Source: Impatiens glandulifera (lineage: Eukaryota; Streptophyta; Magnoliopsida; Ericales; Balsaminaceae). From it: DNA of 64,000 bases. Shown here piece by piece: positions 1 to 64,000 of this stretch; within the stretch, counting starts at the first letter, position 1; every line of letters starts with the position of its first letter. Location of the stretch: positions 25,395,348 through 25,459,347 of the forward strand of contig NC_061870.1 in the NCBI RefSeq assembly GCF_907164915.1. The letters are read 5' to 3'. Both the position numbers and the translations under genes were made by a program. A model generated the notes under the pieces. That model ran no database searches. It was not told the origin of the DNA and was given only the letters and a program-made list of their open reading frames with translations.

Positions 1-156
1 TATTAAAATTTTATGACAATAAAAGTTTTCTTAAAACTATCAAATATTATTAAAAAACTATTGAAATTGCTTTTTATCTCTTCACTAAAGATAGACATTT
101 ATCTTCTTGTATTGCTGTCACGTTTAATTAAGATCAAATTTTGTCCTCAATTTCAG

Positions 157-644
157 TATATATAAACCTCTTATTATTCTTTTTCATTTCACATCTGAAT
201 CTATATCTCTTGCTCATCTTCTTTTTGTTTTAAATGTAGAACTATTTTTAATTTATCAGTACTTCGGGTTTTCATATTTTCAACTAGGTAAGTATAAAAC
301 AAAATCCTTAAAATTCTATAAAAAAGTCAAATCAACAATTTATTGAATGATTTGTTAAATGGTAGAAATTTGTTTTTGATATCAGTATTAGAATTAAAAT
401 TTATAAAATAAACACCTTAATCTTTTGAAAAGTTAATAGAAAAATATATAATTTTAGTTTTAATTTTAATTTTGGAAAGAGCTTTCATAATCCATTTTTG
501 ATAAATTTGGTTATAGAAGATTAATAACTTTAATTTCATTTTTTTTACTCTTTATGAATAAATTAAAGAAAAATTATATTTTAATATATATATATATATA
601 AAAAAATTTAAGAATTAATTTGTTTTGTGGAATAAAATTTGCAG
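157..644 (+). promoter_or_regulatory. A1 promoter, leader exon and leader intron
   Basis: A TATA box (TATATATAAA, 157-166) is followed by a pyrimidine-rich leader ending CAACTAG at 287. A consensus donor GTAAGT starts at 288 and the acceptor TTTGCAG ends at 644, immediately before the ATG. The same layout (TATA, leader, intron ending right at the ATG) precedes the RING genes B, showing that A and B are paralogues including the promoter. Confidence 0.7.
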
Positions 645-1850
645 ATGGATATGAACGGAAAGATCTCTTCTAACAATGGTAATGGGTTACTTAAGAATTT
701 GGAGTTGAATTACTTAGGATCGATAGAGTCATTTGATCAGGTGCCTTTGAGCTGGATTAACGGTAGACCTGCAGTGGATGCAGGACACCATCGTGATCAA
801 GACCATATATCCATGATGATGTTGAGTAATATCCGTAGAAGATTATCACCCATAAATGGAAATCAGCAATCCCATCTTCTTCATTTAGCCATTACTTCAC
901 GCAAAACTCTCGTCATGATCCCCTCGCCATCTCCCGTGCTCACAGCCAGAGCTTCGTTCGTTTAAGCATTATGCCGTCACCTCCGATCCAAACCAGTAGT
1001 CCGGCCATGATGTGGCCGCAGCAGCAGCATCAGCTAATTCAAGAGCAAAACCCCATCGCGCCGAGAGGAATTTCTTGGCCATGGGTGGCGCCATCCCCGT
1101 CAACCATTTCTCTCCAATTGATTATCATGAATTTTTCTATGAACTCTATCCTAATCAAATTAAACCCACTCCCAACACACAATTATAATCAAAATCAATC
1201 CCCTCCCACTGTTGATCTTGGTTACAGTAATATCCTAACCAAGATCAACAACAGCAATCCTACTTGGATTGGCAGCAGGAACAGAATTATAATCAACAAC
1301 TGCAATCCCTCATCTTGATCCCCTCGACATTACCCGTGCTCCGAATCAGAGCCTCGCTCGTTTAAGAACTATGACGTCACCGCCGATCCAAACCAGTAGT
1401 CTGCCGCAACCAATTCAAGATCAAAACCAATAGTCATCGAGGGTTCTAGAATACCATGAGTTTCCTTCCATTTTTAATTCGGTCATTTATGTATACTTAT
1501 TAGAATAAGCTTCTACTTACTTCCGATAATTAAACAAAACTGTAATTTTTTGCTTTTTTTTTTTCATATTTTTGTTTTATTCCTTGCTGAACTAAATTTT
1601 ATTTGTAATGCGTTTTTTTTTAATTGAAGAAACTCATTGTTTGGTATGCACCATTTTCGGGAAAAATAGATTTATTTTTCATTTTATTATAATGACAAGT
1701 TTGTTTTATAGGAATGTTGTTGCAAACGGGAAGACAATGATTTATCATCTCCTCTCTCACAATTTTTTTTTATCATTGAGAATATTGGAAATGAATGTCT
1801 CCTTCTTGCAATATAGGAGAAATGTCAATTATATGTTTACTATGACAAAA
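645..1850 (+). pseudogene. Decayed RING-finger paralogue A1
   Basis: The N-terminal coding exon starts at 645 (MDMNGKISSNNGNG) and aligns with that of the RING genes B: RRRLSP, PPIQTSSPAMMWPQ, and a further module SYLDWQQEQNYNQ in another frame. A frameshift ends the first frame at 965. A 1-bp deletion (CATCGCGCC instead of CATCGGCGCC, near 1058) shifts the next frame. About 110 bp is duplicated in tandem: the stretch from GATCCCCTCG at 919 recurs at 1317. Weak relics of the RING exons may remain: GTATGCACCATTT at 1644 resembles the B exon 5 end, and sequence after the acceptor at 1711 resembles exon 6 (ATGAT, TTATCATTGAGAAT). Zinc ligands are mostly lost. Exons 3 and 4 were not found. Confidence 0.75.
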
Positions 1851-1869
1851 AAATGTGAAATGGACAATA

Positions 1870-2940
1870 GACAATATCACCACAACCATTAATTTTTTTA
1901 TTCAAATGAATCTGAGTAATTTGCAGAATATTGAGCTGAAAATAATAAAAGATAAATAATGTAATACTAAGATGATTTAAAATTTATATTCAATCAAACA
2001 TTACATTTAAACAAAATATTATGAAGATTATTTGTTTTTATATGACTGTCAATAAAAAAAAACCTATTTTTCTAAAAGAATCTTATCTATCCATCTTAGA
2101 AATGTCAATACTGACATATTTAAAAGGAAGGAAATCAATTGAAATGTTAAGAATTTAATTTTTAATTTTTTGTGTTTATTTTAATCACTTACCATTCAAC
2201 ATTCAAACGTACAATGCACAAAATAATCCTATTATTCTTAAAATTTACGAGAATTTCAGTTACACATAATAAATAAGTTAATCGAAATATCAAAAAGAAA
2301 ACGTGCAAGAAAGAAACTCTAAGTATTTTCATGTGTGGTTAAGCCCTGGCTAGAAATATGTCAATCGATAGAAAAGATATTGTTTTAATATTAATTGTAA
2401 TATGTTAGCTTAAGTATTCAAGGACAAAATTCTAAAAGATGATACAAAATTGAGATTGTTTTATCGAAATCTATAAGATACTTACCAATAATAGTGCATT
2501 ATTTATATGCCTATGTCTATGTCTATGATTTTATTATTTTGTATCTCCAAGTGTGAATGATAACATCGAAAACCTGATGTGAGACTTCTTATGTGTGTGT
2601 TTTTAGCAACTTTATGGGAGTCTTCGTAATCTTCTTGCACCCACTTGGTTAGATACGTAAAAGAAAGAAATGCAAGCAACTTAGAGGTTTGAGCATTCAT
2701 GATTTCATATCTCCATTGTTAAAGAGGTTATGTTTGGAGAGATATAAATCCTAAAAAAATGATTTTATTCATACCTAACAAAAAAAACTTTAAAACGTTG
2801 AGAACTCGTCACAATCTAAGTGTATGTAGTAATTAGAAAGTAATTAGGATGGTCGAGCTACAATCACGGGATACTCCTAGATGGGGAGATAAGAATTGTT
2901 ATAGGGTTTTACTTTTTTACTCAACATTGACAAACCCTTT
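1870..2940. other. AT-rich spacer with no recognisable gene
   Basis: Only short chance frames occur here. The stretch is nearly identical in the other units (22100-23170, 36870-37980, 57110-58220), which reflects recent duplication rather than coding constraint. A weak match to a copia gag (reading HGIFYQ, DDELEVQ) begins around 2950 and leads into the older copia. Confidence 0.5.
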
Positions 2941-2999
2941 GAAAATTGAGTGTTCATGGAATTTTTTATCAAGCAGGTGATGAGCTAGAAGTACAATAT

Positions 3000-3365
3000 T
3001 GTTGAGTTATGAAGCCTACACTTATAATAAACTCTACATTGTTAATTAAAGTTTATTGGGTTTTCTTTTTAGTTTTGGGCTTGGGCCTCACCAAAGTTAT
3101 TTAGGTTTATTACCTGAATGTTTACCCTATAAATATGTAATTATTAAGGGTTTACATTGTGGAGACAGAATTCTAGAGAGATAAAGTGTGAGGCAAAAAC
3201 TCTGTATTCTTTTTTCTTCTTCATAGTAAATCTGGTGGTGGCTGAAGTGAATGTAGCTCAATTTGAGTGAACCACTATAAATCTGTGTGTTCATGTGTTC
3301 TTCTTTCTTGTATTTTTACATATTATTTTCAAGCAGGTCGGGTTTGGGAGATATAAATCCTAACA
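3000..3365 (+). repeat. 5' LTR of younger copia, unit 1
   Basis: 366 bp, with TG...CA ends. It contains a plant-like TATA motif (CCTATAAATATG, near 3125). I count about 23 differences by eye from the 3' LTR of the same element, roughly 6 percent. Confidence 0.95.
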
Positions 3366-3408
3366 ACTTGTATCAGAGCAGCTAGGCTAGATCTGGGCAT
3401 TGGAAACA

Positions 3409-6400
3409 ATGGCAAGTGAGAACAGTATATTATATGGGATTGGAAGATTTGATGGGACATATTATGCCTTCTGGAGAATGCAGATTGAAGATTATCTCTA
3501 TGGAAAGAAGCTTCATGTTCCTTTGAGTGAGAAATCAGAGAAAATGGATGAAGCTGAATGGAAACTCCTTGATAGACAAGTTTTGGGAGTTGTCCGATTG
3601 ACGCTAGCCAAGACAGTTGCTTACAATGTAGCAAAGGAGAAGACCACCATGGGTCTGATGAAAGCTCTTTCTGATATGTATGAGAAACCATCTGCTAACA
3701 ACAATGAAAAGACTTAATGAAAAGACTCTTTACTTAAGAATGGTTGATGGTACTTCTGTCACTACTCATTTGAATGAATTAAATACAATTGTAAATCAAT
3801 TGCTATCTGTTGAGATTTGGGGATGAAGTTAGTGCCCTGATTTTGTTAGCATCTCTACCAAATAGTTGGGAACCTATGAGGACAGCAATTAGTAATTCAG
3901 TTGGAAATGCTAAACTGAAATTTGTTGAAGTTAGAGATCGTATTCTTGCTGAAGAGGTTCGTAAAATTGATTCTAGTGAAACATTCAAAGGTTCTGCTCT
4001 GAATGTGGAAAACAGGGGAAGAGGTAATGATAGAAATTTTAACCGAGGTAAGAACAAATCTATGTCGAGGAGCAAGAGGAGTCAGTCCAAGTCTGTGCGG
4101 ACATTTGAGTGCTGAAATTGTGGTAAACAGGGTCATTTGAAGAGAAACTGCAAAGCACCGAAGAAAAACGGTGATGATAAAAATGATGCAGCCAACGTTG
4201 TTACAAAATTTGTCACTGATGCGTTACTTCTGTCTATTGATAGCCCGATAGATTCATGGGTTTTGGACTCAGGAACGTCTTTCCACACCACTACTCACAA
4301 AGAATTAATGGAGAATTTTGTGGCTGGAAACTGTGGGAAAGTTTATCTCGCAGATGGTGAGCCACTGGATATTGTTGGCATTGGTGACATCAAATTAAAG
4401 ATGGAAAATGGTTCTGTTTGGAAGATTAATAAGGTGAGACACATTCCAGGTTTAATGTGCAATCTGATTTCTGTTACACAACTTGATGAAGAAGGTCACA
4501 ATTTTAGTTGTGGAAATGGTGCGTGGAAGGTGACTAAAGGAGCAATTGTTGTTGCTCGAGGTCATAAAACTGGAACGTTATACACGACTTCAACTTGTAG
4601 AGAAACAGTTGCTGCTGTAGTTGATGACTCGAACAACAATGAGTTGTGGCATTGCAGGTTGGGCCATATGAGTGAAAAATGGATAAAAATTCTTTTGAAG
4701 AATGGACAGATTCCAAAACTAAAGTCTGTTGAACATCAGTTATGTGAAAACTGCATTCTTGGAAAACAGAAACGGGTGAGTTTCTTAAAGATTGGGAAGG
4801 AGATCAAGAAAAAAAGGCTAGAGCTTGTACACACTAATGTATGGGGACCTGCACATGTTTCTTCTATTGGCGGATCACAATACTACGTGACGTTTATAGA
4901 TGATTCGACAAGAAAGGTATGGGTATATTTTATGAAGCACAAGTCTGAAGTATTTGCTATTTTCAAGAAATGGAAGGCTTTGGTTGAAAATGAAACAAAT
5001 CAGAAAGTTAAGTGCTTGAAATCCGACAACGGAGGTGAATATATCAATTCAGATTTCAAAGAGTATTGTGCTGTGAATGAGATCAGTATGGTGAAGATTG
5101 TTCCCCGAACGCCTCAAGAGAATGGAGTAGTTGAACGAATGAATCGAACATTGAACGAGCGTGCTAGAAGCATGAGATTGCATGCAAGGCTGCCTAAAAC
5201 TTTCTGGGCAGAAGCTATTAATACTGCTGCCTATTTGATAAACAAGGGACCCTCTGTTCCTCATGAATTCAGAATTACTGAAGAAGCCTGGAGCAATAAA
5301 AAGGTAAACCTTTCTTATTTGAAAGTGTTTGGTTGTTTATCATTGTTCATATTAATGAATGTGATAGGAGCAAACTTGATCCAAAGTCTAATAAATGTTT
5401 TTTCATTGGTTATGGTGATATCGAGTTTGGTTATCGTTTCTGGAATAATCAAAATCGGAAGATCATTCGTAGCAGAAATGTTATCTTCAATGAACAAGTT
5501 CTCTACAAAGATTGTGTTAGGAAGACATCAGATGGCGATTCCAAGTTGAAAGAGATTGGTACAGTCGATTTGAGAGAATTTTCAACTGAATATATACCGA
5601 CTGTCGAAAAAGACCAGTGTGTTGTTGAAGATGAAATCGTTGAGAACGTGGCCCCAAAGGAAAATCAACAAACACCGGTTATACAATTGAGAAGATCGTC
5701 AAGGAATTGAAAACCAGTTGAGAGGTGATCTCCATCTTTGAACTATATCTTGTTGACAGATAGAGGTGAACCTGAATGTTATGAGGAAGCAATACAATCT
5801 GATGAATCGATTAAGTGAGAGTCTTCTATAAAAGATGAGATGGACTCTTTGATATTGAATCAGACTTGGGAGCTCACTAAGCTTCCAAAGGGAAAGAAAG
5901 CACTTCACAACAAATGAATCTTCAGGATAAAAGAAGAACATGATAAAACCATAAGGTACAAGGCAAGGTTGGTTGTGAAATGATTTCAACAGAAAGAAGG
6001 TATTGACTACAATGAAATCTTCTCTCCAGTAGTTAAATTGATGACAATCAGAACTATTTTGAGTTTGGTTGTGAAAGAAGACCTTCATCTTCAACAAATA
6101 GATGTCAAAAATTCTTTTCTTCATGGTGATTTAGATGAAGACATTTATATGCGACAACCAGAAGGATTTGAAATCAAAGGAAAAGATGAGCTTGTGTGTA
6201 AGCTTCAGAAGAGTCTGTATGGTTTGAAACAGGCTCCAAGGCAATGGTACAAGAAGTTCGACAGCTTCATGAAAAGTAACAATTTTCTAAGGTGTGAAGC
6301 TGATCATTGTTGTTATATCAAGAGATTTGATAAAGCGTACATTATTCTGCTCCTCTACGTTGATGACATGTTGATTGCTGGAGCAAGGTTGTATGAGATT

Positions 6401-7312
6401 AACAAGCTCAAGAAAGAGTTGTCTGAAAAGTTTACAATGAAGGATTTGGGTGCTGCTAAACAAATCCTTAGGATGAGAATTTTCAGGGATGAAGAAGTTA
6501 TCAAGCTTTCAAAAGAAGAATGTGTGAAGAAAGTTCTTAGGAGGTTCAACTTGTATGATGCAAAACCAGTTACTACCCCCTTAGCTAGTCACTTGAAACT
6601 ATCTAAAGATCAGTCTCCTTCAATAGAGGAGGAGAAAAATTACATGGCCACTGTTCCGTATGCCTCTTCCATTGGTTGTATTATGTATGCGATGGTTTGC
6701 ATAAGACCAGACATAACACATGCAGTGGGAGTTGTTAGCAGATTCATGAGCAACCCGGGTAGACAACATTTGGAAGTAGTAAAGTGGATACTACGATACT
6801 TAAGAGGAAGTACGGGTCTCGTTTTGTGTTTTCGAAAGTCTAATATGTGTTTGGAAGGATATGTTGATGCTGACAATGGTGGTGATGTTGATAGTAGGAA
6901 GAGCACAACAAGGTACATTTATACTCTATGAGGTACTGCAATCAGTTGGGTTTCAAAATTATAGAAGATTGTTGCTCTTTCTAGTTGTGAGGCAGAGTAT
7001 GTTGCTGTGACAGAAGCTGCTAAGGAGATGATGTTATTACAACCCTTTTTGCGAGAATTGTGTCAAGACTGTGAGGGAAGTGTGTTGCGATGCGACAGTC
7101 AGAGTGTCATTCATTTGGCAAAGAATCCTATTTATCATGGCAGGATGAAGCATATACAGGTTCGTTATCATTTCATCCGATCATCTTTAGAAGATTGAGT
7201 ATTAGCTCTTGAGAAGATTCATGAGAGTGAGAATCCAGTTGATATGTTGACGAAAGCTGTGACAAATGAGAAACTGAAGTTGTGTGCAATTTCAATTGGT
7301 CTTCTTCGTTAA
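3409..7312 (+). pseudogene. Broken copia gag-pol polyprotein, unit 1
   Basis: Domains in order: gag (from MASENSI at 3409, ending in a stop at 3717 after a local 13-bp duplication), CCHC zinc knuckle with a TGA at 4113-4115 after the first Cys, aspartic protease (WVLDSGTS, near 4257), GAG-pre-integrase and integrase (LWHCRLGHMS, CENC, SDNGGEY, PQENGVVE), RT (SLYGLKQAPRQWY, LLLYVDDML near 6350) and RNase H (CEAEYVAV, DSQSVIHLAKN). The first integrase catalytic Asp is Asn here (HTNVWGP). A frameshift lies near 5340 and stops near 5709, 5817, 5917, 5981, 6931 and 7197. No working protein is expected. Confidence 0.95.
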
Positions 7313-7374
7313 GACACCGAATGGAAAGCCACTACCGATCGAGAGATGATGAAGTTAGTCTCCAAGTGGGAGAT

Positions 7375-7740
7375 TGTTGAGTTATGGAGCCTACACTTAT
7401 AATAAACTCTACATTGTTAATTAGAGTTTATTGGGTTTTCTTTTTAGTATTGGGTTTGGGCCTGACCAAAGTTATTTAGGTTTATTACCTGAATGTTTAC
7501 CCTATAAATATGTAATTATTAAGGTTTTACATTGTGGAGACAGAATTCTAGAGAGATAAAGTGTGAGGCAAAAACTCTATATTCCTTCTTCTTCTTCATA
7601 GTAAATTTGGTGGTGACTGAAGTGGATGTAGCTCAATTTGAGTAAACCACTATAAATTTGTGTGCTCTTGTGTTCTTCTTTCTTGTGTTTTTACAGATTG
7701 TTTTCAGGCAAGTCGGATTTGGGAGATACAAATCCTAACA
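7375..7740 (+). repeat. 3' LTR of younger copia, unit 1
   Basis: 366 bp, ending CCTAACA and followed by the target duplication AATAT. It differs from the 5' LTR at diagnostic sites (CTGACC against CTCACC, GGTGACTG against GGTGGCTG) that are also fixed in the 3' LTRs of units 3 and 4. Confidence 0.95.
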
Positions 7741-8100
7741 AATATGACTTCTTGGTAGACTATCAGATTCATGGGATACATTAAGAACGTCATTGTCTAA
7801 CTTAACTGCAAATAGTATTTGTACTACGGAGGTAGTGAAGAGTAGTGTCCTTATTGAAGAGATGAGAATAAAATCATATGGTTCTTCTTCGCATTTTGAT
7901 GTCCTACTTACTAAAAGAAAATGGATAATTAAGAGTAGAGATCGTAATATGAAAAGTATAGCAAAAATAGATCTGATAACAATGCTAATATTGAGTGATA
8001 TCATTGTGGCAAAAAGGAACATATTAAGAAATTTTGTCGAATGTTCCAAAGAGATAACAAAAATACAAATGATAAAGAAATGAAAATCGATGATAGTGAC

Positions 8101-8850
8101 TAGGGGTGTTTTCGGGTTATTCGAGTTCCTCGGTTTTCAATTGTTTTTAAAAAATTTAAAAACCATACTGAATTCGAATAAATTTTACTAAAACCAAACT
8201 GAATTCGAATTCAAATAATTTAAATTCAAACCGAATTCATTTTTTAAATTTATTGCCATATCGATTTATAATTCGAATTAGAGATATTAAAAGTATAAAA
8301 CTATACCAAAAAATAAAAATCACTCAAACTATTCTTAGTCACTTATCGTTGATATTTAATGTTCGACAGTTGAACGACAGAAATAAAAAAATGTTTGCGA
8401 CTATCAAGATATGACTGGTGAAATAGCTAGATGAGTAAGAAGTTTTAGAGATTCTTAGAATTAGAGATGAGGTGGGCGACTTGAAATAATAAGAAGGAAG
8501 GTGGATGGTTAAAGGGTGGGGGGAAGGGAATGAGGAATAGAGTTTTATTGGGTTGAATAAAAATATTAAGGATATATTAGGAAACTCATAGTAATTTAAT
8601 ATATAATTATTTAATTATATATAATAATTATATAGTATATAATTAAAATAATTAATAAAAAATGAATTCAGTTTTTGATTTGGTTTTTGAGTTGAAACCC
8701 AAACTCGAAAACCAAACCCAAAATTGTATTTGAATTCGAATTTGAATCGTTTAGAATTCGATTCAAAAACCAAAAATAAAATTTGAATTCAGTGAATTCG
8801 AATTCGGTCAAATATTCGGGTTAGACCAAATATTGAACATCCCACCCTTA
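8101..8850. mobile_element. Non-autonomous hAT-type element, unit 1
   Basis: It splits the old copia frame. An 8-bp target duplication ATAGTGAC flanks it (8093-8100, 8851-8858). Ends are TAGGGGTG... and, on the other strand, TAAGGGTG.... Subterminal regions are packed with copies of TTCGAATTC. There is no transposase frame. The 8-bp duplication plus TA(G/A)GGGTG ends fit the hAT superfamily. Confidence 0.85.
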
Positions 8851-9539
8851 ATAGTGACAAACATGAAAAAGTTAATGTGGCCACCGATTACTTCTTTAGA
8901 TTGTATGCTGATAATGTCAATCTCGCTTGTCACGAGACTAGTAGGGTGATTGAAAGCGACGCTTCAATACACACCACATCATGGAGGGATTTCTTTACGT
9001 CATGCACTTCGAGTGATTGTGGAAGTGTTAAAATGGGTAACAACGACATTAGAAAATTTATTGGTTTTGGAAACATGTGCCTAAGGCTTGAAAATGATAA
9101 CAAATTGTTTCTGAAGAATGTGAAACACATCCCCGACATCCGTATGAATTTAATATCCACTAGAAAGTTCGATGATGAAGGTTTTTATAATACTTTTCGT
9201 GATGGGAAATAGAAACTTACTAAAGGCTCCTTTATATTGACAAAGGGAGAAAAATGCTCCTCATTGTATATGATATATAAAACAATTGCAAATTCTTCCG
9301 TCAATGCAATTGATGATGAGAAAAACATTGGGCTTTGGCACAACATACTTTGTCATATGTGCACGAAATGCCTGATGATATTGGCTAGAAAAGTCTTAAT
9401 TTCCTCTATAGTCAAAATGGTTATTTGAAGAAGTGTGCTCATTGTTTAGTGAGGAAGACTAGAATTGTATTTAAGAATATTCCTCACATACGAAAACTAG
9501 GTATACTTGATTTAGTATATTCTAATGTGTGTGGTCCTA

Positions 9540-10080
9540 TATGGATGAACAAATGGTTAAATCTGATCTGTTTTATTCGATCCGTATTAAGTCCAAGTTA
9601 TATTTATCAAATCTGTAATTCAAAAAAATATTGATTAACACGGATTGGATTTGGATTGGTTTGAATATAATTTTTATAATCTAATTTAACATTTTTTATC
9701 TAATTATTTAATTTTCGATTTATTTTACTATTTAATGTTTAATATGTTTAATTAACTTAATTATTATTAAATTTTTATTGTTATATTTAATTATTATTTA
9801 TTTATAATAATATTTATTTTTGTTAAACCTCTAATTCGTTAGTTTCGACTATTTTAATTAACTAATTAAAATTTGTTAGTAAACAAATATTTGAATCTGA
9901 TAAAAGAAATATTGACAAATGATGCGAAAATAAGTAAAACATATATTATTTTTATGTGAAATATAATTTAGAGAAAATCAAATTGAAAAATATAATTTTA
10001 TCTCAATCCAATTCGAAGTATTCAATCTGAACTAATATTTCAAATTCAGGTCAGATTGGATTTCAGAATGCTCACCCATA
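9540..10080. mobile_element. Small TIR element in the old integrase, unit 1
   Basis: It interrupts the integrase between NVCGPI and TLGGALY. Ends are TATGGATGAAC and, on the other strand, TATGGGTGAGC. GTCCTA is repeated on both sides (9534-9539 and 10081-10086; one more base matches). It is very AT-rich and non-coding. The family is uncertain because the target duplication could be 6 to 8 bp; hAT-like is possible. Confidence 0.65.
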
Positions 10081-10119
10081 GTCCTATGAAAACAAGGACA
10101 CTTGGTGGTGCCTTATATT

Positions 10120-10220
10120 CTATAACTTTATTTATTATCATTCAACGAATTAGGTGTATACTTAAAAGTCTAAAGACTTTATTTATGATCATTCAACGAA
10201 TTAGGTGTATACTTAAAAGT
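10120..10220. repeat. Local tandem duplication in integrase relic
   Basis: About 50 bp (ATCATTCAACGAATTAGGTG through AAAAGTCTAAAGA) occurs twice in a row. The duplication is also present in unit 3 (near 45118-45210) but not in unit 2, where it occurs once near 25597. Confidence 0.8.
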
Positions 10221-11338
10221 CTAAAGATCAAGTGTTAGATCTTTTTAAACAGTTTCATGTTCTCGTGGAAAGGTAGACTTGAACAAAACTTAAGTGTGTT
10301 CGGACGGATAATGGTGGTGAATACTGTGGTTCCTTTTGTAATTACAGTTCCTTTTGATGAAAATTATAGGAAGCAAGGAATTCAACATAAAAAAATATAT
10401 ATCCGAAGATACCTCAGTTAAATGGTTTAGCTGGGAGTATGAATCAAACACTAGTTGAAAGTGTGAGATATTTCCTTTTGTAATTACATCTTTCAAAATC
10501 TTTTTTGGGGTGAGGCTTTGAATACATTGGTATATGTTTTGAATCTCACGATGTTTGTTCTTTTGGATTTTGAGGTGCCAGACAAGATATGGTCGGAAAA
10601 GAAAGTTTTTTTATGACTATTTATGCGTCTTTGGGTGCAAGGGTTTTGTTCACATTCCAAAAGATGAACGGTCTAAGCTTGATGTGAAGACGAGACATTG
10701 TATGTTAATCAGTTATGGAATGGATGAGTTTGGTTACCTATTCTATGATCCTATTCGGAAAAGGTCTAAACACGTGTCGACTTGTGAAAGAATAAAAATA
10801 TGATGAAGTTGTGGATAATCACATAAGAAATTATTTGAATGTAAAATAAACCTTCATCAAAAGAATTCTAAGATTTATCATGGGGAATATTTTTGACCAT
10901 ATTGCTGAAATCAACATATGGGTTCATATATAAAATTAGTTATAACCCTTAAAATCATTAATTTATATATTTTGTTTTACCCCCTTTTTTTTTTTTTGGG
11001 TAAAAAGTGAATTATGAAATACATATAGAACATCTATTTTCAATATAGTTAAGCTTAAAATAAGGAAATATTTGTATTATAAAGTGGTATCTTTTTGTTA
11101 ATTTTAAAAAAATAATAAACCCTGAAAAAAATTAAATAGATCTTTAGAAACTTTTATTTCAAGTCTTAAATATTTTATGATTTTTGCTATAAATATTTTT
11201 GATGCTTTATTCATTTTGTATTGTTCATATAATATTTTCAATTGATCACATGAATATTAAGGTGTCTTAGTTATTAATAGTCTTTGAATTTGGTTTGGGG
11301 TTGATTCATAAAATAAAATATCATTTTGAATAAATATT

Positions 11339-11550
11339 GTATTCATAACTTTAAAATGAAGCCAAAAATAAATTAAATAATTAATTGGAAGAATGGTGTA
11401 TTCATACATCCTAAATTAATTAAAATAAATTTTAAAATAAAATAAAATAATTAATTGAAATGTTGTATTCATTATTTCCAAATTATTTAAAATAAATGCC
11501 AAAAATAAAATTAAATAATTCATTGGGAAGAATGTCGTATCCATTCATCC
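11339..11550. repeat. Degenerate tandem repeat, about 60-72 bp period
   Basis: The phrase GTATTCAT (last copy GTATCCAT) begins units at 11339, 11398, 11465 and 11537. Each is followed by a variant of AAATAAATTAAATAATTAATTGG. The array also lies at about 26476-26690 (unit 2) and 46318-46530 (unit 3). Confidence 0.6.
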
Positions 11551-11944
11551 CAAAAAAACAAAAAAAAACCTAAAATATATAAATAAACAATTAAAATAGA
11601 CAAAATTAAATTTCATTTCTATTAGTTAAATTCTATATATTTTACAGGTTAAAATAAAAGTCAAAAGATAAAGAAAATATCATATTCAATCAAGTCTAGA
11701 AGCTTACAATAGATTTGATCAAGTGCGGCCCAAAAAAAGTAAGTTGCAGCGACTAGATAACCATTCAATGGCTAAATGATTTTTCTTTACATTTAAGGCC
11801 ATAAGCTATTTTTCTAAAATCCCAAAAAAGTATAAATATTTTTAAAAATATTTTTATAATATTCTCATAAAAAATATTTTAAAAAGGGACTACATTAATT
11901 TATTTTTAAATTTTAACATCATTTTTTTTGTTTTCTTTTTTTTA

Positions 11945-12035
11945 AATGTTGGGTTCCGCTTTTCCTTTAGAGTGCGATTAATCCCCACGAGTTAAACACA
12001 TAGCCCGCTAACTCAGAACCTCCTTAATTGATATT
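11945..12035. other. GC-richer patch with internal deletion, unit 1
   Basis: Units 2 and 3 contain about 48-50 bp here (27127-27185, 46987-47045) with CGCCTGACGGGCTCGAACTC, which on the other strand has GTTCGAGCC resembling a pol III box B. Unit 1 lacks this stretch; the junction is at a shared AAC (GCTAAC / CTCGAAC). No complete tRNA or clear box A could be drawn. Confidence 0.45.
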
Positions 12036-14307
12036 TGCTAGTCCTGTTTTCATAATTCTTGAAATTAATCGTAGGTAATTAATATTTATTTAGTATTTTA
12101 AATTTTAAATATTAAATTTATATATATACCTAAATTATGAAAAATAATCGGACAAATAAAAATGTAAGGATAGTCAAAATTTTGTAAAATATGTACCGTA
12201 TTTAATGGGTCGGAATGATATATACAGTGCAAAAGACATCGAGCCTAAGAATAATCTATGATAAAATTACGTTTTTATATATAAAATAATCTTGATTTTT
12301 ATTAAGTGACTACTCTTTAAATTAAGCATTAATTTAATTTAATTTATAAAATTAAATTTAAATTATTATTCTAATCTCTCGTCACTTTTAAAATTTAATA
12401 AAAATAAGCCAGTTATAAAATTTAATGGTCAATAAAATTATTTAATTATTTTATAATTACCCTTTAAATAATGTTTTAAATTAACGAAACCCTTTGGACA
12501 GCTACTTAACTATAATGTGTGTAATTTTTTAAAAAGCACCCATTAAATGAAATCTGCTCCAATATATTTAGAAAGGGAGACCATATTTATCACCCATATT
12601 AGTATATAATAATTTCAATAAATTACTTATAGAAATTCAATCAAATAGGAAGCAATGGATTGACTAGTTGAAATTTACTCTAATTTATAAAAACTATACA
12701 TATCAAATACATACATAAGAAATTATTTTGAAATATTCTCTATTTTGAAATATTCTCTCTACTTTTAAATTAATATTTCACCTCATTTATTTTTGTAGTA
12801 AAATTTGAGTAAATTATTTGCTTTTACAGTAAAAATGGTAGGAACATTTTAAAATCATTCAAAATCTGTTTTTTAGTAAGCCTTATTAGATTTGAAATTA
12901 TTTTAATTAACTCTCATTATTCAATCAGAAATTTCTTTATCAATCATATCTTAAATACAAATAATTTATTTTTCTCTCTCTATATACATATATATATTTG
13001 CATGTAATATATATATTTTTTATTTTGATAACTTGAAAATAACCCATTAATTATTCAAATAAGCCTAAATCAAACCAGACCCAAGTGTTATGGTATAATT
13101 AGGAAACTCGTTTCCATTATTGACAAGGTAATAATTGAAATAAGGGTAAGCTATTCTAAATGGTTATATTTTTATAGGTAGAAAAATTAAATTCCAAATT
13201 ATTAATATTCCAAAAGTATAATTATTTTTTGAAAACCACACACATTGTCTTTAAATCCCACCCAAATTGTAATTCAAATTTTTATCTAAATTTAGTATAA
13301 TAATAACTTAAATATTTGTTAATGTATACCTTTTTTTCATATAAATATATATATTTGAAATTCTCCATATATGCATTCATTTGAAAAAAGAATGAATTAT
13401 TTTCTAAGTACAACAACAAATTATAATTTTAGAAAATATAAATTAAAACTACAAATAATGATATTATAGAATATAAATTACAAATATCTCTTAATTAATA
13501 AATTATCTTATTTAAGAATTGAATTTTTTTTGTTTAGTAAATAATGATTCTTACTTATTATTTCAAGAAATTTTATTATATAAAGAAAATCTTAATGGTC
13601 AAATATATTCAAGTTTATTTTCTAATAAAAAATATATTAATTGTTTATCGGTTACAAAATATTAATTGCTAATTGAGTCACGTTTACTTTTTATTAAAAA
13701 AAAGTATTAGTTGTTCAATTCATAAAAAAAACTTGAACGGTCAATTGAGTCACGTTTATTTATATTAAAATAAAATATTAATTGCAATTTATATAAAATA
13801 ATTGAAATAAATTGTTTTTAACTAATATAATAAACTTGACCACTAAACGACAATTAGACTAACGGCCTCTAGCGAGTAGTTTTGTTCTCGATCTCTTATA
13901 TATGAAAATATCATCAAGAATTGTTAAAATTTACTTAATTAGTGTTATTGCTTGATCTAACATCGGTCTACAAATAATTGATTTAATGTCATATTACAAC
14001 AATTTAAGTTTATATTTAGTTATTCATAAGCAAAAATAAAATATAAAAATAATGAAAAAATGAGATAGTGATCCAAATGAATTAATTATTGTTATTAGCA
14101 AATACAAAATTATTTAGATTATTGTAATTTACTTAAATATTATAATACTAATATTAATACATGAATACATGATAGGCTATTTATCTTTATTGGTAAAAAA
14201 ATAGAAAAATCGTTTTCCTATATAAAAAGATTTTAAAAAAAATGCAATTATTGCTGTAATTTAACTTTGGAAAAATTAAATAAGGCTAGATTTTAACCCA
14301 ATTCCAC

Positions 14308-14946
14308 TATATATAAACGAGTTAGGCTTCCATTTATTTCATATCAGAAATTAACTCTATCACTAGAAACTCTATCACTTGTGTCTCTTCTTAAAATTGT
14401 CTACTGGATTCTATTTCTTCTTTTTCATCACTTTTTCAGTTTTCATTTCTCTAGCTAGGTAAATATATCTCTAATCATTTCTTTTTAATTATATATATAT
14501 ATAATAGATCTAAATGCAATTTTTTATAGTTGATCATTTTACATAGAACAACGTGAGCTTGTATACGAAGGTCAAATTAATTCGCTATTTTTTATAATTT
14601 TTGACACGGTATAAACTTTTTTTTCACTCGACGTAGACATGTGATTAAAGATTTATCAAATTAATATCTTAAGCTTTTAAAAATGTTATAGAAAAATCAA
14701 TTTTTGTTGTTGATATGGTCAATAACTACTCTTGAAATTTTGAAAAAGTTTCAATGGTTTGAATTTTTTTTTACCACATATGATTTGAATTTTGAATATT
14801 TTCTTTGGGAAAGAGTTGATATATTATTCTATTTTTATAAATTTAGTTATAGAAGATACTTGATAACTCTAATTTAGTTGAAGAGTTTATTTTCTTATTT
14901 ATCGTGAATAAATGAGTATATAGTTTGATATGCATGAAATTTGCAG
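14308..14946 (+). promoter_or_regulatory. B1 promoter, leader exon and leader intron
   Basis: TATA box at 14308-14317 (TATATATAAA). A leader exon rich in TC ends TCTCTAGCTAG at 14458. The intron runs from GTAAAT at 14459 to TTTGCAG at 14946, directly before the ATG. The upstream 1.2 kb (from about 13790) is recognisably homologous to the DNA upstream of A (for example AACGACAATTAGACTAACGG against AACGACAATCAAGCTATCTG at 19676). Confidence 0.75.
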
Positions 14947-16456
14947 ATGGATATGAACGGAGGAAACTCTTTTAACAATGTTAATGGGTTACACGTGAAT
15001 TTAGACATGAACTTATCGTTAGATTCACTTGATCATCAACAAGTGCCTTTGAGAAATACCCGTAGAAGATATTCACCCGATATTAATGGAAATCTGCAAT
15101 CCCATCTTCTCCAACCAACCAATTATTTCATGCAAAACCCTAATCACGATCCCGTTGCCATCACCACCAGTGCTCGTTTAAGCACTATGACGTCACCTCT
15201 GATCCAAACCAATAGTCCGTCCATGATGTGGCCGCAGCCGCAGCAGCCAATTCATGATCAAAACCCCATCCCCGTCCACCATTTATCTCAAATTGATTAT
15301 AATGAGTTTTCCTATCATAATCAAAATCAACTCCCTCCTCACATGAGTGTTAATCAAAATCAACCCTCTCCCCACAGTGTTGATCAAGAACTGCAATCTT
15401 ACTTGGCTTGGCAGCAGGCACAAAATTATAATCAAAATCAATCACCTCCTCCCAGTTTTAATCTTGGCTACTTCAATCCCCAATACCTGGAATCCTACTT
15501 GGATTGGACCCGGGCACAGAATTATACTCTACAAATCATGAATAATTATATTGTTAGAGCTTCAACCGGCACTAATTCCAGGCCCATTGCTCCTGCTGCT
15601 GCCACTAGACTGTCGTCATCAAGGCGTAACAGCCGCAATAATAATAATAATAATAATGCTTCAAATGGAAGAAGGAGAAGGAACATGGTATGTATATATT
15701 CTTTTTTTACTCTTTAACGAATATCATCATTCAACAATTTCATTTTAATTCTTTAATCTTCATTAGGCTCGGGTGATTCAAGATTTATTTAACACACAAA
15801 ATGAGGTCAGTTTTTTTTATAAATAATAATAGCATAACCCTTGCTTAACATGTTCTTTTATGTATGGAAATTTAGCTTGTTAGCTCCATGTTTGAATCAA
15901 ATGCCCCAGCTGCAGCTGCTGCTACTGCTATTGTCTTCGGGGAGAATTTCATAACTCCTAATAATTTTTTTAATATGATGACTCATGAGGTAATAATAAC
16001 ATCGAGTTTAATTTCTGTTATCTAAATTTGAATTTTGTGTAATATAGACAACTAAAATAATTGTTGCATTCATGATAGGAAATACCCGTAAGTCCGATGC
16101 GAGAAGAAGTACTTGACCATGAAACCGGATTGAACGAGGGAGAGATTATGATGAGCGTGCATAGACTTAGGCATTGCCATTATTTGTTAAGTGAACATGA
16201 AGGAGAAGTATGCTCCATTTGTCAGGTAAGAGATCCTCTTATATATTAATTACCCATTTTATATATTAACTTTGATCACAATAATTTAATTATTAATAAT
16301 TGGTATAATTGCACTTCACAGCAAGAGTTTAACCAAGAAGAGGATGATATATGCAAATTGAGTTGCAATCATATTTATCATTTTGAATGCATTAAGACAT
16401 GGCTAATGCAAAAGAATTTTTGCCCAATTTGTAGAACACCTGCTATGTGTTTTTAA
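14947..16456 (+). CDS. RING-H2 E3 ubiquitin ligase B1 (391 aa)
   Basis: Five coding exons: 14947-15687, 15767-15805, 15876-15989, 16079-16225 and 16322-16456. All junctions are GT-AG and in phase 0. Residues 1-247 are low-complexity and rich in Asn, Gln, Pro and Ser, with a twice-repeated module (SYLAWQQAQNYNQ, SYLDWTRAQNYTL), an Asn run and a basic RRRR. The C-terminal RING reads C343-x2-C346-x15-C362-x-H364-x2-H367-x2-C370-x10-C381-x2-C384, with Trp374: a complete C3H2C3 set. Such proteins pass ubiquitin from an E2 to a substrate; the C-terminal RING after a disordered region resembles BIG BROTHER-like ligases, but that assignment is tentative. The start was chosen because the leader intron ends exactly at this ATG. 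Confidence 0.88.
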
Positions 16457-16974
16457 TTATTATTTTTTAAATAATTCATTATAAACTACATTTTCAATAT
16501 GTTTAATCCCATTTTACATATCTTGTTTCTATTATTTTAATTTAATACGATGCTTACTTCAACTTTTTTTTTATGTTTTTACTTTATATTATTATAGTAA
16601 TTGACTAATTTTAAATAACACAAAATATACCATGCTAATATACAAAAATTGTGACGATTTGACCATTGTAATATGTTTGAAGTCATTTAAAGTGTCTTAA
16701 TACAAAATATGGTTAATCTAAATAATACAAAGAATGGTTAATCTAAACGTATTTATAAAATTTATACCCACCTAACATCGTTATTTTTCATTTTAAATTT
16801 TATTAAATTTTTAAATATTATTTTTTAGTGTGAAATTAAAACACTTTGCTATTCAAATGGTGGGAACATTTTTAAATACAATAGGTCTATTTTGCTCTAG
16901 GCCATGTTTGATTTTAAATTAATTTAAATTAATTTTTACTATCAAATCATAAAAAAAACAAATTATTTTCCAAT

Positions 16975-17007
<33 letters not shown>

Positions 17008-17860
17008 GTATTTTTATTTTGTAAATAACTTGAAAATATTTGACCCTTCTGATGTTTTTTTAGTATGGGAAGGTGTATCATTTTATTTTTACCATTCAAA
17101 TTTGAATTGGTGTTGTATTTTGTTTGATTCAGTATCTTGTTTAGTCGAATTAAATTTTCCATCACAGATTTTTATAATCCGAATAATATTATTAGCGATT
17201 GGTTTGTCGTTTGCTGCTCATACTTTTGATTATCTTGGTGATCATTTTTCAAGTCCGTGTTTATCCCCTTCTTAGCATCAAATGAGATTAATTAATTAGA
17301 TGTGGAATTGTTGTTCATTTTTTCCAATAAAGAGTCACTGAAACAAATCTTTCAGTCGAAGGTTCTTCTACATGTATTCTCCAATTATTTCTATGGGTTT
17401 CTCACATTTTTAACCATATGTGTAGATGATTAGTTATCACTTTGTAAAACATTTTTCGACGTTGTTTACCAGCCCTCGGATGTGGACAAATTTTATTGTC
17501 GCTCATAATATTTGGTAGAGATTCTTCTAACAACGTTTGATTGGTTTGTTCGACTTCCTCTACTTCATCCCTCATCATTACGGATCTTTGGAGTCACCTT
17601 TAAGAAATTACAAGATTATTTGAGTCATATCATTTAACATTTATATTTTTATTTAGTTGTTTTGATTATGTTAACATTATTTTATAATTTAATTTTCGAT
17701 ATGTAAACCCTTGTTTGAATTAATGAAAAATAATTTGTTTTTAAAAATAAATAAATAATAATGATAGAAGAGTAATTTGAAAATAATTAGTTAATTATTC
17801 AATTAAGCGAAAATCAAACAAGGGCGGAGTATTGTCACCAGTAAAAAGGGGGTAATTGCG
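16457..17860. other. AT-rich 3' flank of B1
   Basis: No supported gene. It holds a short TA run near 16977-17000. The frame at 17030-17275 is broken in unit 3 and differs mainly by amino-acid changes in unit 2, so it is not treated as coding. Counterparts: 31550-32920 and 51479-52900. Confidence 0.5.
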
Positions 17861-17869
17861 AGCATTTCC

Positions 17870-18192
17870 ACCGATTGGTTTAAAGACCAATCGATATTAT
17901 GAACATAACACTGATTAGTTTGTAAACCAATCGATATTATGTGTATAATACCGTTTGGTGTTTAAACAAATCAGTGTAATACCTTATATAACGCCAATTG
18001 GTTACAAAACCAATCAGTATACCCCCAATAAAACTCTGCGAAAAAAAGGAGCAACTCTTGGCGTATTTAGGAAGTAGTAGTACCGATTGGTTTGAAAACC
18101 AATCGGTAAAAGTCCACGTAATGTCGATTGGTTGGTTTACCAATTGGTGAATCCATAAGTTATATTACCGATTAACGTATACACCAATCGAT
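17870..18192. promoter_or_regulatory. Periodic CCAAT-box palindrome array, unit 1
   Basis: Seven 26-bp imperfect palindromes lie at 17870, 17910, 17950, 17993, 18082, 18124 and 18167. Each has the plan CCGATTGG...CCAATCGG with a 2-6 bp centre. The fifth is perfect (arms ACCGATTGGTTT, centre GA). Centre-to-centre spacing is 40, 40, 43, 89, 42 and 43 bp, so one degenerate slot remains (CCCCAATAAAACTC near 18023). ATTGG/CCAAT are the core of NF-Y sites, and ACCAATCAG/ACCAATCGG fit that consensus well. The array stops 5 bp before a TATA box. Regulatory function is inferred. Confidence 0.75.
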
Positions 18193-18197
18193 ATTTC

Positions 18198-18327
18198 CTA
18201 TAAAAACATCAAGAACAACCTGAGAGCTTCCCTTGCTCCTGATTCACTCTCCCTCTCCAACTCGTCGTTTTTCCATACCGATCGTCGCACACCCGTTTTG
18301 CCATTTCCTTCACTGTCGTCCGTCTAG
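18198..18327 (+). promoter_or_regulatory. TATA box and leader exon of an unidentified transcript, unit 1
   Basis: CTATAAAAAC (18198-18207) is followed by a CT-rich leader (CTCTCCCTCTCCAACTCGTC) with no ATG. It ends CGTCTAG before a donor GTAAGAAT at 18328. The form is typical of plant genes with a first intron in the 5' UTR. The coding part was not identified; the nearest exon-like sequence is at 19511. Confidence 0.6.
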
Positions 18328-18398
18328 GTAAGAATCTGATCAGTTAGAACTTCTTCATTTAGGTTTAGGTAAGATTCTGATTGGTTAGATCTTCTATA

Positions 18399-18728
18399 TT
18401 TAGGTTTAGGTTTTCAAGAATCATTTTGTTGCCTCCGATCTAAAACTCTTGTTGTTGTCGTTCCCATCCAGATGATCTTTCTTCCTTTTTTGCATTTTGA
18501 TTGAGTTATATGATTTGTTAGATGAATGTTGAAGAGAGTACATCCGATTGATTGTGCTATATTTTATGTTTAGGTTTAGGTTTTCAAGAATCATTTTGTT
18601 TCCTCCGATCTAAAACTCTTGTTGTTGTCGTTCCCATTCAGATGATCTATTTAGGTTTAGGTTTTCAAGAATCATTTTGTTGCCTCCGATCTAAAACTCT
18701 TGTTGTTGTCGTTCCCATTCAGATGATC
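18399..18728 (+). repeat. Three copies of an 80-bp leader-intron module, unit 1
   Basis: A module beginning TTAGGTTTAGGTTTTCAAG and containing CCTCCGATCTAAAACTC and TTGTTGTTGTCGTTCCCA occurs at 18399, 18569 and 18651. The first spacing also includes the downstream stretch up to TGCTATATTTTATG. Unit 3 has the same three copies; unit 2 has one. Confidence 0.9.
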
Positions 18729-19510
18729 TTTCTTCCTTTCTTGCATTTTGATTAAGTTATATGATTTGTTAGATGAATGTTGAAGAGAGTACATCCGATT
18801 GATTGTGCTATATTTTATGTTTTTGTTGAATGTAATGAAAGAGGAAGCAACTTCAGTTCGTTTCTTAGTACTTTATTTTGGGAGAAATAGTTGCTGGTAC
18901 ACAAAAGTTATGAATTCATTCATTCAATTTTGTTTATTTAAGATTTCTACAACAATTAATTTTGATTCTTGAGTTGAGAATGAGTCAATTTTGTATATTA
19001 TTAGTGTAGTAGAATGAATGTTGAATGAATGTGGTATGTAATGCTTTAATGTTCTAACTTATGATGTTGAATTAATGTTTTGGTGTTGGTATGCAATAAA
19101 AGTTTGAATAATGTGTTTATCCAAGTAATAGTGTTGATAATAAATGACATCATAGTATAATTCCGCCTTAGTTGCTTTTAAAAAAATGAAGGAGGGAATG
19201 AGATCATGCATAATCATATAAATAGAGTTAATAAAGTGAATGCATAAAGAAAAGGGTGAGTGAGTGGAAGGTGGTGGGGATTGTGCATATAATTGAGATT
19301 GGTGTTTTGACAAAATTATTAATTTGTTGATTGATTAGCATGTTATGACTATCACATTTCTTCCATTAAATGTTACAATCGTCTTAATTTTACAAGTTTT
19401 TTCTATTAAATGTGATCTCTCCAACTTGATTTATTGAAACTTGTGTGTATTTGCTTCCATTAAATTGAAGGAGAGCAAATACTAAAAGATTAGCATCCAT
19501 TGTTTTATAG
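18729..19510. other. Intron-like stretch, unit 1
   Basis: T-rich sequence between the donor at 18328 and a possible acceptor TTTTATAG ending at 19510. No coding frame in it is supported. It is nearly identical in unit 2 (33540-34308) and unit 3 (53767-54546). Confidence 0.4.
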
Positions 19511-19612
19511 GCTATCTTCTTTGTCGCAAGCATCATCTTCCTGCTTCACCTCTCGCGGCACTCCGACGATCTTGATTATGTCATGTTTGCTTTCTCTAAG
19601 AGAAAGTATTAG
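19511..19612 (+). other. Candidate terminal exon (34 codons with stop), unit 1
   Basis: After TTTTATAG, a GC-richer stretch reads AIFFVASIIFLLHLSRHSDD and continues to a TAG at 19610-19612. It is hydrophobic first, then polar (ending KRKY). It is identical in unit 2 (34309-34410) and has one silent change in unit 3 (54547-54648), while flanking DNA has indels. It could be the last exon of the transcript that starts at 18198, or a captured exon fragment. The product is not recognised. Confidence 0.3.
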
Positions 19613-20151
19613 TTATGACTTAAATAAAAGTAATAAATGAATTGTTTAACAGCTAACATAATAAACGTGACACAAAACGACAATCAAGCTATCTGCCTCG
19701 GTAAAGAAGATTTTTTTTGTCGTTTATAGAATTGTCAACAAAGTTATTAAATTTTGTATGAACGTTAGGGTTAATCCTCTTTAATTTCTTCTTTTCAGTT
19801 TATTTAAGATTATTATATTAATAATTAATCTTAAAAAATATTACAACACTTAATTAATAAATAAAAGAATTAACAAAAACAAAATATAAAAACAATGAAA
19901 AACTGAAGTATTTATTAAATGAATTAATTATTAAAAAATACAAAATTATCTAGATTGTTCTAATTTATTTATTTGATCTTTATCATAAGTCTATAATATT
20001 CTTAAATATTATAATACTAATATTAAATACATAAATAAAGGTACTAATATTAAATACATAAATAAATATCCATAAGTACATAAATCTATAGAGATTGCAA
20101 AAATAATTAAGATGTGATAAAAGTTAAAAAAAAAGTGATATTACAGCAATT

Positions 20152-20155
<4 letters not shown>

Positions 20156-20236
<81 letters not shown>
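20156..20236. repeat. TA dinucleotide microsatellite (81 bp)
   Basis: An uninterrupted TA run, much longer than at the matching place in unit 2 (34957-34977, 21 bp) and unit 3 (55193-55207, 15 bp). Confidence 0.97.
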
Positions 20237-20239
<3 letters not shown>

Positions 20240-20457
20240 AAATAATCCAATTCTTTTTAAAGTCCTAAAAAATTATTTAAAAATAATTATATTTTATTGG
20301 TATTAAAACTTTATGACAATAAAAGTTTTCTTAAAAATTATCAAATATTATTAAAAAATTATTGAAATTGCTTTTTATCTCTTCACTAAAGATAGACATT
20401 TATCTTCTTGCATTGCTGTCACGTTTAATTAAGATCAGATTTTGTCCTCAATTTCAG

Positions 20458-20942
20458 TATATATAAACCTCATATTATTCTTTTTCATTTCACATCTGAA
20501 TCTCTATCTCTTGCTCATCTTCTTTTTGTTTTAAATGTAGAACTATTTTTAATTTATCAGTACTTCGGGTTTTCATATTTTCAACTAGGTAAGTATAAAA
20601 CAAAATGCTTAAAATTCTATAAAAAAAGTCAAATCAACAATTTATTGAATGATTTGTTAAATGGTAGAAATTTGTTTTTGATATCAGTATTAGAATTAAA
20701 ATTTATAAAATAAACACCTTAATCTTTTGAAAAGTTAATAGAAAAATATATAATTTTAGTTTTAATTTTAATTTTGGAAAGAGCTTTCATAATCCATTTT
20801 TGATAAATTTTGTTATAGAAGATTAATAACTTTAATTTCATTTTTTTTACTATCTTTATTAATAAATTAAAGAGAAATTATATTTTAATATATATATAAA
20901 AGAATTTAAGAATTAATTTGTTTTGTTGAATGAAATTTGCAG
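20458..20942 (+). promoter_or_regulatory. A2 promoter, leader exon and leader intron
   Basis: TATA box TATATATAAA at 20458-20467. The leader ends CAACTAG before GTAAGT (near 20589), and the acceptor TTTGCAG ends at 20942 before the ATG. Confidence 0.65.
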
Positions 20943-22090
20943 ATGGATATGAACAGAACGATCTCTTCTAACAATGGTAATGGGTTACTTGAGAATTTGG
21001 AATTGAATTACTTAGGATCGATAGAGTCATTTGATTATCATCAGGTGCCTTTGAGCTGGATTAACGGGATACCTGCAGTGGATGCAGGACATCACCGTGA
21101 TCAAGACCATATATCCATCATGATGCTGAGTAATACCCGTAGAAGATTATCACCCATAAATGGAAACCCTTGTCATGATCCCCTCGCCATCGCCCGTGCT
21201 CTCAACCAGAGCTTCGCTCGTTTAAGCACTATGCCGTCACCTCCGATCCAAACCAGTAGTCCGGCCATGATGTGGCCGCAGCAGCAGCATCAGCTAATTC
21301 AAGAGCAAAACCCCATCGGCGCCGAGAGGAATTTCTTGGCCATGGGTGGCGCCATCCCCGTCAACCATTTCTCTCCAATTGATTATCATGAGTTTTTCTA
21401 TGAACTCTATCCTAATCAAATTAAACCCACTCCCAACACACAATTATAATCAAAATCAATCCCCTCCCACTGTTAATCTTGGTTACAGTAATATCCTAAC
21501 CAAGATCAACAACAACAATCCTACTTGGATTGGCAGCAGGAACAGAATTATAATCAACAACTGCAATCCCTCATCATGATCCCCTCGACTTTACCCGTGC
21601 TCCGAATCAGAGCCTCGCTCGTTTAAGAACTATGACGTTACCGCCGATCCAAACCAGTAGTCTGCCGCAACCAATTCAAGATAAAAACCAATAGTCATCG
21701 AGGGTTCTAGAGTACCATGAGTTTCCTTCCATTTTTAATTCGGTCATTTATGTATACTTATTAGAACAAGCTTCTACTTACTTCTGATAATTAAACAAAA
21801 CTGTAATTTTTTGCTTTTTTCATATTTTTGTTTTTTTCATTACTGAACTAAATTTTATTTATATGCGTTTTTTTTTTTAATTGAAGAAACTCATTGTTTG
21901 GTATGCACCATTTTCGGGAAAAATAAATTTATTTTTCTTTTTATTATATTGACAAGTTTGTTTTATAGGAATGTTGTTGCAAATGGGAAGAAAATGATTT
22001 ATCATCTCCTCTTTCACAATTTTTTTTTATCATTGAGAATATTGGAAATGAATGTCTCCTTCTTGCAATAGGAGAAATGTCAATTTTATG
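20943..22090 (+). pseudogene. Decayed RING-finger paralogue A2
   Basis: This copy keeps the longest A frame: 168 codons from the ATG at 20943 to a stop at 21449. A private deletion of about 50 bp (after CCCATAAATGGAAA) removed the region that is frameshifted in A1, A3 and A4. Downstream modules (SYLDWQQEQNYNQ) are out of frame. RING-exon relics after 21870 lack zinc ligands (CTIF instead of CxxC). A non-RING product cannot be excluded, but decay is the simpler reading. Confidence 0.7.
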
Positions 22091-22099
22091 TTTACTATG

Positions 22100-23170
22100 A
22101 CAAAAAATGTGAAATGGACAATAGACAATATCACCACAACCATTAATTTTTTTAATCAAATGGATCTTTGTAATTTGCAGAATATTGAGTTGAAAATAAT
22201 AAAAGATAAATAATGTAATACTAAGATGATTTGAAATTTATATTCAATCAAACATTACATTTAAACAAAATATTATGAAGATTATTTCTTTTTATATGAC
22301 TGTCAATAAAAAAAAAACCTATTTTTCTAAAAGAATCTTATCTATCCATCTTAGAAATGTCAATACTGACATATTTAAAAGGGAGGAAATCAATTGAAAT
22401 GTTAAGAATTTAATTTTTTATTTTTTGTGTTTATTTTAATCACTTACCATTCAACATTCAAACGTACAATGCACAAAATAATCCTATTATTCTTAAAATT
22501 TACGTGAATTTCAGTTACACATAATAAATAAATTAATCGAAATATCAAAAAGAAAACGTGCAAGAAAGAAACTCTAAGTATTTTCATGTATGGTTAAGCC
22601 CTGGCTAGAAATATGTCAATCGATAGAAAAGAAATTGTTTTAATATTAATTGTAATATGTTAGCTTAAGTATTCAAGGACAAAATTCTAAAAGATGATAC
22701 AAAACTGAGATTGTTTTATCGAAATCTATAAGATACTTACCAATAATAGTGCATTATTTATATACCTATGTCTATGATTTTATTATTTTGTATTTCCAAG
22801 TGTGAATGATAACATCGAAAACCTGATGTGAGACTTCTTATGTGTGTGTGTTTTCAGCAACTTTATGGGTCTTCGTAATCTTCTTTCACCCACTTGGTTA
22901 GATAGGTAAATGAAAGAAATGCAAGCAACTTAGAGGTTTGAGCATTCATGATTTGGTATCTCTATTATTAAAGAGGTTATGTTTGGAGAGATATAAATCC
23001 TAAAAAAATGATTTTATTCATACTTAACAAAAAAAACTTTAAAACGTTGAGAACTCGTCACAATCTAAGTGTATGTAGTAATTAGAAAGTAATTAGGATG
23101 GTCGAGCTACAATCACGAGATACTCCTAGATGGGGAGATAATAATTGTTATAGGGTTTTACTTTTTTACT
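22100..23170. other. AT-rich spacer, unit 2
   Basis: Counterpart of 1870-2940. No gene recognised. Confidence 0.5.
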
Positions 23171-23241
23171 CAACATTGACAAACCCTTTTAAAATTGAGT
23201 GTTCATGGAATTTTTGATCAAGCAGATGAGCTAGAAGTACA

Positions 23242-23246
23242 ATATG
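23242..23246. other. Unoccupied target site of the younger copia
   Basis: The sequence GAAGTACAATATGACTT is continuous here. In units 1, 3 and 4 the 4.74-kb copia sits after this AATAT and a second AATAT follows it. One copy of AATAT and no LTR remnant means the site was never filled in this lineage of the unit. Confidence 0.95.
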
Positions 23247-23605
23247 ACTTTTTGGTAGACTATCAGATTCATGGGATACATTAAGAATGTCATTGTCTAA
23301 CTTAACTGCAAATAGTGCAAATAGTGTACTACAGAGGTGGTGAAGAGTAGTTTTCTCATTGAAGAGATGAGAATAAAATCATATGGTTCTTATTCGCATT
23401 CTGATGTCCTACTTACTAAAAGAAAATGGATAATTAAGAGTAGAGACCATAATATGAAAAGTATAGCAAAAATAAATCTGATAACAATGTTAATATTGAA
23501 TGATATCATTGTGGCAAAAAGGAACATATTAAGAAATTTTGTCGAATGTTCCAAAGAGATAACAAAAATACAAATGATAAAGAAATGAAAATCGATGATA
23601 GTGAC

Positions 23606-24314
23606 TAGGGTGTTTTCGGGTTATTCAAGTTCCTCGGTTTTCAATTGTTTTTAAAAAATTTGAAAACCATACCGAATTCGAATAAATTTTACTAAAACCA
23701 AACTGAATTCGAATTCAAATAATTTAAATTCAAACCGAATTCATTTTTTAATTTTATTGCTATATCGATTTATAATTCGAATTAGAGATACTAAAAGTCT
23801 AAAACTATACCAAAAAAATAAAAATCACTCAAACTATTCTTAGTCACTTATCGTTGATATTTAATGTTTGACAGTTGAACGACAGAAATAAAACAATGTT
23901 GGCGATTATCAAGATATGACTGGTGAAATAACTAGATAAGTAAGAAGTTTTTGAGATTCTTAGAATTAGAGATGAGGTGGGCGACTTGAAATACCAAGAA
24001 GGAAGGTGGACGGTTAAAGGGTGGGGGAAAGGGAATGAGGAATAGAGTTTTATTGAGTTGAATAAAAATATTAGGGATATATTAGGAAACTCATAGTAAT
24101 TTAATATATAATTATTTAATTATATGTAATAATTATATAGTATATTATTAAAATAATTAATAAAAAATAAATTCAGTTATTGATTTGGTTTTCGAGTTAA
24201 AACTCAAACTCGAAAACCAAACCCAAAATTGTATTTAAATTCGAATTTGAATTGTTTAGAATTCGAATTCGGTCAAATATTCGGTTTAGACCAAATATTG
24301 AACATCCCACCCTA
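23606..24314. mobile_element. Non-autonomous hAT-type element, unit 2
   Basis: Target duplication ATAGTGAC at 23598-23605 and 24315-24322. It is 709 bp, with internal deletions relative to unit 1 (including part of the right subterminal TTCGAATTC region). No transposase. Confidence 0.83.
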
Positions 24315-24996
24315 ATAGTGACAAACATGAAAAAGTTAATGTGGCCACCGATTATTTCTTTAGATTGTATGATGATGATGTTAATCTCGCTTGTCACGAG
24401 ACTAATAGGGTGATTGAAAGCAATGCTTCAATACGCACCACATCATGGAGGGATTTCTTTACGTCATGCACTTCGAGTGATTGTGGAAGTGTTAAAATGG
24501 GTAACAACGACATTAGAAAATTTATTGGTTTTGGAAACATGTGCCTAAAGCTTGAAAATGATAACAAATTGTTTCTGAAGAATGTGAAACACATCCCCGA
24601 CATCCGTATGAATTTAATATCCACTAGAAAGTTCGATGATGAAGGTTTTTATAATACTTTTCGTGATGGGAAATTACTAAAGGCTCCTTTATATTGACAA
24701 ATGGAGAAAAATGCTACTCATTGTATATGATATATAAAACAATTGCAGATTCTTCCGTCAATGCAATTGATGATGAGAAAAACATTGGGCTTTGGAACAA
24801 CATACTTTGTCATATGTGCGCGAAATGCTGGATGATATTGGCTAGAAAAGTCTTAATTTCCTCTATAGTCAAAATGGTTATTCGAAGAAGTGTGCTCATT
24901 GTTTAGTGGGGAAGACTAGAATTGCATTTAAGAATTTTCCTCACACACGAAAACTAGGTATACTTGATTTAGTATATTCTAATGTGTGTGGTCCTA

Positions 24997-25541
24997 TATG
25001 GATGAACAAATGGTTAAATCTGATTTGTTTTACTCGATCCGTATTAAGTCCAAGTTATATTTATCAAATATGTATTTAAAAAAAATATTGATTAACACGG
25101 ATTGGATTTGAATTGGTTTGAACATGATTTTTATAATCTAATTTAACATTTTTTATCTAATTATTTAATTTTCGATTTATTTTACTATTTAATGTTTAAT
25201 ATGTTTAATTAACTTAATTATTATTAAAAATTTTATTGTTATATTTAATTTTATTTATTTATAATAATTTTTTTTTGTTAAACCTCTATTTCGTTAGTTT
25301 CGACTATTTTAATTAACTAATTAAAATTTGATAGTAAACAAATATTTGAATTTGATAAAAGAAATATTGACAAATGATGCGAAAATAAGTAAAAAAATAT
25401 ATCATTTTTATGTGAAATATAATTTAGAGAAAATCAAATTGAAAAATATAATTTTATCTCAATCCAATTCGAAGTATTCAATCCGAACTAATATTTCAAA
25501 TTCAGGTCAGATTGGATTTCAGAATGCTCCCCGCACCCATA
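24997..25541. mobile_element. Small TIR element, unit 2
   Basis: Ends TATGGATGAAC and ...GCACCCATA, with GTCCTA at 24991-24996 and 25542-25547. Same insertion as in unit 1. Confidence 0.63.
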
Positions 25542-26133
25542 GTCCTATGAAAACAAGGACACTTGGTGGTGCCTTATATTCTATAACTTTATTTATGACC
25601 ATTCAATGAATTAGGTGTATAATTAAAAGTCTAAAGATCAAGTGTTAGATCTTTTTAAACAGTTTCATGTTCTCGTGGAAAGGCAGACTTGAACAAAACT
25701 TAAGTGTGTTCGGACGGATAATGGTGGTGAATATTGTGGTTCCTTTTGTAATTACAGTTCCTTTTGATGAAAATTATAGGAAGCAAGGAATTCAACATAA
25801 AAAATTTCTCCGAAGATACCTCAGTTAAATGGTTTAGCTGGGAGTATAAATCAAACACTAGTTGAAAGTGTGAGATATTTCCTTTTGTAATTACATCTTT
25901 CAAAATATTTTTTGGGGTGAAGGCTTTGAATACATTGGTATATGTTTTGAATCTCACGATGTTCGTTCTTTTGGATTTTGAAGTGCCAGACAAGATATGG
26001 TCGGAAAAGAAAGTTTTTTTATGACCATTTATGCGTCTTTGAGTGCAAGGTTTTGTTCACATTCCAAAAGATGAACGATCTAAGCTTGATGTAAAGACGA
26101 GACATTGTATGTTAATCAATTATGGAATTATGG

Positions 26134-28900
26134 GGGGGTAAAAAGTGAATTATGAAATACACATAGAACATCTATTTTCAATATAGTTAAGCTTAAAATA
26201 AGGAAATATTTGTATTATAAAGTGGTATCTTTTTGTTAATTTAAAAAAAAAATAAACCCTGAAAAAATTTAAATAGATCTTTAGAAACTTTTATTTCAAG
26301 TCTTAAATATTTTATGATTTTTGCTATAAATATTTTTGATGCTTTATTCATTTTGTATTGTTCATATAATATTGTCAATTGATCACATGAATAGTAAGGT
26401 GTCTTAGTTATTAATATTCTTTGAATTTGGTTTGGGGTTGATTCATAAAATAAAATATCATTTTGAATAAATATTGTATTCATGATAACTTTAAAATGAA
26501 GCCAAAAATAAATCAAATAATTAATTGGAAGAATTATGTATTCATAAATCCTAAATTAATTAAAATAAATTTCAAAATTAAATTAAATAATTAATTGAAT
26601 TGTTGTATTCATCATTTCCAAATTATTTAAAATAAATGCCAAAAATAAAATTAAATAATTCATTGGGAAGAATGTCGTATCCATTCATCCCAAAAAAACA
26701 AAACAAAAAACCTAAAATACATAAATAAACAATTAAAATAGACAAAATTAAATTTCATTTCTATTAGTTAAATTCTATATATTTTAAGGATAAAGAAAAT
26801 ATCATATTCAAACAAGTTTAGAAGCTTACAATAGATTTGATCAAGTGCGGCCGGAAAAAGTAAGTTGCAGCGGCTAGATAACCATTCAATGGCTAAATGA
26901 TTTTTCTTTACATTTAAGGCCATCAACTATTTTTCTAAAATCCCCAAAAAGTATAAATATATTTAAAAATATTTTTATAATATTCTCATAAAAAATATTT
27001 AAAAAAGGGACTACATAAATTTATTTTTAAATTTTAACATCATTTTTTTGTTTTCGTTTTATTTTAAATGTTGGGTTCCGTTTCTCTTTTGGAGTGCGAT
27101 TAATCCCCACGAGTTAAACACATAGCCCGCAAACACTTAACCATTTAACTAGGCGCAAAACTTGTCGCCTGACGGGCTCGAACTCAGAACCTCCTTAATT
27201 GATATTTGCTAGTACTGTTTTCCATAATTCTTGAAATTAATCGTAGATAATTAATAATTATTTAGTATTTTAAAATTTTAAATATTAAATTTATATATAT
27301 ACTTAAATTATGATAAATAATCGGACAAATAAAAATGTAAGTATAGTCAAAATTTTGTAAAGTATGTACCATTTTTAATGGGTCAGAATGATATACAAAA
27401 GATATCAAACCTAAGAATAATTTATGATAAAATCTTGATTTTTATTAAGTGACTGCTCATTAAATTAAGCATTAATTTAATTTAATTTATAAAATTAAAT
27501 TTAAATTATTATTTTAATCTCTCGTCACTTTTAAAATTTAATAAAAATAAGCAAGTTATAAAATTTAATGGTCAATAAAATTATTTAATTATTTTATAAT
27601 TAATTATCATTTAAATAATGTTTTAAAAAAACGAAACCTTTGGACAGCTACTTAACTATAATGTGTGTAATTTTTTAAAAAGAGTTTATAATTAAGCACC
27701 CATTAAATGGAATCTGCTCCAATATATTTAGAAAGGGAGACCATATTTATCACCCATATTAGTATATAATAATTTCAATAAATTACTTATAGAAATTCAA
27801 TCAAATAGGAAGCAATGGATTGACTAGGTGAAATTTACTCTAATTTATAAAAATTATACATATCAAATACATACATAAGAAATTATTTGGAAATATTCTC
27901 TCTACTTTTAAATTAATATTTCACCTCATTTATTTTTGTAGTAAAATATGAGTAAATTATTTGCTTTTACAGTAAAAATGGTAGGAACATTTTAAAATCA
28001 TTCAAAGTCTGTTTTGTAGTAGGCCTTATTAGATTTGAAATTATTTTAATTAACTCTCATTATTCAATCAACAATTTCTATATCAATCATATCTTAAATA
28101 CAAATAATTTATTTTTCTCTCTCTATATATACATATATATTTGCATATAATATATATTTTTTTTATTTTGATAACTTGATATTAACCCATTAATTATTCA
28201 AATAAGCCTAAATCAAACCAGGCCCAAGTGTTATGGTTTAATTAGGAAACTCGTTTTCATTATTGATAAGGTAATAATTGAAATAAGGGTAAGATATTCT
28301 AAATGGTTATATTTTTATAGGTAGAAAAATTAAATTCAAAATTATTAATATTCCAAAAGTATAATTATTTTTTGAAAACCACACACATTGTCATTAAATC
28401 CCACCGTAATTCAAATTTTTGTCTAAATTTAGTATAATAATAACTTAAATATTTGTTAATGTATACCTTTTTTCATATAAATATATATATTTGAAATTCT
28501 CCATATATGCATTCATTTGAAAAAAGAATTAATTATTTTCTAAGTACAACAACAAATTATAATTTTAGAAAATATAAATTAAAACTACAAATAATGATAT
28601 TATAGAATATAAATTACAAATATTTCTTAATTAACAAATTATCTTATTTAAGAATTGAATTTTTTTTTGTTTAGTAAATAATGATTCTTACTTATTATTT
28701 CAAGAAATTTTATTATATAAAGAAAATCTTAATGGTCAAATATAGTCAAGTTTATTTTCTAATAAAAAAATATATTAATTGTTTATCGGTTACAAAATGT
28801 TAATTGAGTCAAGTTTACTTTTTATTAAAAAAAAGTATTAGTTGTTCAATTCATAAAAAAAAAACGTGAACGGTGAATTGAGTCACGTTTATTTATAACA
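26134..28900. other. AT-rich spacer, unit 2
   Basis: Counterpart of 10841-13790. It includes the 60-72 bp degenerate repeats (26476-26690) and the GC-richer patch with a box B-like motif on the minus strand (27060-27195). No gene recognised. Confidence 0.5.
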
Positions 28901-29353
28901 ATTAGACTAACGGCCTCTAGCGAGTAGTTTTGTTCTCGATCTCTTATATATGAAAATATCATCAAGGATTGTTAAAATTTACTTAGTTAGTGTTATTGCT
29001 TGATCTAACATCGGTCTACAAATAATTGATTTAATGTCATATTACAACAATTTAAGTTTATATTTAGTTATTCATAAGCAAAAATAAAATATAAAAACAA
29101 TGAAAAAATGAGATAGTGATCCAAATGAATTAATTATTGTTATTAGCAAATACAAAATTATTTAGAATATTGTAATTTACTTAAATATTATAATACTAAT
29201 ATTAATACATAAACACATGATAGGCTATTTATCTTTATTGGTAAAAAAAATAGAAAAGTCGTTTTCCTATATTAAAAGATTTAAAAAAAATGCAATTATT
29301 GCTGTAATTTAATTTTGGAAAAAATAAATAAGGCTAGATTTTAATCCAATTCC

Positions 29354-30051
29354 ACTATATATAAAAGAAGAAATAGAATTCAGTAGACAATTTTAAGAAG
29401 AGACAATATATATATATATATATAAACGAGTTAGACTTCAATTGATTTCACATAGAAACTCTATCACTTTGTCTCTTCTTAAAATTGTCTATGAATTCTA
29501 TTTCTTCTTTTTTTATCAGTTTTTCAGTTTTCATTTCTCTAACTAGCTAGGTAAGTATATCTCCATTCATTTCTTTTTCACTTTATATATATATATAATA
29601 GATCTAAATGCAATTTTTTTATAGTTGATCATTTGACATAGAACAACGTTAGTATACAAAGGTCAAATTAATTAGTTATTTTTTATAATTTTTGACACGA
29701 TAAAAAGTTTTTTTCCCACTAAACGTGGACACATGATTAAAGATTTATCAAATTAATATCTTAATCTTTTAAAAATGTTATAGAAAAATCATTTTTTGTT
29801 GTTCTTGATAAGGTCTATAACTACTCCTTGAAATTTTGAAAAAGTTTCAATGGTTTGAATTTTTTTTACCCCATTGAACATATGATTTGAATATTGAATA
29901 TTTTCTTTGAGAGAGAGTTGATACATTATTCTATTTTTATAAATTTAATTGTAGAAGATACTTGATAACTCTAATTTAATTTATTTATTTACCATTTTCT
30001 TATTTATCGTGAATAAATGAGTATATATTTTGATATGGATGAAATTTGCAG
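29354..30051 (+). promoter_or_regulatory. B2 promoter and leader, disrupted by an inverted insertion
   Basis: The TATA region is split. CTATATATAAAAGAAG leads into a 39-bp inverted copy of the leader (29367-29405), then a second TATA run precedes TATAAACGAG. The leader intron runs from GTAAGT at 29551 to TTTGCAG at 30051. Confidence 0.7.
29367..29507. repeat. Inverted repeat (39/38-bp arms) in the B2 leader
   Basis: 29367-29405 is the reverse complement of 29470-29507, apart from one base missing in the right arm. It matches the unit 3 version of the leader exactly. The left arm is absent from B1 and B3, so it is an inserted inverted copy of neighbouring sequence. The 64-nt interval holds the second TATA run. 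Confidence 0.92.
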
Positions 30052-31549
30052 ATGAATATGAACCGAAGAAACTCTTCTAACAATGTTAATGGGTTACCTG
30101 TGAATTTGGACTTAAACTTATTGTTAGATTCACTGGATCATCAACAGGTGCCTTTGAGAAATACCCGTAGAAGATATTCACCCGATATTAATGGAAATCT
30201 GCAATCCCATCTTCTCCAATCAACCAATTATTTCATGCAAAACCCTAATCGCGATCCCGTTGCCATCACCACCCGTGCTCGTTTAAGCACTATGATGTCA
30301 CCTCTGATCCAAGCCAATAGTCCGGCCATGATGTGGCTGCAGCCGCAGCAGCCAATTCATGATCAAAACCCCATCCCCGTCCACCATTTCTCTCCAATTG
30401 ATTATAATGAGTTTTCCTATCCTAATCAAAATAAACCCTCTCCTCACAGTGTTGATCAAGAACTGCAATCTTACTTGGCTTGGCAGCAGGCACAGAATTA
30501 TAATCAAAATCAATCACCTCCTCCCAGTTTTAATCTTGGCTACTTAAATCCCCAATACCTGGAATCCTACTTGGATTGGACCCGGGAACAGAATTATACT
30601 CTACAAATATATTGTTAGAGCTTCAACCGGCACTAATTCCACGCCCATTGCTCCTGCTGCTGCTACTAGACCGTCGTCATCAAGGCGTAACAGCCACAAT
30701 AATAATAATAATAATGTTTCACATGTTCACGCTATTTATCAACATTGATCAATCACAACTGGAAGAAGGAGAAGGAACATGGTATGTATATATTCTTTTG
30801 TTTTTACTCTTTAACTAATATCATCATTCAACTATTTCCTTTTAATTCTTTAATCTTCATTAGGCTCGGTTGATTCAAGATTTATTTAACACACAAAATG
30901 AGGTCAGTTTTATTAAATAATAATAGCATAACCCTTGTTTAACATGTTTTTTATGTATGGAAATTTAGCTTGTTAGCTCCATGTTTGAATCAAATGCCCC
31001 AGCTGCAGTTGCTGCTACTACTGCTATTGTCTTCGGGGAGAATTTCATAACTCCTGATAATTGTTTTAATACGATGACTCATGAGGTAATAATAACATCG
31101 AGTTTAATTTCTGTTATTTAAATTTGAATTTGGTGTGATATAGACAACTAAAATAATTGTTGCATCCATGATAGGAAATATCGATAAGTCCGATGCGAGA
31201 AGAAGTTGACCATGAAACTGGATTGAACGAGGGAGAGATTATGATGGGCGTACATAGACTGAGGCATTGCCATTATTTGTTAAGTGAACATGAAGGAGAA
31301 GTCTGCTACATTTGTCAGGTAAGTTATTCTCTTATATATTAATTACCCATTTTATATATTAACTTTGATCACAATAATTTAAGTATTAATAATTGGTATA
31401 ATTGCACTTTACAGGAAGAGTTTAACCAAGAAGAGGATGATATATGCAAATTGAGTTGCAATTATATTTACCATTTTGAATGCATTAAGACATGACTAAT
31501 GCAAAAGAATTTTTGCCCAATTTGTAGAACACCTGCTATGTTTTTTTAA
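30052..31549 (+). pseudogene. RING-H2 E3 ligase pseudogene B2
   Basis: It has the same exon order as B1, but an 11-bp deletion after CTCTACAAAT (near 30608) shifts the frame to a stop at 30616-30618. About 36 bp is also inserted before the end of that exon (CATGTTCACGC region, near 30722). In the RING, the first His ligand is Tyr (TAT, 31463-31465) and the conserved Trp codon is TGA (31493-31495). The first CxxC (CYIC) survives. The N-terminal 188 codons before the frameshift remain open. Confidence 0.92.
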
Positions 31550-32920
31550 TTATTATTGTTTAAATAATTCATTATAAACTATATTTTCAATATGTTTAAA
31601 CCCATTTTACATATCTTGTTTCCATTATTTTAATTTAATACGATGCTTAGTTCAACTTTTTTTTTAATGTTTTTACTTTATATTATTATAGTAATTGACT
31701 AATTTTAAATAACACAAAATATACAATGCTAATATACAAAAATTGTGACGATTTGACCATTATAATATGTTTGAAGTCATTTAAAGTGTCTTAATACAAA
31801 GAATGGTTAATCTAAACGTATTCATCAAATTTATACCCACCTAACATCGTTATTTTTCATTTTAAATTTTATTAAATTTTTAAATATTATTTTTTAGTGT
31901 GAAATTAAAACACTTTGCTATTCAAATGGTGGGAACATTTTAAAATACAATAGGTCTATTTTGCTCTAGGCCATGTTTGATTTTAAATTAATTTAAATTA
32001 ATTTTTACCATCAAATCATAAAAAAAAACAAATTATTTTCCAATTAATATATATATTTATATATAGTATTTTTTTTTTTTGTAAATAACTTGAAAATATT
32101 TGGCCCTTCTGATGATTTTTTAGTATGGGAAGGTGTATCGTTTTATTTTTACCATTCAAATTTGAGTTGGTGTTGTATTTTGTTTGATTCAGTATCTTGT
32201 TTAGTCGAATTAAATTTTTCATCACGAATTTTTATAATCCGAATAATATTTTTAGCGATTGGTTTGTCGTTTGCTGCTCATACTTTTGATTATCTTGGTG
32301 ATCATTTTTCAAGTCCGTGTTTATCCCCTTCTTAGCATCAAATGAGATTAATTAACTAGATGTGGAATTGTTGTTCATTTTTTCCAATAAAGAGTCACTA
32401 AAACAGATTTTTCAGTTGAAGGTTCCTATACATGTATTCTCCAATTATTTCTATGGGTTTCTCACATTTTTAACCATATGTGTAGATGATTAATTATCAC
32501 TTTGTAAAACATTTTTCGACGTTGTTTACCAGCCCTCGGTTGTGGACAAATTTCATTGTCGCTCAGAATATTTGGTAGAGATTCTTCAGACAAAGTTTTA
32601 TTGGTTTGTTCGACTTCCTCTACTTCATCCCTCATCATTACGGATTTTTGGAGTCACCTTTAAGAAATTACAAGATTATTTGAGTCATATCATTTAACAT
32701 TTATATTTTTATTTAGTTGTTTTGATTATGTTAACATTATTTTATAATTTAATTTTCCATATGTAAACCCTTGTTTGAATTAATGAAAAATAATTTGTTT
32801 TTAAAAATAAATAAATAATAATAATAGAAGAGTAATTTGAAAATAATTAGTTAATTATTCAATTAAGCAAAAATCAAATAAGGGCGGAGTATTGTCACTA
32901 GTAAAAAAGGGGTAATTGCG
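31550..32920. other. AT-rich 3' flank of B2
   Basis: Counterpart of 16457-17860. No supported gene. Confidence 0.5.
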
Positions 32921-32929
32921 AGCATTTCC

Positions 32930-33252
32930 ACCGATTGGTTTAAAGACCAATCGATATTATGAACATAACACTGATTGGTTTGTAAACCAATCGATATTAT
33001 GTTTATAATACCGTTTGGTGTTTAAACAAATCAGTGTAATACCTTATATAACACCAATTGGTTACAAAACCAATCGGTATAACCCCAATAAAACTCCGCA
33101 AAAAAAAGGAGCCAACTCGTGGTGTATTTAGGAAGTAGTAGTACCGATTGGTTTGAAAACCAATCGGTAAAAGTCCACGTAATGTCGATTGGTTGGTTTA
33201 CCAATTGGTGAATCCATAAGTTATATTACCGATTAACGTATACACCATTCGA
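32930..33252. promoter_or_regulatory. Periodic CCAAT-box palindrome array, unit 2
   Basis: Same seven palindromes and spacing as in unit 1. Palindrome 2 is better preserved here (CTGATTGGTT...AACCAATCG, against GATTAG in units 1 and 3). The last palindrome has CCATT instead of CCAAT. Confidence 0.72.
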
Positions 33253-33258
33253 TATTTC

Positions 33259-33388
33259 CTATAAAAACATCAAGAACAACATGAGAGCTTCCCTTTCTCT
33301 CGATTCACTCTCCCTCTCCAACTCGTCGTTTTGCCATACCGATCGTCGCACACCCGTTTTGCCATTTCCTTCACTGTCGTCCGTCTAG
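33259..33388 (+). promoter_or_regulatory. TATA box and leader exon, unit 2
   Basis: CTATAAAAAC at 33259-33268; leader up to CGTCTAG; donor GTAAGAAT at 33389. Confidence 0.58.
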
Positions 33389-33539
33389 GTAAGAATCAGA
33401 TCGGTTAGAACTTCTTCATTTAGGTTTAGGTAAGATTCTGATTGGTTAGATCTTCTCTATTTAGGTTTAGGTTTTCAAGAATCATTTTGTTGCCTCCGAT
33501 CTAAAACTCTTGTTGTTGTCGTTCTCATTCAGATGATCT

Positions 33540-34308
33540 TTCTCCTTTCTTGCATTTTGATTAAGTTATATGATTTGTTAGATGAATGTTGAAGAGAGTA
33601 CATCCGATTGATTGTGCTATATTTTATGTTTTTGTTGAATGTAATGAAAGAGGAAGCAACTTCAGTTCGTTTCTTAGTACTTTATTTTGGGAGAAATAGT
33701 TGCTGGTACACAAAAGTTATGAATTCATTCATTCAATTTTGTTTATTTAAGATTTCTACAACAATTAATTTTGATTCTTGAGTTGAGAATGAGTCAATTT
33801 TGTGTATTATTAGTGTAGTAGAATGAATGTGGTATGGAATGCTTTAATGTTCTAACTTATGATGTTGAATTAATGTTTTGGTGTTGGTATGCAATAAAAG
33901 TTTGAATAATGTGTTTATCCAAGTAATAGTGTTGATAATAAATGACATCATAGTATAATTCCGCCTTAGTTGCTTTTAAAAAAATGAAGGAGGGAATGAG
34001 ATCATGCATAATCATATAAATAGAGTTAATAAAGTGAATGCATAAAGAAAAGGGTGAGTGAGTGGAAGGTGGTGGGGATTGTGCATATAATTGAGATTGG
34101 TGTTTTGACAAAATTATTAATTTGATGATTGATTAGCATGTTATGACTATCACATTTCTTCCATTAAATGTTACAATCGTCTTAATTTTACAAGTTGTTT
34201 CTATTAAATGTGATCTCTCCAACTTGATTAACTGAAACTTGTGTGTATTTGCTTCCATTAAATTGAAGGAGAGCAAATACTAAAAGATTAGCATCCATTG
34301 TTTTATAG
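33540..34308. other. Intron-like stretch, unit 2
   Basis: Counterpart of 18729-19510. A single leader-intron module precedes it at about 33461-33538. No supported coding frame. Confidence 0.4.
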
Positions 34309-34410
34309 GCTATCTTCTTTGTCGCAAGCATCATCTTCCTGCTTCACCTCTCGCGGCACTCCGACGATCTTGATTATGTCATGTTTGCTTTCTCTAAGAG
34401 AAAGTATTAG
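34309..34410 (+). other. Candidate terminal exon (34 codons with stop), unit 2
   Basis: Identical in sequence to 19511-19612, preceded by TTTTATAG and ending in TAG. See the unit 1 entry for the reading and doubts. Confidence 0.3.
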
Positions 34411-34956
34411 TTATGACTTAAATAAAAGTAATAAATGAATTGTTTAACAGCTAACATAATAAACGTGACACAAAACGACAATCAAGCTATCTGCCTCGGT
34501 AAAGAAGATTTTTTTTTTTGTCGTTTATAGAATTGTCAACAAAGTTATTAAATTTTGTATGAACGTTAGGGTTAATCCTCTTTAATTTCTTCTTTTCAGT
34601 TTATTTAAGATTATTATATTAATAATTAATCTTAAAAAATATTACAACACTTAATTAATAAATAAAAGAATTAACAAAAACAAAATATAAAAACAATGAA
34701 AAACTGAAGTATTTATTAAATGAATTAATTATTACAAAATACAAAATTATCTAGATTGTTCTAATTTATTTATTTGATCTTTATCATAAGTCTATAATAT
34801 TCTTAAATATTATAATACTAATATTAAATACATAAATAAAGGTACTAATATTAAATACATAAATAAATATCCATAAGTACATAAATCTATAGAGATTGCA
34901 AAAATAATTAAGATGTGATAAAAGTTTTACAAAAAGTGATATTACAGCAATTTAAC

Positions 34957-34977
34957 TATATATATATATATATATAT
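34957..34977. repeat. TA microsatellite (21 bp), unit 2
   Basis: Short allele at the position of the 81-bp run at 20156. Confidence 0.95.
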
Positions 34978-35198
34978 GTAAAATAATCCAATTCTTTTTA
35001 AAGTCCTAAAAAATTATTTAAAAATAATTATATTTTATTGGTATTAAAACTTTATGACAATAAAAGTTTTCTTAAAAACTATCAAATATTATTAAAAAAA
35101 TATTGAAATTGCTTTTTATCTCTTCACTAAAGATAGACATTTATCTTCTTGTATTGCTGTCACGTTTAATTAAGATCAGATTTTGTCCTCAATTTCAG

Positions 35199-35682
35199 TA
35201 TATATAAACCTCTTATTATTCTTTTTCATTTCACATTTGAATCTCTATCTCTTGCTCATCTTCTTTTTGTTTTAAATGTAGAGAACTATTTTTAATTTAT
35301 CAGTTCTTCGGGTTTTCATATTTTCAACTAGGTAAGTATAAAAAAAATCCTTGAATTTCTATAAAAAGGTCAAATCAACAATTTATTGAATGATTTGTTA
35401 AATGGTAGAAATTTGTTTTTGATATAGCATTAGAATTAAAATTTATAAAATCAACACCTAAAACTTTTGAAAAGTTAATAGAAAAATATATAATTTTAGT
35501 TTTAATTTTAATTTTGGAAAGAGCTTTCATAATCCATTTTTGATAAATTTTGTTATAGAAGATTAATAACTTTAATTTCATTTTTTTTACTATCTTTATG
35601 AATAAATTAAAGAGAAATTATATTTTAATATATATATAAAAGAATTTAAGAATTAATTTGTTTTGTTGAATGAAATTTGCAG
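35199..35682 (+). promoter_or_regulatory. A3 promoter, leader exon and leader intron
   Basis: TATA box at 35199-35208; leader ends CAACTAG before GTAAGT (near 35332); acceptor TTTGCAG ends at 35682. Confidence 0.65.
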
Positions 35683-36860
35683 ATGAATATGAACCGAAGG
35701 ATCTCTTCTAACAATGGTAATGGGTTACTTGAGAATTTGGAGTTGAATTACTTAAGATCGATAGAGTCATTTGATCATCATCAGGTGCCTTTGAGCTGGA
35801 TTAACGGGAGACCTGCAGTGGATGCAGGACATCATCGTGATCAAGACCATATATCCATGATGATGTTGAGTAATATCCGTAGAAGATTATCACCCATAAA
35901 TGGAAATCAGCAATCCCATCTTCTTCATTTAACCATTACTTCACGCAAAACTCTCGTCATGATCCCCTCGCCATCTCCCGTGCTCACAACCAGAGCTTCG
36001 TTCGTTTAAGCATTATGCCGTCACCTCCGATCCAAACCAGTAGTCCGGCCATGATGTGGCCGCAGCAGCAGCATCAGCTAATTCAAGAGCAAAACCCCAT
36101 CGGCGCCGAGAGGAATTTCTTGGCCATGGGTGGCGCCATCCCCGTCAACCATTTCTCTCCAATTGATTATCATGAATTTTTCTATGAACTCTATCCTAAT
36201 CAAATTAAACCCACTCCCAACACACAATTATAATCAAAATCAATCCCCTCCCACTGTTAATCTTGGTTACAGTAATATCCTAACCAAGATCAACAACAGC
36301 AATCCTACTTGGATTGGCAGCAGGAACAGAATTATAATCAACAACTGCAATCCCTCATCATGATCCCCTCGACATTACCCGTGCTCCGAATCAGAGCCTC
36401 GCTCGTTTAAGAACTATGACGTCACCGCCGATCCAAACCAGTAGTCTGCCGCAACCAATTCAAGATCAAAACCAATAGTCATCGAGGGTTCTAGAGTACC
36501 ATGAGTTTCCTTCCATTTTTAATTCGGTCATTTATGTATACTTATTAGAACAAGCTTCTACTTACTTCTGATAATTAAACAAAACTGTAATTTTTTGCTT
36601 TTTTTCATATTTTTGTTTTTTTCCTTGCTGAACTAAATTTGATTTGTATGCGTTTTTTTTAATTGAAGAAACTCATTGTTTGGTATGCACCATTTTCGGT
36701 AAAAATATATTTATTTTTCTTTTTATTATAATGACAAGTTTGTTTTATAGGAATGTTGTTGCAAACGGGAAGAAAATGATTTATCATCTCCTCTTTCACA
36801 ATTTTTTTTTATCATTGAGAATATTGGAAATGAACATCTCCTTCTTGCAATAGCAGAAAT
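35683..36860 (+). pseudogene. Decayed RING-finger paralogue A3
   Basis: Starts MNMNRRISSNNGNG. The first frame is lost after SHLLHLTITSRKT and stops at 36009. A second frame (MPSPPIQTSSPAMMW) runs to 36233 because this copy keeps CGGCGCC. The internal 110-bp tandem duplication and degenerate RING-exon relics are present as in A1. Confidence 0.72.
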
Positions 36861-36869
36861 GTCAATTTT

Positions 36870-37980
36870 ATGTTTACTATGACAAAAAATGTGAAATGGA
36901 CAATAGACAATATCACCACAACCATTAATTTTTTTAATCAAATGGATCTGAGTAATTTGCAGAATATTGAGTAGAAAAAATAAAAGATAAATAATGTAAT
37001 ACTAAGATGATTTGAAATTTATATTCAATCAAACATTACATTTAAACAAAATATTATGAAGATTATTTGATTTTATATGACTGTCAATAAAAAAAAAACC
37101 TATTTTTTCTAAAAGAATCTTATCTATCCATATTAGAAATGTCAATACTGACATATTTAAAAGGAAGGAAATCAATTGAAATGTTAAGAATTTAATTTTT
37201 TATTTTTTGTGTTTATTTTAATCACTTACCATTCAACATTCAAACGTACAATGCACAAAATAATCCTATTATTCTTAAAATTTACGAGAATTTCAGTTAC
37301 ACATAATAAATAAGTTAATCGAAATATCAAAAAGAAAACGTGCAAGAAAGAAACTCTAAGTATTTTCATGTGTGGTTAATCCCTGGCTAGAAATATGTCA
37401 ATCGATAGAAAAGATATTGTTTTAATATTAATTGTAATATGTTAGCTTAAGTATTCAAGGACAAAATTCTAAAAGATGATACAAAATTGAGATTGTTTTA
37501 TCGAAATCTATAAGATCCTTACCAATAATAGTACATTATTTATATGCTATGTCTATGTCTATGATTTTATTATTTTGTATCTCCAAGTGTGAATGATAAC
37601 ATCGAAAACCTGATGTGAGACTTCTTATGTGTGTGTTTTCAGCAACTTTATGGGAGTCTTCGTAATCTTCTTTCACCCACTTGGTTAGATACGTAAAAGA
37701 AAGAAATGCAAGCAACTTAGAGGTTTGAGCATTCATGATTTCATATCTCCATTGTTAAAGAGGTTATGTTTGGAGAGATATAAATCCTAAAAAAATGATT
37801 TTATTCATACCTAACAAAAAAAACTTTAAAACGTTGAGAACTCGTCACAATCTAAGTGTATGTAGTAATTAGAAAGTAATTAGGATGGTCGAGCTACAAT
37901 CATGGGATACTCCTAGATGGGGAGATAAGAATTGTTATAGGGTTTTACTTTTTTACTCAACATTGACAAACCCTTTGAAA
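36870..37980. other. AT-rich spacer, unit 3
   Basis: Counterpart of 1870-2940. No gene recognised. Confidence 0.5.
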
Positions 37981-38035
37981 ATTGAGTGTTCATGGAATTT
38001 TTTATCAAGCAGATGATGAGCTAGAAGTACAATAT

Positions 38036-38401
38036 TGTTGAGTTATGAAGCCTACACTTATAATAAACTCTACATTGTTAATTAGAGTTTATTGGGTTTT
38101 CTTTTTAGTTTTGGGCTTGGGCCTCACCAAAGTTATTTAGGTTTATTACCTGAATGTTTACCCTATAAATATGTAATTATTAAGGGTTTACATTGTAGAG
38201 ACAGAATTCTAGAGAGATAAAGTGTGAGGCAAAAACTCTGTATTCTTTTTTCTTCTTCATAGTAAATCTGGTGGTGGCTGAAGTGAATGTAGCTCCATTT
38301 GAGTGAACCACTATAAATCTGTGTGTTCTTGTGTTCTTCTTTCTTGTGTTTTTACAGATTATTTTCAAGCAGGTCGGGTTTGGGAGATATAAATCCTAAC
38401 A
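38036..38401 (+). repeat. 5' LTR of younger copia, unit 3
   Basis: 366 bp. It shares 5'-LTR-specific states (CTCACC, CTGTATTC, GGTGGCTG) with units 1 and 4. Confidence 0.95.
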
Positions 38402-38444
38402 ACTTGTATCAGAGCAGCTAGGCTAGATCTGGGCATTGGAAACA

Positions 38445-41400
38445 ATGGCAAGTGAGAACAGTATATGATATGGGTTTGGAAGATTTGATGGGACATATTA
38501 TGCCTTCTGGAGAATGCAGATTGAAGATTATCTCTATGGAAAGAAGCTTCATGTTCCTTTGACTGAGAAATCAGAGAAGATGGATGAAGCTGAATGGAAA
38601 CTCCTTGATAGACAAGTTTTGGGAATTGTCCGATTGACGCTAGCCAAGACAGTTGCTCACAATGTAGCAAAGGAGAAGACCACCATGGGTCTGATGAAAG
38701 CTCTTTCTGATATGTATGAGAAACCATCTGCTAACAATAATGAAAAGACTTAATGAAAAGACTCTTTACTTAAGAATGGTTGATGGTACTTCTGTCACTA
38801 CTCATTTGAATGAATTAAATACAATTGTAAATCAATTGCTATCTGTTGAGATTTGGGGATGAAGTTAGTGCCCTGATTTTGTTAGCATCTCTACCAAATA
38901 GTTGGGAACCTATGAGGGCAGCAATTAGTAATTCAGTTGGAAATGCTAAACTGAAATTTGTTGAAGTTAGAGATCGTATTCTTGCTGAAGAGGTTCGTAA
39001 AATCGATTCTAGTGAAACATTCAAAGGTTCTGTTCTGAATGTGGAAAACAAGGGAAGAAGTAATGATAGAAATTTTAACCGAGGTAAGAACAAATCTATG
39101 TCGAGGAGCAAGAGGAGTCAATCCAAGTCTGTGCGGACATTTGAGTGCTGAAATTGTGGTAAACAGGGTCATTTGAAGAGAAACTGCAAAGCACCGAAGA
39201 AAAACGGTGATGATAAAAATGATGCAGCCAACGTTGTTACAAAATCTGTCACTGATGCGTTACTTCTGTCTGTTGATAGCCCGATAGATTCATGGGTTTT
39301 AGACTCAGGAACGTCTTTCCACACCACTACTCACAAAGAATTAATGGAGAATTTTGTGGCTGAAAATTGTGGGAAAGTTTATCTCGCAGATGGTGAGCCA
39401 CTGGATATTGTTGGCATTGGTGACATCAAATTAAAGATGGAAAATGGTTCTGTTTAGAAGATTAATAAGGTGAGACACATTCCAGGTTTAATGTGCAATC
39501 TGATTTTTGTTACACAACTTGATGAAGAATGTCACAATTTTAGTTGTGGAAATGGTGCGTGGAAGGTGACTAAAGGAGCAATTGTTGTTGCTCGAGGTCA
39601 TAAAACTGGAACGTTATACACGACTTCAACTTGTAGAGAAACAGTTGCTGCTGTAGTTGATGACTCGAACAACAATGAGTTGTGGCATTGCAGGTTGGGC
39701 CATATGAGTGAAAAATGGATGAAAATTCTTTTGAAGAATGGACAGATTCCAGAACTAAAGTCTGTTGAACATCAGTTATGTGAAAACTGCATTCTTGGAA
39801 AACAGAAACGAGTGAGTTTCTTAAAGATTGGGAAGGAGCTCAAGAAAGAAAGGATAGAGTTGGTACACACTGATGTATGGGGACCTACACATGTTTCTTC
39901 TATTGGCGGATCACAATACTACGTGACATTTATAGATGATTCGACAAGAAAGGTATGGGTATATTTTATGAAGCACAAGTCTGAAGTATTTGCTATTTTC
40001 AAGAAATGGAAGGCTTTGGTTGAAAATGAAACAAATCAGAAAGTTAAGTGCTTGAAATCCGACAACGGAGGTGGATATATCAATTCAGATTTCAAAGAGT
40101 ATTGTGATGTGAATGAGATCAGTATGGTGAAGATTGTTCCCCGAACGCCTCAAGAGAATGGAGTAGCTGAACGAATGAATCGAACATTGAACGAGCGTGC
40201 TAGAAGCATGAGATTGCATGCAGGGCTGCCTAAAACTTTCTGGGCAGAAGCTATTAATACTGCTGCCTATTTGATAAACAAGGGACCCTCTGTTCCTCTT
40301 GAATTCAGAATTACTGAAGAAGCCTGGAGCAATAAAAAGGTAAACCTTTCTTATTTGAAAGTGTTTGGTTGTTTATCATTGTTCATATTAATGAATGTGA
40401 TAGGAGCAAACTTGATCCAAAGTCTAATAAATGTTTTTTCATTGGTTATGGTGATATCGAGTTTGGTTATCGTTTCTGGAATAATCAAAATTGGAAGATC
40501 ATTCGTAGCAGAAATGTTATCTTCAATGAACAAGTTCTCTACAAAGATTGTGTTAGGAAGACATCAGATGGCGATTCCAAGTTGAAAGAGATTGGTACAG
40601 TCGATTTGAGAGAATTTTCAACTGAATATATACCGACTGTCGAAAAAGACCAGTGTGTTGTTGAAGATGAAATCGTTGAGAACGTGGCCCCAAAGGTAAA
40701 TCAGCAAACACCGGTTATACAGTTGAGAAGATCGTCAAGGAATCGAAAACCAGTTGAGAGGTGATCTCCATCTTTGAACTATATCTTGTTGACAGATAGA
40801 GGTGAACCTGAATGTTATGAGGAAGCAATACAATCTGATGAATCGATTAAGTGAGAGTCTTCTATAAAAAATGAGATGGACTCTTTGATATTGAATCAAA
40901 CTTGGGAGCTCACTAAGCTTCCAAAAGGAAAGAAAGCACTTCACAACAAATGGATCTTCGGGATAAAATAAGAACATGATAAAACCATAAGGTACAAGGC
41001 AAGGTTGGTTGTGAAATGATTTCAACAGAAAGAATGTATTGACTACAATGAAATCTTCTCTCCAGTAGTTAAATTGATGACAATCAGAACTATTTTGAGT
41101 TTGGTTGTGAAAGAAGACCTTCATCTTCAACAAATAGATGTCAAAAATTCTTTTCTTCATGGTGATTTAGATGAAGACATTTATATGCGACAACCAGAAG
41201 GATTTGAAATCAAAGGAAAAGATGAGCTTGTGTGTAAGCTTCAGAAGAGTCTGTATGGTTTGAAATAGGCTCCAAGGCAATGGTACAAGAAGTTCGACAG
41301 CTTCATGAAAAGTAACAATTTTCTAAGGTGTGAAGCTGATCATTGTTGTTATATCAAGAGATTTGATAAAGAGTACATTATTCTGCTCCTCTACGTTGAT

Positions 41401-42348
41401 GACATGTTGATTGCTGGAGCAAGGTTGTATGAGATTAACAAGCTCAAGAAAGAGTTGTCTGAAAAGTTTGCAATGAAGGATTTGGGTGCTGCTAAACAAA
41501 TCCTTAGGATGAGAATTTTCAGGGATGAAGAAGTTATCAAGCTTTCACAAGAAGAATATGTGAAGAAAGTTCTTAGGAGGTTCAACTTGTATGATGCAAA
41601 ACCAGTTACTACCCCCTTAGCTAGTCACTTCAAACTATCTAAAGATCAGTCTCCTTCAACAGAGGAGGAGAAAAATTACATGGCCACTATTCTGTATGCC
41701 TCTTCCATTGGTTGTATTATGTATGCGATGGTTTGCATAAGACCAGACATAACACATGCAGTGGGAGTTGTTAGCAGATTCATGAGCAACCCGGGTAGAC
41801 AACATTAGGAAGTAGTAAAGTGGATACTACGATACTTAAGAGGAAGTACGGGTCTCGTTTTGTGTTTTCGAAAGTCTAATATGTGTTTGGAAGGATATGT
41901 TGATGCTGACAATGGTGGTGATGTTGATAGTAGGAAGAGCAAAACAAGGTACATTTATACTCTATGAGGTACTGCAATCAGTTGAGTTTCAAAATTACAG
42001 AAGATTGTTGCTCTTTCTAGTTGTGAGGCAGAGTATGTTGCTGTGACAGAAGCTGCTAAGGAGATGATGTTGTTACAACCCTTTTTGCGAGAATTTTATC
42101 AAGACTGCGAGGGAAGTGTGTTGCGATGCGACAGTCAGAGTGTCATTCATTTGGCAAAGAATCCTGTTTATCATGGCAGGATGAAGCATATACAGGTTCG
42201 TTATCATTTCATCCGATCATCTTTAGAAGATGGAGTATTAGCTCTTGAGAAGATTCATGGGAGTGAGAATCCAGTTGATATGTTGACGAAAGCTGTGACA
42301 AATGAGAAACTGAAGTTGTGTGCAATTTCAATTGGTCTTCTTCGTTAA
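38445..42348 (+). pseudogene. Broken copia gag-pol polyprotein, unit 3
   Basis: Same domains as unit 1, with more stops. TGA is at codon 8 of gag (shared with unit 4) and in the zinc knuckle (39149-39151, shared by all). Private TAG stops lie at 39455-39457, 41266-41268 (in GLKQAP of RT) and 41806-41808. The first integrase Asp is kept (HTDVWGP), but the second catalytic motif reads DNGGGY rather than DNGGEY. Confidence 0.95.
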
Positions 42349-42410
42349 GACACCGAATGGAAAGCCACTACCGATCGAGAGATGATGAAGTTAGTCTCCA
42401 AGTGGGAGAT

Positions 42411-42775
42411 TGTTGAGTTATGGAGCCTACACTTATAATAAACTCTACATTGTTAATTAGAGTTTATTGGGTTTTCTTTTTAGTATTGGGCTTGGGCCTG
42501 ACCAAAGTTATTTAGGTTTATTACCTGAATGTTTACCCTATAAATATGTAATTATTAAGGGTTTACATTGTGGAGACAGAATTCTAGAGAGATAAAGTGT
42601 GAGGCAAAAACTCTATATTCCTTCTTCTTTTCATAGTAAATCTGGTGGTGACTGAAGTGGATGTAGCTCAATTTGAGTAAACCACTATAAATTTGTGTGT
42701 TCTTGTGTTCTTCTTTCTTGTGTTTTTACAGATTGTTTTCAAGCAGGTCGGATTTGGGAGATACAAATCCTAACA
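42411..42775 (+). repeat. 3' LTR of younger copia, unit 3
   Basis: 365 bp, following polypurine tract AAGTGGGAGAT and ending CCTAACA. Confidence 0.95.
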
Positions 42776-43135
42776 AATATGACTTATTGGTAGACTATTA
42801 GATTCATGGGATACATTAAGAACGTCATTGTCTAACTTAACTGCAAATAGTATTTGTACTACGGAGGTGGTGAAGAGTAGTGTCCTTATTAAAGAGATGA
42901 GAATAAAATCATATGGTTCTTCTTCGCATTTTGATGTCCTACTTACTAAAAGAAAATGGATAATTAAGAGTAGAGATCGTAATATGAAAAGTATAGCAAA
43001 AATAGATCTGATAACAATGCTAATATTGAGTGATATCATTGTGGCAAAAAGGAACATATTAAGAAATTTTGTCGAATGTTCCAAAGAGATAACAAAAATA
43101 CAAATGATAAAGAAATGAAAATCGATGATAGTGAC

Positions 43136-43891
43136 TAGGGGTGTTTTCGGGTTATTCGAGTTCCTCGGTTTTCAATTGTTTTAAAAAATTTGAAAACCAT
43201 ACTGAATTCGAATAAATTTTACTAAAACCAAACTGAATTCGAATTCAAATAATTTAAATTCAAACCGAATTCATTTTTTAATTTTATTGCCATATCGATT
43301 TATAATTCGAATTAGAGATATTAAAAGTATAAAACTATACCAAAAAAAATAAAAATCACTCAAACTATTCTTAGTCACTTATCGTTGATATTTAATGTTC
43401 GACAGTTGAACGACAGAAATAAAAAAAATGTTTGCGACTATCAAGATATGACTGGTGAAATAGCTAGATGAGTAAGAAGTTTTAGAGATTCTTAGAATTA
43501 GATATGAGGTGGGCGACTTGAAATAATAAGAAGGAAGGAAGGAAGGTGGATGGTTAAAGGGTGGGGGAAAGGGAATGAGGAATAGAGTTTTATTGGGTTG
43601 AATAAAAATATTAGGAATATATTAGGAAACTCATAGTAATTTAATATATAATTATTTAATTATATATAATAATTATATAGTATATAATTAAAATAATTAA
43701 TAAAAAATGAATTCAGTTTTTGATTTGGTTTTTGAGTTGAAACCCAAACTCGAAAACCAAACCCAAAATTGTATTTGAATTCGAATTTGAATCGTTTAGA
43801 ATTCGATTCAACAAAAATAAAATTTGAATTCAGTGAATTCGAATTCGGTCAAATATTCGGTTTAGACCAAATATTGAACATCCCACCCTTA
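43136..43891. mobile_element. Non-autonomous hAT-type element, unit 3
   Basis: Target duplication ATAGTGAC at 43128-43135 and 43892-43899. 756 bp, including a private GGAA microsatellite expansion near 43532. Confidence 0.84.
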
Positions 43892-44539
43892 ATAGTGACA
43901 AACATGAAAAAGTTAATGTGGCCACCGATTATTTCTTTAGATTGTATGCTGATAATGTCAATCTCGCTTGTCACGAGACTAGTAGGGTGATTGAAAGCGA
44001 CGCTTCAATACACACCACATCATGGAGGGATTTCTTTACGTCATGCACTTCGAGTGATTGTGGAAGTGTTAAAATGGGTAACAACGACATTAGAAAATTT
44101 ATTGGTTTTGGAAACATGTGCCTAAAGCTTGAAAATGATAACAAATTGTTTCTGAAGAATGTGAAACACATCCCCGACATCTGTATGAATTTTATTATCC
44201 ACTAGAAAGTTCGATGATGAAGGTTTTTATAATACTTTTCGTGATGGGAAATAGAAACTTACTAAAGGCTCCTTTATATTGACAAAGGGAGAAAAATGTT
44301 CCTCATTGTATATGATATATAAAACAATTGCACATTCTTCTGTCAATGCAATTGATGATGAGAAAAACATTGGGCTTTGGCACAACATACTTTGTCATAT
44401 GTGCACGAAATGCCTGATGATATTGGCTAGAAAAGTCTTAATTTCCTCTATAGTCAAAATGGTTATTTGAAGAAGTGTGCTCATTGTTTAGTGAGGAAGA
44501 CTAGAATTGTATTTAAGAATATTCCTCACACACGAAAAC

Positions 44540-45055
44540 GATCTGTTTTATTCGATCCGTATTAAGTCCAAGTTATATTTATCAAATCTGTAATTAAAAA
44601 AAATATTGATTAACACGGATTGGATTTGGATTGGTTTGAATATAATTTTTATAATCTAATTTAACATTTTTTATCTAATTATTTAATTTTCGATTTATTT
44701 TACTATTTAATGTTTAATATGTTTAATTAACTTAATTATTATTAAATTTTTATTGTTATATTTAATTATTATTTATTTATAATAATATTTATTTTTGTTA
44801 AACCTCTAATTCGTTAGTTTCGACTATTTTAATTAACTAATTAAAATTTGATAGTAAACAAATATTTGAATCTGATAAAAGAAATATTGACAAATGATGC
44901 GAAAATAAGTAAAACATATATTATTTTTATGTGAAATATAATTTAGAGAAAATCAAATTGAAAAATATAATTTTATCTCAATCCAATTCGAAGTACTGAA
45001 TCTGAACTAATATTTCAAATTCAGGTCAGATTGGATTTCAGAATGCTCACCCATA
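44540..45055. mobile_element. Small TIR element, unit 3 (left end deleted)
   Basis: The right end CACCCATA and the flanking GTC(C)AT remain. The left end and left target repeat are gone in a deletion that joins CACGAAAAC directly to GATCTGTTTTATTCG. Confidence 0.6.
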
Positions 45056-45840
45056 GTCATATGAAAACAAGGACACTTGGTGGTGCCTTATATAATTATA
45101 TTCTATAACTTTATTTATGATCATTCAACTAATTAGGTGTATACTTAAAAGTCTAAAGACTTTATTTATGATCATTCAACGAATTAGGTGTATACTTAAA
45201 AGTCTAAAGATCAAGTGTTAGATCTTTTTAAACAGTTTCATGTTCTCGTGGAAAGGCAAACTTGAACAAAACTTAAGTGTGTTCGGACGGATAATGGTGG
45301 TGAATACTGTGGTTCCTTTTGTAATTACAGTTCCTTTTGATGAAAATTATAGGAAGCAAGGAATTCAACATAAAAAATATATATATCCGAAGATACCTCA
45401 GTTAAATGGTTTAGCTGGGAGTATGAATCAAACACTAGTTGAAAGTGTGAGATATTTCCTTTTGTAATTACATCTTTCAAAATCTTTTTTGGGGTGAGGT
45501 TTTGAATACATTGGTATATGTTTTGAATCTCACGATGTTCGTTCTTTTGGATTTTGAGGTGCCAGACAAGATATGGTCGGAAAAGAAAGTTTTTTTATGA
45601 CTATTTATGCGTCTTTGGGTGCAAGGGTTTTGTTCACATTCCAAAAGATGAACGGTCTAAGCTTGATGTGAAGACGAGACATTTTATGTTAATCAATTAT
45701 GGAATGGATGAGTTTGGTTACCTATTGTATGATCATATTCGGAAAAAAGCTCTAAACACGTGTCGACTTGTGAAAGAATAAAAATATGATGAAGTTGTGG
45801 ATAATCACATAAGAAATTATTTGAATGTAAAATAAACCTT

Positions 45841-48800
45841 CATCAAAAGAATTCTAAGATTTATCATGGTGAATATTTTTGACCATATTGCTGAAATCAA
45901 CATATGGGTTCATATATAAAATTAGTTATAACCCTTAAAATCATTAATTTATATATTTTGTTTTACCCCTTTTTTTTGGGTAAAAAGTGAATTATGAAAT
46001 ACATATAGAACATCTATTTTCAATATAGTTAAGCTTAAAATAAGGAAATATTTGTATTATAAAGTGGTATCTTTTTGTTAATTTTAAAAAAACAATAAAC
46101 CCTGAAAAAAATTAAATAGATCTTTAGAAGCTTTTATTTCAAGTCTTAAATATTTTATGATTTTTGCTATAAATATTTTTGATGCTTTATTCATTTTGTA
46201 TTGTTCATATAATATTGTCAATTGATCACATGAATAGTAAGGTGCCTTAGTTATTAATAGTTTGAATTTGGTTTGGGGTTGATTCATAAAATAAAATATC
46301 ATTTTGAATAAATATTGTATTCATAACTTTAAAATGAAGCCAAAAATAAATTAAATAATTAATTGGAAGAATTATGTATTCATAAATCCTAAATTAATTA
46401 AGATAAATTTCAAAATTAAATTAAATAATTAATTGAATTGTTGTATTCATCGTTTCCAAATTATTTAAAATAAATGCCAAAAATAAAATTAAATAATTAA
46501 TTGGGAAGAATGTCGTATCCATTCATCCCAAAAAAAACAAAACAAAAAACCTAAAATACAAAAATAAACAATTAAAATAGACAAAATTAAATTTCATTTC
46601 TATTAGTTAAATTCTATATATTTTATAGGTTAAAATAAAAGTCAAAAAAAAAAAAGAAAATATCATATTCAAACAAGTCTAGAAGCTTACAATAGATTTG
46701 GTCAAGTGCGGCCTAAAAAAGTAAGTTGCATCGGCTAGATAACCATTCAATGGCTAAATGATTTTTCTTTACATTTAAGGTCATAAGCTATTTTTCTAAA
46801 ATCCCCAAAAAGTATAAATATATTTAAAAATATTTTTATAATATTCTCATGAAAAATATTTTAAAAAGGGACTACATGAATTTATTTTTAAATTTTAACA
46901 TCATTTTGTTGTTTTCGTTTTTTTAAACGTTGGGTTCCGCTTCTCCTTTAGAGTGCGATTAATCCCCACGAGTTAAATATATAGCCCGCTAACACACTTA
47001 ACCATTTAACTAGACACAAAACTTGTCGCCTGACGGGCTCGAACTCAGAACCTCCTTAATTGATATTTGTTAATACTGTTTTCCATAATTCTTGAAATTA
47101 ATCGTAGATAATTAATATTTATTTAGTATTTTAAAATTTTAAATATTAAATTTATATATATACCTAAATTATGAAAAATAATCGGACAAATAAAAATGTA
47201 AGGATAGTCAAAATTTTGTAAAGTATGTACCGTTTTTAATGGGTCAGAATGATATATGCAAAAAAACATCGATCTTAAGAATAATCTATGATAAAATTAC
47301 GTTTTTACACATAAAATAATCTTGATTTTTATTAAGTGACTACTCTTTAAATTAATTATTAATTTAATTTAATTTATAAAATTAAATTTAAATTATTATT
47401 CTAATCTCTCGTCACTTTAAAAATTTAATAAAAATAAGCATGTTATAAAATTTAATGGTCAATAAAATTATTTAATTATTTTATAATTGATTACTCTTTA
47501 AATAATGTTTTAAATAAACGAAACCCTTTGGACACCTACTTAACTATAATGTGTGTAATTTTTTAAAAAGCGCCCATGAAATGAAATCTGCTCCAATATA
47601 TTTAGAATAGAAAGGGAGACCATATTTATCACCCATATTAGTATATAATAATTTCAATAAATTACTTATAGAAATTCAATCAAATAGGAAGCAATGGATT
47701 GACTAGTTGAAATTTACTCTAATTTATAAAAATTATAAATATCAAATACATACATAAGAAATTATTTTTGAAATATTCTCTATTTTGAAATATTCTCTCT
47801 ACTTTTAAATTAATATTTCACCTCATTTATTTTTGTAGTAAAATATGAGTAAATTATTTACTTTTACAGTAAAAATGGTAGGAACATTTTAAAATCATTC
47901 AAAATCTGTTTTGTAGTAGGCCTTATTAGATTTGAAATTATTTTAATTAACTCTCATTATTCAATCAGCAATTTCTTTATCAATCATATCTTAAATACAA
48001 ATAATTTATATTTCTCTCTATATATACATATATATTTGCATATAATATATATATTTTTTATTTTGATAACTTGAAAATAACCCATTAATTATTCAAATAA
48101 GCCTAAATCAAACCAGGCCCAAGTGTTATGGTCTAATTAGGAAACTCGTTTTCATTATTGACAAGGTAATAATTGAAATAAGGGTAAGATATTCTAAATG
48201 GTTATATTTTTATAGGTAGAAAAATTAAATTCAAAATTATTAATATTCCAAAAGTATAATTATTTTTTGAAAACCACACACATTGTCATTAAATCCCACC
48301 CAAACTTGTAATTCAAATTTTTGTCTAAATTTAGTATAATAATAACTTAAATATTTGTTAATGTATACCTTTTTTTCATATAAATATATATTTGAAATTC
48401 TCGATATATGCATTCATTTGAAAAAAGAATTAATTATTTTATAAGTACAACAACAAATTATAATTTTAAAAAATATAAATTAAAACTACAAATAATGATA
48501 TTATAGAATATAAATTACAAATATCTCTTAATTAATAAATTATCTTATATAAGAATTGAATTTTTTTTTGTTTAGTAAATAATGATTCTTACTTATTATA
48601 TCAAGAAATTTTATTATATAAAGAAAATCTTAATGGTCAAATATAGTTAAGTTTATTTTCTAATAAAAAATATGTTAATTGTTTATCGGTTACAAAATGT
48701 TAATTGCTAATTGAGTCACGTTTACTTTTTATTAAAAAAAAGTATTAGTTGTTCAAATCATAAAAAAAACTTGAACAGTCAATTGAGTCACGTTTATTTA

Positions 48801-48880
48801 TATTAAAATAAAATATTAATTGCAATTTATATAAAATAATTGAAATAAATTGTTTTTAACTAATACAATAGACTTGACCA
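45841..48880. other. AT-rich spacer, unit 3
   Basis: Counterpart of 10841-13790, with degenerate repeats at 46318-46530 and the GC-richer patch at 46925-47055. No gene recognised. Confidence 0.5.
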
Positions 48881-49343
48881 CTAAACGACAATTAGATTAA
48901 CGCCCTCTAGCGAGTAATTTTGTTCTCTATCTCTTATATATGAAAATATCATCAAGAATTGTTAAAATTTACTTAGTTAGTGTTATTGCTTGATCTAACA
49001 TCGGTCTACAAATAATTGATTTAATGTCATATTACAACAATTTAAGTTTATATTTAGTTATTCATAAGCAAAAATAAAATATAAAAACAATGAAAAAATG
49101 AGAGTGATCCAAATGAATTAGCTATTGTTATTATCAAATACAAAATTATTTAGATTATTGTAATTTACTTAAATATTATAATACTAATATTAATACATGA
49201 ATACATGATAGGCTATTTATCTTTATTGGTAAAAAAATAGAAAAATCGTTTTCCTATATTAAAAGATTAAAAAAAAAATGCAATTATTGCTGTAATTTAA
49301 TTTTGGAAAAATTAAATAACTCTAGATTTTAACCCAATTCCAC

Positions 49344-49971
49344 TATATAAACGAGTTAGGCTTCCACTGATTTCATATCAAAAACTCTATCACTTGTGTC
49401 TCTTCTTAAAATTGTCTACTGAATTCTATTTCTTCTTTTTCATCAGTTTTTCAGTTTTCATTTCTCTAGTTAGGTAAGTATATCTCCATTCATTTCTTTT
49501 CACTTTATATATATATAATAGAATTAAATGCAATTTTGTATAGTTGATCATTTTACATAGAACAACGTGAGCTTGTAATCAAAGGTCAAATTAATTCGTT
49601 ATTCTTTATAATTTTTGACACGGTAAAAAGTTTTTTATCCACTAGACGTAGACACGTGATTAAAGATTTATCAAATTAATATCTTAAGCTTTTAAAAATG
49701 TTATAGAAAAATCAATTTTTGTTGTTGTTGATACGGTCAATAACTACTCTTGAAATTTTAAAAAAGTTTCAATGGTTTGAATTTTTTTTACCCCATTGAA
49801 CATATAATTTGAATTTTGAATATTTTCTTTGGGAAAGAGTTGATATATTATTCTATTTTTATAAATTTAGTTATAGAAGATACTTGATAACTCTAATTTA
49901 GTTAAACAGTTTATTTTATTTATTTATTTTGAATAAATGGGTATATAGTTTGATATGGATGAAATTTGTAG
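49344..49971 (+). promoter_or_regulatory. B3 promoter, leader exon and leader intron
   Basis: TATA box TATATAAA at 49344-49351. The leader ends CTCTAGTTAG at 49473. The intron runs from GTAAGT at 49474 to TTTGTAG at 49971 (B1 and B2 have TTTGCAG). Confidence 0.75.
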
Positions 49972-49977
49972 ATAAAT

Positions 49978-51478
49978 ATGAACGGAGGAAACTCTTCTAA
50001 CAATGTTAATGGGTTACCTGTCAATTTGGACATGAACTTATCATTAGATTCACTTGATCATCAACAAGTGCCTTTGAGAAATACCCGTAGAAGATATTCA
50101 CCCGATATTAATGGAAATCTGCAATCCCATCTTCTCCAACCAACCAATTATTTCATGCAAAACCCTAATCACGATCCCGTTGCCATCACCACCGGTGCTC
50201 GTTTAAGCACTATGACGTCACGTCTGATCCAAACCAATAGTCCGTCCATGATGTGGCCGCAGCCGCAGCAGCCAATTCATGATCAAAACCCCATCCCCGT
50301 CCACCATTTCTCTCCAATTGATTATAATGAGTTTTCCTATCCTAATCAAAATCAACTCCCTCCTCACATGAGTGTTAATCAAAATCAACCCTCTCCCCAC
50401 AGTGTTGATCAAGAACTGCAATCTTACTTGGCTTGGCAGCAGGCACAAAATTATAATCAAAATCAATCACCTCCTCCCAGTTTTAATCTTGGCTACTTCA
50501 ATCCCCAATACCTGGAATCCTACTTGGATTGGACCCGGGCACAGAATTATACTCTACAAATCATGAATAATTATATTGTTAGAGCTTCAACCGGCACTAA
50601 TTCCAGGCCCATTGCTCCTGCTGCTGCCACTAGACTGTCGTCATCAAGGCGTAACAGCCGCAATAATAATAATAATAATAATGCTTCAAATGGAAGAAGG
50701 AGAAGGAACATGGTATGTATATATTCTTTTTTTACTCTTTAACGAATATCATCATTCAACAATTTCATTTTAATTCTTTAATCTTCATTAGGCTCGGGTG
50801 ATTCAAGATTTATTTAACACACAAAATGAGGTCAGTTTTTTTTATAAATAATAATAGCATAACCCTTGCTTAACATGTTCTTTTATGTATGGAAATTTAG
50901 CTTGTTAGCTCCATGTTTGAATCAAATGCCCCAGCTGCAGCTGCTGCTACTGCTATTGTCTTCGGGGAGAATTTCATAACTCCTGATAATTTTTATAATA
51001 TGATGACTCATGAGGTAATAATAACATCGAGTTTAATTTCTGTTATCTAAATTTGAATTTTGTGTAATATAGACCACTAAAATAATTGTTGCATTCATGA
51101 TAGGAAATATCCATAAGTCCGATGCGAGAAGAAGTTGACCATGAAACTGGATTGAACGAGGGAGAGATTATGATGAGCGTGCATAGACTGAAGCATTGCC
51201 ATTATTTGTTAAGTGAACATGAAGGAGAAGTCTGCTCCATTTGTCAGGTAAGTGATCCTCTTATATATTAATTACCCATTTTATATATTAACTTTGATCA
51301 CAATAATTTAAGTATTAATAATTGGTATAATTGCACTTTACAGGAAGAGTTTAACCAAGAAGAGGATGATATATGCAAATTGAGTTGCAATCATATTTAT
51401 CATTTTGAATGCATTAAGACATGGCTAATGCAAAAGAATTTTTGCCCAATTTGTAGAACACCTGCTATGTGTTTTTAA
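49978..51478 (+). CDS. RING-H2 E3 ubiquitin ligase B3 (388 aa)
   Basis: Coding exons: 49978-50712, 50792-50830, 50901-51014, 51104-51247 and 51344-51478, all GT-AG and phase 0. The usual start codon is ATA here (49972-49974), so translation is expected from the in-frame ATG two codons on, costing two residues. One codon fewer in exon 4 of the coding set explains the other residue. The Asn/Gln/Pro-rich N-terminus with the SYLxW...AQNY module pair is kept. The RING is complete: C340, C343, C359, H361, H364, C367, C378, C381. It is very close to B1, so it is a recent duplicate; both look functional by sequence, but expression is unknown. Confidence 0.87.
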
Positions 51479-52900
51479 TTATTATTTTTTAAATAATTCA
51501 TTATAAACTACATTTTCAATATGTTTAATCCCATTTTACATATCTTGTTTCTATTATTTTAATTTAATACGATGCTTAGTTCAACTTTTTTTTTTATGTT
51601 TTTACTTTATATTATTATAGTAATTGACTAATTTTAAATAACACAAAATATACAATGCTAATATACAAAAATTGTGACGATTTGACCATTGTAATATGTT
51701 TGAAGTCATTTAAAGTGTCTTAATACAAAGAATGGTTAATCTAAATAATACAAAGAATGGTTAATCTAAACGTATTTATAAAATTTATACCCACCTAACA
51801 TCGTTATTTTTCATTTTAAATTTTATTAATTTTTTAAATATTATTTTTTAGTGTGAAATTAAAACACTTTGCTATACAAATGGTGGGAACATTTTTAAAT
51901 ACAATAGGTCTATTTTGCTCTAGGCCATGTTTGATTTTAAATTAATTTAAATTAATTTTTACTATCAAATCATAAAAAAAACAAATTATTTTCCAATTAA
52001 TATATATATATATATATATTTATATATAGTATTTTTCTTTTGTAAATAACTTGAAAATATTTGACCCTTCTGATGTTTTTTAGTATGGGAAGGTGTATCA
52101 TTTTATTTTTTCCATTCAAATTTGAGTTGGTGTTGTATTTTGTTTGATTCAGTATCTTGTTTAGTCGAATTAAATTTTCCATCACAGATTTTTATAATCC
52201 GAATAATATTATTAGCGATTGGTTTGTCGTTTGCTGCTCATACTTTTGATTATCTTGGTGATCATTTTTCAAGTCCGTGTTTATCCCCTTCTTAGCATCA
52301 AATGAGATTAATTAATTAGATGTGGAATTGTTGTTCATTTTTTCCAATAAAGAGTCACTGAAACAAATCTTTCAGTCGAAGGTTCTTCTACATGTATTCT
52401 CCAATTATTTCTATGGGTTTCTCACATTTTTAACCATATGTGTAGATGATTAGTTATCACTTTGTAAAACATTTTTCGACGTTATTTACCAGCCCTCGGA
52501 TGTGGACAAATTTTATTGTCGCTCAGAATATTTGGCTCAGAATATTTGGTAGAGATTCTTCTAACAACGTTTGATTGGTTTGTTCGACTTCCTCTACTTC
52601 ATCCCTCATCATTACGGATCTTTGGAGTCACCTTTAAGAAATTACAAGATTATTTGAGTCATATCATTTAACATTTATATTTTTATTTAATTGTTTTGAT
52701 TATGTTAACATTATTTTATAATTTAATTTTCGATATGTAAACCCTTGTTTGAATTAATGAAAAATAATTTGTTTTTAAAAATAAATAAATAATAATAATA
52801 GAAGAGTAATTTGAAAATAATTAGTTAATTATTCAATTAAGCGAAAATCAAACAAGGGCGGAGTATTGTCACCAATAAAAAGGGGGTAATTGCGAGCATT
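51479..52900. other. AT-rich 3' flank of B3
   Basis: Counterpart of 16457-17860. A private 14-bp tandem duplication (GCTCAGAATATTTG) lies near 52530. No supported gene. Confidence 0.5.
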
Positions 52901-52903
52901 TCC

Positions 52904-53227
52904 ACCGATTGGTTTAAAGACCAATCGATATTATGAACATAACACTGATTAGTTTGTAAACCAATCGATATTATGTTTATAATACCGTTTGGTGTTTAAA
53001 CAAATCAGTGTAATACCTTATATAACGCCAATTGGTTACAAAACCAATCGGTATACCCCCAATAAAACTCCGCGATAAAAAGGAGCCAACTCTTGGCGTA
53101 TTTAGGAAGTAGTAGTACCGATTGGTTTGAAAACCAATCGGTAAAAGTCCACGTAATGTCGATTGGTTGGTTTACCAATTGGTGAATCCATAAGTTATAT
53201 TACCGATTAACGTATACACCAATCGAT
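52904..53227. promoter_or_regulatory. Periodic CCAAT-box palindrome array, unit 3
   Basis: Same seven palindromes and near-42-bp spacing as unit 1, with the perfect palindrome (arms ACCGATTGGTTT) at about 53117-53142. It ends 5 bp before the TATA box. Confidence 0.75.
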
Positions 53228-53232
53228 ATTTC

Positions 53233-53362
53233 CTATAAAAACATCAAGAACAACCTGAGAGCTTCCCTTGCTCCTGATTCACTCTCCCTCTCCAACTCGT
53301 CGTTTTTCCATACCGATCGTCGCACACCCGTTTTGCCATTTCCTTCACTGTCGTCCGTCTAG
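53233..53362 (+). promoter_or_regulatory. TATA box and leader exon, unit 3
   Basis: CTATAAAAAC at 53233-53242; leader up to CGTCTAG; donor GTAAGAAT at 53363. Confidence 0.58.
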
Positions 53363-53434
53363 GTAAGAATCTGATCGGTTAGAACTTCTTCATTTAGGTT
53401 TAGGTAAGATTCTGATTGGTTAGATCTTCTATAT

Positions 53435-53766
53435 TTAGGTTTAGGTTTTCAAGAATCATTTTGTTGCCTCCGATCTAAAACTCTTGTTGTTGTCGTTCCC
53501 ATTCAGATGATCTTTCTTCCTTTCTTGCATTTTGATTGAGTTATATGATTTGTTAGATGAATGTTGAAGAGAGTACATCCGATTGATTGTGCTATATTTT
53601 ATGTTTAGGTTTAGGTTTTCAAGAATCATTTTGTTGCCTCCGATCTAAAACTCTTGTTGTTGTCGTTCCCATTCAGATGATATATTTAGGTTTAGGTTTT
53701 CAAGAATCATTTTGTTGCCTCCGATCTAAAACTCTTGTTGTTGTCGTTCCCATTCAGATGATCTTT
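53435..53766 (+). repeat. Three copies of the 80-bp leader-intron module, unit 3
   Basis: Module starts (TTAGGTTTAGG) at 53435, 53605 and 53686, the same arrangement as in unit 1. Confidence 0.9.
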
Positions 53767-54546
53767 CTTCCTTTCTTGCATTTTGATTAAGTTATATGAT
53801 TTGTTAGATGAATGTTGAAGAGAGTACATCCGATTGATTGTGCTATATTTTATGTTTTTGTTGAATGTAATGAAAGAGGAAGCAACTTCAGTTCGTTTCT
53901 TAGTACTTTATTTTGGGAGAAATAGTTGCTGGTACACAAAAGTTATGAATTCATTCATTCAATTTTGTTTATTTAAGATTTCTACAACAATTAATTTTGA
54001 TTCTTGAGTTGAGAATGAGTCAATTTTGTATATTATTAGTGTAGTAGAATGAATGTTGAATGAATGTGGTATGTAATGCTTTAATGTTCTAACTTATGAT
54101 GTTGAATTAATGTTTTGGTGTTGGTATGCAATAAAAGTTTGAATAATGTGTTTATCCAAATAATAGTGTTGATAATAAATGACATCATAGTATAATTCCG
54201 CCTTAGTTGCTTTTAAAAAAAATGAAGGAGGGAATGAGATCATGCATAATCATATAAATAGAGTTAATAAAGTGAATGCATAAAGAAAAGGGTGAGTGAA
54301 TGGAAGGTGGTGGGGATTGTGCATATAATTGAGATCGGTGTTTTGACAAAATTATTAATTTGATGATTGATTAGCATGTTATGACTATCACATTTCTTCC
54401 ATTAAATGTTACAATCGTCTTAATTTTACAAGTTGTTTCTATTAAATGTGATCTCTCCAACTTGATTAATTGAAACTTGTGTGTATTTGCTTCCATTAAA
54501 TTGAAGGAGAGCAAATACTAAAAGATTAGCATCCATTGTTTTATAG
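53767..54546. other. Intron-like stretch, unit 3
   Basis: Counterpart of 18729-19510. No supported coding frame; an extra A in a poly-A run breaks the minus-strand frame that is open in units 1 and 2. Confidence 0.4.
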
Positions 54547-54648
54547 GCGATCTTCTTTGTCGCAAGCATCATCTTCCTGCTTCACCTCTCGCGGCACTCC
54601 GACGATCTTGATTATGTCATGTTTGCTTTCTCTAAGAGAAAGTATTAG
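54547..54648 (+). other. Candidate terminal exon (34 codons with stop), unit 3
   Basis: As in units 1 and 2, except that GCT is GCG in the first codon, a silent change. Confidence 0.3.
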
Positions 54649-55192
54649 TTATGACTTAAGTAAAAGTAATAAATGAATTGTTTAACAGCTAACATAATAA
54701 ACGTGACACAAAACGACAATCAAGCTATCTGCCTCGGTAAAGAAGATTTTTTTTTGTCGTTTATAGAATTGTCAACAAAGTTATTAAATTTTGTATGAAC
54801 GTTAGGGTTAATCCTCTTTAATTTCTTCTTTTCAGTTTATTTAAGATTATTATATTAATAATTAATCTTAAAAAATATTACAACACTTAATTAATAAATA
54901 AAAGAATTAACAAAAACAAAATATAAAAACAATGAAAAACTGAAGTATTTATTAAATGAATTAATTATTAAAAAATACAAAATTATCTAGATTGTTCTAA
55001 TTTATTTATTTGATCTTTATCATAAGTCTATAATATTCTTAAATATTATAATACTAATATTAAATACATAAATAAAGGTACTAATATTAAATACATAAAT
55101 AAATATCCATAAGTACATAAATATATAGAGATTGCAAAAATAATTAAGATGTGATAAAAGTTTTAAAAAAAGTGATATTACAGCAATTTAAC

Positions 55193-55207
55193 TATATATA
55201 TATATAT
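55193..55207. repeat. TA microsatellite (15 bp), unit 3
   Basis: Shortest allele at this position in the array. Confidence 0.93.
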
Positions 55208-55428
55208 GTAAAATAATCCAATTCTTTTTAAAGTCCTAAAAAATTATTTAAAAATAATTATATTTTATTGGTATTAAAATTTTATGACAATAAAAGTTTT
55301 CTTAAAAACTATCAAATATTATTAAAAAACTATTGAAATTGCTTTTTATCTCTTCACTAAATATAGACATTTATCTTCTTGCATTGCTGTGACGTTTAAT
55401 TAAGATCAGATTTTGTCCTCAATTTCAG

Positions 55429-55919
55429 TATATATAAACCTCTTATTATTCTTTTTCATTTCACATCTGAATCTCTATCTCTTGCTCATCTTCTTTTTTT
55501 GTTTTAAATGTAGAACTATTTTTAATTTATCAATACTTCGGGTTTTCATATTTTCAACTAGGTAAGTATAAAACAAAATCCTTAAAATTCTATAAAAAAA
55601 GTCAAATCAACAATTTATTGAATGATTTGTTAAATGGTAGAAATTTGTTTTTGATATCAGTATTAGAATTAAAATTTATAAAATAAACACCTTAATCTTT
55701 TGAAAAGTTAATAGAAAAATATATAATTTTAGTTTTAATTTTAATTTTGGAAAGAGCTTTCATAATCCATTTTTGATAAATTTTGTTATAGAAGATTAAT
55801 AACTTTAATTTCATTTTTTTTACTCTTTATGAATAAATTAAAGAAAAATTATATTTTAATATATATATATATATAAAAGAATTTAAGAATTAATTTGTTT
55901 TGTGGAATGAAATTTGCAG
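55429..55919 (+). promoter_or_regulatory. A4 promoter, leader exon and leader intron
   Basis: TATA box at 55429-55438; leader ends CAACTAG before GTAAGT (near 55562); acceptor TTTGCAG ends at 55919. Confidence 0.65.
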
Positions 55920-57100
55920 ATGGATGTGAACGAAAAGATCTCTTCTAACAATGGTAATGGGTTACTTGAGAATTTGGAGTTGAATTACTTAGGATCGATA
56001 GAGTCATTTGATCATCATCAGGTGCCTTTGAGCTGGATTAACGGGAGACCTGCAGTGGATGCAGGACATCATCGTGATCAAGACCATATATCCATGATGA
56101 TGTTGAGTAATATCCGTAGAAGATTATCACCCATAAATGGAAATCAGCAATCCCATCTTCTTCATTTAACCATTACTTCACGCAAAACTCTCGTCATGAT
56201 CCCCTCGCCATCTCCCGTGCTCACAACCAGAGCTTCGTTCGTTTAAGCATTATGCCGTCACCTCCGATCCAAACCAGTAGTCCGGCCATGATGTGGCCGC
56301 AGCAGCAGCATCAGCTAATTCAAGAGCAAAACCCCATCGCGCCGAGAGGAATTTCTTGGCCATGGGTGGCGCCATCCCCGTCAACCATTTCTCTCCAATT
56401 GATTATCATGAATTTTTCTATGAACTCTATCCTAATCAAATTAAACCCACTCCCAACACACAATTATAATCAAAATCAATCCCCTCCCACTGTTGATCTT
56501 GGTTACAGTAATATCCTAACCAAGATCAACAACAGCAATCCTACTTGGATTGGCAGCAGGAACAGAATTATAATCAACAACTGCAATCCCTCATCATGAT
56601 CCCCTCGACATTACCCGTGCTCCGAATCAGAGCCTCGCTCGTTTAAGAACTATGACGTCACCGCCGATCCAAACCAGTAGTCTGCCGCAACCAATTCAAG
56701 ATCAAAACCAATAGTCATTGAGAATTCTAGAGTACCATGAGTTTCCTTCCATTTTTAATTCGGTCATTTATGTATACTTATTAGAACAAGCTTCTACTTA
56801 CTTCTGATAACTAAACAAAACTGTAATTTTTTGCTTTTTTTCATATTTTTGTTTTTTTCCTTGCTGAACTAAATTTGATTTGTATGCGTTTTTTTTAATT
56901 GAAGAAACTCATTGTTTGGTATGCACCATTTGCGGGAAAAATATATTTATTTTTCTTTTTATTATAATGACAAGTTTGTTTTATAGGAATGTTGTTGCAA
57001 ATGGGAAGAAAATGATTTATCATCACCTCTTTCACAAATTTTTTTTTTTATCATGGAGAATATTGGAAATGAATGTCTCCTTCTTGCAATAGGAGAAATG
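55920..57100 (+). pseudogene. Decayed RING-finger paralogue A4
   Basis: Starts MDVNEKISSNNGNG. The first frame stops at 56246. The second carries the same 1-bp deletion as A1 (CATCGCGCC). The internal tandem duplication is present. In the possible RING relic near 56915, this copy alone still reads CTIC (TGCACCATTTGC), while the other three read CTIF. Confidence 0.73.
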
Positions 57101-57109
57101 TCAATTATA

Positions 57110-58220
57110 TGTTTACTATGACAAAAAATGTGAAGTGGAAAATAGTCAATATCATCACAATTCACAACCATTAATTTTTTTATTGAAATGGATTTGAGTA
57201 ATTTGCAGAATATTGAGCTGAAGATAATAAAAGATAAATAATGTAATACTAAGATGATTTGAAATTTATATTCAATCAAACATTACATTTAAACAAAATA
57301 TTATGAAGATTATTTGTTTTTATGACTGTCAATAAAAAAAACCTATTTTTCTAAAAGAATCTTATCTATCCATCTTAGAAATGTCAATACTGACATATTT
57401 AAAAGGAAGGAAATCAATTGAAATGTTAAGAATTTAATTTTTTATTTTTTGTGTTTATTTTAATCACTTACCATTCAACATTCAAACGTACAATGCACAA
57501 AATAATCCTATTATTCTTAAAATTTACGAGAATTTCAGTTACACATAATAAATAAGTTAATTGAAATATCAAAAAGAAAACGTGCAAGAAAGAAACTCTA
57601 AGTATTTTCATGTGTGGTTAATCCCTGGCTAGAAATATGTCAATCGATAGAAAAGATATTGTTTTAATATTAATTGTAATATGTTAGCTTAAGTATTCAA
57701 GGACAAAATTCTAAAAGATGATACAAAATTGAAATTGTTTTATCGAAATCTATAAGATACTTACCAATAATAGTACATTATTTATATGCTATGTCTATGT
57801 CTATGATTTTATTATTTTGTATCTCCAAGTGTGAATGATAACATCGAAAACCTGATGTGAGACTTCTTATGTGTGTGTTTTCAGCAACTTTATGGGAGTC
57901 TTCGTAATCTTCTTTCACCCACTTGGTTAGATACGTAAAAGAAAGAAATGCAAGCAACTTAGAGGTTTGAGCATTCATGATTTCATATCTCCATTGTTAA
58001 AGAGGTTATGTTTGGAGAGATATAAATCCTAAAAAAATGATTTTATTCATACTTAACAAAAAAAACTTTAAAACGTTGAGAACTCGTCACAATCTAAGTG
58101 TATGTAGTAATTAGAAAGTAATTAGGATGGTCGAGCTACAATCATGGGATACTCCTAGATGGGGAGATAAAATTGTTATAGGGTTTTACTTTTTTACTCA
58201 ACATTGACAAACCCTTTGAA
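57110..58220. other. AT-rich spacer, unit 4
   Basis: Counterpart of 1870-2940. No gene recognised. Confidence 0.5.
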
Positions 58221-58276
58221 AATTGAGTGTTCATGGAATTTTTTATCAAGCAGATGATGAGCTAGAAGTACAATAT

Positions 58277-58642
58277 TGTTGAGTTATGAAGCCTACACTT
58301 ATAATAAACTCTACATTGTTAATTAGATTTTATTGAGTTTTCTTTTTAGTTTTGGGCTTGGGCCTCACCAAAGTTATTTAGGTTTATTACCTGAATGTTT
58401 ACCCTATAAATATGTAATTATTAAGGGTTTACATTGTAGAGACAGAATTCTAGAGAGATAAAGTGTGAGGCAAAAACTTTGTATTCTTTTTTCTTCGTCA
58501 TAGTAAATCTGGTGGTGGCTGAAGTGAATGTAGCTCCATTTGAGTGAACCACTATAAATCTGTGTGTTCTTGTGTTCTTCTTTCTTGTGTTTTTACAGAT
58601 TATTTTCAAGCAGGTCGGGTTTGGGAGATATAAATCCTAACA
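58277..58642 (+). repeat. 5' LTR of younger copia, unit 4
   Basis: 366 bp, beginning TGTTGAG and ending CCTAACA. Confidence 0.95.
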
Positions 58643-58685
58643 ACTTGTATCAGAGCAGCTAGGCTAGATCTGGGCATTGGAAACA

Positions 58686-61600
58686 ATGGCAAGTGAGAAC
58701 AGTATATGATATGGGATTGGAAGATTTGATGGGACATATTATGCCTTCTGGAGAATGCAGATTGAAGATTATCTCTATGGAAAGAAGCTTCATGTTCCTT
58801 TGACTGAGAAATCAGAGAAGATGGATGAAGCTGAATGGAAACTCCTTGATAGACAAGTTTTGGGAATTGTCCGATTGATGCTAGCCAAGACAGTTGCTCA
58901 CAATGTAGCAAAGGAGAAGACCACCATGGGTCTGATGAAAGCTCTTTCTGATATGTATGAGAAACCATCTGCTAACAATAATGAAAAGACTTAATGAAAA
59001 GACTCTTTACTTAAGAATGGTTGATGGTACTTCTGTCACTACTCATTTGAATGAATTAAATACAATTGTAAATCAATTGCTATTTGTTGAGATTTGGGGA
59101 TGAAGTTAGTGCCCTGATTTTGTTAGCATCTCTACCAAATAGTTGGGAACCTATGAGGGCAGCAATTAGTAATTCAGTTGGAAATGCTAAACTGAAATTT
59201 GTTGAAGTTAGAGATCGTATTCTTGCTGAAGAGGTTCGTAAAATCGATTCTAGTGAAACATTCAAAGGTTCTGCTCTGAATGTGGAAAACAGGGGAAGAA
59301 GTAATGATAGAAATTTTAACCGAGGTAAGAACAAATCTATGTCGAGGAGCAAGAGGAGTCAGTCCAAGTCTGTGCGGACATTTGAGTGCTGAAATTGTGG
59401 TAAACAGGGTCATTTGAAGAGAAACTGCAAAGCACCGAAGAAAAACGGTGATGAAAAAAATGATGCAGCCAACGTTGTTACAAAATCTGTCACTGATGCG
59501 TTACTTCTGTCTGTTGATAGCCCGATAGATTCATGGGTTTTAGACTCAGGAACGTCTTTCCACACCACTACTCACAAAGAATTAATGGAGAATTTTGTGG
59601 CTGAAAACTGTGGGAAAGTTTATCTCGCAGATGGTGAGCCACTGGATATTGTTGGCATTGGTGACATCAAATTAAAGATGGAAAATGGTTCTGTTTGGAA
59701 GATTAATAAGGTGAGACACATTCCAGGTTTAATGTGCAATCTGATTTCTGTTACACAACTTGATGAAGAATATCACAATTTTAGTTGTGGAAATGGTGCG
59801 TGGAAGGTGACTAAAGGAGCAATTGTTGTTGCTCGAGGTCATAAAACTGGAACGTTATACACGACTTCAACTTGTAGAGAAACAGTTGCTGCTGTAGTTG
59901 ATGACTCGAACAACAATGAGTTGTGGCATTGCAGGTTGGGCCATATGAGTGAAAAATGGATGAAAATTCTTTTGAAGAATGGACAGATTCCAGAACTAAA
60001 GTCTGTTGAACATCAGTTATGTGAAAACTGCATTCTTGGAAAACAGAAACGGGTGAGTTTCTTAAAGATTGGGAAGGAGCTCAAGAAAGAAAGGCTAGAG
60101 TTGGTACACACTGATGTATGGGGACCTGCACATGTTTCTTCTATTGGCGGATCACAATACTACGTGATATTTATAGATGATTCGACAAGAAAGGTATGGG
60201 TATATTTTATGAAGCACAAGTCTGAAGTATTTGCTATTTTCAAGAAATGGAAGGCTTTGGTTGAAAATGAAACAAATCAGAAAGTTAAGTGCTTGAAATC
60301 CGACAACGGAGGTGGATATATCAATTCAGATTTCAAAGAGTATTGTGCTGTGAATGGGATCAGTATGGTGAAGATTGTTCCCCGAACGCCTCAAGAGAAT
60401 GGAGTAGCTGAACGAATGAATCGAACATTGAACGAGCGTGCTAGAAGCATGAGATTGCATGCAGGGCTGCCTAAAACTTTCTGGGCAGAAGCTATTAATA
60501 CTGCTGCCTATTTGATAAACAAGGGACCCTCTGTTCCTCTTGAATTCAGAATTACTGAAGAAGCCTGGAGCAATAAAAAGGTAAACCTTTCTTATTTGAA
60601 AGTGTTTGGTTGTTTATCATTGTTCATATTAATGAATGTGATAGGAGCAAACTTGATCCAAAGTCTAATAAATGTTTTTTCATTGGTTATGGTGATATCG
60701 AGTTTGGTTATCGTTTCTGGAATAATCAAAATCGGAAGATCATTCGTAGCAGAAATGTTATCTTCAATGAACAAGTTCTCTACAAAGATTGTGTTAGGAA
60801 GACATCAGATGACGATTCCAAGTTGAAAGAGATTGGTACAGTCGATTTGAGAGAATTTTCAACTGAATATATACCGACTGTCGAAAAAGACCAGTGTGTT
60901 GTTGAAGATGAAATCGTTGAGAACGTGGCCCCAAAGGTAAATCAGCAAACACCGGTTATACAGTTGAGAAGATCGTCAAGGAATCGAAAACCAGTTGAGA
61001 GGTGATCTCCATCTTTGAACTATATCTTGTTGACAGATAGAGGTGAACCTGAATGTTATGAGGAAGCAATACAATCTGATGAATCGATTAAGTGAGAGTC
61101 TTCTATAAAAGATGAGATGGACTCTTTGATATTGAATCAGACTTGGGAGCTCACTAAGCTTCCAAAAGGAAAGAAAGCACTTCACAACAAATGGATCTTC
61201 AGGATAAAATAAGAACATGATAAAACCATAAGGTACAAGGCAAGGTTGGTTGTGAAATGATTTCAACAGAAAGAATGTATTGACTACAATGAAATCTTCT
61301 CTCCAGTAGTTAAATTGATGACAATCAGAACTATTTTGAGTTTGGTTGTGAAAGAAGACCTTCATCTTCAACAAATAGATGTCAAAAATTCTTTTCTTCA
61401 TGGTGATTTAGATGAAGACATTTATATGCGACAACCAGAAGGATTTGAAATCAAAGGAAAAGATGAGCTTGTGTGTAAGCTTCAGAAGAGTCTGTATGGT
61501 TTGAAACAGGCTCCAAGGAAATGGTACAAGAAGTTCGACAGCTTCATGAAAAGTAACAATTTTCTAAGGTGTGAAGCTGATCATTGTTGTTATATCAAGA

Positions 61601-62589
61601 GATTTGATAAAGAGTACATTATTCTGCTCCTCTACGTTGATGACATGTTGATTGTTGGAGCAAGGTTGTATGAGATTAACAAGCTCAAGAAAGAGTTGTC
61701 TGAAAAGTTTGAAATGAAGGATTTGGGTGCTGCTAAACAAATCCTTAGGATGAGAATTTTCAGGGATGAAGAAGTTATCAAGCTTTCACAAGAAGAATAT
61801 GTGAAGAAAGTTCTTAGGAGGTTCAACTTGTATGATGCAAAACCAGTTACTACCCCCTTAGCTAGTCACTTCAAACTATCTAAAGATCAGTATCCTTCAA
61901 CAGAGGAGGAGAAAAATTACATGGCCACTGTTCTGTATGCCTCTTCCATTGGTTGTATTATGTATGCGATGGTTTGCATAAGACCAGACATAACACATGC
62001 AGTGGGAGTTGTTAGTAGATTCATGAGCAACCCGGGTAGACAACATTGGGAAGTAGTAAAGTGGATACTACGATACTTAAGAGGAAGTACGTGTCTCGTT
62101 TTGTGTTTTCGAAAGTCTAATATGTGTTTGGAAGGATATGTTGATGCTGACAATGGTGGTGATGTTGATAGTAGGAAGAGCACAACAAGGTACATTTATA
62201 CTCTATGAGGTACTGCATTTAGTTGAGTTTCAAAATTACAGAAGATTGTTGCTCTTTCTAGTTGTGAGGCAGAGTATGTTGCTGTGACAGAAGCTGCTAA
62301 GGAGATGATGTTGTTACAACCCTTTTTGCGAGAATTGTGTCAAGACTGCGAGGGAAGTGTGTTGCGATGCGACAGTCAGAGTGTCATTCATTTGGCAAAG
62401 AATCCTGTTTATCATGGCAGGATGAAGCATATACAGGTTCGTTATCATTTCATCCGATCATCTTTAGAAGATGGAGTATTAGCTCTTGAGAAGATTCATG
62501 GGAGTGAGAATCCAGTTGATATGTTGACGAAAGCTGTGACAAATGAGAAACTGAAGTTGTGTGCAATTTCAATTGGTATTCTTCGTTAA
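58686..62589 (+). pseudogene. Broken copia gag-pol polyprotein, unit 4
   Basis: The best preserved of the three in pol. Protease through most of integrase is open from the knuckle to 60826, and RT is open from about 61315 to 62208. Shared lesions: gag codon 8 TGA (with unit 3), zinc-knuckle TGA (59390-59392, all units), integrase frameshift near 60620, and the RNase H stop at 62206-62208. DNGGGY replaces DNGGEY as in unit 3. Confidence 0.95.
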
Positions 62590-62651
62590 GACACCGAATG
62601 GAAAGCCACTACCGATCGAGAGATGATGAAGTTAGTCTCCAAGTGGGAGAT

Positions 62652-63017
62652 TGTTGAGTTATGGAGCCTACACTTATAATAAACTCTACATTGTTAATTA
62701 GAGTTTATTGGGTTTTCTTTTTAGTATTGGGCTTGGGTCTGACCAAAGTTATTTAGGTTTATTACCTGAATGTTTACCCTATAAATATGTAATTATTAAG
62801 GGTTTACATTGTGGAGACAGAATTCTAGAGAGATAAAGTGTGAGGCAAAAACTCTATATTCCTTCTTCTTCTTCATAGTAAATCTGGTGGTGACTGAAGT
62901 GGATGTAGCTCAATTTGAGTAAACCACTATAAATTTGTGTGTTCTTGTGTTCTTCTTTCTTGTGTTTTTACAGATTGTTTTCAGGCAGGTCGGATTTGGG
63001 AGATACAAATCCTAACA
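62652..63017 (+). repeat. 3' LTR of younger copia, unit 4
   Basis: 366 bp, after AAGTGGGAGAT, ending CCTAACA. Confidence 0.95.
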
Positions 63018-63377
63018 AATATGACTTCTTGGTAGACTATCAGATTCATGGGATACATTAAGAACGTCATTGTCTAACTTAACTGCAAACAGTATTTGTA
63101 CTACGGAGGTGGTGAAGAGTAGTGTCCTTATTAAAGAGATGAGAATAAAATCATATGGTTCTTCTTCGCATTTTGATGTCCTACTTACTAAAAGAAAATG
63201 GATAATTAAGAGTAGAGATCGTAATATGAAAAGTATAGCAAAAATAGATCTGATAACAATGCTAATATTGAGTGATATCATTGTGGCAAAAAGGGACATA
63301 TTAAGAAATTTTGTCGAATGTTCCAAAGAGATAACAAAAATACAAATGATAAAGAAATGAAAATCGATGATAGTGAC
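63018..63377 (+). mobile_element. Older Ty1/copia gag fragment, unit 4
   Basis: The gag resumes (LLGRLSDSWD) after the younger element and ends at the hAT element. The zinc-knuckle first Cys is TGA as in the other units. Confidence 0.85.
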
Positions 63378-64000
63378 TAGGGGTGTTTTCGGGTTATTCG
63401 AGTTCCTCGGTTTTCAATTGTTTTTAAAAAATTTGAAAACCATACTGAATTCGAATAAATTTTACTAAAACCAAACTGAATTCGAATTCAAATAATTTAA
63501 ATTCAAACCGAATTCATTTTTTAATTTTATTGCCATATCGATTTATAATTCGAATTAGAGATATTAAAAGTATAAAACTATACCAAAAAAATAAAAATCA
63601 CTCAAACTATTCTTAGTCACTTATCGTTGATATTTAATGTTCGACAGTTGAACGACAGAAATAAAAAAATGTTTGCGACTATCAAGATATGACCGGTGAA
63701 ATAGCTATATGAGTAAGAAGTTTTAGAGATTCTTAGAATTAGATATGAGGTGGGCGACTTGAAATAATAAGAAGGAAGGAAGGTGGATGGTTAAAGGGTG
63801 GGGGAAAGGGAATGAGGAATAGAGTTTTATTGGGTTGAATAAAAATATTAGGGATATATTAGGAAACTCATAGTAATTTAATATATAATTATTTAATTAT
63901 ATATAATAATTATATAGTATATAATTAAAATAATTAATAAAAAATGAATTCAGTTTTTGATTTGATTTTTGAGTTGAAACCCAAACTCGAAAACCAAACC
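63378..64000. mobile_element. Non-autonomous hAT-type element, unit 4 (cut by window end)
   Basis: Left target copy ATAGTGAC at 63370-63377 and left end TAGGGGTG. The right end is outside the window. Confidence 0.8.

What the first reader, a model, noticed from the sequence alone, without database searches (positions are those of the whole stretch)
17870..18207. Helically spaced array of CCAAT-box palindromes abutting a TATA box
Seven 26-bp inverted repeats of ATTGG/CCAAT lie at centre spacings of 40, 40, 43, 89, 42 and 43 bp, close to four DNA turns, with one eroded slot. The array ends 5 bp before CTATAAAAAC and a leader exon with a canonical donor. CCAAT is the NF-Y core, but a periodic palindromic array of 12-14 half-sites is not a promoter layout I know. 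It could place dimeric NF-Y-like complexes on one face of the helix, form hairpins or cruciforms, or be a minisatellite that landed by a promoter. All three complete units keep it.
Basis: partly seen in the sequence, partly recalled or inferred. Interest (0 to 1): 0.75.

Follow-up and report, generated by a model that had tools for sequence, protein, structure and literature searches.

The report
CACTA transposon end, not host promoter
The striking row of CCAAT palindromes is one end of a plant jumping gene (a CACTA transposon) that was copied along with a tandemly repeated gene block; it is a handsome but ordinary example of a known kind.

Summary
Seven imperfect 26-bp ATTGG/CCAAT palindromes lie at 17870-18192 and in both other complete units. 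A search of the window's own assembly (taken as Impatiens glandulifera) scored 40 of 228 candidates: 40 dispersed or tandem places. Of 20 dispersed copies fetched, 12 begin with at least 12 of 14 letters of CACTAGTAAAAAAG; window copy B reads CACTAGTAAAAAAGGGG at 32896. Palindromes recur near the other end, mostly 44 bp apart, before TTTTACTAGTG. Two of seven paired ends show 3-bp target-site duplications. Broken Transpos_assoc, tnp2 and DUF4218 frames follow the array. So it is the 5' subterminal repeat region and promoter of a CACTA (En/Spm) family; the window holds a truncated 5' fragment, 17836-19573. Arms do not covary overall, phasing on one helix face fails at 10.4-10.6 bp per turn, and the 'eroded slot' is a shared spacer with an E2F-like core in some copies. 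Likely role, by analogy with TNPA of En/Spm: dimer sites for the element's own DNA-binding protein (inferred). Low interest.

The parts
17836..19573 (+). 5' fragment of a CACTA element, copy A (copy B 32896-34371, copy C 52870-54609)
   Evidence: Homology of dispersed copies to the window begins near 17836 and stops at or just before 19573 in the 8 of 20 copies that reach there; same junction in the three copies
17836..17849 (+). 5' terminal inverted repeat, decayed in copy A (CACCAGTAAAAAGG); intact CACTAGTAAAAAAG at 32896 in copy B
   Evidence: family ends
17870..17895 (+). subterminal palindrome 1
17910..17935 (+). subterminal palindrome 2
17950..17975 (+). subterminal palindrome 3 (no intact CCAAT)
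17993..18018 (+). subterminal palindrome 4
18082..18107 (+). subterminal palindrome 5, the most perfect (12 of 13 pairs)
18123..18148 (+). subterminal palindrome 6
18167..18192 (+). subterminal palindrome 7 (left half broken)
18198..18207 (+). TATA-like CTATAAAAAC of the element's promoter
   Evidence: similar box after the last scored palindrome in most of the dispersed copies listed; no transcript evidence
18228..18327 (+). presumed non-coding leader exon, donor GT at 18328; start not known
   Evidence: homologous in dispersed copies; by eye
14947..16456 (+). intact RING-type gene of the unit (RHG1A-like), with a TATA-like box of its own at 14308-14321 and donor at 14459; context only
   Evidence: box and donor by eye
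20943..21446 (+). truncated RING gene exon (pseudogene), with a TATA-like box of its own near 20460 and donor at 20589; context only
   Evidence: box and donor by eye

Best explanation
The array is the 5' subterminal repeat region of a CACTA (En/Spm-type) DNA transposon family. It lies between the CACTAGTAAAAAAG terminal repeat and the TATA-like box and leader of the element's transposase gene. Shown: position at CACTA ends, related palindromes at the other end, tnp2 frames downstream, dispersal, and 3-bp duplications in two copies. Inferred: the palindromes are dimer sites (half-site near ACCAATCGGT) for an element-encoded TNPA/TNP1-like protein that brings the two ends together for excision and, lying over the promoter, tunes the element's own transcription, as reported for TNPA of En/Spm (I put this mechanism at about 0.75). 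The window copies are 5' fragments without the rest of the element, multiplied with a RING-gene unit, so they probably no longer move by themselves.
For: Dispersed: 40 places scored of 228 candidates; strict core at 29 places, backward control 0. 5' ends: at least 12 of 14 letters of CACTAGTAAAAAAG in 12 of 20 fetched loci, and copy B in the window. 3' ends with palindromes, mostly 44 bp apart, and ACTAGTG. Duplications CAG/CAG for L016 with L029 and TAC/TAC for L013. Transpos_assoc 4e-16, Transposase_21 1e-28 and DUF4218 1.2e-31 in L020, Transposase_21 1.1e-12 in L016. Palindromes 70-72% alike within an array against 35-37% for linkers in the window and 70% against 37-39% in 13 dispersed arrays. 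Half-sites kept while the centre changes between 5' and 3' arrays.
Against: Five of seven paired ends show no matching duplication (L011, L015, L022, L026, L027). Eight of 20 loci score below 12 of 14 for the 5' repeat at the expected place, though L026 has one further out. No TNPA-like gene was found, and the part of the C8 element in L029 has only one frame of 70 aa or more (88 aa) on the element's strand. Between copies half-sites are only slightly better kept than linkers (0.75 against 0.70) and, among the three window copies, not significantly so (4 of 182 columns against 19 of 398, p = 0.17).
Confidence: 0.95

Rival explanations
1. The palindromes are NF-Y sites of a promoter: host NF-Y binds the CCAAT half-sites and drives transcription from the TATA-like box, of the transposon or of a captured host gene.
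For: The half-site has C at +1 and a purine at +2 of CCAAT, as reported as preferred for a plant NF-Y (PMC6843132, passages). In mouse, about 40% of Sp2-specific promoters have two CCAAT motifs 30-50 nt apart (PMC4368557, passages), so such spacing is not foreign to promoters. The array adjoins a TATA-like box.
Against: The same palindromes stand at the 3' end of the elements. Conservation reaches beyond the pentamer: T at position 26 in 98% of the 123 5' units, though 68% of the 22 3' units (units chosen by score). The two CCAATs of a palindrome are 13 bp apart, which I expect to be too close for two NF-Y trimers (recalled, not tested). Phasing fails at 10.4-10.6 bp per turn.
Confidence: 0.1
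2. The array is the promoter of the tandem RING genes, recruited from the transposon.
For: It lies upstream of the truncated RING exon at 20943 and in the same orientation, in all three complete units.
Against: By eye, the truncated exon and the intact gene each have a TATA-like box and a leader donor of their own; the array's leader has no match upstream of the intact gene. The two RING boxes do not align with each other, and no transcript data were available, so it is not excluded.
Confidence: 0.04
3. The palindromes are kept because they form hairpins or cruciforms.
For: Palindromes 1, 4 and 5 of copy A fold better than all of 200 shuffles (z -4.9, -5.2, -7.1); palindrome 6 weakly (z -2.0). 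Soybean Tgmt* subterminal repeats are also described as stem-loops (PMC2613891, passages).
Against: Palindromes 2, 3 and 7 do not fold better than shuffles. Overall the arms do not covary (5' p = 0.10, 3' p = 0.97); one pair next to the centre does in 5' units (z 4.0) but the reverse in 3' units (z -3.6).
Confidence: 0.04
4. A minisatellite that happened to land beside a promoter.
For: Tandem Repeats Finder calls a 40-bp array over the first units; units 1 and 2 share most of their linker.
Against: Linkers are near chance identity while palindromes are alike; the array keeps its place relative to CACTA ends and its spacing in many copies.
Confidence: 0.02

Closest known systems
Soybean CACTA element Tgmt* (PMC2613891; passages read)
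   Same: CACTA terminal repeats, 3-bp duplication, tnp2 transposase, and subterminal motifs in inverted pairs able to form stem-loops (2 at the left, 12 at the right border)
   Different: Its motif is 17 bp (TTGGCAG plus AATCTTACAG), not the GATTGGT/ACCAATC palindrome; its repeats lie mostly at the right border, here seven lie at the 5' end
Maize En/Spm (as described in PMC2613891, passages)
   Same: Subterminal repeats at both ends, tnp2-type transposase; TNPA binds the repeats, is needed for transposition, and regulates the element's activity
   Different: En-1 motif is 12 bp; here a 26-bp palindrome with a TATA-like box after it, and no TNPA-like gene found
Soybean TgmR* (PMC4219821, passages) and lettuce LsC1 (PMC8195511, passages)
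   Same: CACTA ends with direct and inverted subterminal repeats; LsC1 is a large family, mostly without the transposase genes
   Different: Different subterminal motifs as far as the passages show for TgmR*; the LsC1 motif was not seen

Membership tests
CACTA (En/Spm) DNA transposons | CACTA terminal inverted repeats at both ends | tested here: met
   5' repeat at 12 or more of 14 in 12 of 20 loci and in window copy B; 3' ...ACTAGTG in L022, L026, L027, L029 and TATTAGTG in L013. The window copies have no 3' end
CACTA (En/Spm) DNA transposons | 3-bp target-site duplication | tested here: met
   2 of 7 paired ends: L016/L029 CAG/CAG, L013 TAC/TAC; not seen in L011, L015, L022, L026, L027. Not testable for the truncated window copies
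CACTA (En/Spm) DNA transposons | Subterminal repeats, direct and inverted, at both ends | tested here: met
   5' arrays; 3' arrays
CACTA (En/Spm) DNA transposons | tnp2/TNPD-type transposase inside the element | tested here: met
   PF02992, PF13963, PF13960 matches in L020 and PF02992 in L016, in frames with stops between them; absent from the window fragment
CACTA (En/Spm) DNA transposons | TNPA/TNP1-like protein that binds the subterminal repeats | tested here: inconclusive
   No long frame in the element part of L029; no profile search for TNPA/TNP1 families was made; binding not testable
CACTA (En/Spm) DNA transposons | Ability to move | not testable with these tools
   No polymorphism or expression data
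NF-Y-driven multi-CCAAT promoter | Several intact CCAAT boxes upstream of a TATA box | tested here: met
   10 of 14 in-register half-sites intact per copy, TATA-like box 5-6 bp after the last palindrome
   Resultant 0.03-0.46 at 10.4-10.6 bp per turn; 0.73-0.75 only at 10.2, uncorrected
NF-Y-driven multi-CCAAT promoter | NF-Y occupancy and a transcript starting downstream | not testable with these tools
   No ChIP, CAGE or RNA-seq available

The most novel reading that the evidence does not exclude
The 5' end of this CACTA family is read twice: by its own DNA-binding protein for transposition, and by host cell-cycle factors, NF-Y at the CCAAT half-sites and E2F at the TTTTGGCGC-type spacer, so that the transposase is made in S phase. 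The family would then have spread ready-made cell-cycle promoters through the genome, six of them in this RING cluster.
Probability: 0.1. Interest if true: 0.5.

Novelty: new member of a known kind. Interest (0 to 1): 0.2.

Why it matters
It removes a tempting false lead: a periodic CCAAT array abutting a TATA box can be a transposon's subterminal repeats plus its own promoter. It also gives a clear motif (near ACCGATTGGTTTnnAAACCAATCGGT) for annotating a CACTA family in Impatiens and for asking what protein reads it.

Tried and rejected
NF-Y array on one helix face: phases do not agree at 10.4-10.6 bp per turn. Cruciform: no overall arm covariation, three of seven palindromes of copy A fold strongly. 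Minisatellite: linkers near chance. Promoter of the RING genes: those have TATA-like boxes and leaders of their own by eye, and the array's leader has no match elsewhere in the window than in the three arrays. A retrotransposon LTR: a thought of mine before the ends were seen, dropped when copies began with CACTA. Motif strings in papers: 89 papers, 30 listed, titles show no related element, none opened. Searches for multi-CCAAT, helical or palindromic layouts: none, 3 listed, not opened, 2 listed, passages of one read. Impatiens with CACTA: 6 papers, one on an Impatiens genome, none opened. I. glandulifera genome papers: 13 found, 10 listed, none opened. I therefore do not claim that the family is unpublished beyond these searches.

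Full report
What is there. The window is a tandem array of a unit of about 15 kb (20 kb where a Copia element sits inside); matching stretches over 300 bp are 90-98% alike between copies. Each complete unit holds seven imperfect palindromes built on ATTGG...CCAAT, at 17870-18192, 32930-33253 and 52904-53227. Spacings are 40, 40, 43, 89 or 90, 41, 44. CTATAAAAAC follows after 5 bp, then a presumed leader with donor AG|GTAAGA. Chance does not give this: 21 window hits score 17-24 of 24, while five random sequences of window length gave ten hits of 16 or more, best 18.

Source. The RING protein frame at 14941 is 89% identical to an Impatiens glandulifera protein (P0001). The contig length printed for the second hit, also of I. 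glandulifera (50,848,190), equals that of contig C7 of the window's assembly. I therefore take the source as I. glandulifera (inference).

The array is dispersed. A search of the own assembly with 17860-18210 found 228 first-look candidates and scored 40. They are 40 distinct places: six tandem units on C9 within about 92 kb, and 34 others on C1, C3-C8 and small contigs. The strict core CGATTGGTTTnnAAACCAATCG occurs at 29 places, six of them in the C9 cluster, against none for the backward control.

It is a transposon end. I fetched 20 of the 34 other places with about 4 kb on each side. Homology to the window begins near 17836 in copies with an intact left end. In the 8 of 20 copies that reach the right edge it stops at or up to 40 bp before 19573, after which most of these copies go on alike while the window differs. 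Left ends carry at least 12 of 14 letters of CACTAGTAAAAAAG in 12 of 20 loci. The other eight score 7-11 at the expected place: some are cut or rearranged, and L026 has its repeat further out. Window copy B reads CACTAGTAAAAAAGGGG at 32896; copies A and C are altered. Related palindromes form second arrays, mostly at 44-bp spacing, before ...ACTAGTG or TATTAGTG. One element, C8:24969149-24976459 (7,311 bp, positions worked out from L016 and L029), is flanked by CAG on both sides. L013 (2,535 bp) is flanked by TAC on both sides. The other five loci with a 3' array (L011, L015, L022, L026, L027) gave no matching duplication. Downstream of the 5' array, in its orientation, separate frames match Transpos_assoc (4e-16), Transposase_21/tnp2 (1e-28) and DUF4218 (1.2e-31) in L020, and Transposase_21 (1.1e-12) in L016. 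These are the marks of a CACTA element.

What the window copies are. BLAST of the C8 element against the window matches only its first 1.35 kb, and nothing of the L029 part. The letters around the junction at 19573 are the same in the three copies, so truncation most likely came before the unit was amplified. The truncated RING exon (20943) and the intact RING gene (14947) each have, by eye, a TATA-like box and a leader donor of their own. The two boxes do not align with each other, and there are no transcript data. So nothing shows that the array drives the RING genes, but it is not excluded.

How it works. Within a window array, palindromes are 70-72% alike and the neighbouring 12-bp linkers 35-37%. 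In the 13 of 20 dispersed arrays with six or more located units it is 70% against 37-39%. Profiles of 123 5' units (20 dispersed loci and window copy A) and 22 3' units (six loci) share GATTGGT...ACCAATC around a changed centre. The units were chosen by a score of at least 16 of 24, which favours the consensus, and two of the 3' units (L015, 30 bp apart) may not be a true array. Arms do not covary overall (p = 0.10 and 0.97). One pair beside the centre does in 5' units (z 4.0) and the reverse in 3' units (z -3.6). This fits half-sites kept each for itself, as for a protein that binds as a dimer. In En/Spm the element's TNPA recognises the subterminal repeats, is needed for transposition and regulates the element (PMC2613891, passages). 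That this family does the same is inference; I found no TNPA-like gene and made no profile search for one. Between copies the half-sites (75%) are only slightly better kept than linkers (70%) and about as well as the spacer (74%). Among the window copies they are not significantly protected (p = 0.17). Both fit mostly inactive copies but do not by themselves show selection.

The CCAAT question. The half-site suits a plant NF-Y preference (C at +1, purine at +2; PMC6843132, passages), and paired CCAATs 30-50 nt apart are common at mouse Sp2-specific promoters (PMC4368557, passages), so host NF-Y may bind. Against it as the reason for the array: related palindromes stand at the 3' end, and conservation reaches beyond the pentamer. 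The spacer between palindromes 4 and 5 has an E2F-like core in 9 of 21 arrays by a script pattern (consensus recalled; window copy A is not among them), and L018 shows one just past its last scored palindrome. The copies are related, so this is not independent evidence. Transposons that carry E2F sites are known in Brassicaceae (PMC12595863, passage).

Verdict. Observation confirmed with corrections; the promoter reading holds at most for the transposon itself; a CACTA family that I did not find described in the searches named, of a known kind.

Noticed in passing
2998-7741; 38034-42776; 58275-63018: A Copia-type retrotransposon with 369-bp LTRs (93.8-95.7% alike within a copy) sits at the same place in the long units and is missing from the short unit at 23241; insertion before unit duplication is likely.
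   Followed up: partly
C9:25378773-25470304 of the assembly; window 17836-55207: Six tandem units, each with the CACTA fragment; the units read in the window pair an intact RHG1A-like RING gene with a truncated RING exon.
   Followed up: partly
18019-18081 and the same spacer in L009-L014, L020, L026, L027: E2F-like cores (such as TTTTGGCGCG) in the spacer between palindromes 4 and 5 of 9 of 21 arrays examined; consensus recalled, binding untested.
   Followed up: partly
18569-18729 and 53600-53762: An 81-bp tandem duplication in the first intron of copies A and C that Tandem Repeats Finder did not report for copy B.
   Followed up: no
L018; C8:12667918-12697481: Six partial arrays (query 1-228) spaced about 5.7 kb apart: another tandem amplification holding a fragment of this CACTA end.
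   Followed up: no
whole assembly: tnp2 (PF02992) gave 2,420 first-look candidates; the 150 scored were all over the cut-off, many in open frames near 885 aa: CACTA-type transposases look abundant in this genome.
   Followed up: no
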